Assembly (NCBI GenBank): GCA_023144005.1
Contig: JAGLGN010000020.1
Coordinates: forward strand, 136,941-200,940
Length of the DNA stretch: 64,000 nt
Reading direction: 5' to 3'
DNA from: a bacterium
GTDB lineage: Bacteria > AUK180
Shown: positions 1 through 64,000 of the stretch, piece by piece
How positions within the stretch are numbered: position 1 is the stretch's first letter
Layout: every line of letters starts with the position of its first letter
Made by a program: the position numbers and the translations under genes
Notes under the pieces: model-generated
Database searches by the model: none
What the model was told of the DNA's origin: nothing
The model's input: only the letters and a program-made list of their open reading frames with translations

Positions 1-1612
1 CTCCTATATCCAGGTCAATGTTGATCTCAAGACCGCCTTCGATACGCTGCGTGGCAGTAAAGATCACCTCTCCTTCCTGCCATCCGGAGAAATTTTCCGG
101 AAGCACGAGAACATTCTCCGTCCCGCCTTCGGGCTTCTCCAACTCAACGCCGGGATTCGGGTGAACGGTCATGAGAACAGGTAGGGAATTTAAAGGCGAT
201 TCATTCTTGAAGGCAACTATAAAGGAAGTGCTCTCCCCTATTCTTGTTTTATTTGAAGACCTCTTTACCTTGTATGTAAGGTACCTTCGGGTAGCTGCGA
301 TCACATTCCGCACCTTCATCTCTTCTTCGATCGATTCAAATATTTTAGTGAACTGTTTCTTGAATACGCGCTTTTCCTTGTCCACTTTCTTTATGGCCTT
401 TTTGAAATTTGCCTTCTCTTTATTAGTGATGCCGACCATATCTGTTTTCAAATTGATATATTTCTTGTAGAATTTCTTCTTCAGTATATTGATATTCTTG
501 TATTGATTGTTCGAGATAAAATCCCTTGAAATGATCTGATTCAGTAAATTTGCGATCTCCTCGCTCATATCGTCCAGATTATTCAATTGTTTTGTCCACT
601 GTACATCATCTTCCGCCAATTGACTTCGCAGATAAGATGTCAGGACCCGATTCATCTTCCAGATCTCAACCTCCTTTTTCAGGGTTTCCGAAAATATATT
701 GTAGAAGATAAATGAAAAGAGAAAATCCTTGAAACTGTCGTATATAAGAGGAGTTTCAGACAATCTGTCATCCCAGTCCAATCCAAAGATCACAATATCA
801 TTCAAGGCAATGAGCCATTTCTCATTTTCCAAAGAGAAGATATTGAGGTCAAAGTAACGAAATCTTTTAACTATCTTCTCGGTGTCCCGCAGATATATGG
901 AGATCTCATTTCTTTCCTCAACATAAATATTGTCTTTGATCGTAACGCTATAGGAAACCGTGGGATCTACCCAACCGGGGAAGAGCTCGATCTTGGAACT
1001 TTTGAATACCGGCCGGTCATCAATGGTAATCGCATATTTCAGATAAAGGCCGTCCGCGGGCTGAATGGGATCAAGGTCGATCTCGATGATCTCTTCAAAA
1101 TTCAATATGATCTCATACATCTCCCTGAAGACGGTTTCCCGCTTTTTATTCCGTATGATCAGCGGGATCTTCAAGTTAAGGGGTTCGATCTCCCTGTTCA
1201 ATGCATGTATTTTCAAGCATTTAAAAGCCCCCGCCTCATCAAAAGAGGTTTTATGCTCGATTATCTTCATATCATATTCAACACCTGCAGTGAAAAGATA
1301 AGAAGAAAGGATACCGGCATCACCGGATTCCTTGGAAACCCATTGCACATAACCTATGAAATTATATCTGGAAGAGATCTTCTCGGGGATCTCAATGTCC
1401 CATGTCACCTTCTGCGGGGAATTTCCCCTTAGAAAGACTTCCTTTTTATCATTGTCGATTTTTTGTGTATCTTTATCGACATTGGTTCCGATAAGATACA
1501 ATTTGATCAGATATTTACCCTCTTGTTCGGCAGAGAACAATCCGGAAACAATGATCTTATCTCCCGATTTTACATTGGTCTTCGATGCTCTGAAAAACTC
1601 AATCTTGATCAT
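1..1612 (-). CDS. Unrecognised beta-sandwich/coiled-coil protein, 3' end outside window
   Basis: The minus strand is open without a stop from an ATG at 1612 to the window edge, giving 537 visible residues; the C-terminus is missing. The start overlaps the aspartokinase stop by 14 nt and has a good ribosome site (AGGGAG, 4 nt spacing). The N-terminus (MIKIEFFRASKTNVKSGDKI) lacks a signal peptide. Residues about 1-110 and 110-260 look like alternating beta strands of Ig-like type. About 300-430 is charged, helical and probably coiled coil (many Lys/Glu, including KKKFYKKYINLK). About 440-537 is again beta-rich and resembles domains of the CARDB/DUF11 kind. I do not recognise the family. Its place as last visible gene of the pdxJ-epimerase-lysC operon suggests co-transcription but gives no function. 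Confidence 0.75.
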   Translation of the reverse strand, partial: MIKIEFFRASKTNVKSGDKIIVSGLFSAEQEGKYLIKLYLIGTNVDKDTQKIDNDKKEVFLRGNSPQKVTWDIEIPEKISSRYNFIGYVQWVSKESGDAGILSSYLFTAGVEYDMKIIEHKTSFDEAGAFKCLKIHALNREIEPLNLKIPLIIRNKKRETVFREMYEIILNFEEIIEIDLDPIQPADGLYLKYAITIDDRPVFKSSKIELFPGWVDPTVSYSVTIKDNIYVEERNEISIYLRDTEKIVKRFRYFDLNIFSLENEKWLIALNDIVIFGLDWDDRLSETPLIYDSFKDFLFSFIFYNIFSETLKKEVEIWKMNRVLTSYLRSQLAEDDVQWTKQLNNLDDMSEEIANLLNQIISRDFISNNQYKNINILKKKFYKKYINLKTDMVGITNKEKANFKKAIKKVDKEKRVFKKQFTKIFESIEEEMKVRNVIAATRRYLTYKVKRSSNKTRIGESTSFIVAFKNESPLNSLPVLMTVHPNPGVELEKPEGGTENVLVLPENFSGWQEGEVIFTATQRIEGGLEINIDLDIG

Positions 1613-2768
1613 TATTCTCCCTGTTTATAATATCCAGAAGTTCCTGCAAGTCGCTTTCGGGTATTAAAAGTGAAACATTAAAACCCGAGAAATGTACATC
1701 TGAAAAATCCATGGAACTGTTTTTGATAATTCCCATGATCTTTGAATAGAACCTCTTCTGGGTCCTGAATCCCCACCCCACGACAACGGTACGGCTGAAA
1801 GGGCCTGAAAGCTCAAAAGGCACTTTCTGATCTTTTAATTTGGGGCGGATCTTCTCTAATTCACTTTCAGACAGTGTAAGCAGAAGCTTCTTAAAATCCC
1901 CGCTGCTTATCCTGTCAAGATAATTTATGCTTATATCATCGCCCAATACGCGAAAGAAAGCTTCCGGGTCGGAATCAACAAGTAATTGATGTTCATCATC
2001 TCTGACAGATACCGCGAGGTATCTCTCATCAGAAAAGGAAAAGTCATCGTTCACGATCAATGTGTTTTCATCTTTTCCCAGGCCTTTGACGATCATGGGA
2101 ACACTGTATTTCTTCGCCGCCTCGATAGCTTTGCCCGCGATTATGCTGACATCGCCCTTAGAAAGCTCCATCATCGTGAAATAGTCTATCTTCTTGATCT
2201 TCTTCCCATCAGTTAACTCAGGATTGACGGTAAAAATAGCACCGGTATCCTTGTAGAACTCTACCAGGTCCGATTTCAATGCGGCCCCTATAGAAACTGC
2301 GGTAAGATCGCTGCCGCCGCGTCCGAGAGTGGTGATCTCTTCCAGAAGGTTCACGCCCTGGAAGCCGGCGACTATTATCACCTTGCCGAGATTCAATTCA
2401 GATTGCAATTTCTCGGAATTGATCTTCAATATGGAAGCATTACCGTATTCAGAATCTGTAATAATACCGATCTGATGGCCCGTAAATGAGATCGCGGGGA
2501 TCTTCTTACCGTGAAGGTACAGGGATAGAAGGGCTCCTGTCTTCTGTTCTCCGGTAGATATCAGCATATCCATCTCTCTCGGATCGGGGTTCGGGCTGAT
2601 GCTCTTCGCGTAATCAATAAGCCCTTCCGTCTCTTTCTTCAGGGCGGATACCACGGCAACGACCGAATTTCCTCTTTTCAATGTCTCTATAATATTGCTT
2701 CCGACCTTTTCTATGTCGTCAAGAGTATTAAGGATTGAGCCGCCGTACTTCTGAACGATCAGGTTCAT
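1599..2768 (-). CDS. lysC: Aspartate kinase
   Basis: Phosphorylates aspartate in the first step of the Lys/Thr/Met pathway; cytoplasmic. The 389-residue protein carries the amino-acid kinase signatures: KYGGS at 7-11 (usual KFGGT), the ISTGEQ block, GFQG, LGRGGSDLTAV, and a substrate-binding KDTGAIFTVNPE segment. The C-terminal third should be the paired ACT regulatory region; it is poorly conserved and the protein is slightly shorter than the common 400-410 residues, so feedback control may be altered (inference). The start overlaps the stop of the upstream epimerase in an ATGA arrangement (2765-2768), which indicates translational coupling. Fused homoserine dehydrogenase is absent. Confidence 0.92.
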   Translation of the reverse strand: MNLIVQKYGGSILNTLDDIEKVGSNIIETLKRGNSVVAVVSALKKETEGLIDYAKSISPNPDPREMDMLISTGEQKTGALLSLYLHGKKIPAISFTGHQIGIITDSEYGNASILKINSEKLQSELNLGKVIIVAGFQGVNLLEEITTLGRGGSDLTAVSIGAALKSDLVEFYKDTGAIFTVNPELTDGKKIKKIDYFTMMELSKGDVSIIAGKAIEAAKKYSVPMIVKGLGKDENTLIVNDDFSFSDERYLAVSVRDDEHQLLVDSDPEAFFRVLGDDISINYLDRISSGDFKKLLLTLSESELEKIRPKLKDQKVPFELSGPFSRTVVVGWGFRTQKRFYSKIMGIIKNSSMDFSDVHFSGFNVSLLIPESDLQELLDIINRENNDQD

Positions 2769-3688
2769 TTAAAATTCTCTTTAAACCATTCCCCGGTTTC
2801 CCGTAATCCCGTTCTCATGTCTCGCGTTGGTTCCCACCCCGTGGCGCTTTTAAGCTTATCGTGGGAAAGCAGACTTCTCAGCAATTCTCCCGGCCGCGCC
2901 TCTAAATAAATGGGCTCTCTGCCGTATTTCAACTCATCCGCCAATATATGGAAGATCTCGTTCACGGTAGCTTCCTTACCTGTGGAAATATTGAATATTC
3001 CCTGTGTCTTCTGCTCATATACCTCAACCATCGCGTCAACTACATCGCGGATATAAACAAAATCACGGGTTTGATTACCGTCACCGTAAATATTGATCTT
3101 TTTATCTTTCAACATGCGGTTCGCGAAGATCGAGACCACGCCCGCTTCGCTTTGGGGATTTTGCCTGGGGCCGTAAACATTACTGAAACGGAAAATCGAA
3201 GTATTGAAGCCATAGAGCTTTTTGAAACAAAAAAGATATTTTTCAATGGTCAATTTATCGATCCCATAAGGAGATTCAGGCTCTGTCGGATGATCTTCCG
3301 TCGCGGGGTATTCGATCTGCTCCCCGTAGATGGCTCCGCCCGAAGAGGCAAAATAGGTCTCCGCAACCCCATATTTGGCAGCGTTCACTATGAGATTTAC
3401 ACTGCCTTTAACATTGACATCTATCTCATATTCGATCTCGCTCAAAGATTTTCGGATATCGATTTGCGCGGCAAAATGAAATACCGAGTCTATCTCGTGA
3501 TTCTGAAACACTTTTTTCAGGTTTAAAGACCTGATATCCATCTTGTAGAAGATCGCACTCGAATTCAAATTTGCCTTCAATCCGCTGGAAAGGTTATCAA
3601 TAATGATCACATTCTTTCCCAATTCTATCAGACGATCCACCAAGTGTGATCCGATAAATCCAGCTCCGCCGGTTACTAATACGTTCAT
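2765..3688 (-). CDS. NAD-dependent sugar-nucleotide epimerase/dehydratase (extended SDR)
   Basis: 307-residue extended short-chain dehydrogenase, GalE-like. The NAD-binding motif GGAGFIGSH is at 7-15, the adenine-ribose acidic loop IIIDNLSSG follows, and the catalytic Tyr141-x3-Lys145 lies in PYGIDK. The active-site Ser region is ASSGGAIYG, and the substrate-binding region contains RFSNVYGPRQ. These fit UDP-glucose/UDP-GlcNAc 4-epimerases; the exact substrate cannot be read from sequence. It is coupled by ATGA overlaps to pdxJ upstream (3685-3688) and aspartokinase downstream. Its role is probably to supply a sugar nucleotide for surface polysaccharide, although no glycosyltransferase is adjacent. 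Confidence 0.88.
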   Translation of the reverse strand: MNVLVTGGAGFIGSHLVDRLIELGKNVIIIDNLSSGLKANLNSSAIFYKMDIRSLNLKKVFQNHEIDSVFHFAAQIDIRKSLSEIEYEIDVNVKGSVNLIVNAAKYGVAETYFASSGGAIYGEQIEYPATEDHPTEPESPYGIDKLTIEKYLFCFKKLYGFNTSIFRFSNVYGPRQNPQSEAGVVSIFANRMLKDKKINIYGDGNQTRDFVYIRDVVDAMVEVYEQKTQGIFNISTGKEATVNEIFHILADELKYGREPIYLEARPGELLRSLLSHDKLKSATGWEPTRDMRTGLRETGEWFKENFK

Positions 3689-4401
3689 AATATTTCTTCC
3701 CTCATCTTATATACAGCTGTCTGCATGCCTTCTAAAACGGCATCACAGATCAAAAAATGTCCTATCGAAGCCTCTTCTATCAGGGCATTGCCCTTGAATG
3801 GCTTGATATTCTCCAAGGTCAGTCCATGTCCGATATGAACACGCAGGCCGACTTCATGTGCGGTCTCAAAAGCGCTGAAAAGGCGTTCCAGCTCCTCTTC
3901 GGCGGCAACAGCGTCCTTATTCAAGAATGCTGTCGCATATTTACCGGTATGGAACTCAACTATATCCCCCCCGCATTGTTTTGCCGCTTTTATCTCATCC
4001 GTGTCAGGCTCAATGAAAAAACTTGTCAGTATGTCCTTCTGCTTGAATCTTTTTAAAAGAGGCGTAAATTTATCCTCATTGCCGGCTACGGCAAGGCCTC
4101 CTTCCGTTGTCAGCTCTTCTCTCTTTTCGGGAACAAGCGTTATCTGGTCAGGAAGTACCTTCAAGGCAAAATCAATTATCTCCGGGTAAGCCGCCATCTC
4201 AAGGTTCAATCTCGTCACTGTCTGTCTCAAGAGCATGATGTCCTCATCTTGAGTATGCCGTCTATCCTCGCGCAGGTGCGCCGTAATACCGTCAGCTCCC
4301 GCTTGAATAGCTAAAAGAGCGGCAAAGACAGGAGAGGGGAAACCCTCTTTTCTCTGTTCTCTTAAAGTCGCTACATGATCTATGTTAACTGACAGTTTCA
4401 T
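3685..4401 (-). CDS. pdxJ: Pyridoxine 5'-phosphate synthase PdxJ
   Basis: Condenses 3-amino-2-oxopropyl phosphate with 1-deoxyxylulose 5-phosphate to make pyridoxine 5'-phosphate (DXP-dependent vitamin B6 route). The 238 residues match the usual PdxJ length and show the hallmark N-terminus LSVNIDHVATLREQR, the TAHLREDRRHTQDEDI block, the conserved EPD segment, and the C-terminal HIGHGLTLENI and ASIGHFLICDA segments. First gene of a four-gene minus-strand operon. A clear promoter lies at 4431-4459, and GGGAG precedes the ATG by about 10 nt. PdxJ is found mainly in Gram-negative lineages, which agrees with the outer-membrane genes in the window. Confidence 0.97.
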   Translation of the reverse strand: MKLSVNIDHVATLREQRKEGFPSPVFAALLAIQAGADGITAHLREDRRHTQDEDIMLLRQTVTRLNLEMAAYPEIIDFALKVLPDQITLVPEKREELTTEGGLAVAGNEDKFTPLLKRFKQKDILTSFFIEPDTDEIKAAKQCGGDIVEFHTGKYATAFLNKDAVAAEEELERLFSAFETAHEVGLRVHIGHGLTLENIKPFKGNALIEEASIGHFLICDAVLEGMQTAVYKMREEIL

Positions 4402-4430
4402 CGCATAATTCTCCCAATAAGTGTATGTTT

Positions 4431-4459
4431 ATTATACCATTAAATAGAGGGAAATACAA
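4431..4459 (-). promoter_or_regulatory. Sigma-70-like promoter of the pdxJ operon
   Basis: Reading on the minus strand, TTGTAT (4459-4454), a 17-nt spacer and TATAAT (4436-4431) precede the pdxJ ATG (4401) by about 30 nt. No dyad or riboswitch-like structure is visible in the short leader. Confidence 0.7.
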
Positions 4460-4498
4460 GTTTTCGTTGTATGTGTTGTCGTATTGGCGTATATTGAC

Positions 4499-5194
4499 TT
4501 ATTTCGTTTTTACTAATTCATCGAATATTTCTGTATCCATTCCGACCATCAGAGGAGAGCTGTGCGAAGGGCGGAATCTGACAACGGAAATTCCGAAGCC
4601 TGCCGCAATTCCTCGTAATGTATCCTGCAAACTTTTTTCGATATCTGAGCGGTTGTTTTTCAGAAAGAGCTCTACATTGCTCATGATCTTCTCTTTCCCC
4701 TCTTGTATGAGGATATTCCGCTCCTCTACCGATATCTTGATACCCGGATTTATGATTGGGGGAAGTATGCCCGGAAGGAATTTCATCTCCTTTTCGTCCA
4801 GAAATTGTATCTCCGACACATGCGTCGAGTAAAACAATGTCGGCAGATAGAAGGTTACTACCCCTTCTTCAGGGGAAGATTCGATGTGAAAATCGGGATC
4901 TCTGAGATTTATCTTGAAATCGGAAACGAATTCCATCATCATGATGATCCGCTTCTCGGAAACCACGATCTTCTTCAAAAGAGAAAGGAATCCGCTGCCA
5001 CCCTTTTTTCCGGATTCCACTATCAATTCCTTTGAATAAAGCCGGTAAAAAGACAGTTCCCCTATCTCTCTGATCTTATCGATCATAGGGTAGAACGATC
5101 TTTGTACCGATTCTTTTTTGGAAAGGGCCATCATTATCACCATTACACCCAGAACGACAGCGGCAGATGTAGTTATTATTAACGCGCTTACCAT
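4499..5194 (-). CDS. Membrane-anchored DUF4230-like protein
   Basis: 231 residues. One N-terminal transmembrane segment (about 4-24, IITTSAAVVLGVMVIMMAL) is followed by a soluble domain. The layout, with early EL-x-x-YRLYSKEL strands, a mid beta-rich region with FYLPTLFYST, and a C-terminal helical part ending IAAGFGISVVRFRPS, resembles the DUF4230 family. This is an assignment from pattern memory, not from a search. It lies 12 nt downstream of the Nudix gene in the same operon as the nitrilase-like gene. Function unknown. Confidence 0.6.
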   Translation of the reverse strand: MVSALIITTSAAVVLGVMVIMMALSKKESVQRSFYPMIDKIREIGELSFYRLYSKELIVESGKKGGSGFLSLLKKIVVSEKRIIMMMEFVSDFKINLRDPDFHIESSPEEGVVTFYLPTLFYSTHVSEIQFLDEKEMKFLPGILPPIINPGIKISVEERNILIQEGKEKIMSNVELFLKNNRSDIEKSLQDTLRGIAAGFGISVVRFRPSHSSPLMVGMDTEIFDELVKTK

Positions 5195-5206
5195 ATTTTC
5201 ACCTCT

Positions 5207-5632
5207 CTAATGCTCTGATTCATCTAACAACAGGGACAAAGCCTGCTTAACCGCGCTCTTTTTAAAAGAAGGCAGCTTTCCAATGAGATTATCTATATTC
5301 ATCCACTTATAGGAGGAAAATTCGGAGCCTAAAGAGATTTCGCTATTCCCCGGTATCGTCAGCAGATAATATATATGCTCCTGACCTTCCCAATCCGATC
5401 CGTCATGGGAAAATATTTTCTCGTATTTGATCGGGCCGGTGCTCTTCAGAATATCGTAATCGGAGATACCGGTCTCCTCCATCAGCTCTCTTTTTAAAGC
5501 GGACTCTTCCGTTTCACCCGTATCTATCCCACCCTGAGGCAATTGCCATGTGGAGGGATGATCGCTCCGCTGAAAAGCGAGGATCATGTCACCGTTGATA
5601 ATAACCGCCGCTACTCCCCTTCGAAAACTCAC
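5207..5632 (-). CDS. Nudix hydrolase, RppH-like
   Basis: 141 residues with a complete Nudix box at 34-56 (GGIDTGETEESALKREL then MEETG). The N-terminal FRRGVAAVIIN and WQLPQGGIDTGE context is that of RNA pyrophosphohydrolase (RppH/YgdP) and diadenosine-polyphosphate hydrolases. RppH removes pyrophosphate from 5' ends of mRNA and starts decay; the family also includes dinucleotide hydrolases, so the substrate is not certain. The start overlaps the nitrilase stop by 4 nt (5629-5632), indicating translational coupling. Confidence 0.88.
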   Translation of the reverse strand: MSFRRGVAAVIINGDMILAFQRSDHPSTWQLPQGGIDTGETEESALKRELMEETGISDYDILKSTGPIKYEKIFSHDGSDWEGQEHIYYLLTIPGNSEISLGSEFSSYKWMNIDNLIGKLPSFKKSAVKQALSLLLDESEH

Positions 5633-6396
5633 ATATCCTCCCAGAGATTGTTCATCGGATTGAGATTCTTATCGTCCGCCAATGAAGGATCAAGCTCCGC
5701 GACACCGATATGATCACCATCCTCGGGAGAGGAAACGAGTATCTCCCCCTTATGGGAGACGATCTGTGAACTGCCCGTAAAGGTATTTGTGAATTCCTGA
5801 TTCGTCTCGGTGCCGTATCGATTGGCAATTATTATGAAGACCCTGTTCTCCAAGGCCCGTGTTATTGAGGCGGCCTGATAATACGGCATGACGAGATTTG
5901 TGGGGTGAAGGATCATTTGCGCACCGGCCAAAGCGAGGGCTCTCATGGCTTCAGGAAAGAACCAGTCGAAACATACAAGCATACCCGCTTTGAAGTTGCC
6001 CGTTTCAAAGACCGGATAACCGAGGTCGCCCCTTTCATAAAAGCATTTCTCTCTGAAAAAAAGGTGAACCTTTCTGTATTTTCCGATATATCCGTCAGGA
6101 CCTGCGAGAAGCGCAGAATTATACAGCTTATCGCCTTCAAGTTCCGAGATCCCCGCCGATATGAAAGCATTCTTTGCTTTGGCGGTTTCGATCAGAAATT
6201 CACTGGTAGGGCCATGCGGGATATTCTCTGAAACGGCCAGTATCTCCTCCCGGGTGGAGAAGGTGTAGCCGGTATTGAAAAGTTCGGGTAGAACGATAAC
6301 ATCTGCCGAGGCTTCGGAAAGGAGCTTTTCAGCCTTTCCGATATTCGCCTTAACATCAAGCAATTCGGGATTCATCTGTATATACGCTGCCTTCAT
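5629..6396 (-). CDS. Carbon-nitrogen hydrolase (nitrilase superfamily amidase)
   Basis: 255 residues with the Glu-Lys-Cys catalytic triad of the nitrilase superfamily: Glu38 in VLPELF, Lys109 in KYRKVHLF, and Cys142 in LVCFDWFFPE. The FDWFFPEAMRALALAGAQ segment resembles omega-amidase/YafV and N-carbamoylputrescine amidase-type enzymes. Substrate cannot be assigned; omega-amidase-like metabolite repair is one possibility. First gene of the nitrilase-Nudix-DUF4230-like operon. A ribosome site GGAGG lies 5 nt before the ATG, and a likely promoter at 6414-6440 diverges from tldD. Confidence 0.9.
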   Translation of the reverse strand: MKAAYIQMNPELLDVKANIGKAEKLLSEASADVIVLPELFNTGYTFSTREEILAVSENIPHGPTSEFLIETAKAKNAFISAGISELEGDKLYNSALLAGPDGYIGKYRKVHLFFREKCFYERGDLGYPVFETGNFKAGMLVCFDWFFPEAMRALALAGAQMILHPTNLVMPYYQAASITRALENRVFIIIANRYGTETNQEFTNTFTGSSQIVSHKGEILVSSPEDGDHIGVAELDPSLADDKNLNPMNNLWEDM

Positions 6397-6413
6397 ACTA
6401 CCTCCAACGATAT

Positions 6414-6440
6414 TTTATAATAAAAACGGCACTATTTCAA
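6414..6440 (-). promoter_or_regulatory. Promoter for the nitrilase operon
   Basis: On the minus strand TTGAAA (6440-6435), a 15-nt spacer and TATAAA (6419-6414). The spacer is short, so this is a weaker call than the other promoters here. Confidence 0.45.
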
Positions 6441-6449
6441 GAAAACCGC

Positions 6450-6477
6450 TTGATTATTAAGGTGCAAGTGTTACAAT
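6450..6477 (+). promoter_or_regulatory. Promoter for tldD-tldE
   Basis: TTGATT (6450-6455), a 16-nt spacer and TACAAT (6472-6477) lie 24 nt before the tldD ATG, which also has GGAGG 5 nt upstream. It is divergent from the nitrilase promoter. Confidence 0.6.
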
Positions 6478-6501
6478 AAGCTCAACGAAGATGGAGGTAT
6501 T

Positions 6502-7839
6502 ATGTACAATTTTCCGAAGGGATTCTACTCCGATGTAAGGATCGAAGATGTCTTCAACACCTTATTGGTCTACACTATGGGAAATCTTGAACAGCAAAGG
6601 GTAAGGGAACACAAGGGCGCCTTCATCCGTCTTTTCGATGGCAAGCGCTGGTATTACGCCTCTTTGACCGATGTAAATGACATTCAGAATAAATTGGATC
6701 ACCTGGCTTCGATGGCGTGTTTCAATGATAATATCCTTAAAGACCCCGTGGTTAAAAAACTCCGGAAAACCAAGGATAAAAAACTTATCTTTCAGGACGG
6801 ATCCGTAAGGGACATACCGCTTTCGGAAAAGAAAGAGCTTATTGAAACCAGGTTCTCCCTTCTAAGCGGCAGGCCTTCCATTTCATATTGGCGTGTAATG
6901 TATATCGACAAGAATGTAAAAAAGGAATTCTACTCCAGTAAAGGAAGCGAGTTGTCCTTTGATATACAGAAGACAGGTACGCATTTTTCCTTCAAAATGA
7001 CGGATGGTGACAGAACATTTCAGGAATCAATTCAGAGCTCAAGGGACTATTTTACGGAATTAGAGGCAACCCTCTCCACCATACCCGAAGATCTTGATAT
7101 GAACGAACGATTCATGAAAAACAGTTCTCCGATCACACCGGGCAAATATCAGGTCATACTCTCACCGAAAGCAGCAGGTGTATTCGCGCATGAGAGCTTC
7201 GGCCACAAAAGCGAAGCCGATTTCATGCTGGGAGACGAGACGATGAAAAATGAATGGGCCTTGGACAAAAAGATCGGCCCGGACTTCCTCTCCATCGTGG
7301 ACGATGGAACCATTTCAGGTTCTGGATACACCCCTTGGGATGATGAAGGCACACCTGCACAGAAGACATTTCTCATAAAAGACGGTGTGCTCGCGGGTAG
7401 GCTGCACAACAGTGTTACCGCAGCTTTTCTGGAAGAGGACCCTACCGGGAACGGCCGCTCTCTCGGCTTCGAATATGACCCCATCGTAAGGATGACCTCA
7501 ACTTATATCGAGGGCGGGAAATTGAGCAAAGAAGAACTTTTCAACTTAGTTGACGATGGCATCTTTATTGACTCCATAAAGCACGGCTCGGGAATGTCAA
7601 CCTTTACGATCGCGCCGTCAAGAGCGTATCTTATCAAGGACGGGAAAATCTCGGATCCCGTCAATATCTCAGTGATCTCGGGAAATGTCTTCTCCACGCT
7701 TGGAAAGATCAAGGGTGTTTCCAATGAAGTAACAGTTCTCTCTTTCGTACTTGGAGGGTGCGGCAAATTTGAGCAGTACCCTCTTGATGTCGGCCTCGGC
7801 GGCCCCTATGTGCTTGTCGATGATATGAATGTTCAATAA
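6502..7839 (+). CDS. tldD: TldD family metalloprotease subunit
   Basis: 445-residue member of the TldD/PmbA (U62) family. The zinc-binding HExxxH is present as HESFGH at 230-235, followed by KSEADFMLGDE. The C-terminal GGCGKFEQYPLDVGLGGPY block is also typical; its cysteine can be the third metal ligand in this family. TldD forms a heterodimer with TldE and cleaves small unfolded peptides, including microcin or RiPP precursors and CcdA in enterobacteria. It is followed 10 nt downstream by tldE. No precursor-peptide or peptide-modification gene lies nearby, so a housekeeping peptide-degradation role is more likely here (inference). Confidence 0.93.
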   Translation: MYNFPKGFYSDVRIEDVFNTLLVYTMGNLEQQRVREHKGAFIRLFDGKRWYYASLTDVNDIQNKLDHLASMACFNDNILKDPVVKKLRKTKDKKLIFQDGSVRDIPLSEKKELIETRFSLLSGRPSISYWRVMYIDKNVKKEFYSSKGSELSFDIQKTGTHFSFKMTDGDRTFQESIQSSRDYFTELEATLSTIPEDLDMNERFMKNSSPITPGKYQVILSPKAAGVFAHESFGHKSEADFMLGDETMKNEWALDKKIGPDFLSIVDDGTISGSGYTPWDDEGTPAQKTFLIKDGVLAGRLHNSVTAAFLEEDPTGNGRSLGFEYDPIVRMTSTYIEGGKLSKEELFNLVDDGIFIDSIKHGSGMSTFTIAPSRAYLIKDGKISDPVNISVISGNVFSTLGKIKGVSNEVTVLSFVLGGCGKFEQYPLDVGLGGPYVLVDDMNVQ

Positions 7840-7849
7840 AGGGTGAGAT

Positions 7850-9082
7850 ATGAAAAAAGAAAAATATACAGTAAGATCGGATTCAGTAAGCATTAAAATA
7901 TCAGGCTCTCAAATAGCGTCAGTAAAGGAAAGCGAGATACTGCGGACGGGTTTTCGCATTTACAAAGATAAGAAGATCGGAGTTGCCGGAGCTCTTGGTA
8001 AGTTCAATAAGAAGAAATTGGAAAAGAAAGCTATTGACGCACTTGCTGCCGGTATAACTTATCCCTTCGGAATTGAGAGCAATGTGAAGGAAAAGAAAGT
8101 TACCGGGAAATTATCACTCGACGGCAAATGGCTGCTGTCTGAAACGGAAATAATATTAGAGAAATTGCGTAAGGAGCATCCGGATGTCATCTTCTCACAT
8201 AAGGTCGAAATGAGCCGTTCCAAGATCTGTTTGAAGAACGATCAAGGACTTGACTTGTCACATGAGACAACAGTGATGCAGATGGGTTTGGTGTATAAGA
8301 TGGCGTCTTCAGCAAATATTATGGATGGTTTCATCGGGTATCACGGTATTAAATACGACCGCGACGCCTTTCTGAAGGATTCAAATGAGATACTCACTGC
8401 TCATAAGAATGAAGTCGAAATACCTAACGGGGTTCATCCGGTGATCGTTGAGTCGGGTTACGCCTCACTTTTCCTTTCAAAGATCATTGCGGACCTCAGC
8501 GGAATAGCCATCGGCACAGGAAGCTCTATATTGAAGGATAAAATGGGAAAGAAAGCATTTTCAGAGAATTTTTCTCTGCTTCAATCTACAGAAGAAGATT
8601 ATCTGAACTTTCCGTTCTTTGACCATGAGGGATGTTTTTCAAAGAATTTCCGTGTACCGCTCATTGAGAATGGGGTTTTGATTTCGCCCTACTCCGACAA
8701 AAGGGTTTCAGATAAGTTCAAACTCCCGCACACATTCAGCGCGGGAGGCACCCATGACAGCGTTCCAACCGTAATTTTGCCCGGGTATCGGATTGCGGAA
8801 AGCAGCAAGACGCTGAAGGAATTGCTCGGCGGCAGACCGGGAATCTTTGTTAAGATGGCAAGCGGCGGAGACACTACCGCAACCGGTGATTTCGCAACAC
8901 CTGTCCAGGTAGCATTCTGGTTTGACGGCGATAAATTTGTCGGGAAACTACCTCAGATACAGATCCGCTCCGATATCTATAAGATGTTCGGAAAGGACTT
9001 CATCGGCTTGGCGAAAAACAGTATCTCGGATTATACAGTAGATAAACCTCTGGTAGTGGATATGCAGGTAGAGAATCTCTGA
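7850..9082 (+). CDS. tldE: TldE/PmbA family protein, partner of TldD
   Basis: 410 residues of the same U62 fold as TldD but without HExxxH, as expected for the non-catalytic TldE/PmbA subunit. Conserved features include the GxSILKDKMG and FPFFDHEGCFSKN blocks, YSDKRVSDKFKLPHTFSAGG, and the C-terminal FVKMASGGDTTATGDF glycine-rich segment. The ribosome site GGGTGA lies about 5 nt before the ATG. It is the second gene of the tldD operon. Its stop codon at 9080-9082 directly abuts the stop codon of the convergent PAS gene, inside a palindrome. Confidence 0.9.
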   Translation: MKKEKYTVRSDSVSIKISGSQIASVKESEILRTGFRIYKDKKIGVAGALGKFNKKKLEKKAIDALAAGITYPFGIESNVKEKKVTGKLSLDGKWLLSETEIILEKLRKEHPDVIFSHKVEMSRSKICLKNDQGLDLSHETTVMQMGLVYKMASSANIMDGFIGYHGIKYDRDAFLKDSNEILTAHKNEVEIPNGVHPVIVESGYASLFLSKIIADLSGIAIGTGSSILKDKMGKKAFSENFSLLQSTEEDYLNFPFFDHEGCFSKNFRVPLIENGVLISPYSDKRVSDKFKLPHTFSAGGTHDSVPTVILPGYRIAESSKTLKELLGGRPGIFVKMASGGDTTATGDFATPVQVAFWFDGDKFVGKLPQIQIRSDIYKMFGKDFIGLAKNSISDYTVDKPLVVDMQVENL

Positions 9083-9094
9083 TCAGAGATTTTC
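9071..9094. terminator. Palindrome spanning two convergent stop codons
   Basis: The 18 bases 9074-9091 form a perfect palindrome centred on TGATCA, in which TGA ends tldE and the complementary TCA ends the PAS gene. It extends to 24 bases with one G-T mismatch per arm. As RNA it can fold from either strand. There is no strong U-tract, so its use as a bidirectional terminator is only an inference. Confidence 0.5.
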
Positions 9095-10573
9095 GACGAA
9101 TATATAGATCTGTGTCTTTCCTTCCAGGTCAACGGAATGGAAAAAGAGTTTTTGCCGGTTCAAACCACCGTTGCCGCCGATCATATTAACCTTAGTGGTT
9201 TTAATATTTCCGGGCTTTCGCGACAGTTCTTTCAAAATAGAGCCGACCTCGGCATGTGAAGCCTGATCAACGATACGCATGAACATAACTTTCTTTAGAG
9301 CATCATCATTCGGATACCCCAAGACCCTCAAAAAGGCATCATTTACAGAACATATCACATCATCCGCGACATGCGCGATCCCATAGGGTGAATTAGTGAA
9401 TACCGCGTCATATTTCTTCTTATTATTCTTGAATTTCTGCGTTTTCTCAATGAACTCTCCCAATTCCAAAATAAGGGAAACAAATCCCCTGGGAGTGCTG
9501 TCGCCCGAGGGAAAGGTGGACTTGACAAAAAGGGTGTCCTTGTCAAATGAGGAGTTATCTTCGGACAGGCTTCCTAAATATATTTCACTACCGCCGTTAG
9601 ACAATAACCTCTCCTCTCTCTGCGAAGCAACAACGGCTATCTCTTTGGGAAGTATATCAAAGATCGTTTTGCCGTAAATATCCTTATTCAGAACTTCAAA
9701 CATCTCTTCAAACTTGTGATTGCCGCCTATATACTTTCCCTCATTGTCTTTAAAATATAAAGGAAAGGGTATCGCGTTCAAAATATCGTCCTTATTGTCG
9801 TTACATTCAGCGAAACTCAATCTTTTGACAACACATTTGAAATCCATGGTACAATGCACGAGAAAACCGTCTAATTTTCTCACCAAATGCAGATGTAAAA
9901 TAGCTTTTCTTCTCATTCCGAGCCGCAGTTTCAATTTCAAAGATATCTTTATATAAATACGGCTCATAAGGTCTATCAAGGCCTTTCGAAAACGCTGACG
10001 GTCCACATTACCCATGAGATCGGTCAATGATTTTTTAAAAAGCGCGGCGCGCTTCAATCCGGATTTTCTCAAAAAGGACGAGCTCACCGCAGAGATCACA
10101 CCTGGTACGCCCGAGTCATCGATCGAGAAGGCGGCAAAATCACGCTCACCCTTATCCACGAGCGCTTTATACAAGATCTCATTATTCGCGGCTTTCTGTC
10201 TGGCTTCTGAAATATCACACATCAGAGTTATGGCCTGGTCCACGAGTGCCGGTGATGTCTCCTCAATTATCATAGGGACGATCAGGGAATCGGACGGCAG
10301 CTCTCTGACCCATTTTTCATTCTTCTTTGTGAGAAATACTATGGTCGGATACGCATTTGAGGAGCCGCATATTTGTTCGATGACCTCTAATTGACCCTCG
10401 CTGTCAAGCCAGGTGATCAAAAGATCGTGCTCGACCTTACTTATATCTTCAGAATGGAATACTTTTTCGGATTCATGAGGAGTTTTACAATCGCGGAGCA
10501 ATGTGCTCACTGTTTTTGAAAATACATCATTTTTCGGGAAAATTAAGATCTTGATCCTCTTTATTCTTTCCAT
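9083..10573 (-). CDS. Multi-PAS sensory protein without a recognisable output domain
   Basis: 496 residues. The N-terminus (about 1-115) resembles a receiver domain (IKILIFPKNDVFSKTVSTLL, then HDLLITWLD, then YPTIVFLTKK) but without a clear phosphoacceptor triad. PAS-like domains follow at about 145-250, 260-375 (NAIPFPLYFKDNEGKYIGGN is the classic PAS start) and 385-495 (YDAVFTNSPYGIAHVADD, then VNDAFLRVLGYP). No histidine kinase, GGDEF, EAL or HTH region is visible, so it may signal by protein contact. Promoter at 10589-10617 (TTGACA/17/TAAAAT). The ribosome site is weak. Confidence 0.7.
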   Translation of the reverse strand: MERIKRIKILIFPKNDVFSKTVSTLLRDCKTPHESEKVFHSEDISKVEHDLLITWLDSEGQLEVIEQICGSSNAYPTIVFLTKKNEKWVRELPSDSLIVPMIIEETSPALVDQAITLMCDISEARQKAANNEILYKALVDKGERDFAAFSIDDSGVPGVISAVSSSFLRKSGLKRAALFKKSLTDLMGNVDRQRFRKALIDLMSRIYIKISLKLKLRLGMRRKAILHLHLVRKLDGFLVHCTMDFKCVVKRLSFAECNDNKDDILNAIPFPLYFKDNEGKYIGGNHKFEEMFEVLNKDIYGKTIFDILPKEIAVVASQREERLLSNGGSEIYLGSLSEDNSSFDKDTLFVKSTFPSGDSTPRGFVSLILELGEFIEKTQKFKNNKKKYDAVFTNSPYGIAHVADDVICSVNDAFLRVLGYPNDDALKKVMFMRIVDQASHAEVGSILKELSRKPGNIKTTKVNMIGGNGGLNRQKLFFHSVDLEGKTQIYIFVENL

Positions 10574-10588
10574 TCCAAACCCTATTAT

Positions 10589-10617
10589 ATTTTATAACAA
10601 TGCGAAGAAAATGTCAA
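10589..10617 (-). promoter_or_regulatory. Promoter for the PAS gene
   Basis: TTGACA (10617-10612 on the minus strand), 17-nt spacer, TAAAAT (10594-10589), 16 nt before the ATG at 10573. Confidence 0.65.
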
Positions 10618-10722
10618 CTTTACCACCCCTTGGAATCTAATGCAACCGCTATATACGCGCATATGCGAATATCATTGGCTAATTTGTTGATTAGTAATAT
10701 TTCTCGAATACGGGGGATAATT

Positions 10723-10746
10723 GGGGCAGACACACAGGTCTGCCCC
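10723..10746. repeat. Perfect 9-bp-stem palindrome downstream of the DUF4139 gene
   Basis: GGGGCAGAC, a 6-nt loop, GTCTGCCCC. It lies 9 nt past the 3' end of the 10755-12380 gene and could act as its terminator, but no T-run follows on the minus strand. The high GC against an AT-rich surround is more like a REP-type palindrome. The rest of 10618-10754 shows nothing else clear. Confidence 0.6.
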
Positions 10747-10754
10747 TACTATTA

Positions 10755-12380
10755 TTACAAGCCGATATTGTAATCCTTCGGTGTCTCTATCTGGTAACCA
10801 ATTGAGAAGGTTTTCTTTGTTTTAGCGGGGAAATCGATCTCCCACTTGATCACGCTCGTTCCATCTTCAATCTTATGGCCTTCCGGTGTGATGTCGATCT
10901 TCTCAATCTTTATCTTGGCGTCCCGGGAGACAGGAATACGGTCATAAAGCACAAATTTATACTTCTTGTCGTTCAGGTTCTCCACGATGATCTTGTAAAC
11001 GAACTCATATCTCTTCTTGGTATTCAAGCCGGATGGCGGTGTATATTTTCTTTTTTCCAATTTGAATTTGGTCTTGAAGAAATTAACAGGTCCGAGATCA
11101 AGTTTGAATTTCTCTCCGGGCAATATCTGTCGAATGGTATAATCCCCAACGAAGCTTGCGCCGTAAAATACTGAAACCTTTCCGGCCAAGATAGGAGAGA
11201 GGGAGTTATTCTTGGATTTGATCTGGGCATAAACCTTCTCATCCATTCTGGGTACCGCTTTATAGATCGTGTCCCCCGTTATCTTCTGCTTGTGCAGATA
11301 AACCGTCTTGGCCTCTCCCGTTGTGGGGATATTCGCCCTTAGATCCGCCTTATACTCTACAGAATAGGCATTCTGGACGACAGTTGCCGGGGCATTGTAA
11401 TATTCCAATTCCGCATCCGCGGCACTTTCGATCTGAAGCTGTTCTCTTGCCATTGAAGGAGCAGATTTCGAGCTCTTTCGAGATCTTTTTGATACGGTTT
11501 GCGGTCGGTGCACTATGTTCTGCAAATAATAAGGCTGAATGATCGGAGCCTTCAAACCGTATGAAGGAGCCGAGGTGGACAAGGTGAGCCCAACCCCCTT
11601 CCAATCTTCACCCGTGCGCTGCTGAACAACACCGTAGTACTCCATCTTAACATCATTCGTGCTGCCTTCGAGATATATCTTATATGTCGGGTACCAGCTG
11701 GCATTGTAGGTAAGATATTTGGCGGATAACTTGAACTTCCCAGCTTCTTTGCAGTAACCGGAAACAACAATGCGTTTCTCCTCTTTACCAGGGCCGGTAT
11801 ACTTTCCAAGCTGTCTTCTCAATTCCTGCATCTCGGTCTGATGCTTTTTGACGGTAATATTGTTATCTTCGATCGCATTGAGCGTTGCGGTGTATTTATT
11901 CAAAATAAATGACAATCCCTGAGACAGATTATCCACGCTCAATTTTGACACGGAATACGCCTTGGAGGCATCGTTTTCTATTTTCACTTTGATAGATTTC
12001 AAGGTACTCAATTGATTTTGGAGGGCTTGATTCCTATTGCTCAACTTCTTTACCATAAGTGTAAGTTCGTCGATACGCTTATTTATCCTTACTACCTTCT
12101 CGTCGGCAACCTCTCTATGGAACACCGAGGTGTAGGATATATCATAGAGCTTAACCTTTTTGCCCTTGATCTTAACCGTGATGGAAGAAATATCCAGATT
12201 AGCGGGGACATTGGAAATATATCCCTCAAAGAATCCCTTCTGAAGGGTTACGCTTCCGCTGCGTGTGACGACAGCGCGGTCCATATACACCGTAACATCA
12301 GAAACCTTCGTATTCAATTTAGTTGCTGCGGAAAGCAGGACACATATAAGCAGGGTGAAAATGAGAATTGATCTTTTCAT
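10755..12380 (-). CDS. Exported DUF4140/DUF4139 protein (MuiA-like)
   Basis: 541 residues with a signal peptide (MKRSILIFTLLICVLLSAA). A DUF4140-like N-terminal domain (about 20-90, KVSDVTVYMDRAVVTRSGSV) is followed by a coiled coil (about 90-190). A long beta-rich DUF4139 domain (about 200-541) contains YTVYNASWYP-type YLTYNASWYPTYKIYL and ends with the KKTFSIGYQIETP strand. The layout is that of the so-called mucoidy inhibitor MuiA family, whose biochemical role is unknown. Expected location is periplasm or outer surface. It is a single-gene unit with a strong promoter at 12401-12429 and GGAGG 6 nt before the ATG. Confidence 0.85.
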   Translation of the reverse strand: MKRSILIFTLLICVLLSAATKLNTKVSDVTVYMDRAVVTRSGSVTLQKGFFEGYISNVPANLDISSITVKIKGKKVKLYDISYTSVFHREVADEKVVRINKRIDELTLMVKKLSNRNQALQNQLSTLKSIKVKIENDASKAYSVSKLSVDNLSQGLSFILNKYTATLNAIEDNNITVKKHQTEMQELRRQLGKYTGPGKEEKRIVVSGYCKEAGKFKLSAKYLTYNASWYPTYKIYLEGSTNDVKMEYYGVVQQRTGEDWKGVGLTLSTSAPSYGLKAPIIQPYYLQNIVHRPQTVSKRSRKSSKSAPSMAREQLQIESAADAELEYYNAPATVVQNAYSVEYKADLRANIPTTGEAKTVYLHKQKITGDTIYKAVPRMDEKVYAQIKSKNNSLSPILAGKVSVFYGASFVGDYTIRQILPGEKFKLDLGPVNFFKTKFKLEKRKYTPPSGLNTKKRYEFVYKIIVENLNDKKYKFVLYDRIPVSRDAKIKIEKIDITPEGHKIEDGTSVIKWEIDFPAKTKKTFSIGYQIETPKDYNIGL

Positions 12381-12400
12381 TTGAACTCCTCCACTAAGAA

Positions 12401-12429
12401 AGTATATTCAAATCTTCTATTAATGTCAA
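12401..12429 (-). promoter_or_regulatory. Promoter for the DUF4139 gene
   Basis: TTGACA (12429-12424), 17-nt spacer, TATACT (12406-12401) on the minus strand. The GGGACGG palindromic element begins only 6 bp upstream of the -35 box. Confidence 0.75.
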
Positions 12430-12434
12430 ATCTT

Positions 12435-12562
12435 AGGGACGTTGGTTTACACTGTTTACAGTTTGTTTAGGCGTAATCCACATACCTCCTATAGATTTAC
12501 GATGATTCAATTTAACAGGAATAGGAATCCTGAACTGTAAACACTGTAAACCACCGTCCCTA
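12435..12562. mobile_element. GGGACGG palindromic element A (non-autonomous)
   Basis: About 30-bp inverted repeats (12435-12464 and 12533-12562), with outer ends TAGGGACG and CGTCCCTA, match with two mismatches. They enclose about 68 bp of unrelated sequence. It has the same outer ends as the elements at 39795 and 57183 but different inner arm sequence. No coding capacity. Confidence 0.75.
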
Positions 12563-12764
12563 TCAGTACCATAAACAGCCTGCGGTCTTCGAATCCCAAC
12601 GCAACATATTTGCGATCCCAAAGGATCGCAGGTATGAAGTGTGAAGCGTGATGTGTAAAGTGGGAGAATCATATGAGGAAATATTCACAAGATAATCCGT
12701 CCGACTGTGGCGGAGTGAGCGGATTCTCCTACAGATAAATCCCCTGAAGGGAATTTTCCGCAGG
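12563..12764. other. Repeat-derived spacer with hairpins
   Basis: Contains a partial copy (12575-12608) of the tRNA-flank repeat core, a perfect 8-bp hairpin TGCGATCC/GGATCGCA (12611-12630), and a low-complexity stretch of GTGAAG/GTGTGAA type (12632-12660). No gene is visible. Confidence 0.6.
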
Positions 12765-12930
12765 CCGCCCCTCGGCTGTCCCATCGACAGCCTGCGGCCT
12801 TCGAATCCCAACGCAACATAAAGCAGTTTATGTTGCTGCCTCTCGGCGCTATACGAATAATCTAACGGGGTTATGCAAATATATATTGGGGAATAGTTGA
12901 ATGGTTACGATACTGGCGGAGAGGCAGGGA
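12765..12930. repeat. Direct repeat copy 1: duplicated 3' flank and 3' end of tRNA-Ser
   Basis: These 166 bp are identical by eye to 12973-13138. The copy ends 16 bases into the 3' part of tRNA-Ser (CCA plus acceptor and part of the T arm), so it carries a non-functional tRNA fragment at 12914-12930. It contains the hairpins GGCTGTC/GACAGCC and AACATAAA/TTTATGTT. Confidence 0.85.
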
Positions 12931-12972
12931 GTCGGTCACAAATAAACTTCGTATAACTCAGTTTTTCGCGAC

Positions 12973-13211
<239 letters not shown>

Positions 13212-13225
13212 GCATTGAAAGAAGT

Positions 13226-13253
13226 ATTATATCGGATTTCATCGAAATGTCAA
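13226..13253 (-). promoter_or_regulatory. Promoter of tRNA-Ser
   Basis: TTGACA (13253-13248), 16-nt spacer, TATAAT (13231-13226) on the minus strand, 14 nt before the mature 5' end. MITE copy 1 starts 18 bp further upstream. Confidence 0.8.
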
Positions 13254-13270
13254 ATTATTGTATTTTCAAA

Positions 13271-13544
13271 AGTGTACTATCTCATAAATACGATGACAAT
13301 GGAATGTTTAGATTTGAGTCAATTCCAACGAACAATGAGTGATGTGTACCCTTTGTGGTACATAAACGAAGAGAGAGAAAGGAGTTGACCAAAGATGATA
13401 TTCCCTCCGGGCGGAAGCTCTTTTTCCGTCTTCTGCGTTCCTCGTCCCTTACATACCGCTGCGGGTATGTAGCACTCCTCGCGCCTTGAATACATAGCAA
13501 AATAGCCTTCAGCCATTGTTACCGTATTTATGAGACAGCACACT
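13271..13544. mobile_element. 274-bp MITE, copy 1
   Basis: Bounded by about 32-bp terminal inverted repeats with few mismatches (left end AGTGTACTATCTCATAAATA, right end reading inward AGTGTGCTGTCTCATAAATA). The interior is about 85% like the copy at 29432-29704 and carries the central hairpin ACATACC/GGGTATGT. No long reading frame is shared by both copies, so it is non-autonomous. It ends 4 bp from the stop codon of the MerR-type gene. Confidence 0.8.
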
Positions 13545-13548
13545 ATGG

Positions 13549-14112
13549 CTAAAGATCAAGATTCTCCAATTGTTTTAAGATTATTTTAATGAGATCGGCC
13601 TTGCTGCTCAATTCTTCTTTCAGAGCAGCGGTCATTTTTTGTTTCTTCTTTCCTTCTTTTAATTTACCCAGAATGGAATTCACTTCCTTTAATTTATATC
13701 CCAGAGATTTCAAAGATGCAGCAAGCTGCAATTCGCTGAGAACATTTCTCTTGTAGAAACGCTTGTTTCGATAGACCTTTGCCGGTGCTATTATCCCGAG
13801 TTTTTCATAGTATTTTACTGTCCTTTCCGGAATATCCATATTCGCGGCAACATCCTTTATATACAGATATGATGGGTCTTCAAAAAGGTTTTCTTCTTTA
13901 GGTGCTCCGACATCCGCCAGTATCTTGAGGCATTCGCCCTCTTCATATCCCAGTTTTTTCAATTTCTTGAAGGACCTTATCACTTCAAGATCCGCCTCTG
14001 AATAAAAACTCTTTTTAGAGAGAAGATTCATTTCAAGAAAATCTTCGAATAGCTCTTGACTTATGCGGCCTTTCTTTCTTAATTCTTCGGAGCGAAAACC
14101 TTTCTTTGACAT
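13549..14112 (-). CDS. MerR-family regulator with two winged-helix regions
   Basis: 187 residues. The clear MerR DNA-binding domain is at about 83-155 (YIKDVAANMDIPERTVKYYE, then KLGIIAP and RFYKRNVLSELQLAASLKSLG). The preceding 70 residues look like a second, degenerate MerR half (SEADLEVIRSFKKLKKLGYE). A basic helical tail follows (about 160-187) with no cysteines for metal sensing. The promoter at 14130-14158 contains a dyad, so autoregulation is likely. Ligand unknown. Confidence 0.8.
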   Translation of the reverse strand: MSKKGFRSEELRKKGRISQELFEDFLEMNLLSKKSFYSEADLEVIRSFKKLKKLGYEEGECLKILADVGAPKEENLFEDPSYLYIKDVAANMDIPERTVKYYEKLGIIAPAKVYRNKRFYKRNVLSELQLAASLKSLGYKLKEVNSILGKLKEGKKKQKMTAALKEELSSKADLIKIILKQLENLDL

Positions 14113-14129
14113 ATCTGCACCTCTATGTC

Positions 14130-14158
14130 ATTTTATACTATTGACGGTATGATGTCAA
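14130..14158 (-). promoter_or_regulatory. MerR gene promoter with internal dyad
   Basis: TTGACA (14158-14153), 17-nt spacer, TAAAAT (14135-14130). A dyad TTGAC/GTCAA (14141-14158 on the plus strand) overlaps the -35 box and spacer, where MerR proteins usually bind. The spacer is 17 nt, unlike the 19-20 nt of classic MerR-activated promoters. Confidence 0.6.
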
Positions 14159-14230
14159 GAAATAGATACGATGGGCGAGGTTGTCATGAGGAGGGTAAGA
14201 GGTTGATAAGGTGGTAGGTTTGTAGGTAGA

Positions 14231-14525
14231 GAAAGATGGATTCTTCAGGCGCTACCGCTTTTCCAGAAGTACATTCACAGAAATGTGGAGAATGTTTCCG
14301 TGTGATTCTATGCCCATTCTCCCTCCACCCACCCTAATTTGCCAGGGACGGAGGTGGTGAATTTTTCAACCCACTTATCTGTCTAAATTGGATGTATTAA
14401 GTTAAAATATTCAACCTGCCGTCCCGTAGGCTGATAGCTCCGGCGTTCTATTGTTTTAACGGACTATTCTAATAAAGTAAACGAAATAACGATTTCCCGG
14501 TTACGGATGTGTTTCTTTTTCCCTT
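14231..14525 (+). repeat. Dispersed repeat B, uninterrupted copy
   Basis: About 295 bp that recur in inverted orientation at 29246-29810, where a MITE interrupts them. The unit contains GGAATGTTTCCGTGTG-like outer sequence, a GGGACGG palindromic core at 14344-14427, and a tail CGAAATAACGATTTYCCGGT. It fills most of the 479-bp gap 14113-14591. No gene is visible there. Confidence 0.75.
14344..14427. mobile_element. GGGACGG palindromic element B inside repeat B
   Basis: Ends AGGGACGGAGG and CCTGCCGTCCCGT face each other. It is about 84 bp and shorter-armed than elements A, C and D. Confidence 0.6.
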
Positions 14526-14528
14526 ACC

Positions 14529-14557
14529 CACTTGTGCCTTGTGCACTTGTCACTTGT
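14529..14557 (-). repeat. CAAGTG-type 3' repeat downstream of panC
   Basis: 29 bp reading on the minus strand as four spaced CAAGTG/CAAGG units, 35 nt past the panC stop. The same unit type is found at 27655-27683, 28 nt past another minus-strand operon end. Confidence 0.55.
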
Positions 14558-14591
14558 ACTCTGCGAAGCAAAGCCTCTAACCTCTATATAT

Positions 14592-15440
14592 TTATCTAAT
14601 GGTGAACAGCATATTATCGATAAGGCGTGTGCGGCCCACGAAGAAAGCGCCGGCGGTCACAAGGTCTCCTTTGGGTGGAAGATCACGGGTGACGGGTTTC
14701 AAATTCTTTGAATCATAAATATCGAAATAATCTATTTTGATCCCGGACAGATACTTCGCTATGCCATCGGATATAAGCGCGCCGGCGTTTGACTTTCCGT
14801 CGGCCGATCTCTCCACAATGTAAGTAAGAGCGCGATTGATATTGAGAGCTCTTTCTCTTTCTTCCGTAGACAGGTATTTATTCCTGGAGCTCATAGCAAG
14901 GCCTCCGGCTTCTCTGATGATCTCGCCGCCGATTATCTCGATGGGGAAATCGAGGTCTTCCACCATCTTTTTGATGATCATGTACTGCTGAAAATCCTTC
15001 AGACCGAAGACCGCATATGTGGGCTCAATAATATTAAATAGCTTAGCCACAACGGTCGTTACACCGTCGAAGTGTCCGGGACGGCCGGCACCACAGAGGT
15101 GATCCTGCAAAGACCCTACCCTAACGGCAGTAAAACGTTCACCGGGATACATGACCTCGTCATCGGGGAGAAAAACCGCGGCAGTGCCCTCGGAACGGCA
15201 GATCTCAATATCTTCCTTCTGCTGGCGGGGATAATTGTCAAGATCCTCATTTGGGCCGAATTGAAGTGGATTCACATAGATAGAGACGATCATTTTACCC
15301 TTCAATGCCTTTCCTATCTTCATCAAAGAAGTATGTCCCTCATGAAGAGCGCCCATTGTAGGCACCAGCACCAAAGGAGCGTCCCTGTTTGCGCGTTTAA
15401 AATCTCTGACCTCTTTGATAGTCCTTAATATTTCCATCAT
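14592..15440 (-). CDS. panC: Pantothenate synthetase
   Basis: Ligates pantoate to beta-alanine with ATP (adenylate-forming) in coenzyme A synthesis; cytoplasmic. The 282 residues match the usual length. The HIGH-like motif is HEGH at 33-36 within VPTMGALHEGHTSLM. The KMSKS-equivalent SSRN (AMSSRNKYLSTEER) and GLKDFQQYMIIKKMV are also present. It is the last gene of the long minus-strand run starting at 25864, only 3 nt after the YchF-like gene. panB and panD are not in the window. Confidence 0.97.
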   Translation of the reverse strand: MMEILRTIKEVRDFKRANRDAPLVLVPTMGALHEGHTSLMKIGKALKGKMIVSIYVNPLQFGPNEDLDNYPRQQKEDIEICRSEGTAAVFLPDDEVMYPGERFTAVRVGSLQDHLCGAGRPGHFDGVTTVVAKLFNIIEPTYAVFGLKDFQQYMIIKKMVEDLDFPIEIIGGEIIREAGGLAMSSRNKYLSTEERERALNINRALTYIVERSADGKSNAGALISDGIAKYLSGIKIDYFDIYDSKNLKPVTRDLPPKGDLVTAGAFFVGRTRLIDNMLFTIR

Positions 15441-15443
15441 CCC

Positions 15444-16433
15444 CTACTTTTTCTGAAACCTGACATTGATAATATCTCCATCCTTGATCGGATATTCCTT
15501 GCCTTCCAAATGATAAAGAGCCGCTTCCTTTGCGGCTTTTTCACTTCCCGCTTCAATCACTTCCCGCGCATTTACGATCTCAGCTTTAATAAATCCCTTC
15601 ATGATATCGGTATGTATCGCTCCTGCGGCTTCATGGGCTGTACCGCCCTTTCTCAGCGGCCAGGCCCGGATCTCCATGTCGGAACATGAGAAGAATGTGA
15701 GCAAATGCAAAAATTCATACAATGTCGCTGTGAATTTATTAATGATCGGTTCTTCGATCTCCATCATTTCCAGAAATTCTTCCCTCTCATCTTCTTTCAG
15801 CAATGAGATCTCAAGCTCATTCTTTCCATTGACACTGACTATGGGAAAGCCATAATTCTTGTTCAGCTCCTCGCGCGGGCTTTCATCTGAGTTCAGAACA
15901 ACGAATACCGGCTTCATGGTGAAAAGCTGAAAACCCTTCAGAAATTTCAACTTCTCCGGGTCGGTAAAGACACCGTAAACATTCTTCTCTTCCTGAAGAA
16001 GCTCCAGAAGTTCCGTTAAGATCTTTACCTCGACCGGCCAATCGCTCTGCTTTTTGCCCTTTGTTATCACATCAAAGCGCTTTTGAACAATGGTCAGGTC
16101 ATTCAAATAGAAATCTCCGAAAATTGAGTCGAGCTGAGCTTGAATGTCTTCTGCTACATTGACATGATCTCCCAATACTACTAAATATCCGTCCATCGTT
16201 TTGAGTTCTGAATCCGATATATCATAGCCGGGAAAATCGTAAAACACAAGTTTATTGTGGATCAATTTCTCTGTATTGTATATGCGTGCAAGGGGCGGGA
16301 TCCTCTCATCATGGACATCTACTGTGTGAAAGAATACCTTTTTTTCAAATATCTGAGAGGTATCCGTTCCTGTCAAAGCGCCGTAAAGTACGGACTTTCC
16401 TGATTGAGGAGGGCCGATTATTCCCAATTTCAT
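15444..16433 (-). CDS. YchF/Obg-like P-loop NTPase with TGS domain
   Basis: 329 residues. The P-loop GPPQSGKS at 7-14 and switch DFPGYD belong to the Obg/YchF group. A helical insert fills the centre, and the C-terminal region about 240-329 is the DUF933/TGS domain (MEIRAWPLRKGGTAHEAAGA, IHTDIMKGFIKAEI). The usual NKxD/NxxE specificity motif is not clear (VVLGDHVN in its place), and the protein is about 35 residues shorter than typical YchF. It is therefore a divergent relative that may prefer ATP, as YchF does. It lies 2 nt after the preceding gene. Confidence 0.85.
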   Translation of the reverse strand: MKLGIIGPPQSGKSVLYGALTGTDTSQIFEKKVFFHTVDVHDERIPPLARIYNTEKLIHNKLVFYDFPGYDISDSELKTMDGYLVVLGDHVNVAEDIQAQLDSIFGDFYLNDLTIVQKRFDVITKGKKQSDWPVEVKILTELLELLQEEKNVYGVFTDPEKLKFLKGFQLFTMKPVFVVLNSDESPREELNKNYGFPIVSVNGKNELEISLLKEDEREEFLEMMEIEEPIINKFTATLYEFLHLLTFFSCSDMEIRAWPLRKGGTAHEAAGAIHTDIMKGFIKAEIVNAREVIEAGSEKAAKEAALYHLEGKEYPIKDGDIINVRFQKK

Positions 16434-16435
16434 TA

Positions 16436-16810
16436 TCAGCAGATCTGTTGAGGAGAATCGTCACCCTTCATCTTCTGTACTGCGATCGATGACTCGACAT
16501 AATCTTTTACGGCATGAACAAATACATCTCTGGGTATATACAGAACCTTTTCATCCCCGACAGAATACTCTCTATTATCCGATGTATAGGGGCCTTTGTT
16601 CCGTCCTTCCAGATCCTCGCCGTTCAGTTTGGCGGTGATATGTCCGAAGAATCTGCTTTCTTCCTCACTGCCGTTCTCCACCTGAATGAGCTGTATCTCG
16701 AGGAGTTTGAAAGAGAACTCCTTTTTGAACTCGGCGATCACTTCCCTGATCATGGAAAATGTTTTCTTGAAATCTTCGTTCTTCTCCCTGTAATATATTT
16801 CAACCTTCAT
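16436..16810 (-). CDS. Small hypothetical protein, possibly thioredoxin-like fold without catalytic cysteines
   Basis: 124 residues. The N-terminal KVEIYYREKN strand, long amphipathic helix (FSMIREVIAEFKKEFSFKLL) and GHITAKLNGEDLEGR segment suggest a thioredoxin/DUF2703-like layout. The only cysteine is the last residue, so redox chemistry is unlikely. The start follows the rseC stop directly, and the gene is part of the 11-gene minus-strand run. No function is assigned. Confidence 0.7.
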   Translation of the reverse strand: MKVEIYYREKNEDFKKTFSMIREVIAEFKKEFSFKLLEIQLIQVENGSEEESRFFGHITAKLNGEDLEGRNKGPYTSDNREYSVGDEKVLYIPRDVFVHAVKDYVESSIAVQKMKGDDSPQQIC

Positions 16811-17206
16811 TTAATCCTCCAATTTATACAAGATCCGGTCCTTTTTCCCGGCGGTAAATATCGCCAGAAGTAATGACCCTGCAAATAATACAGCACCGGA
16901 TATTACCGCTGCGCCTTCGCTTTTGAAAAGCATGCTGCCAAAGATCACGCCAACCGCCAATGCCAGTATTGGTACAATAAAGATATAACTTTGGAGCAGT
17001 AATCTACGGCCGGCAAAGACCTTAACTCTGATCTCCTGGCCAATCTCGAATTTCTTCGGGTCCTTGGCTTTTATCTTCACCTCAATTCCGGCTTTGCAGG
17101 ACTTGCTCATGGGACAGGTCTCACAGGATTCACCGTCTTCGGTGATGCGGACCTCTATAAAATCCTCTCCAAGGGCAATTACCTTTGCTTTATCAATTCT
17201 TGACAT
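16811..17206 (-). CDS. RseC/MucC family membrane protein (SoxR-reducing type)
   Basis: 131 residues from the ATG at 17206, chosen because GGGAGGA lies 6 nt upstream; the longer open frame to 17287 would sit inside the preceding gene. The N-terminus has a C-x2-C-x5-C cluster (CETCPMSKSC). Two transmembrane helices follow at about 75-95 and 99-120. RseC/MucC proteins modulate sigma-E signalling or belong to the RsxABCDGE/Rnf-linked SoxR-reducing system; here no rnf or rpoE gene is adjacent. It overlaps the amidohydrolase 3' end by 14 nt. Confidence 0.85.
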   Translation of the reverse strand: MSRIDKAKVIALGEDFIEVRITEDGESCETCPMSKSCKAGIEVKIKAKDPKKFEIGQEIRVKVFAGRRLLLQSYIFIVPILALAVGVIFGSMLFKSEGAAVISGAVLFAGSLLLAIFTAGKKDRILYKLED

Positions 17207-18635
17207 ATACTGTCCTCCCGCTGTTAATGGTCGCGTCGGGTTCAAGGAATCTCTCCTTGTCCCGGTTCTCATCCGGCATTTTGTCAAAATAGAGAAATGT
17301 CGGAGCGGAGCCGGTGTCCAAAAATCCCGGGTCCATTTTCAAGAGCTTGAAAGAGTTCACGGAATAAAGCCCGATAGCGGCTTCCAGATCTATCTTCTCC
17401 TTCTCAATTGGATGATTCACGGCCCAATAAATACCGAAAGAAGGCGAAAAGGGCATGCCGTCCGAGCCGAATGCGGGCAAGCCGGAACGGGATACAATGG
17501 AGTTCAAAGGATTGTTTTTCTTATAGATATCTCCGAAACACTTCTCATACATGCCGCCTTCCCTGCCCCACATACCTATAAAATTGGGCTGCAGTGAAAC
17601 AGGGCATCCCAGATCTTCCAAAAGCTCCAATTCACGGTCAAATATAAACTCCAGATGTTCCAATCTGAATGACTGGGCGGCTTTTGTATCTTTAATTGCC
17701 TCTAAAAGGAGTCTTACGGCATTATCGCCGATGGCGTGTACCGATATCTCCCTTAATGCCTCAAGATCGGCATAAAAGAGCTTCAAGAGCTCCGCCTTAG
17801 TATAAAAAGGCGCAGGCGCTCTGCCTTTTCCGATATAGTCAAACGATGTGGCAGCGGTACATGCCCCTATTGACCCGTCCAGAAAGTATTTCTTGCCGCC
17901 GTATCTGATCCTTTCATTGGAAACTGGATCTTCCAAATTAAAGGGCTCCATCGTGAAATAGCGGATCTTCAACTCCTTCAGAATATCCGATCTTTTTAAC
18001 AAATGAGCGTAGTACATAGGATCCACATAATCGCAAAAAGCTAAGACCCCGAACGATAGCGCCTTTTTTTCCGCCAGAGCGAATCCCCTCTCTACTGTTT
18101 CCCGCGAAAAATTAAAATAGCTTCCGAGATTGATAGAGTCCCTCTCCATTAAAATTCCTTGCGGATCAACGCTGCATCCTTTTTTAATAAGCATTTCGGC
18201 AGCAGCGGAGTTGACCACACTCTTATGGCCGTCAATTCGCCGGGCGGCAATGGGTAATTCCCTTGATATCTTATCCAGATCACTTCCCGTGAAATTACCG
18301 CCATCCGTAAAAGAGGAATCATCCCACCCCTCGCCAAAGAGAAAGGCGGGCTTGTATTTGTTCATATGATCTAAGAACTGCTGCTGAATATTCTCTATCG
18401 ATCGGCTGTGCATAAGGTCCACTGATGCCTGATAAATAGCATAGCCGGTGAAATGAAAGTGAGAATCGGCAAAGGCGGGAGAAATATAGCAGAATTCAGA
18501 GGCGGAGTCCTCCGCACAGGCTTCTTTCTTTATCAGCACCCCATCCTTGAAGGTGAGCTTGAAATGACCTTCTTGCCCCCAGATACTTACTCGGGGCAGG
18601 GTCCCGTCAATTTTTTTTCCGGTTCTTAAGTTCAT
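17193..18635 (-). CDS. Amidohydrolase, YtcJ-like
   Basis: 480 residues of the amidohydrolase superfamily (amidohydrolase-3/YtcJ type). Metal-binding DSHFHF occurs near residue 57, followed by FGEGWDDSSF, a KYFLDGSIG block, HAIGD, EHLEF and FGSDGMPFSP, which supply the later His/Asp ligands. Such enzymes hydrolyse amide bonds in formamides or cyclic ureides; the substrate cannot be deduced. It lacks a signal peptide. The start overlaps the preceding gene by 29 nt and its ribosome site is weak, so the true start may be a little later. Confidence 0.88.
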   Translation of the reverse strand: MNLRTGKKIDGTLPRVSIWGQEGHFKLTFKDGVLIKKEACAEDSASEFCYISPAFADSHFHFTGYAIYQASVDLMHSRSIENIQQQFLDHMNKYKPAFLFGEGWDDSSFTDGGNFTGSDLDKISRELPIAARRIDGHKSVVNSAAAEMLIKKGCSVDPQGILMERDSINLGSYFNFSRETVERGFALAEKKALSFGVLAFCDYVDPMYYAHLLKRSDILKELKIRYFTMEPFNLEDPVSNERIRYGGKKYFLDGSIGACTAATSFDYIGKGRAPAPFYTKAELLKLFYADLEALREISVHAIGDNAVRLLLEAIKDTKAAQSFRLEHLEFIFDRELELLEDLGCPVSLQPNFIGMWGREGGMYEKCFGDIYKKNNPLNSIVSRSGLPAFGSDGMPFSPSFGIYWAVNHPIEKEKIDLEAAIGLYSVNSFKLLKMDPGFLDTGSAPTFLYFDKMPDENRDKERFLEPDATINSGRTVYVKN

Positions 18636-18939
18636 TTAGGATCTGATTCTTGATCCTCCTGATCTCCTGAGCTGCAATTATATACGCTTCATCGTCATCT
18701 TCAATATGGGCAATATCATCCATCTTCTTGCCGACCATGGATTCTATCCGCCTCAACATCTCCGGAGGTTCCGGCGCTGTCCGCTCCACACGGCCCATGA
18801 AGATCTCATCCTCAAGTATGAGTTCCATCGCTCTCTGCTTTCTGTCAATAGGAGTCTTCTTTGCCCTGGCGTATGGATTGGGCTTATTCTCCTTTTTAGG
18901 ATTGTTACGAGAGTGATTCCTTGACCCGTGATCCGACAT
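18607..18939 (-). CDS. Small hydrophilic hypothetical protein
   Basis: 110 residues. The N-terminal 35 are very basic and polar (HGSRNHSRNNPKKENKPNPY). The middle is acidic-helical (MELILEDEIFMGRVERT), and the C-terminal helix ends in KNRKKN. A nucleic-acid-binding or ribosome-associated role is conceivable but not shown. The start overlaps the stop of the FadL-like gene by 1 nt, and the 3' end overlaps the amidohydrolase start. It was not recognised. Confidence 0.65.
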   Translation of the reverse strand: MSDHGSRNHSRNNPKKENKPNPYARAKKTPIDRKQRAMELILEDEIFMGRVERTAPEPPEMLRRIESMVGKKMDDIAHIEDDDEAYIIAAQEIRRIKNQILNELKNRKKN

Positions 18940-20213
18940 CAGAAATTCATCCCAAGGGTGAAGGCTGCCTTTAAACGGTAATCCTGTATCTTATCAGGGG
19001 ATATCCTGTCAGTTATCGTGTCATCGAAAAAATCATCATAAGCGGATTCGGGGAAAAGGTCCATCGTTTCATATCTTACGGGAAGAAACTCCATTCCGAG
19101 GTCAAAGGAGAATCTCTCTAAGAACTTGAATCCCGTTCCCAATGTAATTCCGGTCTCTGCCAGATTATCTATCTCGTAATTCTCCCTGTAGAAAACCCCG
19201 AATCTGAATATCGCACCCGTATCGAAGATATGCTCCACTCCGAGGGAATACTCATCGGTGTCATAGAACTGAGCATCCTTCTCAAAATCGGCCTCGAATT
19301 CCGACCACATTGTTTTCTTATAGGACAGTGACATGGTCGAAAATATACCGCTTCTGGGTCTGTAATGAAGCGCCACGGTTAAAGTGGGCGGGTAAATGAG
19401 CGTCGCGTCATCAATAGCGAGTTCTCCGTCTGTTGAGTCCAGTGAATCGTATTTTCCCGCTACATCTCCGATGGTCCTATAGGAAGCCGCGAGAGCGAAT
19501 CTCTTGAAATTCACGCCGGCGCCAAAGACATTCATCACGCCTGAAAGCGCCACCGTTGAAGTATTTGATCTGGTGGGATCCGGTGAAGGGTTGACCCCTT
19601 CGCCGTACGGTGTAAGCTCGATCGAGTTCAATGTAGTCATCTCACCTGACAAAATACCAAGCGTATATCCCACATGGAAATTTTCTAAAAAATTCACACC
19701 GAGGGAGAGCCCGAATGAATTCAATGCTCCCGAGATCTCATATCTGTTCACCGCCATCTTATTGGGCTCAGGATCGGTTATATCCCTGATCTCCTCATAG
19801 AAAGTGTAATTCATTTCAATTACGGGAAGATACGACAGGGAGGTGCCCAGAGTGATCTCTCCGAATTGAAAGCTCTTTGCCGCATAAAGCGGTATTTCTT
19901 CATTGTAGTGAGTGTTATCGACATAGGTCTGATACCCTATCAGATTATCAAAGAAAGAATAAGCCGGAAAGCTCCTGTCTTCGGATAATCTTAGAACATT
20001 TGCTCCAAAAATGATCTTCAAGCCATCTTCTGGCAGAGCAAAAGCGGGATTGAACAATACGGCTTCCGGACTCGCTCCGAAAAGATCATTTCCCGAAAGG
20101 GCCAATGCGCGGCCTGTAAACGAGCTGTTCATATGGCCGTATTTCTCAATAAAGCTGGCAGAAAAGGCCAGCATGGATATCAGCAGCATTACTGTTATAA
20201 TTATCTTCTTCAT
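18939..20213 (-). CDS. FadL/OMPP1-like outer-membrane barrel protein
   Basis: 424 residues with a signal peptide (MKKIIITVMLLISMLAFSAS). An N-terminal SSFTGRALALSGNDLFGASP block and VLFNPAFAL are typical of FadL/TodX and related PorV-type barrels. About 14 amphipathic strands follow, ending with LKAAFTLGMNF (terminal Phe). The expected role is transport of hydrophobic compounds across the outer membrane, or a structural one. It lies 10 nt downstream of the HhH-barrel gene in a run of four envelope genes. Confidence 0.8.
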   Translation of the reverse strand: MKKIIITVMLLISMLAFSASFIEKYGHMNSSFTGRALALSGNDLFGASPEAVLFNPAFALPEDGLKIIFGANVLRLSEDRSFPAYSFFDNLIGYQTYVDNTHYNEEIPLYAAKSFQFGEITLGTSLSYLPVIEMNYTFYEEIRDITDPEPNKMAVNRYEISGALNSFGLSLGVNFLENFHVGYTLGILSGEMTTLNSIELTPYGEGVNPSPDPTRSNTSTVALSGVMNVFGAGVNFKRFALAASYRTIGDVAGKYDSLDSTDGELAIDDATLIYPPTLTVALHYRPRSGIFSTMSLSYKKTMWSEFEADFEKDAQFYDTDEYSLGVEHIFDTGAIFRFGVFYRENYEIDNLAETGITLGTGFKFLERFSFDLGMEFLPVRYETMDLFPESAYDDFFDDTITDRISPDKIQDYRLKAAFTLGMNF

Positions 20214-20223
20214 ATCATTCTCC

Positions 20224-22842
20224 TTAGTAGAGTATGTTCAAGTAAACTTTCAAAGCCGTTTCGGAGGACCTTACAGAAGAAAGATAAGGGTAAAGCTCCA
20301 AAGCCGGGTCAGCAATCAATTCATCGTTCCACCATGCTCTTACATAGTGTTCCGTTTCAGCAAATTTTTTGTACCAGAATTTAAATTTAACATTGACATT
20401 CGGAGAGAGCCAATCGGTGAGGACGATCCAGAATTTGTAACCCCGTCCGCTCATGAAATCGATATTGGTATCCTCCCAATCCCACATTGAAGAGGAGGGA
20501 GAATCCCAGAATGTAATGTCCATTCTCATGTCAAATGTCTTTGTGAAATGCCTGGAATATGTGACGGTATATAAATGTCCGAACAATTTTTCACTACCGA
20601 CGACCATATTATCAATATTGGCCTCGGCAGGATTCGAAAGATAAGGATACGGCGGAAGGTTTGTATATGTGTACATATATTCAAAACCCAATTGATCGTA
20701 TTGAGAAAGGCGTCCCCTTATCCTAATAGTCGTCTCCGATGAGTTGGAAACACTTCTCGCGTCGCTGTTATCCAGTTTATTCCAGAGGAATTTCTGCTTG
20801 AAGTTAATCCTCAAAGCAAATATCGGGCGGTACTCAAGATCACCCTGGAAACGCAGAGATGGCCTGTTATCGGCTTTTCTTCTCCACAGGTCGATATAAG
20901 CTCTGGATATCGTCAGATTTCTTGAGAGCTGGAATCTAGTCTCAAGATAAAGACCCTGTTCCGGCTGAGAGCCGGGTGACTGGTAGAAAACATTTCCGTA
21001 GAACGGGTTCAGGAATTTATAGCTCGCCTTTTCAAAAAAGGTATCGTTGAATTTCGGATTTTCCGCAAACGGCCTTGAATATGGATTGTCAAAGTCAACA
21101 TCGATATCCCTGTAAAGCGCCAGGATGTAAAAGGAATTGTACTGCGTAAAGAGAGACATTACCACAGCATCTCCACCGTTTATGAGTTTGCCGTATTCTC
21201 CCAAAAAGGAAATATTCGCTATATTCAGCCCAAGCTCTCCTCCCATAACGGTTCTGCTCTTCTCGCCCTGAGAATCATACATGTAAAAGATCTCATTATT
21301 GGCAAGAGGCAGAAGTTTCTCGGCATAATCATCTTCTTCAGGATCAATATACTGGCCGAATTCCTCGGCATCCTCAACCCGCTCAAAGTGCCTGTCATAC
21401 ATCGCGTGATAGCCCGTAAACGCAACATAATTGCCTTCGTAGAGATTAAATCGGAGGTGTCCGCCCACATTCTGCTCATGAAGGACATCCACCGATGGGA
21501 AAATGTATTCTTCAATATCTGCAGGGTCAATATCTTCAAATGAGGCACCGTTCGCTATCTCATTCGCGATCTCATTAAGGATTTCCAGATGTTCATTTGA
21601 CAGCGCCGGTTTATTCACAATATATGAAAAGACAGATCCGTCTGCGTTCAGGAGGGCATCTTTCTTATCATCTGAATAAAAGAGTACTGTCGAGATGGGG
21701 CCGAGATTCATTTCGGCGGCAACGCCGCGCATTTTGAATTCATCGGTCCTTGATGTATCCCCTATCAGGCCTGTTATTCTCTTTGAAAAACCGAAACCGG
21801 TCTTTCTCGGTGAATAAAAATCCGAGTTCTCCATGATCAGGCCATGGCCGAATGCCAAACGGAAATCACCGAAAACGATCTTATTCTTATCATCCAAGCG
21901 ATATTCCAGAAATATTTTTGAGTTCTTGGTAATATCAAAATCATCACCATAAGCCCTCGACATAAGTCCGCCCAACTTGATCTCCTTACCGAATTTCGGA
22001 AGACTTTTCCTCAATCTGAGCTTCGTCATCAGAGCCGGTTTTGTTTCCAGATAATTCCTCAGGAAGGCCGCGTCCTGAATGTGATCAGCTGATTCAGTAT
22101 CATACTTTTCAATAACAGACGCAAGCATCTCCTTCTCATCATCAAGATAAGGTGAGGTGTCAAAATAGACCTGGCCGAAAAAGTGTAATCTCTCATCATA
22201 TTCATTATCGGAATAGGTAACGAAGTTCCTGAGATTCCTATATCCGTAAGAGCTCAATCCCTGTGTGTTCCTGAGCGAGCGCATCGAAGAGATCGAGCCC
22301 GTATCCTTCAGTTTCATTGAGATGGAGTATGCATCCACCGGTGAAACATTCGGGAAATTCAAGAACATCGCATAATTTCCGATATTGATATTGAACGGTG
22401 TCAGAAGGAAGTCTGTCCATTCATCGGTAACACCTTCCTGAATGCCTTCTTCATCGGATTGATTGGCGAGAATATAATAAAGGGACTGAAGGCGCTGTGT
22501 CGTGTAATTCTCTTCCTTATGGGCCTTGATATATACTACGCTCTTCAGCGAAAGGAAGCTCGCGACATCCATTCCTTCGACCTTCATCAGATCATAAAAG
22601 GAATCAAAATACGAATGGAATTCCCTGTATTTCCAGATATTCATTGCCAATTCTTCCGATATCGGAAGAGACATTACGGCATCAAAATCGGTATTATTAA
22701 GATCTACCAAACCTTCAAACGGGTCGGCCTGCCGAATCCTTTCGCTGATCGGATCAAGAACGATATCCTGATCGTAATCTGCGGCCGAGGTCAGGCCCGT
22801 AAAAAGGAGCAAAATCAGTAGCAGTATTGAAACTTGCCTCAT
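20224..22842 (-). CDS. Outer-membrane barrel protein with N-terminal helix-hairpin-helix modules
   Basis: 872 residues with a signal peptide (1-20). Residues 46-106 form a ComEA-like HhH module (LNNTDFDAVMSLPISEELA, then FDSFYDLMKVEGMDVASFLS). A second module occurs at about 150-209. In both, the glycines of the DNA-binding hairpin (GIG in ComEA) are mostly replaced, so DNA binding is doubtful. Residues about 215-872 are beta-rich with many alternating aromatic strands, ending in VYLNILY, typical of a large outer-membrane barrel. Proteins of this layout occur in Chlorobi/Ignavibacteria-type genomes with unknown role. It is flanked by PorV-like and FadL-like genes at 8-10 nt spacing. Confidence 0.78.
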   Translation of the reverse strand: MRQVSILLLILLLFTGLTSAADYDQDIVLDPISERIRQADPFEGLVDLNNTDFDAVMSLPISEELAMNIWKYREFHSYFDSFYDLMKVEGMDVASFLSLKSVVYIKAHKEENYTTQRLQSLYYILANQSDEEGIQEGVTDEWTDFLLTPFNINIGNYAMFLNFPNVSPVDAYSISMKLKDTGSISSMRSLRNTQGLSSYGYRNLRNFVTYSDNEYDERLHFFGQVYFDTSPYLDDEKEMLASVIEKYDTESADHIQDAAFLRNYLETKPALMTKLRLRKSLPKFGKEIKLGGLMSRAYGDDFDITKNSKIFLEYRLDDKNKIVFGDFRLAFGHGLIMENSDFYSPRKTGFGFSKRITGLIGDTSRTDEFKMRGVAAEMNLGPISTVLFYSDDKKDALLNADGSVFSYIVNKPALSNEHLEILNEIANEIANGASFEDIDPADIEEYIFPSVDVLHEQNVGGHLRFNLYEGNYVAFTGYHAMYDRHFERVEDAEEFGQYIDPEEDDYAEKLLPLANNEIFYMYDSQGEKSRTVMGGELGLNIANISFLGEYGKLINGGDAVVMSLFTQYNSFYILALYRDIDVDFDNPYSRPFAENPKFNDTFFEKASYKFLNPFYGNVFYQSPGSQPEQGLYLETRFQLSRNLTISRAYIDLWRRKADNRPSLRFQGDLEYRPIFALRINFKQKFLWNKLDNSDARSVSNSSETTIRIRGRLSQYDQLGFEYMYTYTNLPPYPYLSNPAEANIDNMVVGSEKLFGHLYTVTYSRHFTKTFDMRMDITFWDSPSSSMWDWEDTNIDFMSGRGYKFWIVLTDWLSPNVNVKFKFWYKKFAETEHYVRAWWNDELIADPALELYPYLSSVRSSETALKVYLNILY

Positions 22843-22850
22843 GAATACTC

Positions 22851-23702
22851 CTAAAATTTCAGCGTGAAGCCGAAATTATGTGTAACACCGAGAACATTGT
22901 GATACTCCATTCCATAATCCACGCCGACAAAGGAGTATTTCACGGTCAGACCCGCATTTATCGTTGAGGGCTGTGTCGCGATACCCATTCTCAATGTGAG
23001 GAATTTCATAATATTCAGCTCGGTGCCGGCATGCAGCCTTGCGGGCTCATATTCATTCTTCTCCACTTCCAATGTGGTGACGGTGCCGTAATAAGGATTA
23101 TAGGAAACGCCGAAAGACATCTTAGCGGGTATGGCTTGAGAATCTACCAGGCCGAAAGACGGGGCATTGATATCCTTGAATGAAAAACCAAGATATGTAT
23201 TCTTGCCAACTTTTGTCAGGATGCCGAAGTCAAAAGAAACATTTGACGCCGAGCCGAAATCCTTGAAAGAGAGCATCATATACTTCAATGAAACACCTAC
23301 ATTGAAGGTAGCGTCCCGATCCGAGTAGAATGAGTTGGCATACGAAAAGATAAGTGTATTCTCACTCATCAATGCATCGCCGCTCTCTCCGACCGTGAAT
23401 CCCTGATAGCCGAGGCCGACAACACCTGCTTTTCCGAGATTATAACCGGCGGCAAAAATGGATTCGTTCATAAAGGAAAGAGAATACGGCTTTTTATAAC
23501 AAAAAAAGATCTCTTTATCCTCAACGGAAAAAAGTGTCGCGGGATTGTAGAATACACCTTCAGCTCCCGCATTATATGATGTCAGGCCGCCTCCCATTCC
23601 AACTGCCTTGGCAGAAGGCTGAGTGTTATCGAAAATAGTAGCGGTAACAATGGCTGCAGTAAAAAGAACTGCGATCAATATCAAAATAGGCTTTCTGTTC
23701 AT
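22851..23702 (-). CDS. PorV/PorQ family outer-membrane protein
   Basis: 283 residues. A hydrophobic export signal (about 5-22) leads into the PorV/PorQ hallmark: QPSAKAVGMGGGLTSYNAGA followed by VFYNPATL. A barrel of about 12 strands follows, ending in HNFGFTLKF with a terminal Phe. PorV shuttles type IX secretion substrates to the attachment complex in Bacteroidetes; PorQ is a paralogue. The gene directly upstream encodes a surface protein with a FlgD-like C-terminal domain, which would fit a substrate/shuttle pair (inference). No core type IX genes are in the window. Confidence 0.8.
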   Translation of the reverse strand: MNRKPILILIAVLFTAAIVTATIFDNTQPSAKAVGMGGGLTSYNAGAEGVFYNPATLFSVEDKEIFFCYKKPYSLSFMNESIFAAGYNLGKAGVVGLGYQGFTVGESGDALMSENTLIFSYANSFYSDRDATFNVGVSLKYMMLSFKDFGSASNVSFDFGILTKVGKNTYLGFSFKDINAPSFGLVDSQAIPAKMSFGVSYNPYYGTVTTLEVEKNEYEPARLHAGTELNIMKFLTLRMGIATQPSTINAGLTVKYSFVGVDYGMEYHNVLGVTHNFGFTLKF

Positions 23703-23716
23703 TCATGCCTCCTAAT

Positions 23717-25864
23717 TTATTCCAGTGGCAGGGCGACGACAAGAGGAAAATTCTTCCTCTCTACTTCAAGCCCGTTCATAATAGCAATATTAACAATGTA
23801 TGCGCCGGGTTTCAATGTTTGCCCGGACTCATCCTTGCAGTCATACTCGATTTCCGTGGATCCTATATCACCGTCAAAGAGCGTTCTCTGAACACGGCCC
23901 TTTATATCGTAAACGCGTACGGTTATATTGGAAGATTGGGGAGCATTGAAAACCACCTTCAGATCTCCGCCGCCATTGGGATAGAATACTGACGGGAAAA
24001 CTCCCTCCTCCGAATAGTCGGTCTTCGGCATCACCTGTATATCCGCATTGGAACGGGGTTTCAATTCGTATCCGCTGAAATATGGTGATGTCTTATCGTA
24101 TTGCACAATAACTCCGGTTGCCTGTGCGCTCATACCATCGGATATGGCAGAAGGGTCAATCGCGGTATTATCGAAACTGCTCCAATAGACCTGTATGGAA
24201 TTGCCGCCTCCGTATGGATTTGAGGGAGCGACATAGAACCAACCGTAATCGCCGGGAACATACATATTCTGAACAGTTCCCGTGACCCTGACCAGAACTC
24301 CCTCAAGCGATTCCCAGTCAGCGGTCGCAATATCGACATCCAATGGTGACAAAGAGGCCGTTCCGACCTTTTCGATATCCCCTTGAGAACCCAATTTTAT
24401 CTCGGTAGTGCCGTTATAGGCGATGATCTGCCCTTTAACCTTTACGCGGTCACCCGGCTGATACTTATCTACCGGAGATGCAGGATCATAACCGAAAACA
24501 TTAATGCCATAATTATTGTCCTGAATGTGAATGGAGAACATCCCGTCCTGGAAGATGCCTGAAGCTACATTCACCGTGCCGTAAATATCCGAGACATTCT
24601 CATTGAGGTGAGAGGGTATCCCAAGCGAGTTATTAGCCCTGAGGTCCTGAAGTGTATAGCCGGATGCAGTAGCGGAATTATTGTCCGTCGCCGCAGTTTC
24701 AAGCCCGAAACAATTAACGGCATTTACTCTGTAATAATATGTCATGCTGACGGTTACTGCTGTATCCGAATAAGTAGTTGCGGCAATGTCATCAGCGACC
24801 AGGGCGAATGACAAGGTATCTCCGACCGAACGGAATACATCGTAGAGCACCTGATTCTCCGCGTCGATCGCGGCATCCCAGGAAGCATCCACTTGATAGT
24901 AATTCGATGTTACCGCAATATTCGAAATGCCCGCAACCGCCCAATCGGGAGCGGTCGTGTCATAATTACAGTCGGGAACATTGTAAAATCCCTTGGAATC
25001 ATCTGCGCATATCAATTCGGAAGTGAATATATCATAGCCGTCATATTCCCAACCCGGAGCGTCGGCGTCATCACGCTGAAGCGAGTTGTATGATCCGGGA
25101 CAGGCCGTTTCCCAGCCTATCTGGTCTACCCTGGCCCAAGTTGAGTCATAAAGGTAAACATTATTATGAAGCTGGCCGTTTGGCGCTGAAAGGATAAAAT
25201 CAGTGAGCCCGAAAGAAGCGGGATAGGAACTCTCTTCAATCATATAATACGAATATGCTGCGATCGAAGCACCAGCGGATATCTCATATACAGAGTCCAC
25301 GATGATCTGATAGCCTGAGATATCGACAGGAGCCGCTGAATCATTGTAAAGCTCGATAAAACTGTTGCCCGGATGAGGATTCACTTCATTGATGATAATG
25401 CCGCCCGTCAGAACAGGGGCGATCGCATCATTTACAGATCCCATCGTAGGTGTAATATCAACCGTCCAATCCATCGCGTCCGCACCCGAAGTTCCAACCC
25501 GGGCGATAGAATATCCTTTGAGTATGTCCGGAGCAGATCCGGAATACCCGTAAGTAAGTGAATCAAGAACAGTATCCGACGGGGATTGCAGCTCAACGCT
25601 TCCTTCACCCGGCAAAACAACTTCCGCCAGAGATGTACCTACTTCGCTATTTGTAATAACCAGTAAGGAAGCTGTATCGATAACGGTGCCGCCGTTAATA
25701 ACTGAACCGTTGATCTTGTATCCGGTAAGATCAAAGGCATTTCCTGGATTATCTATCTCTATCCTGATCTCTCCCCCTGAGGTATATTCAACTTCTGATA
25801 CCTGTAGAGCTGAAAGGGGAATAATAAGGATAAATAGAAAGAGAATAAATAAAAATCTCTTCAT
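23717..25864 (-). CDS. Secreted lamin-tail-domain protein with FlgD-like C-terminal domain
   Basis: 715 residues with a signal peptide (MKRFLFILFLFILIIPLSA). A lamin-tail domain lies at about 153-250 (GGIIINEVNPHPGNSFIELY). An Fn3-type domain follows (about 305-400), then an OB-fold-like region (about 410-600, including GDRVKVKGQI and GVLVRVTGTV). The C-terminal FlgD-like Ig domain (about 620-715) has VFPSVFYPNGGG, VRVYDIKGR and LKPGAYIV. Such C-termini act as sorting or anchoring domains for surface proteins. First gene of the 11-gene run, with a strong promoter at 25882-25910 and GGAGG 5 nt before the ATG. Confidence 0.82.
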   Translation of the reverse strand: MKRFLFILFLFILIIPLSALQVSEVEYTSGGEIRIEIDNPGNAFDLTGYKINGSVINGGTVIDTASLLVITNSEVGTSLAEVVLPGEGSVELQSPSDTVLDSLTYGYSGSAPDILKGYSIARVGTSGADAMDWTVDITPTMGSVNDAIAPVLTGGIIINEVNPHPGNSFIELYNDSAAPVDISGYQIIVDSVYEISAGASIAAYSYYMIEESSYPASFGLTDFILSAPNGQLHNNVYLYDSTWARVDQIGWETACPGSYNSLQRDDADAPGWEYDGYDIFTSELICADDSKGFYNVPDCNYDTTAPDWAVAGISNIAVTSNYYQVDASWDAAIDAENQVLYDVFRSVGDTLSFALVADDIAATTYSDTAVTVSMTYYYRVNAVNCFGLETAATDNNSATASGYTLQDLRANNSLGIPSHLNENVSDIYGTVNVASGIFQDGMFSIHIQDNNYGINVFGYDPASPVDKYQPGDRVKVKGQIIAYNGTTEIKLGSQGDIEKVGTASLSPLDVDIATADWESLEGVLVRVTGTVQNMYVPGDYGWFYVAPSNPYGGGNSIQVYWSSFDNTAIDPSAISDGMSAQATGVIVQYDKTSPYFSGYELKPRSNADIQVMPKTDYSEEGVFPSVFYPNGGGDLKVVFNAPQSSNITVRVYDIKGRVQRTLFDGDIGSTEIEYDCKDESGQTLKPGAYIVNIAIMNGLEVERKNFPLVVALPLE

Positions 25865-25881
25865 AGTACCTCCAATTTTAT

Positions 25882-25910
25882 ATTGTAGAATAAAGTGGGT
25901 TTTTTTTCAA
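25882..25910 (-). promoter_or_regulatory. Promoter of the long envelope/housekeeping run
   Basis: TTGAAA (25910-25905), 17-nt spacer, TACAAT (25887-25882). No intergenic gap larger than 14 nt follows until panC ends at 14592, so this is the only obvious promoter for 11 genes. Confidence 0.7.
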
Positions 25911-25989
25911 GTAGGAGAAGTTTTAACTCGGAGCGTGTTTCATCCTACATACATATACTTATGGTTTTTCTACTCTCGGAATAACTTTC

Positions 25990-27531
25990 TTATATACGGA
26001 GGTTTCTGTATTCCTTGACCTTACTTTTAAATTTCGCTCTGTCTTTGTCGTCTAATTGGTCAATTTCCCCTTCAACGTCCCTGATCACTTTTCCCACCAT
26101 TTTCCTTGATTTATCGTCAATCTCATTATCCGCCGCAATTAAGTCAATTAGTGAGAGGGTGATGGAGATCTTCTCACGAAAATACCCGTTTACTCCAGCC
26201 AGTTCAATAGCGGCTATCAGTGTTTCGATCCCGCATTCCTTGGAGTTATCCAACTGAGCCTCCCCAAGTGCTTCCAAAGATTGAATATGATGATGAATAC
26301 TGCCTGAATCTATTGCCGCTTTCACCGCTTCGTTTGCGTGATCTATACTTCTTTGCACATCATTTATCCGGCAGTAGAGCTCGCTGAGTTTGATATCCGT
26401 TTCAATAAGTTCTATTTTTTCCCCCATCTTCTTAAATATCGCATGCGCCTTGCATAGCATACTACCGCTCTTTGTATAATTCTCCATGCTGAAATACACA
26501 TTCCCTAAGCTTCGGCAAGAATGTCCGATCCCCTTTCTGTCATTTATCTCACGGGAAAGTTTCAAGCTCTCCTGAAAGCGCTTCTCCGCTTGCTTGAAGC
26601 TCTCGCTGTATAAGCTTACGAGGCCGAGATTTGCTGCGGCGAGCGCCATATGTTTTTTATCCTGCAATCGCTTGAAAATGTGATAAGAACGCAGGAACGC
26701 TTCCGTTGATTCTTCAAGCCGGTCCATATTCATTTTCAGCAGGCCGAGATTATTCGAGATCATCCCCGCCATCAGCAGATTGCCCAATTTTTCATTTATG
26801 AGCAGGGTTTTTGATAATGCGTCAATGGATTCGGAGGCTCTTCCCGTGCGCCAGTAAACACCCGCAAGATTTATTAATACCTTTGCCTCTCCTTCGATAT
26901 CTCCGATCCTCAGAGAGATGTCCAGCCCTTTCTTATAGAATTTCTCGCTACTGCTCAACTCTCCGGTGTCATCGTAGATCACAGCAAGGTTATTATAAGC
27001 GGTGCTCTCTCCATCAAGATCTCCCAACTCGTGAAATATATCTCCGACATTTTTGATCTCTTTGAGCGCTGAATCATAATTCCCCATTTCCCAATGAAGA
27101 TGCCCCAAAGCGCTTCGGGCGGATGCGAGGCCTTGTTTATCCTTATCCTTGCTGCTTATATCAAGGGCTTCCCTGATCAGTTTCAGCGATCTCTCATAAT
27201 CGCCTTTCACTCTGAAGACATGTGATAATTCTATATTAGCTTTGGCATGAAGCTCGGATGTATCGCTCTTGCTTGAGAGCTTTTTGATGATCTTTTCAAG
27301 CTCGATCTGTGCCTGGGCGTATTTGCTTTCACGATAATACAGGGCACACATCTTGATATGTACACCTGTCCGGGCTTTCATGGAGCGTGAATTGTTTTTC
27401 ACCGTCAGATAATCGCAGAGCGCTTTGCTGTCCTCTCCGATCGTTGTAAAAATATCCCCCCTGCCCTCAAGGGCATGCAAATAGAGATCTTTTTTGGACA
27501 TTGCGTCTTTCATGCTTGATGCAGATCGCAT
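25990..27531 (-). CDS. Tetratricopeptide-repeat protein
   Basis: 513 residues, nearly all TPR. At least nine 34-40-residue repeats run from about 55 to 420, with repeated patterns such as AYNNLAVIYDDTGELSSSEK and ANLGLVSLYSESFKQAEKRF. No signal peptide. The repeat style matches the C-terminal half of large TPR-containing kinases or cyclases, but the start is genuine: GGGAGG lies 4 nt before the ATG and no longer frame exists. It is a single gene, probably a protein-interaction scaffold. Upstream 27532-27710 holds a CAAGTG repeat and no gene. Confidence 0.85.
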   Translation of the reverse strand: MRSASSMKDAMSKKDLYLHALEGRGDIFTTIGEDSKALCDYLTVKNNSRSMKARTGVHIKMCALYYRESKYAQAQIELEKIIKKLSSKSDTSELHAKANIELSHVFRVKGDYERSLKLIREALDISSKDKDKQGLASARSALGHLHWEMGNYDSALKEIKNVGDIFHELGDLDGESTAYNNLAVIYDDTGELSSSEKFYKKGLDISLRIGDIEGEAKVLINLAGVYWRTGRASESIDALSKTLLINEKLGNLLMAGMISNNLGLLKMNMDRLEESTEAFLRSYHIFKRLQDKKHMALAAANLGLVSLYSESFKQAEKRFQESLKLSREINDRKGIGHSCRSLGNVYFSMENYTKSGSMLCKAHAIFKKMGEKIELIETDIKLSELYCRINDVQRSIDHANEAVKAAIDSGSIHHHIQSLEALGEAQLDNSKECGIETLIAAIELAGVNGYFREKISITLSLIDLIAADNEIDDKSRKMVGKVIRDVEGEIDQLDDKDRAKFKSKVKEYRNLRI

Positions 27532-27654
27532 CTTACCTCCCTAATTTCCGAAAATATTTCTACCGGACCTGATCCAGAAAATACAGCAACAATGGCTGAA
27601 GCTATTTGTTCAGCATGAGAAGCGCGAGGAACACCGCACCACCTACTTCTGTAC

Positions 27655-27683
27655 CACTTGTACCTTGTCACTTGTGCACTTGT
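27655..27683 (-). repeat. CAAGTG-type 3' repeat downstream of the radical-SAM gene
   Basis: Four spaced CAAGTG/CAAGG units on the minus strand, 28 nt past the 27711 stop. The same kind of array follows panC (14529-14557), with the units in permuted order. Confidence 0.55.
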
Positions 27684-27710
27684 GCCCTTATCACACATTG
27701 TCGTCGGATT

Positions 27711-28649
27711 TTATAAATCAGAGCGCTGACGGGCCCCCTTCAGTGCAGCATATTTCTCTTTAACGGTTTGAATGACCCTCCGCCTCTCCAGGCACCATTG
27801 CGGCTCAAGCAGTTGTATCTTATCGACATAACCCCCGACCCGCATTATAACTATACTATCATTCAATCTATTTATCAACTCCGCAGCCTGAAATGTGAAT
27901 TGTTCCAGGGTCTGGAGCGGAAATTTTTCCTTTTTATATAATTTCGACAAAGTGCTTGATAGCGGGATGAACAGACTATGCAGTTTCACGCCGTCGATTC
28001 CCAGCCGGTTCAGATAATCCGCGGTTTTCAGGTGATAACCGTCCTTTTCACCGGGTAGGCCCAGTATGAGATGCGTCCCCACAAAGATGCTGCTGTACTC
28101 CCTGGTCATCCGCACAGCATTTTCAAACTCCTCAAGGGTCTCATTCCTGTTAAGCCATTTCCTTATATCAGGGTCCAATGTTTGCAGCCCATACTCCAGC
28201 TGGACGAAGTATTTGTCTGAAAATGAGTCGATCATCTTCAGTTTTTCATCATCAATGCAGTCACCCCTCGTGCCTATTATCATTCCCGCAAATTCATCAT
28301 ATTCCCTGATGATGGAGTAGAGTTGAAATAATTTGTCCGTGGTATTGTAAGTATTTGTAAAGGCCTGGAAGTACAGTATGAAGGATTTATATTTTGAGGC
28401 CTTTCTTTTCAATTGGGATTCGATCTGCCCTCTGATCGTACCCGTGAGATCTGTGCCGCTGCCTCTCGCGTCACAATAAACACAGCCGCCGCTGCCTTTG
28501 CTGCCATCCCTGTTTGGACAGGTGAAGCCCGCATTTACAAGGATCTTGCCCACCCTGGCGCCGGTAAGCGCTTTCAGAAATCCCGTATAGGTAAAATAAG
28601 GGTCAGACCGCATCGATTCTTTTAAGAACCTGTTCTGAAAATCTGCCAT
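27711..28649 (-). CDS. Radical SAM protein, YhcC/TIGR01212 family
   Basis: 312 residues. The atypical radical-SAM cluster motif C-x11-C-x2-C is at Cys44, Cys56 and Cys59 (TCPNRDGSKGSGGCVYC), as in the YhcC family. Later blocks include YFQAFTNTYNT, VQLEYGLQT and LPGEKDGYHLKTADYLNRLG. The family is widespread with no firmly established substrate. The start overlaps the preceding small gene by 47 nt; a later ATG at 28613 is possible but lacks a ribosome site. Last gene of a three-gene minus-strand operon. Confidence 0.9.
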   Translation of the reverse strand: MADFQNRFLKESMRSDPYFTYTGFLKALTGARVGKILVNAGFTCPNRDGSKGSGGCVYCDARGSGTDLTGTIRGQIESQLKRKASKYKSFILYFQAFTNTYNTTDKLFQLYSIIREYDEFAGMIIGTRGDCIDDEKLKMIDSFSDKYFVQLEYGLQTLDPDIRKWLNRNETLEEFENAVRMTREYSSIFVGTHLILGLPGEKDGYHLKTADYLNRLGIDGVKLHSLFIPLSSTLSKLYKKEKFPLQTLEQFTFQAAELINRLNDSIVIMRVGGYVDKIQLLEPQWCLERRRVIQTVKEKYAALKGARQRSDL

Positions 28650-28872
28650 TTTCCTTAAAACGCTTCAGATATTTTTCGTAATACTCTTTCGCCAGCTGCT
28701 CATCTTCAAATTCTTCTGACAGCGTGATGCCTGCCTTAAACAGCAGGTCTTCCAGCTCGTTTTGAGAATAATACTGCTCTTCGATCCGCTTGACCACATC
28801 AAGAAAATCCTCTTTGTTATTTGCCCATATCGCCGAATAGAGCTTTTCCCAGAGTTTTTTCCTTCTTTTCAA
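28603..28872 (-). CDS. Small hypothetical helical protein
   Basis: 89 residues, basic N-terminus (MKRRKKLWEKLYSAIWANNK) followed by charged amphipathic helices and KEYYEKYLKRFKENGR. No signal peptide and no known motif. It overlaps the lipoprotein stop by 4 nt and the YhcC-like start by 47 nt, consistent with coupling in one operon. Confidence 0.65.
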   Translation of the reverse strand: MKRRKKLWEKLYSAIWANNKEDFLDVVKRIEEQYYSQNELEDLLFKAGITLSEEFEDEQLAKEYYEKYLKRFKENGRFSEQVLKRIDAV

Positions 28873-29183
28873 TCCTGCTCCGGATCAAACTTGAACTCTT
28901 GCTCATCACCATCGTAATAGTATTTTCCGCCGCCTTCACCCTTCAGAGAGATCCCTCCAATATAGGGCTTCAGGTCCTCTATTGTCTCGGGATACATACC
29001 ATGATCATCCTGATACTCCTCGATCTTCATATTCAGAAGACGGAGAGTTGTAGCATTGGCAACATTTTCAGTGACTTCTATGTTCTTGGCATAATCGGGC
29101 AGTGGCAATTCTTTTTTACAGGAAAGAGTAACAATTGTAAGAAGGAGAATTCCCATCAATAAATAGATACTTCGTTTTTTCAT
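28869..29183 (-). CDS. Small lipoprotein, pilin-G-like C-terminal pattern
   Basis: 104 residues. The lipobox VTLSC gives a lipidated Cys at 22 after a hydrophobic signal. The mature part has the pattern LRLLNMKIEEYQDDHGMYPE followed by EDLKPYI and a FKFDPE end, which resembles the globular part of type II secretion pseudopilins (helix, then MYP/YP, then a beta hairpin), though the pilin N-terminal helix is absent. The ATG lies 5 nt after the -10 box with no Shine-Dalgarno, suggesting leaderless mRNA. First gene of the operon with 28603-28872 and the YhcC-like gene. Confidence 0.75.
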   Translation of the reverse strand: MKKRSIYLLMGILLLTIVTLSCKKELPLPDYAKNIEVTENVANATTLRLLNMKIEEYQDDHGMYPETIEDLKPYIGGISLKGEGGGKYYYDGDEQEFKFDPEQD

Positions 29184-29188
29184 ACTGT

Positions 29189-29217
29189 ATTCTATTATAA
29201 ATGAGAAAGTTTGTCAA
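29189..29217 (-). promoter_or_regulatory. Promoter giving a probably leaderless lipoprotein mRNA
   Basis: TTGACA (29217-29212), 17-nt spacer, TAGAAT (29194-29189). Only 5 nt (ACAGT) separate the -10 box from the ATG at 29183. Confidence 0.7.
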
Positions 29218-29340
29218 AATAGAGGATGGAGGTTAGTTGGAGAATGGGAAAAAGAAACACACCCGTAACCGGAAAATCGTTATTTCGTTTACCTCATTAA
29301 ATTTATCCGTTAAAACAATAGAACGCCGGAGCTATCAGCC

Positions 29341-29426
29341 TACGGGACGGCAGGTTTAATATTTTAACTTAATACATCCAATTCAGACAAATAAGTTGGT
29401 TGAAAAATTCACACCTCCGTCCCTGG
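29341..29426. mobile_element. GGGACGG palindromic element B' inside the inverted repeat copy
   Basis: Counterpart of 14344-14427, with ends ACGGGACGGCAGG and CCTCCGTCCCTGG. The interior is nearly identical in reverse orientation. Confidence 0.6.
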
Positions 29427-29431
29427 AGAAT

Positions 29432-29704
29432 GGTGTTCTGAGTCATAAATACGATAACAATGGATTACTTAGATTTGAGCCAATTCCAACGAACAATGAG
29501 TGCGGCGTACCCTTGGTGGTACGCTAACGAAGAGAGAGGAAGAAATTGACCAAAGATGAGATTCCCTTCGTGCTGAAGCTCTTTCTATGTCTTCTGCGTT
29601 GCTCGTCGCTTACAGACCGCGCTGGGTATGTAGCGTTCCTCGTGCCTTGAATACGTAGCAAAAGAGCATCAGCCATTGCCATCTTATTTATGACTCAGAT
29701 CACC
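29432..29704. mobile_element. 273-bp MITE, copy 2
   Basis: Left terminus GGTGTTCTGAGTCATAAATA; right terminus reading inward GGTGATCTGAGTCATAAATA. The interior is like 13271-13544 in direct orientation. It sits inside repeat B, so it inserted after that repeat had spread. Confidence 0.8.
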
Positions 29705-29810
29705 TGGGTGGGTGGAGGGAGAATGGGCATAGAATCACACGGAAACATTCCCACACCTCTTTGAATGTCATTCTGAAAGAGCGGTAGCGACTGAAGAATC
29801 CATCCCTTTT

Positions 29811-30013
29811 CTTATCCCCACTTCACACGCGACACATCACACCTCACACTTCGTTCGTGCCGAACGACTGTCTGTCCCGATGTAAAAGTTCCAAGCGGAG
29901 AGTTGACGAAACAGCGAAGCGCGTAAACTCTTCGCAATGTATAGAATCAAATGAATCCGTTATTCACATCCGTATTGCTTTTCCTTTCCACGTCACACGT
30001 TACGCCGCAGGCG
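29811..30013. other. Non-coding, hairpin-rich tail of the repeat island
   Basis: Contains CACTTCACAC/CATCACAC low-complexity sequence, a perfect hairpin TCGTTCG/CGAACGA (29851-29867), and an imperfect 14-bp-arm inverted repeat (29895-29935). A GTTACGCC/GGCGTTAC hairpin (29999-30017) includes the stop codon of the protease gene and may end its transcription. No gene is visible. Confidence 0.5.
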
Positions 30014-33000
30014 TTACTTTATCACCGCCGCCTTCTTTACCTTGGTATTTCCGTCCGCATCTTCAAAAACAACGAAGTAGATGCCGCTCGCGACATCTTC
30101 ATATTGATCGTTCTTGACTATCCATCTCGCAACGCCGCCGTTGATGCCAGTTATAAAGGTAGGATAATACTGCTGGACATAGGTGGCAGGGTCCATTGCA
30201 TCCGTGGTCTTGACATATACAATGACAGTCCCCTCATCACTTTCCTTCCATTGACTGATCTTCTCGCCTGAAATATTGTAGATCGTTATCTTTTTGATAT
30301 TATCGGGAAGATTGTTGAATATTATACCGCCTTCGGTTTTGCCGGTATCGTCATCATCATCCATCGGCTTGAAAGGATTTGGAACTATCGTGATCAAGCT
30401 AAGGTCATCGATCGCCTTTGCCTTGAAATTCTTATCGTAGAACAGGCCGTAAATACCCAGTTTATCGACCGCGGCGGTAAAATTGCCATTTCTCTTTTTA
30501 TCAATGGTGTATTCGGATTCTACCTTCTCCCATTTGCTTTCCGCAGAGTTTCTGTAATAGAGCCCGATTGCCTGAATATCCCTGATCTTTCTTATCGCGG
30601 GAGCCGTGAACGGTATGACTACAGTGATCAACTCTTCACCGATCTCGGGCCTTGCCCCGTCTATCGAAAATTCCCTGTATTCCCCTATCGGGAGCAAATT
30701 ACTGCTGCATCCGGGAATATATGAGGGAACTACTATTCTCAGATCGCCGTCATGCTCTGTAAATAGATATGTAGGAATTGTGACCGATGATCTTGAATTG
30801 TCGCAAAGGGTATAGAACTCTTCTTCCGCCTTAAATTTCTTTACGGTAAATCCACCGATCGACGAGTCATTGAATGTGGTCAAATGATAAGTGCCGTCAG
30901 ACCATCTGGAAATATAAGTAAACACGTCTCCGCCTGCTGGCGCCCATTTTATCAAGCCCTCATTATAGGATTTGGCCTCGAGGAGATCGGCTGAACCGAC
31001 TCCAAGAGAATCCCTTTTATAAGCGTCAAAATCCGTGCTGGAAAATTCACCGGCAGGGTCGGTCCAGAAGTTGACATTTTCAAAACTGGCATTATAATCG
31101 AAATTATATGAGACCATTGTGCCGTCAAGGGAAAAACTCGGCGACCATTCTGGGTATGTGGATGCGGCAACGGCATAAAGATCGGGATCGCTCCAATTGC
31201 TTACAGGTTCACGGCCGCCGCTGATGATGTTCTGCACATTATCGATCGTATAAATATCACCGTCTCCGGGATATGAAGAACTGTCCGGCCATCTGTCAAC
31301 AAAGGTTATTTTGTTTCCGTCTTCCGACCATTTCGGCTGATAGAGTTTATCAACCACCGCATATGTGGAGAGCGGATCGGAGAGATTAGTGATCCTCTTC
31401 AGACCTGAATCGGCATTGCTCGTATTATTCGGTTCATAGACCCATATATCACCACAGGCAGAGATGACGATCCTGCTTTTGCCGTCATTCTGATAAGCGC
31501 CGTCGGAGTAATCCGGGTCGGTATATGACCCGAGGTATAATGCATTCGTCGGCTGATATAATTCGGACGCTCCTTTTTGCGTTCCATCATACTTCACTTT
31601 TGCGATCCGCAGGAAGTCCCCTATTCTCTTTCCGAATATTATATATTGGTCGTCGTAGCTCCAGGAGATCTGTGAAACATGGCTCACATCATCAAGAGTA
31701 TTCGTAATATCTATCGTATTTGCAACAGAGTTTCCGCTTAAACGCTCTGTGACGCGTATATTTGTTTCACCCGACACTTCCCTGTAGAGGTAAGCGATCT
31801 TCTGTCCATCATTCGACCATTCGGGGAATAGCACAACATCACCGCTTGTGATCGTTGAATCGTAATCGAATCCGGTAAGCCAGCGCAATACCCTCTGCAT
31901 GACATCCTGCTTATTGCATCCGACATATCCGGTGTCAACGATCGACTCGAACGGAAATGCAAAGAAAACGACACGATAATCGGAAGGCACGCCATCCGCG
32001 GGATACCTTATACCGCCATAATTGCCATTGTTATTTATTAATATCCCCTGGGCATCTGAAAGCGGAATAAGGTCATCCGAATAATCCGTGAACGCATAAG
32101 AAAGATCAAAGATCATTCCGTCAGAGATCGGATCGTCCGCAATTCCTGTTTGCTGATTACTCTGCGCATCTCCGTAATATGAATCAATGTGCAAATAATT
32201 ATGGGCGAAGCTTGATATCTGTCCCCTATCCCATAAATAATCCTGACTGGAAAGGAAAAGATTGCCGCCGCAATTGAGGTAATTTCTCAAATTCTCTTCA
32301 TCATAATTTGTAAGTGTGGCATCATATCCCAGGCCGGTGAACCAGACAACCGCCTGATATGGCGCTATATTCATATTCGAACTGCTGCCCGATGTAAAAT
32401 TAGGACTTCCGTACAAGATCGTATCCCATTCAGCGAAGGTGATGTCGGCATCAACAAGAGCCTGCTTGATCTTTCCTCCGTCGGTCAGAAGATAGTCCCA
32501 ATCGTCATCTCTGACAAGTAAAACCTGCGCCTGGCCTACAAATGTATCGAAATAGAATTTCGTCGAATAGTCATTTGACCCGCTCGCATTCAATTGTAAT
32601 GAGATCGTATGCCCTACCGGACAATCGGTAGAAACATTCACGGTATACGGCGTTTGACATATCACGGTTCCACCATAAGAAGCGATATCCGCATAAGCGG
32701 AGGAGTTACTGTTAATGGAATAATTGCTATCCGCTGAATCCCATTTCTGGAGTGTGGCTGTCGGATTGTACGCCGTTGCCGAGCCATTATTGATAAGCGT
32801 TACAATAACCTTCACATTCTGCTCGCCGGGATCGAGACAGCCGTTCTTCACTCCGCCCGTTGCATCGGTGTCATCTATCTCACAGGTGAAATAAAATTGA
32901 TTATCAGAAACGGTAGGCGTGCCGGATTCTTCCGAGGACCTGTCCCCTTCATTCCCGCTGCCGTATGCGGTAACCCATACCTTGTACTTGGAGCTGTTGA

Positions 33001-36000
33001 TGAGGTTGTTTATCTGTAAATTGGTATTTATGCCGACATCAATGGGAGATACGGGGGGTTCATCGTAAAAACTCCCGTCGGTTGATTGAAGCACTCTGTA
33101 GCTCCCGCTCTTTTCGGTCAGCAGCGATAAACTGTTGACATTCAAGGCGCTCGAGGTATTCCTTCCCGTAGTAGATAACGAGGTCTTGGGAGTTTTACTC
33201 ACATTCGCGACAACATTGAACTGTGTAGTATCGCTGAGTTCATAATAGAGTTTATACCCGAGAACGATCGTATCGGGACTCGAATTCCATGAAATATTCA
33301 AAGTGCCGTCTTCATTCGGATTAAAAACGGCAAGTCCCGTGGGAGCTGCCGGGCCCGCTGACAGATACTGTACGATATTATCCATCAATTGCGCCTGCGT
33401 TGTTGCTGAGTTTATATTTTCATATGGCAATGCCATAAAAACAAGTTTATAAGTGGAATTCTCGACACGGGTAGCGGAAGCATATCCCGCGGAGTCCTTA
33501 TAGAACCATTCTCCCGTTGTATCAAAATCATCCGAATAATTCGTGATCGGTGACGAGGCGTTCAGTGTAAGGTTCAGACCGTTGGAGATCGGATCACCTG
33601 CACGGCTTGTCTGTGAATTATCATTTACGTCATTATCTACATAGCTTATTTTCAAATAATTATTGCAGAAATCCTTTCCGGTAACCGCGCCATCGGCACC
33701 GCCTGTTATTTCATAAAGGTAGTCTTGTCCGCAAAAGAAAAGATGTCCGCCGCTATTCAGATATGATTTGAGATTGGTCTCATCGGTCGCCGTCAATGTA
33801 TTGGTGTAGGTTCCTCCGATAAACCAGATAACGATATTATAATTTTTCAATGTGACTGCCGAAGGCGATCCGGAAGCGGAGACCACCCAATTATCATAGG
33901 AATAACTATTCGTATCAAGCGCATTCTTATAATATGTCTCTACATTTGTAGAACCACCGTCATCATCCACAAGCAGTATTGTTGTCGGATCTGAAGGCGG
34001 TTCGCCGAGGTAGAGCCAGGCGTTATTTGAAACATCGGACAGATTCGGTATCTCATCCTCGGTCCTGATGGCGAAATAATATGTATTTCCAGAGGTCAAG
34101 CCGCTAATTGTCAATGTTTCCTGCGTTCCTGATGCCGCCGGGGCGGGCTCACCTGTAATATCGGACGCGTTCGACCAATTCGATTCATATATCGGTGCGG
34201 TCATGCATTTAATAATATACGCTGCAGCATCACCCTCGCTTCCGTCATCGCCGGGTGCGGTCCAAGTCAACTTTATGGAAGTCGCGGAAAGCTTTGTTAT
34301 GGCAAGGTCCGTTATCTTCGCGGGAGGAACCTCATCCGTCGCGCCGCCGCCATTATAAGTTATCTCCAGTTTCCAGCTGTCAATTCTTCCGGTATCCTGC
34401 GCATAATTGTCATCTACATGGAGCTTCCACGCCCCGCTCGAACTCTGGCCCACGAAATCGGATAATGCACCGGGGCCCGATGCGGTCAAGGCGTCAGGGA
34501 ACCAGCCGATAAGATTATCCGCGCTGCCGCCACCTCGATTATTCAAGGTAACGGGAGTGCCTGCGGGCGATGTGACCTTAACAAGGAGATCTCCCCTATA
34601 GGTATGCTTAATGTCCGTATAGATCCTGACAGAGGCAATGGTGTAATTCTCTGATACATTGATGATGCTTTCAACACCACTTGTATTATTATCAGGAATA
34701 TTTTTTGGAGTATCGCTGCTTGTGTAGTTCAATTCATTCGTTGTCCCGGGAGGAGTAGCTGAAGCGACATTTGATATCCCAGAAGTATTCGGCACTTCAT
34801 CCTTTGTCTTTATAGCAAAGTAATACAGCGTTCCCGCGGTAAATCCGCTTATAGATATAGCTTCTCCGGAGCCCGAGGATTTCGGCGCAGAGGGATTCGA
34901 AATATTATTTGAACTGGTCCAGTTTGAACTTGTAATGTTAACCGTATTATATTTGATCTCATAGGCAGCCGCAGTACCGCTTGTACCATCATCACCGGGA
35001 GCAGTCCATGACAGATCTATCACACCAGCCTGCGCGCCGGCAGCCGCGTTAAGATTAGAAATCGCCGCCGGGGCGGTCGTATCAGAGGCGCCGCCGCCGT
35101 TATCCAGCCAGTCGATAACTTTTGTGATCAATGTATCTCTACTCGCGGACGAAGATATATTGATAAAAGGAAATGCCAGAAATACTGTTCTATACGTTCC
35201 ATTATCGTATCTTATGCCGCAGGGGTCGGGTTTACTGTTCTTAAAGATGGTCACTCCATCGCTTGTTGTGATCGAATCGGCATAATTGGTTATGGGCGAC
35301 GTGCCGGAGAGTGTCAGATTCAATGCGTTTGAGATCGGATCACCTGCAACTCCGTTAGCACTCGTCTCATAAGAATCGCCGATATCATTTGTTACGGAAT
35401 TCACCTTCAAATAATTATGCGCGAAATTCTGCGTGATATTTCCACTTGTGCCGCCTGTCAATTGATATAGATAATCATGACTGACGAACAATAAATGACC
35501 GCCGCTGTTCAGATAGGAGATCAGATTGCTTTCATCCGTTGATGTTAATGTTGTCTGATAATCCGCGGCCGTGAACCATATCACCGTTTGATACTGGCTC
35601 AATTTCGATGAAGCCGGACTGCCGGAATTCTTGACATTCCAATAATCATATGTAAAGCCGCCATTCGTAAGAGCTGTTTTATAATACGATTCAGAAGTAG
35701 CGCCGTTATCGTCATCAACGAGCAGGATCGCGCTTGCTGCCTTTGCTGTCGCGGAAGACACATTGGATAAGCCCGAACTGTTCGGTACTTCATCCTCGGT
35801 CTTGATCGCAAAGTAATATAATTGCCCCTCTGTCAGACCGGTAATGGTCAAACTTTCGGACGAACCGGCGAGCTTCGGTGAAGGAATATTGGAAAGAGCG
35901 GAAGAGGAAATCCAATTCCCATCAGTTATATTTACGGTATTGTATTTTATGACATATCTTGTAGCGGTGTCGGAAGCGCCGTCATCACCGGGTGATGTCC

Positions 36001-38269
36001 AGCTCAAGTTTACCGCGCCGATCGCCTCGCCTGTTGATGCCGAAAGATCCGAAATATCAGCTGGCGGTACGGCATCGGACGGTTGACCGTAACTTGTTAT
36101 TTCCAATTTCCATGAATTGATCTGCCCCGTATCCTGCCCCGCATTATCAGAAACAAATAACTTCCAGATACCGGAACCGTTCTCTCCGATAAAGTCGTCT
36201 AATTTACCGGGGCCGGCCTCTAATGTATTCGTATTGTACCAGGTAACGATATTATCCGCCGAGCCGCCGCCTTTATTGTGCAGCGTTGCCTCGGTCCCCT
36301 CGGGTGAAATAACCTTGACGATCAGGTCGCCGATATAAGTATGTGTGATATCGCAATAAACATTTACCTCTGAAATGGCGCCGACATTTGATAGATCCTG
36401 CGAGCTGTTCACGCCGGAAGCGCTGTTGTCCGGTATCGCCTTCGGCGTATCAGAGCTTGTAAATGTATTCTGTGAAGGTGTGCCGACTATAATGCTGAAT
36501 CCCACTGATTTGCTATAAGACCCGTCAGCACTTATGTTCAATGTAAAATTCACCGTATGCCCTGCGGGACAACCGGCATTTATAGCTACCTGATAATATG
36601 GAGAATTACAGGTCCCCGTTGTATTGTGCCCTATATCCGAAAAAGTCGCATAGCTATCATTTATCGTTACATAGCTGTCAGATTCGGAAAGCGTCGCAGA
36701 TACTCCGGTCGCGCCGCCGCCGTTATTTTCTAATGTGACCCTGAAATAAAAGGTTTCACCCGGTGCGGCATAATGATCGCCTGAATCGTCTATATAATTT
36801 GAATGATAAGTTATATCAGGAGTCGCCGAGCCGCCGAGAAGCTGATAGGCGGCATAAACATCTATTACCCCTTTGCCGTAATTATTATCCTCTTCTCTCT
36901 GGCCGGGGCCATAGACCGCGGTGTTATATAGGGCGTTCTTGATATCGTTAACACTTGCTGACGGCTTTGCCTGCAGCAATAATGCAGCAGCACCAGCAAC
37001 ATGCGGACATGCCATTGATGTGCCGTCACCATATTTGTAGCCGGTATTACCGTCACCTGCAACAGACCATACCTGAACACCGGGCGCGGAAACCTCCGGC
37101 TTTATTGTTGTACCCGTACCACAGGTAGAAGGGCCTCTTGATGAAAAATCCGCAATGGTGTTCGCGCTGTCAACCGCACCGACCGCAAAAGCATTGATAG
37201 CTGATGTTATTCTACTGGCGGGAGAACCGATCGTTTTTGAACCCGGCCCTGAATTGCCAGCGGAAAAGAAAAGGACACAGCCGGCTGCTTCACAATTGTC
37301 TATATAGGAATAATATCCGCTATCACAAACACCACCGCCATAGGCAGTCGTCGCTCCCCATGAATTATTTAATATATCGGGAACATCATCAGAGGTAGAT
37401 GAGTTGCCGTCGGGATCCGCCAGCCACTGAAAACATTTGATCGTATTTTCTTCGGATGCGCTGCCGCTGGTATTGAACATTCTTACAGCTATCCACTTTG
37501 CGCCGGGAGCCACTCCATACTTGATACCGCCGGAGACATCCTCGCCGACTATTGAACCCATTGTATGCGAGCCGTGCTGCCAGGTATCGACACCGCCGTC
37601 TTTCGGAATAGTGCTGCCTTCCCATGGATCGAACCAGCATTGGGAATTGGGCTTTGAATTACCGAGCCACTTATCTTTCAGGTCTTTGTGATAATAATTG
37701 ACACCCGTGTCCATGTTCGCGATGATAAGGCCGGTTCCGTCATAGCCCTCCGCCCACATGTCATCGGCGTTTATCAGTTTTACACCGTAATCCTTTACCT
37801 CAGCCCTGACGCCTCTGACGGGTTGATTGGCAAATTCATTTTCGGGAATGAAAAATTTCAATTCTGCACGGACAAGTTCAACATCGTCTCTTGCCGCGAT
37901 CTCGTATATAACAGCCTTTTTTGCGGTTACAGTGAATCCGTTGAATATCCAAAAGGAAGTATATCTTTCTACATCCGATTTTAATTGATGCCGCGCAAGA
38001 ACATCCTTGAGCTCTACTTGTGTCGAAGCCGCTCTGTCCGTAAGAGTATCTATTACCTGCTTGTGAATTTCTGATCTTGTATTTCCTACTCCGCGAAGAT
38101 CCTCGGAGAGCATCCTTGCGTCTACTTGATCCTTGAGATGGACGACTACTGAGATATAATCCTCATCGCCTGCTTTAATTAACATATCCTGCAGATCTCC
38201 CCCGATCTCATTTGCATTCAATGAAATAGTAAAAAGCGATACCAAAAATATTAAAAATAACTTTTTCAT
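30014..38269 (-). CDS. Giant subtilisin-family (S8) surface protease with repeat domains and C-terminal sorting-like domain
   Basis: 2751 residues with a signal peptide (about 1-19). The catalytic triad is complete: Asp187 (NMDTGVNYY), His232 (QHGSHTMGS) and Ser418 (GTSMACPHVAGAAAL), with oxyanion Asn301 (NNSWG). A propeptide precedes it (about 20-160). Downstream are proprotein-convertase P domains (about 600-720 and 1180-1300), three or more Fn3 domains, and repeated ILLVDDD...NSGGHLLF domains of DUF4350-like type (about 850, 1430 and 1900). A TolB-like propeller (about 2130-2400) and a C-terminal PNPFKP...GIYFVVF FlgD/type-IX-like domain (last ~115 residues) complete it. It probably degrades extracellular protein while anchored at the surface. 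It has its own promoter at 38298-38326. Confidence 0.9.
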   Translation of the reverse strand: MKKLFLIFLVSLFTISLNANEIGGDLQDMLIKAGDEDYISVVVHLKDQVDARMLSEDLRGVGNTRSEIHKQVIDTLTDRAASTQVELKDVLARHQLKSDVERYTSFWIFNGFTVTAKKAVIYEIAARDDVELVRAELKFFIPENEFANQPVRGVRAEVKDYGVKLINADDMWAEGYDGTGLIIANMDTGVNYYHKDLKDKWLGNSKPNSQCWFDPWEGSTIPKDGGVDTWQHGSHTMGSIVGEDVSGGIKYGVAPGAKWIAVRMFNTSGSASEENTIKCFQWLADPDGNSSTSDDVPDILNNSWGATTAYGGGVCDSGYYSYIDNCEAAGCVLFFSAGNSGPGSKTIGSPASRITSAINAFAVGAVDSANTIADFSSRGPSTCGTGTTIKPEVSAPGVQVWSVAGDGNTGYKYGDGTSMACPHVAGAAALLLQAKPSASVNDIKNALYNTAVYGPGQREEDNNYGKGVIDVYAAYQLLGGSATPDITYHSNYIDDSGDHYAAPGETFYFRVTLENNGGGATGVSATLSESDSYVTINDSYATFSDIGHNTTGTCNSPYYQVAINAGCPAGHTVNFTLNISADGSYSKSVGFSIIVGTPSQNTFTSSDTPKAIPDNSASGVNSSQDLSNVGAISEVNVYCDITHTYIGDLIVKVISPEGTEATLHNKGGGSADNIVTWYNTNTLEAGPGKLDDFIGENGSGIWKLFVSDNAGQDTGQINSWKLEITSYGQPSDAVPPADISDLSASTGEAIGAVNLSWTSPGDDGASDTATRYVIKYNTVNITDGNWISSSALSNIPSPKLAGSSESLTITGLTEGQLYYFAIKTEDEVPNSSGLSNVSSATAKAASAILLVDDDNGATSESYYKTALTNGGFTYDYWNVKNSGSPASSKLSQYQTVIWFTAADYQTTLTSTDESNLISYLNSGGHLLFVSHDYLYQLTGGTSGNITQNFAHNYLKVNSVTNDIGDSYETSANGVAGDPISNALNLTLSGTSPITNYADSITTSDGVTIFKNSKPDPCGIRYDNGTYRTVFLAFPFINISSSASRDTLITKVIDWLDNGGGASDTTAPAAISNLNAAAGAQAGVIDLSWTAPGDDGTSGTAAAYEIKYNTVNITSSNWTSSNNISNPSAPKSSGSGEAISISGFTAGTLYYFAIKTKDEVPNTSGISNVASATPPGTTNELNYTSSDTPKNIPDNNTSGVESIINVSENYTIASVRIYTDIKHTYRGDLLVKVTSPAGTPVTLNNRGGGSADNLIGWFPDALTASGPGALSDFVGQSSSGAWKLHVDDNYAQDTGRIDSWKLEITYNGGGATDEVPPAKITDLAITKLSATSIKLTWTAPGDDGSEGDAAAYIIKCMTAPIYESNWSNASDITGEPAPAASGTQETLTISGLTSGNTYYFAIRTEDEIPNLSDVSNNAWLYLGEPPSDPTTILLVDDDGGSTNVETYYKNALDTNSYSYDNWVVSASGSPSAVTLKNYNIVIWFIGGTYTNTLTATDETNLKSYLNSGGHLFFCGQDYLYEITGGADGAVTGKDFCNNYLKISYVDNDVNDNSQTSRAGDPISNGLNLTLNASSPITNYSDDFDTTGEWFYKDSAGYASATRVENSTYKLVFMALPYENINSATTQAQLMDNIVQYLSAGPAAPTGLAVFNPNEDGTLNISWNSSPDTIVLGYKLYYELSDTTQFNVVANVSKTPKTSLSTTGRNTSSALNVNSLSLLTEKSGSYRVLQSTDGSFYDEPPVSPIDVGINTNLQINNLINSSKYKVWVTAYGSGNEGDRSSEESGTPTVSDNQFYFTCEIDDTDATGGVKNGCLDPGEQNVKVIVTLINNGSATAYNPTATLQKWDSADSNYSINSNSSAYADIASYGGTVICQTPYTVNVSTDCPVGHTISLQLNASGSNDYSTKFYFDTFVGQAQVLLVRDDDWDYLLTDGGKIKQALVDADITFAEWDTILYGSPNFTSGSSSNMNIAPYQAVVWFTGLGYDATLTNYDEENLRNYLNCGGNLFLSSQDYLWDRGQISSFAHNYLHIDSYYGDAQSNQQTGIADDPISDGMIFDLSYAFTDYSDDLIPLSDAQGILINNNGNYGGIRYPADGVPSDYRVVFFAFPFESIVDTGYVGCNKQDVMQRVLRWLTGFDYDSTITSGDVVLFPEWSNDGQKIAYLYREVSGETNIRVTERLSGNSVANTIDITNTLDDVSHVSQISWSYDDQYIIFGKRIGDFLRIAKVKYDGTQKGASELYQPTNALYLGSYTDPDYSDGAYQNDGKSRIVISACGDIWVYEPNNTSNADSGLKRITNLSDPLSTYAVVDKLYQPKWSEDGNKITFVDRWPDSSSYPGDGDIYTIDNVQNIISGGREPVSNWSDPDLYAVAASTYPEWSPSFSLDGTMVSYNFDYNASFENVNFWTDPAGEFSSTDFDAYKRDSLGVGSADLLEAKSYNEGLIKWAPAGGDVFTYISRWSDGTYHLTTFNDSSIGGFTVKKFKAEEEFYTLCDNSRSSVTIPTYLFTEHDGDLRIVVPSYIPGCSSNLLPIGEYREFSIDGARPEIGEELITVVIPFTAPAIRKIRDIQAIGLYYRNSAESKWEKVESEYTIDKKRNGNFTAAVDKLGIYGLFYDKNFKAKAIDDLSLITIVPNPFKPMDDDDDTGKTEGGIIFNNLPDNIKKITIYNISGEKISQWKESDEGTVIVYVKTTDAMDPATYVQQYYPTFITGINGGVARWIVKNDQYEDVASGIYFVVFEDADGNTKVKKAAVIK

Positions 38270-38297
38270 TTTCCCCGACTCCTCATAATATAGTATT

Positions 38298-38326
38298 TTA
38301 TATAACTATTTATGGAAATTGTCAAG
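38298..38326 (-). promoter_or_regulatory. Promoter of the giant protease gene
   Basis: TTGACA (38326-38321), 17-nt spacer, TATAAA (38303-38298). GAGGAG precedes the ATG. Divergent from the promoter at 38339. Confidence 0.75.
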
Positions 38327-38338
38327 TTTTTGGGAGGC

Positions 38339-38367
38339 TTGCATTTTTATCAGTTTTCATTTAGAAT
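38339..38367 (+). promoter_or_regulatory. Promoter of the 38389 outer-membrane protein gene
   Basis: TTGCAT (38339-38344), 17-nt spacer, TAGAAT (38362-38367). The -35 regions of the two divergent promoters lie 12 bp apart, which leaves room for shared control. Confidence 0.65.
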
Positions 38368-38388
38368 TCATTAGGAATAGGAGTTAAT

Positions 38389-39774
38389 ATGAAGAAAATT
38401 CTTGTATTTATCATGATCTTTGTTTTTGCCGCCTTTGCTTTTGCCAATATCCGCCTTGATTCATTTCTTCTTGACGGCGGAGAGATCGCAGATCCAGCGG
38501 GCGATGCTATTTACAATCCCGCACTATTTGATGCGGGAGACAGTCTGACCATCCTCCTTGATGCGGAGATGAATATGATCAAGACAGAGTCCGAATTCAA
38601 GCGGGTCCGCAATAACACTGATTACGAGATGGAAGAGATACAGGAAACTGTTTCTTCTCCCTGGATATTTGCGGCAAAGAAATTCGGCGACTTGTCGTTC
38701 GGCCTCAATCTGAACACAATGTTCGGCGGCAGCGAGGAGATCCTTGACGAATACCGGATAAATATTTCTGATGTTTATACACAGGATGAGACTACAACAA
38801 ACGATTTAGGAAACAGCCTCTTTGAACTGGCCGGTCTGGTCGGATTCCAGGGAGAAAATTTTTCTACCGGGATAACGGTCGGAATATCTGCTTTGAAAAA
38901 TACATTGGAAACCACTTTTGTAGATGACCTGGACAGCGTGAATAACTTCGACGATCAAACGGAAAGCGTCGATACACTTATCACTTTCACCCCCGGGTTT
39001 GCAATAGAGTTAACTTTCGGCAGATTGCTCTTCTCAATTCCAATAAAGATCGTTCAGAATTTCTGGCAATACGACTGGGACGGAAGCGGTTATGAAACTG
39101 ATTACAATGATACCGGCAGCGAAATGGTTCCCACGCTTGGTTTGATGCGTAAGCTCTTCGGGATGGATTTCCGGTTCTCACTTGGTTTAGTGATGAGAAG
39201 CACCTCCCGAAAATACAATCACTATGACGACCCCGATGAAGCTACGATCGGTTACGAGGATAAAGGCAGCGGGATAACATCATTTCTTTCATTTACACAA
39301 TCCCTTGACAACGGTTTCAATTATTACGGCATCAGACTCTCTTCGCTCAGCGGAAAGATCACATATACATATGACGCGGATATTACTGATGCGGCTTACG
39401 AAGCGACTACTCTTGATTCGGGAAATTTCACATTAAAAATATTCATGGGTTTCGAAAGAAGGATCTGTAATAAACTTGACCTTAGAATCGGATTGGCATG
39501 GACACCTGTCCGGAGCATCAAAGAAGTCGAGAAAACAGTAGATGAAGTGAATACAGCAGTGACAGACATTACAGAAAAGTCGAATACGGGGAATTTCGAG
39601 CTTGGAGTTTCCCTCTATTCTCAAATAAATAATAAGTTCGGTCTTGAGATCTCTCTTTCAGCCCTATTGAATACTTCAAATTCAGCGGAGACAATTGATA
39701 CTCTCGAGCCGAATGATATTGATACGAGTGAAAACTCCGAAGTCCGCTTTGCACTGGGAATTCGATTTAATTAA
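38389..39774 (+). CDS. Outer-membrane barrel protein, family not recognised
   Basis: 461 residues with a signal peptide (MKKILVFIMIFVFAAFAFA). The mature N-terminus has DPAGDAIYNPALFDAGDSL, reminiscent of PorV/FadL proteins. Alternating strands follow, and the protein ends in SEVRFALGIRFN, a plausible terminal barrel strand. AGGAG lies 6 nt before the ATG. It is divergent from the giant protease and convergent with the OmpA-like gene, with a GGGACGG palindrome between the converging ends. Confidence 0.75.
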   Translation: MKKILVFIMIFVFAAFAFANIRLDSFLLDGGEIADPAGDAIYNPALFDAGDSLTILLDAEMNMIKTESEFKRVRNNTDYEMEEIQETVSSPWIFAAKKFGDLSFGLNLNTMFGGSEEILDEYRINISDVYTQDETTTNDLGNSLFELAGLVGFQGENFSTGITVGISALKNTLETTFVDDLDSVNNFDDQTESVDTLITFTPGFAIELTFGRLLFSIPIKIVQNFWQYDWDGSGYETDYNDTGSEMVPTLGLMRKLFGMDFRFSLGLVMRSTSRKYNHYDDPDEATIGYEDKGSGITSFLSFTQSLDNGFNYYGIRLSSLSGKITYTYDADITDAAYEATTLDSGNFTLKIFMGFERRICNKLDLRIGLAWTPVRSIKEVEKTVDEVNTAVTDITEKSNTGNFELGVSLYSQINNKFGLEISLSALLNTSNSAETIDTLEPNDIDTSENSEVRFALGIRFN

Positions 39775-39794
39775 GCCTATACTTTTTTGTATAA

Positions 39795-39954
39795 TTAGGG
39801 ACGGTCTTTGATTTTGTACACTAATCCCTGAATTTAGACACGAAGAATTCAACACTTACAAATGTAAAGACTGCGCCAGCTTAATAAAATCAGAGATTAT
39901 TCCGAACATTCTGAATATTATGACATAGTGTACAAACTCAAAGACCGTCCCTAA
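39795..39954. mobile_element. GGGACGG palindromic element C
   Basis: 29-bp inverted repeats at 39795-39823 and 39926-39954 match with one mismatch, with outer end TTAGGGACGGTCTTTGA. The 102-bp interior is AT-rich and non-coding. It sits exactly between two convergent genes and could end transcription from both sides. Confidence 0.8.
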
Positions 39955-39969
39955 GATAATAAGATAAGA

Positions 39970-40842
39970 CTATCGTCTAAAGTAACCTTCCTCTCGGAAG
40001 AAGACGAACTGAATAACATTAGAAACATCGCCTTCCAGGGTAAGATTTTGATCTGTTTCGATCTCGATATCAAACTTCGTAATGCTTTCTGCATCAAGAT
40101 ATTCTACTAAAAGATCAGCCCTTTTGCCGGAGATCTTCCTGTTTTTCTTCGGGGTATCATATTCCTCAGCAAAAGTTCTGATCTTTAAATGATAGACCGG
40201 GTATGACCTCATCACTTCGACAATAGCGTCCAATTCATTCTGGAATAGGTCATCATATTGTGTTGTTTTCATATTAAAACTATTATTCATTATGAAGAAT
40301 GGGCCTCTTCCGCTATTGGAGACTTTCAGATCGTACTTGGCTCCTGCCACTTGGATCTTCTTGATAAATTTCTTCTCCGTAGCAGTTCTATCAATAAGCA
40401 TCTTGGCTTTTGCCCTGGCGCGCATTGCGATGGCCTTTGATCGTGCTTTGTTCTTTGCCTTTTCCGCTTCTGTCAATACAGGTTCCGGCTCCGGTTCGGG
40501 TTCCGGTTCAGGCTCATATTCCAATTCCGCCTTTGCCATAAGTTCATTGGCTTCTTTTTCCATCTCAGAAGCTGAGGTAAATTTTTCAGTAGCTTCGTCA
40601 TAGAGCTCTGTCATTTCCTCCAGTTCTTCAATCGTCATTTCTTCTATTTCCATTTCTGCCAATTCATTTGCATTGGTATACGCGATTTCTGCTTCTTCAA
40701 AATAAACGGTGGCATCATCAAATAACTCTACCGCATCGTCAAATAGATCACCATATATAAAAGAAAAGGCTCCGAAAAATATAATAACGCTACATAATAC
40801 GACCGAGGGTAAGTGGCCTTTTATTTTTTCTCTTTTGATCAT
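39970..40842 (-). CDS. Envelope protein with coiled coil, Glu-Pro spacer and OmpA-like C-terminus
   Basis: 290 residues. A hydrophobic segment at about 13-30 acts as a signal or anchor. An acidic coiled coil follows (about 33-110), including AEMEIEEMTIEELEEMTELY. A run of alternating Glu-Pro (about 111-122, encoded by a short tandem DNA repeat) comes next, then a basic helix, and a divergent OmpA-like domain at about 195-290 (ELDAIVEVMRSYPVYHLKIR, then RKISGKRADLLVEYL). The OmpA part would bind peptidoglycan. Promoter at 40867-40894; ribosome site GAGGAGA. Confidence 0.75.
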   Translation of the reverse strand: MIKREKIKGHLPSVVLCSVIIFFGAFSFIYGDLFDDAVELFDDATVYFEEAEIAYTNANELAEMEIEEMTIEELEEMTELYDEATEKFTSASEMEKEANELMAKAELEYEPEPEPEPEPEPVLTEAEKAKNKARSKAIAMRARAKAKMLIDRTATEKKFIKKIQVAGAKYDLKVSNSGRGPFFIMNNSFNMKTTQYDDLFQNELDAIVEVMRSYPVYHLKIRTFAEEYDTPKKNRKISGKRADLLVEYLDAESITKFDIEIETDQNLTLEGDVSNVIQFVFFREEGYFRR

Positions 40843-40866
40843 TTCAGATCTCCTCTAGTTTTCGGG

Positions 40867-40894
40867 ATTATACCACAAACATCAACGAAATCAA
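40867..40894 (-). promoter_or_regulatory. Promoter of the OmpA-like gene
   Basis: TTGATT (40894-40889), 16-nt spacer, TATAAT (40872-40867) on the minus strand. Confidence 0.7.
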
Positions 40895-41114
40895 AAAAAA
40901 ACAGGCAATATTCGTGTGAAATACCGCAAAAAGTTGGATATATACCTACTTAAATCAATATTATGATATCATTACCTCATGCAATATTTCTCGTCCATAC
41001 CCTATTTTCACCTTCTGTAGCATACACCTGTTATCTAATAGTAAATAATATCAGTTTATTAGTTATTATCGCTCTTACTTCGTCTTCCTCAGCATTTTCT
41101 CTACGTGACACGCT
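40895..41114. other. AT-rich intergenic DNA, nothing recognised
   Basis: A frame crosses this stretch on the plus strand (40963-41625) but runs through several repeats and lacks a ribosome site, so it is not called as a gene. No RNA or palindrome stands out. Confidence 0.5.
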
Positions 41115-41160
41115 AATAGGCTTCCTTTTGGAAGAAGAATTCAAAAACCGTTCTCATGAT
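41115..41160. repeat. 46-bp copy of the sugar-transferase gene 3' end
   Basis: Identical over 46 bp to 41874-41919, the last 15 codons of the downstream-oriented sugar transferase. Its own stop codon (TAG instead of TGA) directly follows the match. The two copies flank a 713-bp repeat-rich segment. Confidence 0.85.
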
Positions 41161-41199
41161 TTCTCCCCGGAACCGTTTGCACCGGGCGTTTCCTTCTCT

Positions 41200-41324
41200 C
41201 ATCCGCTCAACGGGAGCCCGGCAGCGCCGGGCGACCAACCCAAAAGAGTTTTGAACCATTTAAGCGACATTGACATTTTTAACGGCAGGAATGAATGGTG
41301 GCGAAGCCGAAAATATCCAATTGT
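41200..41324. repeat. 125-bp hairpin module, copy 1
   Basis: About 94% identical to 41509-41633. It contains the perfect hairpin GCCCGGC-AGC-GCCGGGC. A related but different hairpin, GCACGGC-GCA-GCCGTGC, lies between the copies at about 41415-41431. Confidence 0.8.
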
Positions 41325-41508
41325 GGTTCTTCTCCCAAATAGTTGGCCTTTTCTTCTCCCTCTACTCACTTTTTTCTATTTTCTTTTCTCTGCTTTGTCC
41401 TCTCCCCCTCACTCGAGCACGGCGCAGCCGTGCGCCCCACCGAGAGTTCCGGAAGGAGCAGGTGTTCTAATACATAGATATGTTAACTATTTCTTTATTT
41501 CCTTCCCG

Positions 41509-41633
41509 CATCCGCTCAACGGGAGCCCGGCAGCGCCGGGCGACCAACCCAAAAGAGTTTTGAACCGTTTAAGTGACATTGACATTTTTAACGGCCTGAA
41601 TGAGTGGTGGCGAAGCCAAAAATAGCCAATTGT
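41509..41633. repeat. 125-bp hairpin module, copy 2
   Basis: Same unit as 41200-41324 at an offset of 309 bp. The flanking 41634-41842 holds a further degenerate direct repeat of AAGACGGA-CAAAACTC type (near 41719 and 41811). Confidence 0.8.
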
Positions 41634-41842
41634 CTGAGTGAGCTAAAGCTAACGAGTTTTGGAATTTTAATGAGTGCTGGCCGTGGTGAGTATCGTCGCA
41701 AAAAATGACATGGGAACAAAGACGGATCAAAACTCCATTAAATAATATACTATTTTTCTTTTTGAACATCATTTAAATGATGTGAGAAAAGCATATGTTA
41801 ATAATGAAAAGACGGAACAAAACTCAACTAAATAATCTTCAT

Positions 41843-41871
41843 TCAATTGTCAATTTCATATTGACAATTGA
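41843..41871 (-). terminator. Hairpin abutting the sugar-transferase stop codon
   Basis: Perfect 12-bp stem TCAATTGTCAAT/ATTGACAATTGA with a 5-nt loop, starting 1 nt after the stop codon (41872-41874). The stem is AT-rich and no U-run follows, so termination is plausible but not certain. Confidence 0.5.
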
Positions 41872-43212
41872 TCAATAGGCTTCCTTTTGGAAGAAGAATT
41901 CAAAAACCGTTCTCATGATGATCTTGATATCGAAGACCAGCGACCAATTATTGATATAATACAGATCAAAAAGCGTTCTCTCCCGAATAGATGTGTTCCC
42001 ACGCCAGCCATTGATCTGAGACCATCCGGTGATGCCTGACTTGACATTGTGCCGCATGGAATACCAGGGTATCTCCTTTTTGAATTTCTCCACAAAGAAC
42101 TCCCTTTCGGGGCGCGGCCCCACAACGGACATGTCTCCGATAAAAACATTTATGAACTGCGGGGTCTCATCCAGAGAGGTCTTTCTGAGAAATTCTCCGA
42201 TGGAGGTGCGCCGTGGATCATCCTTTTTCGCCCAGACAGGCCCCGAGGTGTCCTCGGCATCGATCTTCATTGTCCGGAACTTGATGATCTTGAAGATGCG
42301 CCCTTTCTTTGTTATGCGCTCCTGTAGATAGAATACAGGGCCCTTTGAGGAGAACTTGACCAGAAATCCGATCATAAGCCAAGGGATCAGCAATAAGATC
42401 ATGGCGATCAGAGAAAAAAGGATATCAAAAAGCCTCTTGAAGAAGGCTCCGACGCCCGAGATCTCCCGTTTTTTCATTCTCAAAGCGGGAAGTCCGGCAA
42501 CATTGAAGAGCTCAAGATGAGGTGAAATTCCGGAAAATATGTCGGAGAAATATATGATATGTGTCATTGGAGATATAGTACCGTCTTCGATCAATTTTGT
42601 CAGTTGCTTCACTGAAAAGGTATCAAGATCCCAGAAGATGGTCGCGGAATCACCGAAATTTCCGGAGTCCAATGCGGAGATCACATCCTTCACATGATAA
42701 CCAAGACGCTTCAAATGTGATAGGCGTTTTGTGAGAAGTTCCGAATCCTTATCAGCGACTATCAGCGCATCCTCGCTTCCATATCCCCTTTTGTAAAAAT
42801 GCTCCGCCAGGCGGTTCATTGCAAAGCGGAAAAAAGCTGTGATCACAAAGACCAGAAGAAGATTGCCGGCGATCAGTGTTCTTGAAAATGTAAATTCCCT
42901 GAAAAAGAAGGTGAAGGCGAGGGCAATTACAGAGCCCGAAAAGAGGGCAATAAAAACAGAATACCATTCATCGATGACAGAGATAAAGTAATGTCTTCGA
43001 TAAAGACGGGACCGCTCAAAGAGCAGCGCCCATATCAAGGCTTGTATGCTGAATAGCCAAATATATGGCAAAACAGAGGGAATCCCCAGTTTCACAGGGA
43101 ATATTCCCCATTTGAATCTCAGATAATACCCCAAAAGAGAGGCAAGGAAAAAGATCAACAGTTCGCAAATGACCTTAATTAAGGGAGAATCAAATAGATT
43201 CCATTTTTTCAT
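41872..43212 (-). CDS. Polyprenyl glycosylphosphotransferase (undecaprenyl-phosphate sugar transferase)
   Basis: 446 residues of the WbaP/WcaJ type, which starts lipid-linked polysaccharide synthesis by moving a sugar phosphate to undecaprenyl phosphate at the inner membrane. About four to five N-terminal membrane segments (to about 145) are followed by a nucleotide-binding-like middle domain. The C-terminal bacterial sugar-transferase domain (about 245-446) includes KFRTM, DETPQFINVFIGDMSVVGPR and SGITGWSQING. The start overlaps the upstream glycosyltransferase by 23 nt. The last 15 codons are duplicated at 41115-41160. Confidence 0.93.
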   Translation of the reverse strand: MKKWNLFDSPLIKVICELLIFFLASLLGYYLRFKWGIFPVKLGIPSVLPYIWLFSIQALIWALLFERSRLYRRHYFISVIDEWYSVFIALFSGSVIALAFTFFFREFTFSRTLIAGNLLLVFVITAFFRFAMNRLAEHFYKRGYGSEDALIVADKDSELLTKRLSHLKRLGYHVKDVISALDSGNFGDSATIFWDLDTFSVKQLTKLIEDGTISPMTHIIYFSDIFSGISPHLELFNVAGLPALRMKKREISGVGAFFKRLFDILFSLIAMILLLIPWLMIGFLVKFSSKGPVFYLQERITKKGRIFKIIKFRTMKIDAEDTSGPVWAKKDDPRRTSIGEFLRKTSLDETPQFINVFIGDMSVVGPRPEREFFVEKFKKEIPWYSMRHNVKSGITGWSQINGWRGNTSIRERTLFDLYYINNWSLVFDIKIIMRTVFEFFFQKEAY

Positions 43213-44287
43213 TTATATATTCCTTGATCTCTTTTTTGAAGCGTTCCTTTGAAAATCTAACGGCACTCTTTGAGATCTCCTCCGCATTCCATTCCATTGC
43301 TTCAAATCTTGTCAATGCGGCATTCAACGCGGACACGGCCTGTCGGTCAAAGAAGATGCCGGTCTGTCCTTCCTTAATAATATCGCGGGAGCCGCCCTTA
43401 TTAAATGCGATCACAGGCGTACCTGAAGCCAGCGACTCCACCATCGTTATACCGAAATCCTCAAATCCCGGGAAGATATATCCTTTAGCGCCGGAAAAGA
43501 GATCGACGACTTTTTCATCTGACGGTGAAAGTTCAAATACAATATTCGAATGTCCTTTTGCCAGTTTTTTCAATGCTTTATATCCGGGGCCGCTGCCGGC
43601 AACTATCAATTTCCTTCCGCTCTGTGTAAATGCCTTTACGGCAAGGTCTAAACGCTTATAGGGAACAAAGGCGGAGAATACAAGATAGTGGTCTTTTCTC
43701 TTATTATTAATGTTTCCCGCAAATCTTGAAATATCTACGGGAGGAAAGATCAGATCCGAGCTCCGGGAGTAGTATTTTTTGATACGGGATCGGATAAAAC
43801 TCGATATCGCGATAAAATGATCCACCCGAGTTGCGGTGATATAATCCCAGTTTCTCATATAGGATAGGAAACCATCCATAAATAATCGAGATAATCCTTT
43901 CTTATTTTTGAAATAATCGAAGTAGCGGTCCCATGCATATCTGACCGGTGTAAATAAATATGAGATATGAACGGTACCCGGATGTATCATCACACCCTTT
44001 GCGACGGTATGTGAAAGGGAGATAACGAGATCGTAGCCGGAAAGGTCGAATCCTTCAATGGCCATAGGCATTAATGGCAGGTAATATCGGTAAAAACGCT
44101 TCGCGAAAGGCAGGCGCTGAATAAAGGAGACTTTCCTGACCCGTGAGAGTATCTTCTCGGGTATCTGCCCCTTATACGCAATAAGAGAATATACATCAGC
44201 CTTGGGGTAGAGTTCTAAAAAAGCAGACAACACTTTTTCCCCGCCCCTGTAAGTTATGAGCCAATCGTGTATTATTGCTATCTTCAT
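43190..44287 (-). CDS. Glycosyltransferase family 4 (group 1)
   Basis: 365 residues. The N-terminal Rossmann half begins MKIAIIHDWLITYRGGEKVL. The C-terminal half carries the GT4 donor-site pattern: VFSAFVPYKRLDLAVKAF, then GFEDFGITMVESLASGTPVI (E-x7-E motif) and FNKGGSRDII. It transfers a sugar from a nucleotide donor in surface-polysaccharide assembly; the donor is unknown. The ATG lies 5 nt after a likely -10 box with no Shine-Dalgarno, so a leaderless mRNA is possible. Divergent from rex. Confidence 0.92.
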   Translation of the reverse strand: MKIAIIHDWLITYRGGEKVLSAFLELYPKADVYSLIAYKGQIPEKILSRVRKVSFIQRLPFAKRFYRYYLPLMPMAIEGFDLSGYDLVISLSHTVAKGVMIHPGTVHISYLFTPVRYAWDRYFDYFKNKKGLSRLFMDGFLSYMRNWDYITATRVDHFIAISSFIRSRIKKYYSRSSDLIFPPVDISRFAGNINNKRKDHYLVFSAFVPYKRLDLAVKAFTQSGRKLIVAGSGPGYKALKKLAKGHSNIVFELSPSDEKVVDLFSGAKGYIFPGFEDFGITMVESLASGTPVIAFNKGGSRDIIKEGQTGIFFDRQAVSALNAALTRFEAMEWNAEEISKSAVRFSKERFKKEIKEYINEKMESI

Positions 44288-44292
44288 ATGAG

Positions 44293-44321
44293 AGTTTACA
44301 TTTTTAGCTGCTTTTTTTCAA
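44293..44321 (-). promoter_or_regulatory. Promoter of the polysaccharide pair, probably leaderless
   Basis: TTGAAA (44321-44316), 17-nt spacer, TAAACT (44298-44293), then 5 nt to the ATG at 44287. The -10 box is weaker than in the other two leaderless cases. Confidence 0.55.
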
Positions 44322-44327
44322 ATTTCC

Positions 44328-44356
44328 TTGACTTTATTCATACGATATTCTATAAT
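44328..44356 (+). promoter_or_regulatory. Strong promoter of the rex-MBX operon
   Basis: TTGACT (44328-44333), exact 17-nt spacer, TATAAT (44351-44356). The predicted start site (about 44363) falls in the Rex-type inverted repeat. Confidence 0.8.
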
Positions 44357-44360
44357 GTAT

Positions 44361-44380
44361 GTGAAAGTTATCACTTTCAC
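44361..44380 (+). promoter_or_regulatory. Putative Rex operator at the transcription start
   Basis: The 20 bases GTGAAAGTTATCACTTTCAC form a perfect inverted repeat (7-bp arms, 6-nt centre) just after the -10 box. GTGAAA/TTTCAC are Rex half-sites, but known Rex sites place them about 4 bp closer together. Autorepression relieved by high NADH is the expected logic. Confidence 0.65.
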
Positions 44381-44400
44381 TTAACATTGGAGGCAAAGCC

Positions 44401-45060
44401 ATGCGCAATAACAGTTTTGACAATGTTCCCGAGAGTATTGTAGGGCGATTAGCATCGTATCACAGATGTCTCAAGAATGCCGCTTCTACTGGGCAAACGG
44501 TCATCAAATCGTCTGATATTTCTAAATTATGCGGCATCAAAGCAACCGTTGTTCGAAAGGATCTCACCCATTTCGGGGAATTCGGCATCAAAGGCAAGGG
44601 CTATAATATTATCACCCTATCCTCTAATATCGAAGAGATCATGGGATTGAACACCGAGAAAAAGGTCATCCTTATCGGAGCGGGCAATCTTGGTACCGCA
44701 CTTCTGAAATACCCCGGCTTCTCCGGCGCGAATTTCAAATTTCTCGCAGCATTCGATATAGGGGCGGAAATAATCGGAACATCCATCAATTCCGTTCCGA
44801 TCCTTCACATTGATAAGTTGGGTGCATTCCTCAAAAGCAATGAGGTTCAGATAGCGATCCTTACCGTCCCCTCGCAGGAAGCGGAAACGATCGCATCTCA
44901 ACTTCACAATTGCTCAATCAAGGGGATCTTGAATTTTACCTCCGCCATCTTGAAATCTGATGACGGGAAGTTCTATATAAGGAATATCGATCTGTCCAAG
45001 GAATTGGAAGTGATCTCGTTCTGTATGAAGAAATGTTTAAAAAATAAGGAGGAAAAATGA
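44401..45060 (+). CDS. rex: Redox-sensing transcriptional repressor Rex
   Basis: 219 residues. The N-terminal winged helix (about 1-80) contains the recognition segment IKATVVRKDLTHFGEFG, close to the canonical Rex motif. The Rossmann domain starts at about 85 with GAGNLGTALLKYPGF (93-98 GxGxxG) and includes FDIGAEIIG and ILTVPSQEAETIA. A C-terminal domain-swapped helix ends the protein. Rex dimers bind DNA when NAD+ dominates and release it when NADH rises. GGAGG lies 7 nt before the ATG. It overlaps mrpE by 4 nt, so it is coupled to the complex genes it probably controls. Confidence 0.95.
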   Translation: MRNNSFDNVPESIVGRLASYHRCLKNAASTGQTVIKSSDISKLCGIKATVVRKDLTHFGEFGIKGKGYNIITLSSNIEEIMGLNTEKKVILIGAGNLGTALLKYPGFSGANFKFLAAFDIGAEIIGTSINSVPILHIDKLGAFLKSNEVQIAILTVPSQEAETIASQLHNCSIKGILNFTSAILKSDDGKFYIRNIDLSKELEVISFCMKKCLKNKEEK

Positions 45061-45551
45061 AGCTAAGCCGCTACATCTTTGTTCTCTTGATCATTCTCCT
45101 GCTTTGGATATTATTGGTTTGGCCGATAGATGCAGGGAAATTGATACTGGGCGCGGGGATCGCTCTGATCACCGCAATTCCCAGCTCAATGCTTTTCAAA
45201 ACGGGGATGAGTGCCTTGAACCCGATGAAACTCTTATGGATCATCCTCTATATCCCTTTCTTTCTCTATAAATTACTGATGGCAAATATTCAGATCGCTA
45301 TGGTGGTCCTATCACCCAAAATCAATATAAAACCCGCCATATTAAAGGCAAAGACGGACCTGAAGAATGATACTGCCAAATTATGGCTCGCAAATTCCAT
45401 AACCCTTACCCCGGGGACATTAACGGTCGATGTAAAAGGTGATGAGATCTTTGTTCACTGCGTAAATCCGGGAGATAAGAAAAACTGGCTGAAGGAGAAG
45501 GTTTTAATGCCCTTTGAAAAGTTCTTGAAAGGAGGCGTTGATGAAAGCTGA
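45057..45551 (+). CDS. mrpE: Mrp/MBX complex subunit, MrpE (MbxA-like)
   Basis: 164 residues with two to three N-terminal membrane segments (about 6-40 and 58-80). The MrpE signature ANSITLTPGTLTVDVKGDEI occurs at about 113-132. It is part of the Mrp-type sodium/proton antiporter module that MBH/MBX complexes share. It has ATGA overlap with rex and is the first of 13 tightly packed subunit genes. Confidence 0.93.
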   Translation: MKLSRYIFVLLIILLLWILLVWPIDAGKLILGAGIALITAIPSSMLFKTGMSALNPMKLLWIILYIPFFLYKLLMANIQIAMVVLSPKINIKPAILKAKTDLKNDTAKLWLANSITLTPGTLTVDVKGDEIFVHCVNPGDKKNWLKEKVLMPFEKFLKGGVDES

Positions 45552-45810
45552 ACTTCTGCAGTGGATATGGGTCGCTATGTTATCAACAGGAATTATCCTC
45601 GTCTTTATTCGGCTGCTCATCGGAAAGGGCCGGCTCAACAGAATAATGGCACTGGATACCTTGACTACGATAACCACTTCCCTTTTGATGGTCATCTCCA
45701 TATACTCGGGAGAAAGGCTCTTTCTGGATGTAGCCATTGTATATGCGATTCTGGCGTTCACCTCGGTAATTGCCGTCGCTAAGTACTGCGATGCAGGGAG
45801 GCGGTCATGA
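45541..45810 (+). CDS. mrpF: Mrp/MBX complex subunit, MrpF (MbxB-like)
   Basis: 89 residues from the ATG at 45541, preceded by AGGAGG at 5 nt spacing; a TTG one codon earlier is less likely. Three membrane helices are seen with the MrpF pattern RLLIGKGRLNRIMALDTLTT and AIVYAILAFTSVIAVAKY. It overlaps mrpE by 11 nt and mrpG by 4 nt. Confidence 0.92.
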   Translation: MKAELLQWIWVAMLSTGIILVFIRLLIGKGRLNRIMALDTLTTITTSLLMVISIYSGERLFLDVAIVYAILAFTSVIAVAKYCDAGRRS

Positions 45811-46136
45811 TTATCGCCGGAGGAATTCTAATATTTATAGGTACTCTTTTTTCCATGCTGAGCGGCCTGGGTGTGCTGCGCATGCCGGACCTTTATAATC
45901 GTTTACAGGCAGGAACAAAGGCATCAACACTGGGAGTGATCTCGATCGCATTAGGCGGTGCATTTCTAATGCCCGATCAATGGGCCAAATTCCTTTTGAT
46001 AGCGGTTTTCGTTGCCGCCACCAACCCCATTTCCTCAAGTTATCTCGCCAGGATAAAGCACAAAGAGGATGAGGAGGGAATATCTGCTTTATTGGAAAAG
46101 GATCAATTTGAAGAGAAGGAAGGAGTGACGAAGTGA
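45807..46136 (+). CDS. mrpG: Mrp/MBX complex subunit, MrpG (MbxC-like)
   Basis: 109 residues. The MrpG motif GVLRMPDLYNRLQAGTKAST is at about 21-40, with three membrane helices and a charged tail (HKEDEEGISALLEKDQFEEK). ATGA overlap with mrpF. Confidence 0.94.
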   Translation: MIIAGGILIFIGTLFSMLSGLGVLRMPDLYNRLQAGTKASTLGVISIALGGAFLMPDQWAKFLLIAVFVAATNPISSSYLARIKHKEDEEGISALLEKDQFEEKEGVTK

Positions 46137-46387
46137 GTATCATATTGATAATAACACTTCTTGCGGGAGTGGTCATGATCGGAGCAGCGATATACGCTGT
46201 TTTCTCACAGAATATTCTTCATGCGATCATCGGTTTCGGAGTTATCTCTCTTCTGGCTGCTCTGCTGTTTGTGATAATGAAAGCTCCGGATGTAGCAATC
46301 ACCGAGGCATCCATCGGGTCGGGGCTTACCATCGCGGTATTTCTTTTTGTCTTGAAAAGGATCAAGAAGGAGGCGAAGGATGAGTAA
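46133..46387 (+). CDS. MBX complex subunit MbxD-like (DUF4040, MrpA C-terminal-like)
   Basis: 84 residues with a GTG start overlapping the mrpG stop. Three membrane helices with the conserved block KAPDVAITEASIGSGLTIAV, found in MbhD and in the C-terminal part of MrpA. In antiporter models this Glu lies on the ion path. Confidence 0.9.
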   Translation: MSIILIITLLAGVVMIGAAIYAVFSQNILHAIIGFGVISLLAALLFVIMKAPDVAITEASIGSGLTIAVFLFVLKRIKKEAKDE

Positions 46388-47174
46388 TCCGAGAATCTCC
46401 AGATATATATTTTCTCTGATACTGACAGTCCTGCTGGGCTATGCGGTGTTTGCCGCTCTTGGAACCCAGGGAGGAACTCTCAGATTCGGGCCGCATTCCC
46501 CCGCTTCCAGGATTTCCGGGGCAATGATCGAAAAGAACATAGAAGGGGCAAGGCCCAATTTGACTGCCAAGAACCATACGGGCCCATCCAATGTCAACTT
46601 CGCTCCCGGATCAAAAGGACTGGAGAACGGAGCAGCCAATATAGTATCCTCAATAGTCGCCGATTACCGCTCCTTTGACACTTTTGGAGAGGTACTTGTA
46701 CTCTTTGCGGCTGTTACCGGGTTCATGCTTTTGCTGCCCGATAAAAAAGGCAAAAATAAAGGGGTAACCTCGGAGGCGCCTAATTTCGTTCTTGCAAAAG
46801 CCGCGCCTATAGTATTCGCCTTTGCCATGATAACCGGAGTATATATCTCATTCAACGGGCATCTTACACCGGGAGGAGGATTTGCGGGAGGAGCGGTGAT
46901 CGCCACAGGAATACTGATCCTTGTTCTTTCGGGAAATGAGTTCAATTCCCAATTACTTTCCCTGACCGAAACAATAGCTGGACTGCTTTTCTTAGCAGTG
47001 GGAGCAGCGGGACTTGTTCTGAAGGGTAATTTCCTACAGAATGTGATCCCGACAGGCGTTTTGGGATACATTTTCTCATCCGGAATAGTTCTGGCGCTTA
47101 ATCTGATAATAGGACTTAAGGTCGGAGCGGAGCTGGGCTCATTGATACTTGCCGGCGGAAAAAAGGAGATATAG
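46380..47174 (+). CDS. mrpB: MBX complex subunit: MbhE-like part fused to MrpB/MbxF-like domain
   Basis: 264 residues. The first ~125 hold one membrane helix (about 10-28), a periplasmic-type loop rich in Gly/Asn and a second helix, as in MbhE. Residues about 133-264 carry the MrpB domain (ISFNGHLTPGGGFAGGAVIA is its hallmark) with four helices. The single frame joins what are often two genes. It overlaps the previous gene by 8 nt and abuts mrpC. Confidence 0.9.
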   Translation: MSNPRISRYIFSLILTVLLGYAVFAALGTQGGTLRFGPHSPASRISGAMIEKNIEGARPNLTAKNHTGPSNVNFAPGSKGLENGAANIVSSIVADYRSFDTFGEVLVLFAAVTGFMLLLPDKKGKNKGVTSEAPNFVLAKAAPIVFAFAMITGVYISFNGHLTPGGGFAGGAVIATGILILVLSGNEFNSQLLSLTETIAGLLFLAVGAAGLVLKGNFLQNVIPTGVLGYIFSSGIVLALNLIIGLKVGAELGSLILAGGKKEI

Positions 47175-47537
47175 ATGTTTACAATATTATATACCATATC
47201 TCTTGTACTGGCACTGATAGGCATTTTCGGAATGATATCACAGAAAAACCTTATAAAGATACTTATCTCGCTGAATATTCTTGAAACCGGAGTGAATCTC
47301 TTTCTGGTCACAGCGGGATGGTCGGCGGAAGCCAAGGTACCGATCATAACCGGAAAACTGGGACTTCCCGCTGCTGTGAATTTTGTTGATCCCCTGCCGC
47401 AGGCACTCGTGCTTACCTCCATAGTTATCGGACTTGGGATCACAGCGGTTGCCCTGGCCCTCATATTGAGGTATTACAGAAAAACCGGAAGCTTGACCCT
47501 CGAACCCTCAGAATTTCAGGCGGGAGGTGAAAGATGA
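47175..47537 (+). CDS. mrpC: MBX complex subunit MrpC/NuoK-like (MbxG)
   Basis: 120 residues with three membrane helices. The NuoK/MrpC hallmark KILISLNILETGVNLFLVTA, including the conserved Glu, is followed by DPLPQALVLTSIVIGLGITA. ATGA overlap with the next gene. Confidence 0.95.
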   Translation: MFTILYTISLVLALIGIFGMISQKNLIKILISLNILETGVNLFLVTAGWSAEAKVPIITGKLGLPAAVNFVDPLPQALVLTSIVIGLGITAVALALILRYYRKTGSLTLEPSEFQAGGER

Positions 47538-48991
47538 ACACATATCTGACACTCCTTATTATACTGCCTGTATTCGCCGCGTTCCTGATGTACTTCTTCA
47601 GAAAAGCGGACAATTGGGTCAATATCGCCATCATGTCCTTTGTCACTCTTTTCGGAACGGTCTCCTCATTGGTCATGCTCTTCTCGCAAGGGATGGAAGT
47701 CGTAGCTCTTGGGGGATGGAAGCCGCCTTACGGGATAGTTCTGGTAGGTGATCAGCTCTCTTTGATCTTTGTGGCGCTTATTTACCTCATCGCCTATCTT
47801 ATCGCGCAATTTGGAGGGATCGAGCGGACAAAAACAAACGATCACAAGTCCGGCGCCCTCTTCATGCTGCTTACTGCCGCGGCGGCAGGAATGATCCTGA
47901 CTGGAGATCTTTTCAACTTCTTCGTTTTCATGGAATTAGCGGCGATCTCCTCCTATGTGCTTATTGCAAAGGGGGGATGCAGGAGCTCATACACGGGAGC
48001 TTTAAAATATATCTTCACCGGAGGATTGGCATCGATGCTTATGCTCCTGGGGATCGGAATACTCTACAATACCACCGGAACACTGAATATCGCGCATCTG
48101 ATGGTCCGTATAGGATTGGTAGGCGATAGCCTGAGATGGCTGGCGCTGGGACTTGTCCTTTGCGGAATACTCCTGAAAATGGAGGTATTCCCTTTCAATT
48201 TATGGGTGCCTGAATCATATAAAGGCGCGCCTGCCGGAATGAAAATAGTACTCGGCTCCATTCTTTCCACGGTCGGCGGATATGCGCTCATCAGGCTATA
48301 TCCCATTCTGATACAGAATCCCGGGCTGATCAAAATGCTTCTCCCGCTTGCTTTGCTTTCCTTAATACTGGCAGAACTTGCGGCATACCGGGAAAAGCAT
48401 ATCAACCGTTTACTGGGTTACTCTTCCGCCGGGCAGATGGCATTGGTAATGCTGGCGATACTCTTTGGTGGAAGAATCGGCATTTATGCCGCGATCTTTA
48501 TTGTGATCGCTCATGCGATGGCGAAAGCCGTACTCTTTTTTGTCGGAGCTCATTTCAAAGAAAGCACGGGCTCCTCAATGTGGGAATCATACCGCGGCTT
48601 GAGTAAGATTTCCCCGATCGGAGCGGCTCTGTTTACGATTGCCGCGCTTTCATTGACCGGCATTCCCGGCATGATGGGATTCTGGGGAAAGCTGAGTATG
48701 ATCGGAGCCGGATTGGCTTCCGCCAAGTATTTCTCGATCGCAATAATTCTTATTATAACGATAGTAGAAGGCGTATACTTTTTAAGGATCTCCGGAACAT
48801 TATATCAGAGCACTGAGAGCGATGTCAAAGCGAAGGCATCATATCTGCTGATACCGGCAGTGATACTGGTCCTGATAATTGTGCTTGTCGGATTCTGGCC
48901 TGGATGCATCTCCAAAATAATAAATGGCGGAGTATCCGCGGCGGAGAGGAGTTCTGAATATGCAAAGCTTGTGCTTGACTACTTACTTTAG
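47534..48991 (+). CDS. mrpD: MBX complex antiporter-like subunit H (MrpD/NuoN type)
   Basis: 485 residues, about 14 membrane helices. Proton-channel landmarks of the family are present: Glu in FFVFMELAAISSYVLIAKGG, Lys in GALKYIFTGG, and WVPESYKGAPAGMKIVLGSI on the broken helix. A later Lys/His-rich helix is AIFIVIAHAMAKAVLFFVGA. It moves Na+ or H+ in response to electron transfer. Nine nucleotides separate it from the second antiporter-like gene. Confidence 0.93.
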   Translation: MNTYLTLLIILPVFAAFLMYFFRKADNWVNIAIMSFVTLFGTVSSLVMLFSQGMEVVALGGWKPPYGIVLVGDQLSLIFVALIYLIAYLIAQFGGIERTKTNDHKSGALFMLLTAAAAGMILTGDLFNFFVFMELAAISSYVLIAKGGCRSSYTGALKYIFTGGLASMLMLLGIGILYNTTGTLNIAHLMVRIGLVGDSLRWLALGLVLCGILLKMEVFPFNLWVPESYKGAPAGMKIVLGSILSTVGGYALIRLYPILIQNPGLIKMLLPLALLSLILAELAAYREKHINRLLGYSSAGQMALVMLAILFGGRIGIYAAIFIVIAHAMAKAVLFFVGAHFKESTGSSMWESYRGLSKISPIGAALFTIAALSLTGIPGMMGFWGKLSMIGAGLASAKYFSIAIILIITIVEGVYFLRISGTLYQSTESDVKAKASYLLIPAVILVLIIVLVGFWPGCISKIINGGVSAAERSSEYAKLVLDYLL

Positions 48992-49000
48992 GAGCAGACA

Positions 49001-50881
49001 ATGATATCTATTGGAGCAATGATCATTTTGGCGGTAGTATTGGCGCTGATCACCCGTGTCTTCCTAATGAAGCACAAATTACTCTCATGGGTGCTCTTCT
49101 CTGCATACACCGCATTTTCCGTTTTTGTTCTGCTGAAACTTTACGGCAATTGGAATTATTTTGAAACAATGAACCTTTCCTATCTTGTGGGCAGGATTAA
49201 TATGCGACCAGGATTCTTGAATAAGCCGCTGGGGTGGTTCTTTTCATTCTTCGTCATGGCTATGTCCTTTTTGAATTCGTTTTTTTCAATGGGATTTTCA
49301 AAGTCGAGCCATTCGAGAAATATCGTGCCCCATTGGCTGATGATCCTGGCAGCATCGCTGACGGTGTTCTTTACCAAGGATTGGCTGCTCTTCATTATCG
49401 GCTGGGAAACTCTGGGTTGGGCGAGTTTCTTTATCATAATGGGGGGAAAGCAGAAAAAATACAAGGATTCGATGAGTTATTATTTCTTCAGCCTGGTCTC
49501 GGGGATGCTTCTGATCGCCGCGGTATGGATGATAGGGATAAAATTCCGCACATTGAATATTCATACTACCACAAGGTCGATGATAATATTGGCGAAAAAT
49601 ACTCCATGGCAGGCATTTCCGACATTGCTTATGCTGACCCTGTCATTTCTGATCAAGTCCGGCGCATACCCGTTCCATATCTGGGCTCCTCGGGCGCATA
49701 AATCCGCCCCCGCTGATTTTTCACCCTTTATTTCCGGCATTATGATCAAATTCGGCATCTTCGGACTGCTGCTTTATGTTATACCGATAGTGAGCAAAGG
49801 TTATGCCGGCTATTCTATTTTCGGAATGCCGGTATTTGCATGGGTATTTTCATGGCTGGGCATCATTACTTCGGCAATAGCGACGGTACTCGCATTTTCA
49901 GAGAATGACGCAAAGAGGTTGATGGCATATTCTTCCGTAGCAAATGCCGGATACATAATAACGGCGATCTTTCTGGGAACTGCACTCGGTATCAAGGGAG
50001 GACTTCTTCACGCCTTCAATCATATGATCTTCAAGGCAGTAATATTTATGACCATCGCCGCCGTTGTTTACCGGACAGGTGAAACCGATATGAACAAAAT
50101 GGGAGGGCTGGCTTATAAGATGCCGATAACATTCATGACCTTCCTCCTGGGAATAATCGCAGCGGCAGGTATCGCACCCATGAACGGCTTTGTGTCAAAG
50201 TGGATGATCTATCAGGCGCTGCTTGGGCAGAAGCATTACTTCATGACAGTAGCGATGTTCTTTGCTTCCACCGGCGCATTCCTCTATCTTTACCGGGCAT
50301 TACACGCCATATTCCTCGGGCAGATCAGAGAGGTTCACGAAAGAGAAGTTAAGGAAGTTCCATTCCTTATGCAGATCCCGATGTGGATCGGTATGATACT
50401 GATGTTCGGCCTGGGCGTATTTCCCGGATATCTCCTACGGCCTATGATGCCGTTGATGAAGACCTTCGGAAGTTCCATTTCAGAATCTCTGAATGTCGTC
50501 CAGGGTTCGGTTGGGAGCCTGAATACCTTGTTCTCCACGGTGATCTTCATTCTTGGCGTGGTAATAGCCGCAGCGATATTCTTCCTTTCCGCTAAGACAC
50601 ATAAAACACCGATGATGGATAATTACACCTCCGGGGAAGACCCTGAAGAATGGAATGTCACCCCGAATAAATATCAATTTTCTTACGGGTTCTACGAACC
50701 CATTACAAAGATGTTCTCATGGGCACTGAAGCGCTCCGTGGATAAAGCGTATTTTAAGGCCTCATACATCCTTAAGATCATCGGACGGGAGATCAATATG
50801 ATCTTCACCGATCATAACAATTGGGGTTATGCCGCCCTCCTTGGGCTCTTGGCAATGATAATCGGGGGGCTTTTCTTATGA
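49001..50881 (+). CDS. MBX complex second antiporter-like subunit H' (NuoL/MrpA type)
   Basis: 626 residues, about 15-16 membrane helices. The channel Glu lies in LFIIGWETLGWASFFIIMGG and the broken-helix motif is PFHIWAPRAHKSAPADFSPF. LHAFNHMIFKAVIFM carries the central His/Lys. A C-terminal extension (about 540-626) contains the acidic DNYTSGEDPEEWNVTPNKYQ and a last membrane helix. Two antiporter-like subunits (H and H') distinguish MBX/MBS from MBH hydrogenase, which has one. Confidence 0.92.
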   Translation: MISIGAMIILAVVLALITRVFLMKHKLLSWVLFSAYTAFSVFVLLKLYGNWNYFETMNLSYLVGRINMRPGFLNKPLGWFFSFFVMAMSFLNSFFSMGFSKSSHSRNIVPHWLMILAASLTVFFTKDWLLFIIGWETLGWASFFIIMGGKQKKYKDSMSYYFFSLVSGMLLIAAVWMIGIKFRTLNIHTTTRSMIILAKNTPWQAFPTLLMLTLSFLIKSGAYPFHIWAPRAHKSAPADFSPFISGIMIKFGIFGLLLYVIPIVSKGYAGYSIFGMPVFAWVFSWLGIITSAIATVLAFSENDAKRLMAYSSVANAGYIITAIFLGTALGIKGGLLHAFNHMIFKAVIFMTIAAVVYRTGETDMNKMGGLAYKMPITFMTFLLGIIAAAGIAPMNGFVSKWMIYQALLGQKHYFMTVAMFFASTGAFLYLYRALHAIFLGQIREVHEREVKEVPFLMQIPMWIGMILMFGLGVFPGYLLRPMMPLMKTFGSSISESLNVVQGSVGSLNTLFSTVIFILGVVIAAAIFFLSAKTHKTPMMDNYTSGEDPEEWNVTPNKYQFSYGFYEPITKMFSWALKRSVDKAYFKASYILKIIGREINMIFTDHNNWGYAALLGLLAMIIGGLFL

Positions 50882-51768
50882 TTACCATGATATTAAACGC
50901 AATTTTATATTCCGTTGGAGGGATAATGGTCGGACTTCTCTTTATCGGCTTGGGCAGGATCATAACCGCCCGAGTACAGAGAAGGATAGGGCCGCCTTTC
51001 TATCAGCAGTTCATCGATGTGATAAAACTCCTCGCAAGGGAATCCATCTGGCATCATTGGATAATGACCCTCGGCTCAATAATGGCGCTGGGCGGATTGA
51101 TCGCCACGATGGTACATGTCCCCGTAGCCGGTTGGCTGCCTTATGATTCCGGCGGACCGATCTTTTTAATACTATATCTCGCAACGATAGGATATCTGGG
51201 AATGGCTATGGGGGTTTCCGCTTCGGGAAACCCGAATGCGCCGCTGGGGATCGGAAGAGCACTTTCACTGATGCTGGGATATGAAATTCCTTTTGCGGCG
51301 ATATTGATACTCTTTATAAGCTTAACCGGATCGTCGTCACTTACGGAAATAGCTGCGATGCAGACGGGTGGTTTCCTGAGCTGGAATATCGTCAAATTCC
51401 CTCTGGCGTTCATTGCCGCGGAGATCACTGTACAGGCGATGATGGCGGAGAAACCCTTTGACCAGATGATCGCGCCATCGGAAATAGCATCAGGGCCATT
51501 GGTCGAGCTCGGCGGAAAATTCCTGGGACTCGGAATGATTCAGATGGCGGTCGCCATTTACTTTGAAACGGCTATTATGGTAAATCTCTTCTTCGGCGGC
51601 GGGGCGAATATCTTCACCTTCACGCTGAAGCAATTCGGGGTTTACACCATTGCGATACTGATAAATTCTGTAATGCCAAGATATAAGATAGAGAACGCGG
51701 TGCGTTATATTTGGACGGTGCCGCTCGCTCTTATCATCATTCAGATGCTCATCGTCTTTTTAAGATAG
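50878..51768 (+). CDS. nuoH: MBX complex subunit M (NuoH-like)
   Basis: 296 residues from the ATG at 50878, which overlaps the previous stop (ATGA) and follows GGGGGG; the longer upstream frame lies inside the preceding gene. About eight membrane helices. NuoH signatures: RVQRRIGPPFYQQFIDVIKL near the start, GYEIPFA, and EKPFDQMIAPSEIASGPLVE. It anchors the peripheral arm and links redox chemistry to the pump. Confidence 0.94.
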   Translation: MITMILNAILYSVGGIMVGLLFIGLGRIITARVQRRIGPPFYQQFIDVIKLLARESIWHHWIMTLGSIMALGGLIATMVHVPVAGWLPYDSGGPIFLILYLATIGYLGMAMGVSASGNPNAPLGIGRALSLMLGYEIPFAAILILFISLTGSSSLTEIAAMQTGGFLSWNIVKFPLAFIAAEITVQAMMAEKPFDQMIAPSEIASGPLVELGGKFLGLGMIQMAVAIYFETAIMVNLFFGGGANIFTFTLKQFGVYTIAILINSVMPRYKIENAVRYIWTVPLALIIIQMLIVFLR

Positions 51769-51771
51769 GAG

Positions 51772-52353
51772 ATGAAAATGTTAAACGAAATAGAACAAAA
51801 CAGAAAAGAACGCCAAAGCGCTTGGGAGTATGTGATAAATTACTTCAGAAAAAGATCTATTTGGTTGCTTCATTACTGCACCGGCTGCGGCGCAGTGGAA
51901 CTTCCCCCTGTCATGACCTCCAGATGGGATCTGGAGCGCTTCGGTGTCGGGCCCATGGCTACTCCCAGACAGGCGGATGTATTCCTTGTCACGGGTTATG
52001 CGTCTATAAAGACATTAAAAAGGATGATACGGACCTATGAACAGATGCCTAAGCCGCGCTGGGTGATCGGATTCGGCGCGTGCACCATCAATGGAGGCAT
52101 TTATTACAAATCCTACAATGTGATAAATAAGCTCGACAGGTATATACCCGTAGATATCTTTATATCGGGCTGTATGCCCCGCCCTGAAGCCATACTCGCC
52201 GCATTGGAAGAACTCAGGAATATGATACAAAGAGGTGAAGCCAAGGGCTATGACAGATATGTCAAGAATTACGACTGGTATAAGAAAAATCAGAAAGAGA
52301 TACTTGAAAGAGAAGGGTCATTATTCGGGGAGGCGGACGATGAAAACAAGTGA
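51772..52353 (+). CDS. nuoB: MBX complex small subunit J (NuoB-like)
   Basis: 193 residues. The four ligands for the terminal [4Fe-4S] (N2-like) cluster are Cys36, Cys39 (HYCTGCGAVE), Cys104 (GFGACTINGG) and Cys134 (ISGCMPRPEA). The C-x2-C form is that of group 4 hydrogenase and MBX J subunits rather than the CC pair of complex I NuoB. The C-terminus is extended and charged. GGAG precedes the ATG. Confidence 0.93.
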   Translation: MKMLNEIEQNRKERQSAWEYVINYFRKRSIWLLHYCTGCGAVELPPVMTSRWDLERFGVGPMATPRQADVFLVTGYASIKTLKRMIRTYEQMPKPRWVIGFGACTINGGIYYKSYNVINKLDRYIPVDIFISGCMPRPEAILAALEELRNMIQRGEAKGYDRYVKNYDWYKKNQKEILEREGSLFGEADDENK

Positions 52354-52825
52354 CATCCTCAATAAGACCAAAGAACTTTTTCCATACATTTCGACCGAAT
52401 TGTTCGAAGAACAGCAGGGACGGATCAAAGTCGATAACGAACGCTTTCTTAATGTACTGGCCTATTTGAGAAACAGTTCCTTTGTTCATCTGGCGAATAT
52501 TTTCGCGGTCGACTGGATAGAGGAAAAAGAGTTCGAATTGAATTATAATCTCTGGTCCTATGACCATAACTCTTCAATAATCGTCAAGGTGGGGATACCG
52601 AGAGAGAAACCGGAAGTCACCACGGTTCTTGACCTCTGGGAACATGGCCAGGTTTACGAACAGGAGATCCATGAATTTTTCGGAATAGAGTTCGCGGGAA
52701 ACCCGGACCTCTCACCGCTATTTCTGCACAATTGGAAAGAGATACCGCCGATGAGAAAGGACTTCGATACGGAGGAATACTCAAAAAGAGCATTTGATGT
52801 CGGGGAAAGGGAAGGTGCAAAATGA
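52340..52825 (+). CDS. nuoC: MBX complex subunit K (NuoC-like)
   Basis: 161 residues from the ATG at 52340, which overlaps the J gene by 14 nt and has GGGGAGG upstream; the frame open to 52235 is inside the J gene. The NuoC core has SSFVHLANIFAVDWIEEKEF, then DLWEHGQVYEQEIHEFFGIE and the NWKEIPPMRKDF tail. ATGA overlap with the L gene. Confidence 0.93.
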   Translation: MKTSDILNKTKELFPYISTELFEEQQGRIKVDNERFLNVLAYLRNSSFVHLANIFAVDWIEEKEFELNYNLWSYDHNSSIIVKVGIPREKPEVTTVLDLWEHGQVYEQEIHEFFGIEFAGNPDLSPLFLHNWKEIPPMRKDFDTEEYSKRAFDVGEREGAK

Positions 52826-53967
52826 TAGATCTATTTACCGACATTACTGAGATCGCGAATAAAGACGGCAACAAGGTTTACGATATCTTCTTCGGCCCCA
52901 ATCATCCGGGAATGCACGGAAATTTCGGATATGTTGTGGACATGATAGGCCATTCGATCGCCAAGGCAAGGGTCAATGCGGGATTACTTCACAGAGGGTT
53001 TGAGAAGATAATGGAGACCAATCTCTGGCATCAGAACCTCTCATTGATCCCCAGAATATGTGTTGTGGACCCTGATCCGAACGAGGCAGCGTATTGCGGA
53101 GCCATTGAGAAAATAATGGGACTGGAAATACCCGAGCGGGCGAAATTCATACGGACCATCACATTGGAGATGTCCAGGATGACCTCCCATTTAATGGGGA
53201 TGGGATCCGTCGGCGGCGCGACCGGGCTCTATACCGTAATGTACCTGATGCTCGCTGACCGTGACCGGCTGCTTGATATGTTCGAATGGCTGACGGGTGG
53301 AAGGATATATCATATTTACAATATCCCCGGAGGAGTCAGAAGAGACCTTCCCAAAGGATGGAGGGATAAGCTCTATGGATTAATGGATTTTTTTGAGAGC
53401 AAACTCAAGGAATACGATGAAATACTCTATCGCCACCCCATCATTCACAAAAGATTGAAGGGTGTCGGTGTGATCACCGCCGACCAGGCAAAGAAATGGG
53501 GAATAACAGGCCCGAATCTCAGGGCGACCGGCGTAAAATTCGATACCAGAAAGGCGTATCCCTATGCGGCATACGATCAATTGGAATTCGATATACCCAC
53601 AGAGAAGGAAGGTGACGCATTGGCAAGAGCAAATCTTGTCCGCGCAGAATTCGAGGTGACCATTTCAATAATCAGGCAGGCATTGGACAAACTTCCTGAG
53701 GGAGATGTCAATATTAAACTGGGCAATCCGCTGAAGTTCAAGGTCCCTGAAGGAGAGGCATATGCGAAGGTCGAATCCTCCAAAGGGGAATACGGATATT
53801 ATATCGTTTCCACCGGAGGTATAAAGCCGTACCGCGTCTCCGTGAGAGGGCCATCCCTCCCCGCCGGACTGTTTTTATGTCATAAACACCTGCCGGGAAT
53901 GAGAATAGATGATGTTGCTCTGTGGATGAACACGCTTCAGATATGCGCGCCGGATTTTGACAGGTAG
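52822..53967 (+). CDS. nuoD: MBX complex large subunit L (NuoD/hydrogenase-large-subunit-like, non-NiFe)
   Basis: 381 residues. The N-terminal FFGPNHPGMHGNFGYVVDM and ERAKFIRTITLEMSRMTSHL are NuoD/MbhL landmarks. The two cysteine pairs that hold NiFe in hydrogenases are each half lost: Cys80-x2-Asp83 (PRICVVDPDP) and Cys375-x2-Asp378 (LQICAPDFDR at the very C-terminus). A [NiFe] centre is therefore unlikely and hydrogen metabolism by this subunit improbable. This matches the non-hydrogenase MBX/MBS branch. No hyp maturation genes are nearby. Confidence 0.93.
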   Translation: MIDLFTDITEIANKDGNKVYDIFFGPNHPGMHGNFGYVVDMIGHSIAKARVNAGLLHRGFEKIMETNLWHQNLSLIPRICVVDPDPNEAAYCGAIEKIMGLEIPERAKFIRTITLEMSRMTSHLMGMGSVGGATGLYTVMYLMLADRDRLLDMFEWLTGGRIYHIYNIPGGVRRDLPKGWRDKLYGLMDFFESKLKEYDEILYRHPIIHKRLKGVGVITADQAKKWGITGPNLRATGVKFDTRKAYPYAAYDQLEFDIPTEKEGDALARANLVRAEFEVTISIIRQALDKLPEGDVNIKLGNPLKFKVPEGEAYAKVESSKGEYGYYIVSTGGIKPYRVSVRGPSLPAGLFLCHKHLPGMRIDDVALWMNTLQICAPDFDR

Positions 53968-53976
53968 GAGAAGAAG

Positions 53977-55821
53977 ATGAGTATTGACAAAAAAAATATA
54001 ATCGCTCCCTATATGACATTGAAGAACCTTTTCAGAAAAACGGTAACGGTGAAATTTCCGAAGGAAGAATTGGATGTATTTCCCGGATGTCCGGGAGTTT
54101 CGCCCCAATACAGAGGGATACACGCGAATGATCATGAAGAATGCATAGGATGCGGGGCCTGTTCCGATATCTGCCCCACCGATGCCATTCGACTGATCGC
54201 CTTTGAGGGAGAACCCCGTGAGGGAGCCAAGAATCAAAGGCCGGAGATCGATTACGGAAGATGCTGCTTTTGCGGATATTGTGTGGATATATGTTCTACC
54301 GGTTCTCTTTCAATGACAAGAAAATTCATTCATATCGAATGTACACCGAAAACACCGGATCCTGAAAAAGAAGTTAATATGATCAAGGATAAGTTCATCC
54401 TGCTTCCCGATGAGAAAGGGCTGGACGATCTGGGTTGGAACACGCCTACTCCCCTGTCTTTATTGGACTTGGAAAGGGTCTCTATGGAGCAGTTATCTTC
54501 AGATCTAAGGAATGACTCCTTTGTTGAAATAGTGAAAGGATTTTCAAAAGAGCAGGCCGTAAAGGAAGCTTCAAGATGTATTGAATGCGGAATCTGTACG
54601 GATGCCTGCCCCGCGGGAATGAACATTCCGGAATACATAACTGCGATATGGGACAATGACAACAAGGCATCAGTGGAATGGATGTACAAGACGAATCCCC
54701 TGTCCAATGTTTGCGGAAGGGTTTGCACGCATGTATGTGAAACCGTATGCGCTATCTCTCACCGTGGAGAGCCCGTTGCCATCAGATGGCTGAAGCGCTA
54801 TGCCTTGGATCAGCTGAGCTCTGATGATGTAAAGAGCATTTCCGGCATAGACCAGATAAGATCAGCGAAGAAAAAGGTCGCGATCGTGGGAAGTGGGCCC
54901 GGCGGCCTTGCGGCAGCGTACTTCTTATCAAAAATGGGATATGCGATCACCATATTCGAAAAGAATAAAATGGCGGGCGGCGTCATGAGATATGGAATTC
55001 CTAATTATAGATTGCCGGATGAGGCACTGGACAAAGACATCGACGCGATAAAAACTCTTGGCGTGGAGATCCTGACAGAAATTGAAATAGGAAAGGCCAA
55101 AAAGATCTCACAATTACAGAAGGATTTCGATTTTGTCATCCTTGATACCGGTTTGCCCATAGGAAGAACCATCCTGCCTGATCTGAAGCATGATAAGTTC
55201 AATTTGTCAATTGAGATGCTTGAGGATATCTCCAGGGGAGAGGAAGTAACGGTAGAAAAAAAGATCGCCGTCATCGGCGGCGGAAATGTCGCGATGGACA
55301 TTGCCCGCAGTCTGGCAAGATTACAAAGGGTGAAATTCGGAGAAGTGAATATAACCGCGATATCCCTGGAATCACGGGAGGAACTGCCCGCAGACATCGA
55401 AGAGATCGAAGAAGCGATGGAAGAGGGTATCGTGCTTGAGCCCGGATGGGGAAATATGGAAGTTGATCTCGATAAAAAAACAAATGCTATCAAGGGCATT
55501 AAGATCATGAAATGTACACAGGTATTTGATCAGGATCATAGATTCAGACCTCTTTTTGATGAGGCGGATGTCAAGACGCTTCAAGTCGATCAGATCGTTG
55601 AAGCGATTGGCCAGGCACCCGATTATTCATTCCTTGATTCATATGAGAAGGAAGTCGAATTCAAGGGATTCTGCATAAAGACAGATGAGAATGGAAAGAC
55701 ATCCCTGGATTGGCTCTGGGCTGTGGGAGATATTATTGAGGGGCCGGATATCGTACATGCGGTCTCCAACGGACATATGACCGCACAGGCCATAGACCGG
55801 ATCGTTGAGGGAAATAAGTAA
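53977..55821 (+). CDS. Fusion of MBX N subunit (NuoI-like 2[4Fe-4S]) with GltD/NfnB-like FAD-NAD(P) oxidoreductase
   Basis: 614 residues in one uninterrupted frame. Residues 1-130 are NuoI/MbxN-like with two [4Fe-4S] sites (Cys56/59/62/66 and Cys96/99/102/106). Residues about 190-614 are GltD-like: cluster cysteines 201/204/207/211 and 246/250/254/258, FAD motif GSGPGG at 305-310 with GGVMRYGIPNYRLP after it, and dinucleotide motif GGGNVAMD at 434-441. A C-terminal WAVGDIIEGPDIVHAVSNGH binds FAD. The YRR arginines that bind the NADPH phosphate in GltD are replaced by Ser463-Leu464-Glu465, suggesting NAD(H). It would bring NADH/NAD+ into the complex. GGAG precedes the ATG. Confidence 0.93.
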   Translation: MSIDKKNIIAPYMTLKNLFRKTVTVKFPKEELDVFPGCPGVSPQYRGIHANDHEECIGCGACSDICPTDAIRLIAFEGEPREGAKNQRPEIDYGRCCFCGYCVDICSTGSLSMTRKFIHIECTPKTPDPEKEVNMIKDKFILLPDEKGLDDLGWNTPTPLSLLDLERVSMEQLSSDLRNDSFVEIVKGFSKEQAVKEASRCIECGICTDACPAGMNIPEYITAIWDNDNKASVEWMYKTNPLSNVCGRVCTHVCETVCAISHRGEPVAIRWLKRYALDQLSSDDVKSISGIDQIRSAKKKVAIVGSGPGGLAAAYFLSKMGYAITIFEKNKMAGGVMRYGIPNYRLPDEALDKDIDAIKTLGVEILTEIEIGKAKKISQLQKDFDFVILDTGLPIGRTILPDLKHDKFNLSIEMLEDISRGEEVTVEKKIAVIGGGNVAMDIARSLARLQRVKFGEVNITAISLESREELPADIEEIEEAMEEGIVLEPGWGNMEVDLDKKTNAIKGIKIMKCTQVFDQDHRFRPLFDEADVKTLQVDQIVEAIGQAPDYSFLDSYEKEVEFKGFCIKTDENGKTSLDWLWAVGDIIEGPDIVHAVSNGHMTAQAIDRIVEGNK

Positions 55822-55835
55822 TTGGGTATAATGAT

Positions 55836-57185
55836 ATGATGAGAGATATTAAAGCCACCTTAGCAGAAGGGCCAATAGGAAAGATCCTATTCAAATTGAC
55901 TGTGCCGATGATATTCGGCATGGTGGCAATGGTGGCTTTTAATCTCGTTGATACCTTTTTCGTCGGGAAATTAGGAACCGATGAATTGGCGGCGATGAGC
56001 TTTACTTTCCCCGTAGTAATGGCACTTAACGGCATTGCTCTAGGCTTGGGGATCGGCGCTGCCGCGGTGATCTCAAACGCCATCGGCAAGGGCAATATGA
56101 AGGCCGTAAGACGGCTCACGACCGATAGCCTGATCCTTGCTGCCCTCATCGTTGCAGTTTTTGCTTCCCTTGGACTTCTGACTATCAAGCCTCTTTTTAA
56201 ATTACTCGGAGCAAAAAAAGAACTGCTGCCTCTTATCTACTCATACATGCGTGTCTGGTATCTCGGTGTTGTCTTCGTTGTTTTTCCTATGGTCGGCAAT
56301 AATGCCATAAGGGCGACAGGAGACACAAAGACACCGGCGCTGATCATGATGTGTGCGGTTACCATGAATGTTATCCTTGACCCGCTTTTGATCTTTGGAT
56401 TGGGCCCGTTTCCAAGATTAGGGCTTACGGGAGCCGCTCTCGCTACCGTATTTTCCCGTATGACGACTTTCTCGCTATCCTCATGGGTGCTCATCAAGCG
56501 CTATAAGATGGTAACCTTTGAGAAAGCGCCGATCGAAGAGATCTGGCATTCATGGAAAAAGATCCTATATATAGGCCTCCCTTCGGCTTTGACCAGAGTT
56601 ATCATGCCCATAGGGATCGGCGTTATCACCAAATTTGTTTCAATGTTCGGAAAGGAAGCCGTTGCCGGCCTTGGCGTCGCAACACGGATCGGCTTCTTCG
56701 CCATGACCATAATATGGGCATTATCCTCTGTAATTGCGCCTTTCATAGGACAGAATTGGGGCTCAAAGAAGTCGGATCGGGTAAGAAAAGGACTGTGGAT
56801 CTCATACCGCTTCTCATTCCTTTACGGATTGGGGTTATTTATTATACTCTACTTCATTGCCCCGCTGATAACACCTGTTTTCAACGGCGATCCCGAAGTA
56901 CACCGCGTATCGACCCTTTATCTGCGAATACTCTCAATGGGATACGGCCTGCAGGGGATCTTCATCATTTCAAATTCAGCATTGAATGTTCTCCACCGTC
57001 CCTTATGGGGAGCTCTTATCACTGCCATACAAATGTTTCTGCTGTATATTCCCCTGGCATTCCTTGGAATGAAATTCATGGGGTTGAATGGAATATTCCT
57101 CGGTGGTGCGATCTCTTATGTAATTTCAGGATTGATCGGCGCCAAACTTGCGCTGAACTTCTCAAGAGAGGTTTATCTTAAATAG
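55836..57185 (+). CDS. MATE-family multidrug/Na+ efflux transporter
   Basis: 449 residues with 12 membrane helices. MATE signatures include GPIGKILFKLTVPMIFGMVA, then FNLVDTFFVGKLGTDELAAM, and the mirrored second-half segment SALTRVIMPIGIGVITKFVS. It exports cationic compounds using Na+ or H+. It lies 14 nt after the MBX operon and may be co-transcribed, using the ion gradient that complex makes (inference). The ribosome site is weak. Its TAG stop codon is the first three bases of a GGGACGG palindromic element. Confidence 0.92.
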   Translation: MMRDIKATLAEGPIGKILFKLTVPMIFGMVAMVAFNLVDTFFVGKLGTDELAAMSFTFPVVMALNGIALGLGIGAAAVISNAIGKGNMKAVRRLTTDSLILAALIVAVFASLGLLTIKPLFKLLGAKKELLPLIYSYMRVWYLGVVFVVFPMVGNNAIRATGDTKTPALIMMCAVTMNVILDPLLIFGLGPFPRLGLTGAALATVFSRMTTFSLSSWVLIKRYKMVTFEKAPIEEIWHSWKKILYIGLPSALTRVIMPIGIGVITKFVSMFGKEAVAGLGVATRIGFFAMTIIWALSSVIAPFIGQNWGSKKSDRVRKGLWISYRFSFLYGLGLFIILYFIAPLITPVFNGDPEVHRVSTLYLRILSMGYGLQGIFIISNSALNVLHRPLWGALITAIQMFLLYIPLAFLGMKFMGLNGIFLGGAISYVISGLIGAKLALNFSREVYLK

Positions 57186-57303
57186 GGACGGTGGTTAAGA
57201 GTGTTAAGAGTTCAATTCCACTAAAAACCGAACATCCCAAAAGATAGGACATTTATAGAAAATATTTTAAGCAAACCCTTAACACTCTTAACCACCGTCC
57301 CTA
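57183..57303. mobile_element. GGGACGG palindromic element D
   Basis: About 30-bp inverted repeats (57183-57212 and 57274-57303) with outer end TAGGGACGGTGGTTAAGAGT and about 61 bp between. The left end supplies the MATE stop codon. It lies between convergent genes, as element C does. Confidence 0.8.
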
Positions 57304-57318
57304 CTCTGCTACTCTTCT

Positions 57319-57984
57319 TTAAAAACCGAATTGTATAGCAACTCCGGGTTGAAAGAGGAAACCGTCATCCGTGGAGGCATTGATATCCTCTGCATTCATC
57401 GCGACCTTATAAAATGCCACTTCCGGCATGAGCGCAATAGCACCCAATTGGAATTTAAAACCGACGAAGCCACCATAATAATGCTGAGGAACAATATCAA
57501 TATCATCAGTAAAACCATACGAAACATATTGATACTTGGGGCCGAAATATAATGAAATGGCATCCACCGGCCGTATATCAAAGATAAGATTGCCATTTAT
57601 CGCCCAGCCGGTTAAACCGAAAAAATTAGAATAGACGCCGCCGATATCAGTGGCAACACGGAAAATCCCAAGATCAATAAATCTCCATTTCCAATCCATG
57701 GAAAGATTCGTGGAATAGATCTTAAAACCCATGTCCATATTCTCTGTTAAGCCGTATCTCAAGAAGAGTTCCATCATTTGGTAATCATTCATGAACTCAT
57801 TTGTATCCAGTATAGCTCCGCCATCTGTATCGGGATCAGCGAATTGCAATACCCCTATTCCCAGACCGCCGGCAAATTTACCCTCTCTGACCGTATCTGC
57901 ATTCTGATATGTGGAAAGCGAATAACATCCAGTAAAAACAAGCAGGCTCACAAGAGCCAGGGAAAGGAAAAATCTCTTCTTCAT
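57319..57984 (-). CDS. Lipoprotein with barrel-like mature domain
   Basis: 221 residues. The lipobox VFTGC predicts lipidation at Cys20 (MKKRFFLSLALVSLLVFTGC). The mature part alternates beta strands (LFLRYGLTENMDMGFKIYST, then LYFGPKYQYVSYGF) and ends FQPGVAIQFGF with a terminal Phe, like an outer-membrane barrel. A lipidated barrel is unusual but known among small envelope proteins; no family name is offered. Promoter at 58003-58031; ribosome site GAGAGG. Confidence 0.75.
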   Translation of the reverse strand: MKKRFFLSLALVSLLVFTGCYSLSTYQNADTVREGKFAGGLGIGVLQFADPDTDGGAILDTNEFMNDYQMMELFLRYGLTENMDMGFKIYSTNLSMDWKWRFIDLGIFRVATDIGGVYSNFFGLTGWAINGNLIFDIRPVDAISLYFGPKYQYVSYGFTDDIDIVPQHYYGGFVGFKFQLGAIALMPEVAFYKVAMNAEDINASTDDGFLFQPGVAIQFGF

Positions 57985-58002
57985 AAAACACCTCTCTCAC
58001 AT

Positions 58003-58031
58003 ATTTTAAGTGTAATCCTGTGTAAAATCAA
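58003..58031 (-). promoter_or_regulatory. Promoter of the barrel-like lipoprotein gene
   Basis: TTGATT (58031-58026), 17-nt spacer, TAAAAT (58008-58003) on the minus strand. Confidence 0.65.
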
Positions 58032-58038
58032 GTTTTTC

Positions 58039-58066
58039 TTGAAAATAACTGTATTTTTACTATAAT
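58039..58066 (+). promoter_or_regulatory. Promoter giving a probably leaderless O-antigen-ligase-type mRNA
   Basis: TTGAAA (58039-58044), 16-nt spacer, TATAAT (58061-58066), then 5 nt (TAACT) to the ATG at 58072. Transcription would start at or next to the A of ATG. Confidence 0.75.
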
Positions 58067-58071
58067 TAACT

Positions 58072-60966
58072 ATGAATTCAAAATCCGTAGAAAAAATACT
58101 TTATTGGGCACAAACAGGTACGATACTGCTTCTTTCATTTTTAGTAGCAGTACTGCTTTCCAGACAGACAGTTGACTCATCTGTCCTGAAAACATCCTGG
58201 GCCTTGGGACTTTCCATCTGCATTTTCATGCTTTTTGCCTTGAGGACGATCATCAAGAAAAAGGGCCATTCATTCATTTACCTTGAGATCGCCGTCCTGG
58301 CATACTGGGCATACCTGATCTTCAACGGACTCTTCATATCAAATTTTCCCGCAGAAAGTTATCATCAGCTTTTCAAGGTTACCTCTTATGTCATGATCTT
58401 TTTCGGAGTTTCCGAGATGGCATCTTCAGCGCAATTCAGAAAGCTCTTCAATTATTTTATGATCACTCTTGCTGGCGTATTGATCTCATACGGCATCATG
58501 CAGAAACTGGGCTGGGACATTTTTCAATGGGAGAACGCATCATCATCAAGGAGGATACTGTCAACCTTCGGAAATTCCATTTTTTACGCTAACTTCCTGC
58601 TCTTTCTGCTGCCGATAGTCCTCGCGAACCTTGTTCTTGAATTGATCCGGCCGTTCGATGTGGACGAAGATGTCTCACCGATGAAATATTTTCTCTCCTT
58701 TATAACGATGCTCATCTTCTTCTCTATTTACGCCTTTCTTATTTACAAGATCGCAAGGTCTACAGCCGGATTCAACAGCACACTCAATAAGACGCTCATA
58801 TTCGGATTGATATTTCTCTACTTCGGTTTCAATATCTTCCTCTTTAATGTGCTAAAGAGAGCGTATCTTTCTGTTTACCTGCTCACAATGTCAATACTTG
58901 GTGTCTACTCCCTGATCATGACACTATCCAGAGGCGCATGGTTGGGTTTTCTCCCCATGCTTTTTTATCTGGTGATATGGGTAGCGTATTATCTGTCCAA
59001 AAAGGGTCTCGTTAAACTCCCCGGGAAAAAGCTGATGCTCATAGCGGTGGGAAGCGTGGTCGGAATACTGATCATTACTGTTTTCCTTCTTCCTCGTGAC
59101 ATCAAACTCCGCATTAAAGAGGTCCGATTCTCCTCCACCACCGTTCAGGTCCGTTTTACGATCTGGGAAGGGGCGCTGAAAATGATAAAGAAAAGGCCGA
59201 TCGCAGGCTACGGAGTCGGGTCTTATCAATTGAATTTCCCTGAGAACCGTCCACAGGATTACTCTTTGAAATCCGTTTCAAACAATACAATAAACACACA
59301 TAGCGAGTATCTTCAGATCGCGTCTAATACCGGATTCATCGGATTGATATTATTCGGCTTCATCGCTATTTTGCTTATAAAGGGAAATATCAAGTACCTT
59401 TTGAACCCTCCTAATAGGGAGGACTTCTTTTTCGCAATGGCATTGGGCAGCGGATTGATCGCTGTACTGATCCATTCCTTCTGGTCTGTTTCCATGCGCT
59501 TCACCTCGACGGTGGTTTATTTTTATATCTACCTCGGGCTTTTCAATGGAATGATAAGACAGCAAACGGAGAAAAACCCAGAATTAATTAAAAAACCATT
59601 CCTTCCCATGACGATCGTTCTTTTGATCTTTGCATTAGGTATTATCCCGTGGATCCGTACGGCAGATAAATTCTACCTCAGGGATTACTATATAAGGCAG
59701 GGTATGATCACCGATACTCTTCGTGGTGATGTGGGCAGGGAAAGATCGAGAACCTTCGCAAATTTCGGTAGTTTTGAAAACAATCCCGCAAAGCTGCAGA
59801 AATTGATGGAATTAATGTACAAGGCAGATCTTTACTGGTATAAGATCCGCGGAATTTCACTGAAAAAGAAGGAAACGGATCTCATAAAATCTGTATTCAA
59901 TAAGCTCGCCGCAGGTGAAAAGGATAAGAACAACCGCATCCTGTACCTTACGGCTTTGAGGTCATTGGAGAAATTCATCAAAGGAGAGCTGACTTCATAT
60001 GACTCCCGCAGCCGCATGATAAGAGAATTAAATTCCGCTTTCAACCTTCCACTGAAGGATGGAAAGTTGCGCCGTTTGCGTCAACAGATATCTCCGATAT
60101 TGGAATGGGTATTCTTTGCGGTAGAAGCAGAAAACTCCGGCTTCCAGGAAATCCGCAAGAAGGTCACAGATACCTTTAGAAGCGGTAAGGCATCCACTGA
60201 AGATATACGAAGCATTAAGCCGTATTTCGAGCGTTTTACAGATAACCTCCTCAAGATGTACAGCGCCAAGACCGTTGTTTACTATGATCTTGGCTTGATC
60301 ATTGACCCTTATACTTATGATTGCGCCTATAAGAAAGCAAGCGCACAATATGATCTGGCCAAATTTACCGAGGCAATGAAGACCTATCTTGCATTGGAAG
60401 CGATCGCGCCCAATTATACACAATTGCACTACAATAAAGGTGTTGTCCTCAAGAAATTCTTCCGGACAGGGAAAACCGAAAAAGAAAAAATGGAGTTTTT
60501 GGAACGATCACGGGAGGAACTTGAAAAGAGCAAACACTTGAATCCGTATTTCATAAATACGAGAATGCTTCTGGCGGCAGTCTATAGGGATCTTGGAAGG
60601 GAAAAGGAATATTTCGATGAGTATAAATTCTCATATGACTTTTCCTTCGGCAGGATAAATAAGATGTTGACACTTCACCCGATTTCGCTTAATATCCAGA
60701 AAGATGATCTTATTAAAAATGTGAAGATCTGGGCATCCACAGGTAAAGTACTATTAGCAAAAGGTGATCAGCATATCGATTACAGAAATGACTTGATCAC
60801 CCTTCAGATAAATACAAGGGACAATATAAAAAGGATACAGGATACCCAGTGGGATAAGGTGCCGGAAGAGAAGATAAAGGCCGCTGTTGAGACCATAATG
60901 CAATTGAGAGTAACCGCAAATCAGCTGCTGGCGGAACAGCCGAAGATCAGGCCTTCCACCAATTAA
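58072..60966 (+). CDS. O-antigen ligase/polymerase-type membrane protein with TPR-like C-terminus
   Basis: 964 residues. About 12 membrane helices occupy 1-530. Wzy/WaaL-type landmarks are SRGAWLGFLPMLFYLVIWVA and the periplasmic segment GYGVGSYQLNFPENRPQDYS followed by NTHSEYLQIASNTGFIGLIL. Residues about 540-964 are soluble and helical with TPR-like units (YKKASAQYDLAKFTEAMKTY). It probably joins or polymerises surface polysaccharide on the periplasmic side, with the TPR part binding partners. No Shine-Dalgarno: the -10 box is 5 nt before the ATG. The 3' end overlaps the convergent gene by 20 nt. Confidence 0.88.
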   Translation: MNSKSVEKILYWAQTGTILLLSFLVAVLLSRQTVDSSVLKTSWALGLSICIFMLFALRTIIKKKGHSFIYLEIAVLAYWAYLIFNGLFISNFPAESYHQLFKVTSYVMIFFGVSEMASSAQFRKLFNYFMITLAGVLISYGIMQKLGWDIFQWENASSSRRILSTFGNSIFYANFLLFLLPIVLANLVLELIRPFDVDEDVSPMKYFLSFITMLIFFSIYAFLIYKIARSTAGFNSTLNKTLIFGLIFLYFGFNIFLFNVLKRAYLSVYLLTMSILGVYSLIMTLSRGAWLGFLPMLFYLVIWVAYYLSKKGLVKLPGKKLMLIAVGSVVGILIITVFLLPRDIKLRIKEVRFSSTTVQVRFTIWEGALKMIKKRPIAGYGVGSYQLNFPENRPQDYSLKSVSNNTINTHSEYLQIASNTGFIGLILFGFIAILLIKGNIKYLLNPPNREDFFFAMALGSGLIAVLIHSFWSVSMRFTSTVVYFYIYLGLFNGMIRQQTEKNPELIKKPFLPMTIVLLIFALGIIPWIRTADKFYLRDYYIRQGMITDTLRGDVGRERSRTFANFGSFENNPAKLQKLMELMYKADLYWYKIRGISLKKKETDLIKSVFNKLAAGEKDKNNRILYLTALRSLEKFIKGELTSYDSRSRMIRELNSAFNLPLKDGKLRRLRQQISPILEWVFFAVEAENSGFQEIRKKVTDTFRSGKASTEDIRSIKPYFERFTDNLLKMYSAKTVVYYDLGLIIDPYTYDCAYKKASAQYDLAKFTEAMKTYLALEAIAPNYTQLHYNKGVVLKKFFRTGKTEKEKMEFLERSREELEKSKHLNPYFINTRMLLAAVYRDLGREKEYFDEYKFSYDFSFGRINKMLTLHPISLNIQKDDLIKNVKIWASTGKVLLAKGDQHIDYRNDLITLQINTRDNIKRIQDTQWDKVPEEKIKAAVETIMQLRVTANQLLAEQPKIRPSTN

Positions 60967-63900
60967 CTATATTCAGAAGATCAAGCGGATGCGGTTTGAA
61001 CCCTCTGAGATTCTTATTTGTGATCGTATAATGCAGAGAGTGTGTAAGGAATACCGCAGGCATATCCTCAATGATCTGGTTTTCGACCTTCTGGTAGATC
61101 TCGGCTCGATTGACCTTGTTGATAACGGACATTGCCGAGTCAAGCATTGAATCAACCTTCTCATCTTTGAATCCGAAATAATTTCCGGAGATACCGATAT
61201 TCCTGGAATGAAATAGAGGATAATAGAAATTATCGGGGTCACCGTTATCAGCGATCCACCCCAGAAGAAATAGTTGTACCTTACCGACTTTACACGCTTC
61301 GATGAAATCATGCCATGGGAGCGGGTTCAATTCAACATGAATATTTACCGCATCAAGATACTTTTTTATCAATGCCGCTTTTTTTGATTCGATATCCGAA
61401 TCGGAAAAGGAGAGTATCAGAGGCATCTTTATTCCGTTCTTTAATCCGGCCTTCAGAAGTAATTCTCTGGATCTCTCCGGATCAAAATGGCAATAGTCCT
61501 CATTTTCCTGATGGCCCAGAACACCAGGAGGAAGAACACCATTGGCGACGATCGACATATTGCCGCTGATCTCTTCCATTAATTCCCGGCGATTAATTGC
61601 GTGGCCGATGGCATGCCGAATTTCCTTCACGGTCAATTCGGGCCGGGATGGAATATTTATTCCAAGATATCTCACATCCAGCTGCGGCAGGGAGTACACA
61701 CTTCCATCAACTTCGATCTTCTTATTGTTCATTAAAGAAACAAACTGCGAGGAGGGAACATGTATATCTAATTTCCCTTCCAGGAATTTTGCTTGAGTGA
61801 TCTTTTCATCGTGGACGACTTCAATTATCACTCGGTCAAAATTATCGAACTCTATGAAATATTCTTCGTTCTTCTTCAGTATGACTTCGGCCTCATTAAT
61901 ACTCTCCACGACAAAGGGGCCGACACCTACAGGAATTTCATAATCGGCATAAGTATTGCCTTTCCAAAGAATCGAAGAAGTAAGCGTGCCCAGGTTCAGA
62001 TAGAAGGGCGTGTAAATATTTTCAAATCTAAAGGCGAATCTCTTCTCCGAAATATAGCGGATACCGTCAATAAAATCGGTCTTCCCCTGTTCATACGCTC
62101 GTGCGCCCAGGATATTTTCAAAAAGGAAAAGGTTCGGGCTTGGTTCCTTTCTATCAAAGATCCGATAGAATGTGTAGATAATATCCTTACTCGTTATCTC
62201 TTCTCCATTGGAGAATTTAATATTATCTCTGAGTGTGAATTCCGCAGCCATCCCGTGTTCCTTAATCTCCCAATTCTTGATAAGATGCGGCGATAGAAAA
62301 AGAGTTGGCGAAAGATGAAAGAGTCCCGAGAAGAGGAAATTCAGATATTTCATCGTTGTATTGTCGGTCACCATCCTTGGATCCCAAGTAAAGGGAAGAT
62401 TGGTATAATGCAGGTTCAATTCCCTCAATTTTCTGACATTTTTTGCAGGGCCTTTCAGTTCCAATTTCAAGAAATCAGTGATCAGGTCCTGCGAATAGAG
62501 TTGATCCAGGAATTGGAAGTGATTTCTGTTCATTTCATTGAAAGAAAGCACACGCGTGAAGTACTTCTCATTCTCCTTATAAATACTCAGGAGCTCGTTG
62601 ATCTTTGACAGAGATATTTCAGAAAAGCTCTTCATATTTCCGATGTTTTCCAAAATACTGTTGAATGAAACATTGATCTCTTCATTATTTGACAATATCT
62701 GTGTGCTCACATCATTTATCTGCTTGAGAAGGCCGAAAACATCATCAATATTGGACAGGGCCTTTTTTATGTAGACCTTCAAATTAACGATCGCGAGCGA
62801 GCTCTGTTTGAGAAGGATCTCAATATCCAGATTCGACCTTGTGTTCTCCTTTGTTATCTTCCTTATCTGGCGGATGATCGTCATAATATCATCTTTGATG
62901 TCAGTGCTCTTTTCCGCTTCCATGGATGAGAAGTATGACAGGTCGTTTATTTTATTCAGCGAAACATAGATCAGGCTTAATTTCCCTTCGAAATTCGTGA
63001 GGAAATTCTCATACATTCTCAAATTGGCGAAAAAGGAATTCAAGCTCAATTGAAGCGAATTGAAGATCATAGAATTCATTGTGATATTGCTTATGTCGAC
63101 ATTATGTACTGGTTTAATGATCTTTTCTAATTTCTCGAACTCCCTGATCAAAAATGAAAATTTCTCCATCGCACCCTGGAAAAAATCGTATTCACCCATA
63201 AGGGATTCATAATCACTTGAGTATTTCTGACCCAAATAATCCAATTGATTGAGGCCGTTGTCAAGCTTGATCCGGAACTGTTTCAAGAAGGAGCGGAAGA
63301 GATTGAAAAAGTGGCGGAAACGGCCATCCGCTGGATCGATATCGATCTCGCCCTTCTTCAAGATATTTTCAAATGATGTGATATCGTTTCCGCATAAAGA
63401 TATGTCTTTAGACAGATGGAACTTCTCCCGTACCCTTCTGAATGGAAAGAAATGAAAATTGTCCATAAGAAGCCGCTCCGACTGTACTCGTCCGAAGTGG
63501 CCGAGCATCTTGACCTTTGCTTTTATAAGATCGCTGCTCTCTGCAGTTACTCTATTAATAAGGTCTGAGAGCGGATCATCCGGAGTATAGAAGCGGAAGA
63601 TGCGCATATTGTACTTGGCGCCCTTTCTTTTTACCCATTTGATCTTCACTTCGTTTTCAGAAAATATCTCTTCAATTATCTTTTTGATCTCACCATCATC
63701 CAATTCATCCTTGATGATCAGCTCCGAAGGGAATTTCACCTCACCCTTGACATCTATCTCTGTTTTCTTTTTAGCATTGAGATTGTACGGAGAGAACTCC
63801 TTCAGCAGCAATGAAACTACTCCCCGCCTGGAATCCTCATCAAGCGTATCATTCAAAATGAATATATCCGCACCGGTGAGCATCTCTTTATTCAGCTCTT

Positions 63901-64000
63901 TCTCCCAACCGATATCGGGGTTATCATCCCAATCCAGCTCGATCTTATTCAATCGATTGTTTGTGAAAGGGAAATACGGGTTTGCCAGAAGCGTACCCCC
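60947..64000 (-). CDS. Coiled-coil protein fused to a family 5 solute-binding domain, 5' end outside window
   Basis: The frame is open from the right edge to the stop at 60947 (1017 codons visible); the only in-window start is a TTG at 63952 without a clear ribosome site, so the gene probably begins beyond 64000. The visible N-terminal ~130 residues are acidic and alpha/beta. About 200-480 is a long helical coiled-coil region rich in Asn/Asp/Leu (KINELLSIYKENEKYFTRVL). The last ~500 residues are a peptide-binding-protein (SBP_bac_5) domain with DNIKFSNGEEITSKDIIYTF, LPQLDVRYLGINIPSR and FLLGWIADNGDPDNFYYPLF. No permease genes are adjacent, so sensing rather than transport is plausible (inference). 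Confidence 0.85.
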   Translation of the reverse strand, partial: GGTLLANPYFPFTNNRLNKIELDWDDNPDIGWEKELNKEMLTGADIFILNDTLDEDSRRGVVSLLLKEFSPYNLNAKKKTEIDVKGEVKFPSELIIKDELDDGEIKKIIEEIFSENEVKIKWVKRKGAKYNMRIFRFYTPDDPLSDLINRVTAESSDLIKAKVKMLGHFGRVQSERLLMDNFHFFPFRRVREKFHLSKDISLCGNDITSFENILKKGEIDIDPADGRFRHFFNLFRSFLKQFRIKLDNGLNQLDYLGQKYSSDYESLMGEYDFFQGAMEKFSFLIREFEKLEKIIKPVHNVDISNITMNSMIFNSLQLSLNSFFANLRMYENFLTNFEGKLSLIYVSLNKINDLSYFSSMEAEKSTDIKDDIMTIIRQIRKITKENTRSNLDIEILLKQSSLAIVNLKVYIKKALSNIDDVFGLLKQINDVSTQILSNNEEINVSFNSILENIGNMKSFSEISLSKINELLSIYKENEKYFTRVLSFNEMNRNHFQFLDQLYSQDLITDFLKLELKGPAKNVRKLRELNLHYTNLPFTWDPRMVTDNTTMKYLNFLFSGLFHLSPTLFLSPHLIKNWEIKEHGMAAEFTLRDNIKFSNGEEITSKDIIYTFYRIFDRKEPSPNLFLFENILGARAYEQGKTDFIDGIRYISEKRFAFRFENIYTPFYLNLGTLTSSILWKGNTYADYEIPVGVGPFVVESINEAEVILKKNEEYFIEFDNFDRVIIEVVHDEKITQAKFLEGKLDIHVPSSQFVSLMNNKKIEVDGSVYSLPQLDVRYLGINIPSRPELTVKEIRHAIGHAINRRELMEEISGNMSIVANGVLPPGVLGHQENEDYCHFDPERSRELLLKAGLKNGIKMPLILSFSDSDIESKKAALIKKYLDAVNIHVELNPLPWHDFIEACKVGKVQLFLLGWIADNGDPDNFYYPLFHSRNIGISGNYFGFKDEKVDSMLDSAMSVINKVNRAEIYQKVENQIIEDMPAVFLTHSLHYTITNKNLRGFKPHPLDLLNIVNWWKA

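Follow-up and report, generated by a model that had tools for sequence, protein, structure and literature searches.

The nearest described relatives of the complex considered here are the MBX complexes of Thermotogota, T. maritima among them, and MBS of P. furiosus (PDB 6u8y). MBS is fed by ferredoxin at MbsN, an unfused subunit of 208 aa. In T. maritima, mbxA is up 4.4-fold with sulfur, Rnf coexists with a fused MBX, and the electron donor of MBX has been predicted to be ferredoxin, not NADH (PMC9431562). The fusion joins the N subunit to a GltD-like flavoprotein module. It is already known as a form of bacterial MBX, from T. maritima and from NCBIfam NF010590, which models it at full length. 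Similar modules are found in NfnB of NfnAB (PDB 4ylf, 5jca) and in StnC of StnABC (PDB 8oh5). StnABC is cytoplasmic, uses NADPH and has a NuoG-like scaffold; its GltD module, StnC, feeds a [4Fe-4S] chain and does not bifurcate (PMC10482914). Rnf is found in the membranes of anaerobes, where it pumps ions and is linked to NAD(H), as is predicted from the genes for the present complex, but its subunits are unrelated.

A rex-headed MBX operon

The window, a stretch of 64,000 nucleotides from an anaerobic bacterium of the AUK180 lineage (contig JAGLGN010000020.1), carries on its forward strand rex and then 13 MBX genes, identified by profile searches, in the order A B C D E/F G H H' M J K L N. This gene order had been proposed in an earlier note made from the DNA letters, and NCBIfam and Pfam domain calls agree with it. 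One label needs correction: the gene called F is present in the order and is actually a fused E/F gene with MbhE and MnhB domains. Adjoining genes share a few bases at their ends or are separated by gaps within about 10 bases. An independent MAG, JAGLWT01 (L016), shows the same gene order, with proteins 92-100% identical.

The first gene, rex (44401..45060), encodes the redox-sensing repressor (NCBIfam NF003995, 214 bits, cut-off 126). It is followed by mbxA (MnhE/MrpE-like; 45057..45551; PF01899, 4.9e-33), mbxB (MrpF-like; 45541..45810; PF04066, 2.6e-16), mbxC (MrpG-like; 45807..46136; PF03334, 9.8e-23; TIGR01300 above cut-off), mbxD (MbhD; 46133..46387; PF13244, 8.7e-23), mbxE/F (46380..47174; PF20501 and PF04039) and mbxG (MrpC/NuoK-like; 47175..47537; PF00420, 2.1e-25). 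Neither NuoEFG nor rnf homology was found within the rex-mbx operon. The Thermotogota share this operon with the N-GltD fusion right after L. In contrast to theirs, the window operon is headed by rex, protein identity is about 50%, and the fusion scores under the NF010590 equivalog cut-off.

A candidate sigma-70-like promoter, TTGACT-N17-TATAAT (44328..44356), assigned by consensus match only (11 of 12 positions), is kept in L016. Just downstream of its -10 box lies a palindrome, GTGAAAGT-TATC-ACTTTCAC (44361..44380), which we regard as a candidate Rex operator and which is identical in L016. The core of the palindrome, TGTGAAN5TCAC, has a single occurrence in the window versus 0.16 expected. 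The sequence TTATCAC is also present within the T. maritima Rex operator, and Rex leaves DNA upon NADH (PMC8836258). A Fermentibacterota genome (L020) carries TTGTGAAAGTTCGAACTATCACAA upstream of its own rex-mbx genes, and the arrangement is seen in two phyla. The canonical Rex site TTGTGAANNNNTTCACAA has no match within 3 mismatches upstream of rex, where there is only a degenerate core and the palindrome. The position of rex at the head of the operon and of the operator-like palindrome just past the -10 box supports the Rex linkage proposed earlier.

An MBS-type site in subunits J and L

Further along the operon lie mbxM (NuoH-like anchor; 50878..51768; PF00146, 3.8e-52), mbxJ (NuoB-like; 51772..52353), mbxK (NuoC-like; 52340..52825; PF00329, 2.5e-31) and mbxL (NuoD-like, without Ni ligands; 52822..53967). 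J, L, H and H' each match P. furiosus MBS best. Scores are 232 bits for mbxJ with 6u8y_J versus 130 for the next chain, and 354 bits for mbxL with 6u8y_L versus 151 for MbhL. In a tree, L falls within the MBS/MBX clade (support 99/98), separately from both complex I and the group 4 (Mbh-type) hydrogenase that the same genome encodes. The best matches and the tree bear out the MBX/MBS type first assigned to the complex, and L is not among hydrogen-evolving enzymes. As judged from sequence, we are dealing with a member of the MBS/MBX clade, not with a hydrogenase or a complex I.

The mbxL motifs RICVVDP and ICAPDFDR have one Cys per Ni-binding site, not CxxC; the Mbh-type enzyme of the genome has RICGIC and DPCYCC. 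Hydrogen evolution is ruled out by the tree position of L and the missing Ni ligands. By alignment, C39, C104 and C134 of mbxJ correspond to the proximal-cluster ligands C28, C93 and C123 of MbsJ, and the protein carries the short MBS motif CTGC, not the CC of complex I. The three ligands are invariant across the bacterial MBX aligned. The equivalents of MbsJ C25 and of MbsL C85 and C385 are variable or missing among them; these residues are dispensable in P. furiosus mutants (PMC7684303). The window complex has all the membrane and peripheral subunits of MBS, its three-Cys proximal cluster and the proton axis of H'. The equivalent of the quinone-binding His H38 of Nqo4 is kept in the L subunits of the window and of Thermotogota and is lost in MBS; the acceptor may therefore not be the one that MBS uses. 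At the position of Nqo4 Y87, mbxL has Val.

Antiporter-like subunits

Two antiporter-like subunits are encoded by mbxH (47534..48991; best PDB chain 6u8y_H, 249 bits) and mbxH' (49001..50881; best chain 6u8y_X, MbsH', 231 bits). P. furiosus MbsH keeps the central Lys of TM8, K250, and the His H330, whereas the window H has lost both. The K250 equivalent is missing in all 15 aligned bacterial MbxH, with Gly at this position in L019 also. In the window H', the equivalents of E128, K217, K248 and H336 are all kept, and K217 and K248 are retained in 17/17 aligned bacterial copies. An H without the K250 equivalent points to a driving force smaller than that of ferredoxin.

The N-GltD fusion

The last gene (53977..55821) encodes a 614-aa protein composed of NuoI, Fer4_20 and Pyr_redox_2 parts (NF010590, PF14691, PF07992). 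It spans positions 5-608 of the 611 of NF010590. Its 771 bits stay below the equivalog cut-off of 946, which makes it a homologue outside the curated equivalog. The covalent link between the N subunit and the FAD-dinucleotide module is real: the same intact ORF is found in L016 and in many genomes, ruling out a frameshift or an assembly join between the domains.

The earlier note took the fusion as a special feature and placed separate gltD-like genes near MBX clusters of Thermotogae. Instead, it is common to several bacterial phyla. It lies 15-103 bp after mbxL in 69 of the 70 Thermotogota genomes having MbxL, T. maritima included. It also follows mbxL in 3/3 Bacillota and in Omnitrophota, Cloacimonadota and Fermentibacterota. 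Among the homologues searched, the NF010590 cut-off is reached only by Thermotogota, including T. maritima. The N-GltD fusion is the normal bacterial form of MBX.

The protein holds two [4Fe-4S] clusters of NuoI type (Cys 56-106) and two of Fer4_20 type (Cys 201-258), followed by Rossmann motifs for FAD (305-347) and NAD (432-484). All 16 cluster cysteines are kept in each of 28 fused homologues. In an AlphaFold model, whose alignment was too shallow, the N-domain and linker are mostly below pLDDT 50-70. The fold of the fused module is closest to NfnB, with which it shares the FAD module (TM 0.82 to 5jca_L). NfnB differs in having the NADP-type motif YRR, a Glu-ligated proximal cluster and an NfnA partner; the window module has SLE and Lys, and an nfnA-like partner gene is absent from the rex-mbx operon.

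YRR is found in NfnB of T. maritima and in the NfnB that this genome itself encodes; fused MBX modules have SLE or CLE. The replacement of YRR by SLE points to NAD(H), not NADP(H), and by this motif agrees with the earlier assignment. The four members examined of one Thermotogota subclade carry YRR in the fused module, with nfnAB next in the operon, an internal check on this reading of the motif. K273 aligns with StnC K170 at the FAD-proximal cluster, where NfnB has Glu. This StnC-type Lys suggests that the flavin is non-bifurcating. Most Thermotogota MBX share both the NAD-type motif and the Lys. R345, the arginine of YRLP, corresponds to the NfnB Arg that touches FAD N5; it is conserved everywhere, StnC included. 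An Arg column at about residue 359 had been considered as NfnB R201 and was dropped, since StnC numbering puts R201/R239 at R345.

A putative NADH-driven ion pump

We propose, with a probability of about one half, that NADH feeds an MBS-type site at which polysulfide or another disulfide is reduced, with low-gear pumping. The proposal starts from what can be read in the DNA: the gene set, the fusion, the MBS-type site, the NAD-type motif, the StnC-type Lys, the losses in H and the presence of Rnf. NADH would reduce the fused FAD, which would be an ordinary two-to-one electron converter, not a bifurcating flavin. Single electrons would then pass through the two Fer4_20 clusters and the two NuoI-type clusters to the three-Cys proximal cluster of J. 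The polysulfide or other disulfide-type acceptor would be reduced where the J/L/M chamber opens. This reduction would drive ion translocation, mainly via H' and the Mrp-like module and with a lower gear than in archaeal MBS because H is without the central Lys. Ferredoxin would no longer dock at N. Accumulating NADH would let Rex switch the operon on; the usual role of Rex is derepression of NADH-consuming genes. With only tens of millivolts between NADH and polysulfide, the coupling would be weak. A TIGR03385 search returned a full-length 434-aa homologue of CoA-disulfide reductase/NADH oxidase type, below cut-off and an ambiguous marker of sulfur reduction.

The earlier note saw a functional counterpart of Rnf, an ion-pumping ferredoxin:NAD+ oxidoreductase, which we consider unlikely. 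The drop from ferredoxin to NAD+ does suffice for ion pumping, and the NAD(H) flavin module sits on N, the known entry of ferredoxin in MBS. P. furiosus Mbx, too, has in the past been called a ferredoxin:NADP oxidoreductase (PMC4596419). However, the genome also encodes a complete rnfCDGEAB, which lies on the contig that carries MBX, and T. maritima likewise has both Rnf and fused MBX. Rnf together with a lack of NAD(H) activity in this complex is what that note had set against its own claim; the Rnf half was found. As ferredoxin enters MBS at N, transfer to NAD+ via N would bypass the proximal cluster and the pump-driving J/L/M chamber (from the MBS structure, PMC7684303), which are conserved here as in MBS. 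A NADH producer under Rex would also work in the wrong direction. Ferredoxin and NADH might instead both enter via N and serve one sulfur-type acceptor, NADH being a side entrance. MBS does accept ferredoxin at N, the N clusters are retained in the fusion alongside the added FAD and two further clusters, and S0 induces T. maritima MBX. Two donors nevertheless seem quite unlikely: the Fer4_20 clusters, which need tunnelling distance to the N clusters, probably hide the ferredoxin surface, and the K250 loss in H suggests a driving force below that of ferredoxin.

Bifurcation or confurcation at the fused FAD, linking NADH to ferredoxin and the chamber acceptor, would fit the closeness of the fold to bifurcating NfnB and the retained R345. 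We hold it to be very unlikely, given the StnC-type Lys in place of the NfnB Glu, the presence of the same Arg in StnC and the lack of an NfnA-like partner in the operon. Highly improbable, finally, is a minimal complex I, that is, a NADH:quinone oxidoreductase with the GltD module replacing NuoEFG. The Nqo4 H38 equivalent and a UbiA-family gene speak for it, but the Val at Nqo4 Y87 and the CTGC motif of J do not, and this UbiA-family gene, the only one in the genome, scores 41 versus 225 bits, far under every menA cut-off.

Implications for bacterial MBX

Beyond the NADH-fed complex proposed for this genome, we suggest more tentatively, at somewhat less than even odds, that bacterial MBX forms a branch of its own within the complex I superfamily, driven by NAD(P)H and working in low gear. 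A fused NAD(P)H flavoprotein would replace ferredoxin as donor, the choice between NADH and NADPH would switch (NADPH where nfnAB has joined the operon, within a single Thermotogota subclade), and of the two proton axes one would be disabled, matching a smaller redox span. If so, T. maritima MBX would be a sulfur reductase using NADH, not ferredoxin, and the MBX electron donor would be wrongly assigned in Thermotogota, which are used in hydrogen biotechnology and in early-evolution arguments. The branch would provide a relative of complex I whose switch of donor accompanies the loss of one proton-pump axis, allowing a direct test of how the stoichiometry of pumping is fitted to the redox span. 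T. maritima, as a cultured relative, makes both the donor and the gear readings testable.

Organization of the rex-mbx operon

In the window, rex (44401-45060) heads 13 tightly packed genes, as the earlier note had described. Their products match MrpE, MrpF, MrpG, MbhD, MbhE+MnhB, MrpC, two antiporter-like subunits, NuoH, NuoB, NuoC, NuoD and the mbxN-GltD fusion (53977-55821, + strand). The fusion protein has 614 residues, with a NuoI-like start followed by Fer4_20 and a pyridine-nucleotide oxidoreductase module. An independent MAG (locus L016 in JAGLWT01) carries this cluster too, with 92-100% protein identity, so the fusion is a genuine gene. A near-consensus promoter starts at 44328. Directly downstream of its -10 box lies the palindrome GTGAAAGT-TATC-ACTTTCAC, and a similar site, TTGTGAAAGTTCGAACTATCACAA, is found upstream of rex-mbx in Fermentibacterota. 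Both are candidate Rex operators.

Elsewhere in the window, two 136-nt direct repeats, 93% identical and 309 bp apart, occupy an intergenic region (41189-41633). Judged by eye, 30014-38269 encodes a secreted subtilisin-like protein of 2751 residues with numerous repeats of fibronectin-like and proprotein-convertase-like type, ending in a sorting-type domain.

An MBS-type complex with a probable sulfur-type site

The best structural match of each of J, L, H and H' is P. furiosus MBS (PDB 6u8y), which for J and L stands far ahead of the next structure. In the L tree, the window sequence falls in the MBS/MBX clade (support 99/98); complex I and the genome's own Mbh-type hydrogenase lie elsewhere. 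Each former Ni site of L is reduced to a single cysteine. J retains precisely the three cysteines that bind the catalytic proximal cluster of MBS. Certain other cysteines are dispensable in P. furiosus mutants (PMC7684303), and these vary in our alignments of bacterial MBX. Evolution thus reproduces what the mutants showed, an argument for a sulfur-type site that is still in use.

The class to which the window belongs also has a second MBX paralogue that is deeply divergent, with 44% identity in L (L009 and L006 in genome G001, L033 in G005); its L lacks both former Ni-site cysteines. The Mbh-type group 4 [NiFe]-hydrogenase of the window genome (L084, G000:C26:1-20000) has its own Mrp module and adjoins an apparent group 3b hydrogenase operon. 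Another locus (L085, G000:C14:29000-48900) contains an apparent Mvh-type hydrogenase and Hdr-like genes, beside hydrogenase maturation genes.

The fusion is the rule in bacterial MBX

The earlier note regarded the fusion as unusual and described separate gltD genes in Thermotogae. An existing NCBIfam model, NF010590, matches the protein along its whole length, and the T. maritima fusion exceeds the model cut-off. MbxL, counted at 530 bits or more, is found in 70 of 103 Thermotogota genomes, and in 69 of these the fusion gene lies 15-103 bp downstream of mbxL on the same strand. Separate gltD genes are therefore not the general state there. In the sole exception (L090, G028:C43, 1501-3500), N is shortened to 164 residues and followed by an out-of-frame GltD remnant, with nfnAB directly behind; this looks like either a natural loss of the GltD module or a MAG error. 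Among 399 Bacillota genomes, the fusion follows MbxL in 3 of 3 cases; it is absent behind all 17 of the lower-scoring loci that were inspected, where gene order is complex I-like. The fusion also occurs in Omnitrophota, Cloacimonadota, Fermentibacterota and another family of the window's own class. It is the rule in bacterial MBX, and the window architecture is ordinary.

Signatures of the flavin module

All 16 cluster cysteines are kept in the 28 aligned fused homologues. The fused module has the NfnB fold. Whereas bifurcating NfnB has a glutamate cluster ligand, the fused family has a lysine (K273) at this position, as does non-bifurcating StnC (K170). StnC numbering was verified on the sequence: C114, K170 and R239 are where the paper places them.

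After the second Rossmann motif, T. maritima NfnB and the window genome's own NfnB carry YRR. The fusion carries SLE or CLE there in the window, its own class, most Thermotogota and Omnitrophota, and YRR in Cloacimonadota, Fermentibacterota and one Thermotogota subclade. We take YRR to indicate NADPH and SLE to indicate NADH, from general knowledge of the GltD/DPD family. As expected from this reading, the mbx operon continues into nfnA-nfnB in all four members examined of the YRR-bearing subclade (L092-L095, in G024, G027, G019 and G023).

Antiporter subunits

P. furiosus, the only archaeal MBS in this comparison, has K250 (the central-axis lysine) and H330 in MbsH. In contrast, the K250 equivalent is absent from all 15 aligned bacterial MbxH, which include the near-identical window and L016 sequences, and H330 is retained in only one. 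K250 is likewise absent from MbxH of L019, aligned separately. MbxH' retains K217 and K248 in 17/17 sequences and H336 in 16/17; the Mbh antiporter subunit of the window genome retains the equivalents of both K250 and H330. Read most simply, this means that bacterial MBX has lost the use of one of two proton paths and would move fewer ions for each electron pair, which is what a smaller redox span would call for.

Direction of electron flow

The complex had been proposed to exchange electrons between ferredoxin and NAD(H) as a functional counterpart of Rnf. Several observations speak against this. The contig itself carries rnfCDGEAB, with RnfC, D, E, A and B above family cut-offs. The entry point for ferredoxin in MBS is N, and it is the J/L/M chamber that drives pumping (PMC7684303); a meeting of ferredoxin and NAD(H) at N would leave this chamber with nothing to do. 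Rising NADH releases Rex from DNA (PMC8836258), and control by Rex is therefore what one would expect of a complex that consumes NADH. In T. maritima, where Rnf is also present, mbxA is induced by sulfur (PMC9431562); in the model of that study ferredoxin drives MBX, and the fused module goes unmentioned in the text.

The window genome also has NfnAB and a Stn/NfnABC-like transhydrogenase. One cluster (L057, G000:C20, 8260-13651) combines HydBC-like genes with a gene for a 1054-residue GltD-NuoG protein in which the molybdopterin part is missing; it resembles NfnABC of Thermococcus and Caldicellulosiruptor (9n5u, 9bov). A probable bacterial microcompartment operon (L056, G000:C33, 5340-10650) includes an aldehyde-dehydrogenase-like gene and a PduS-like RnfC homologue.

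In the open-access papers searched, we found no discussion of these functional signatures. The complex is a well-formed member of a known bacterial family, and its sequence signatures speak for a relative of MBS that is driven by NADH and works in low gear.
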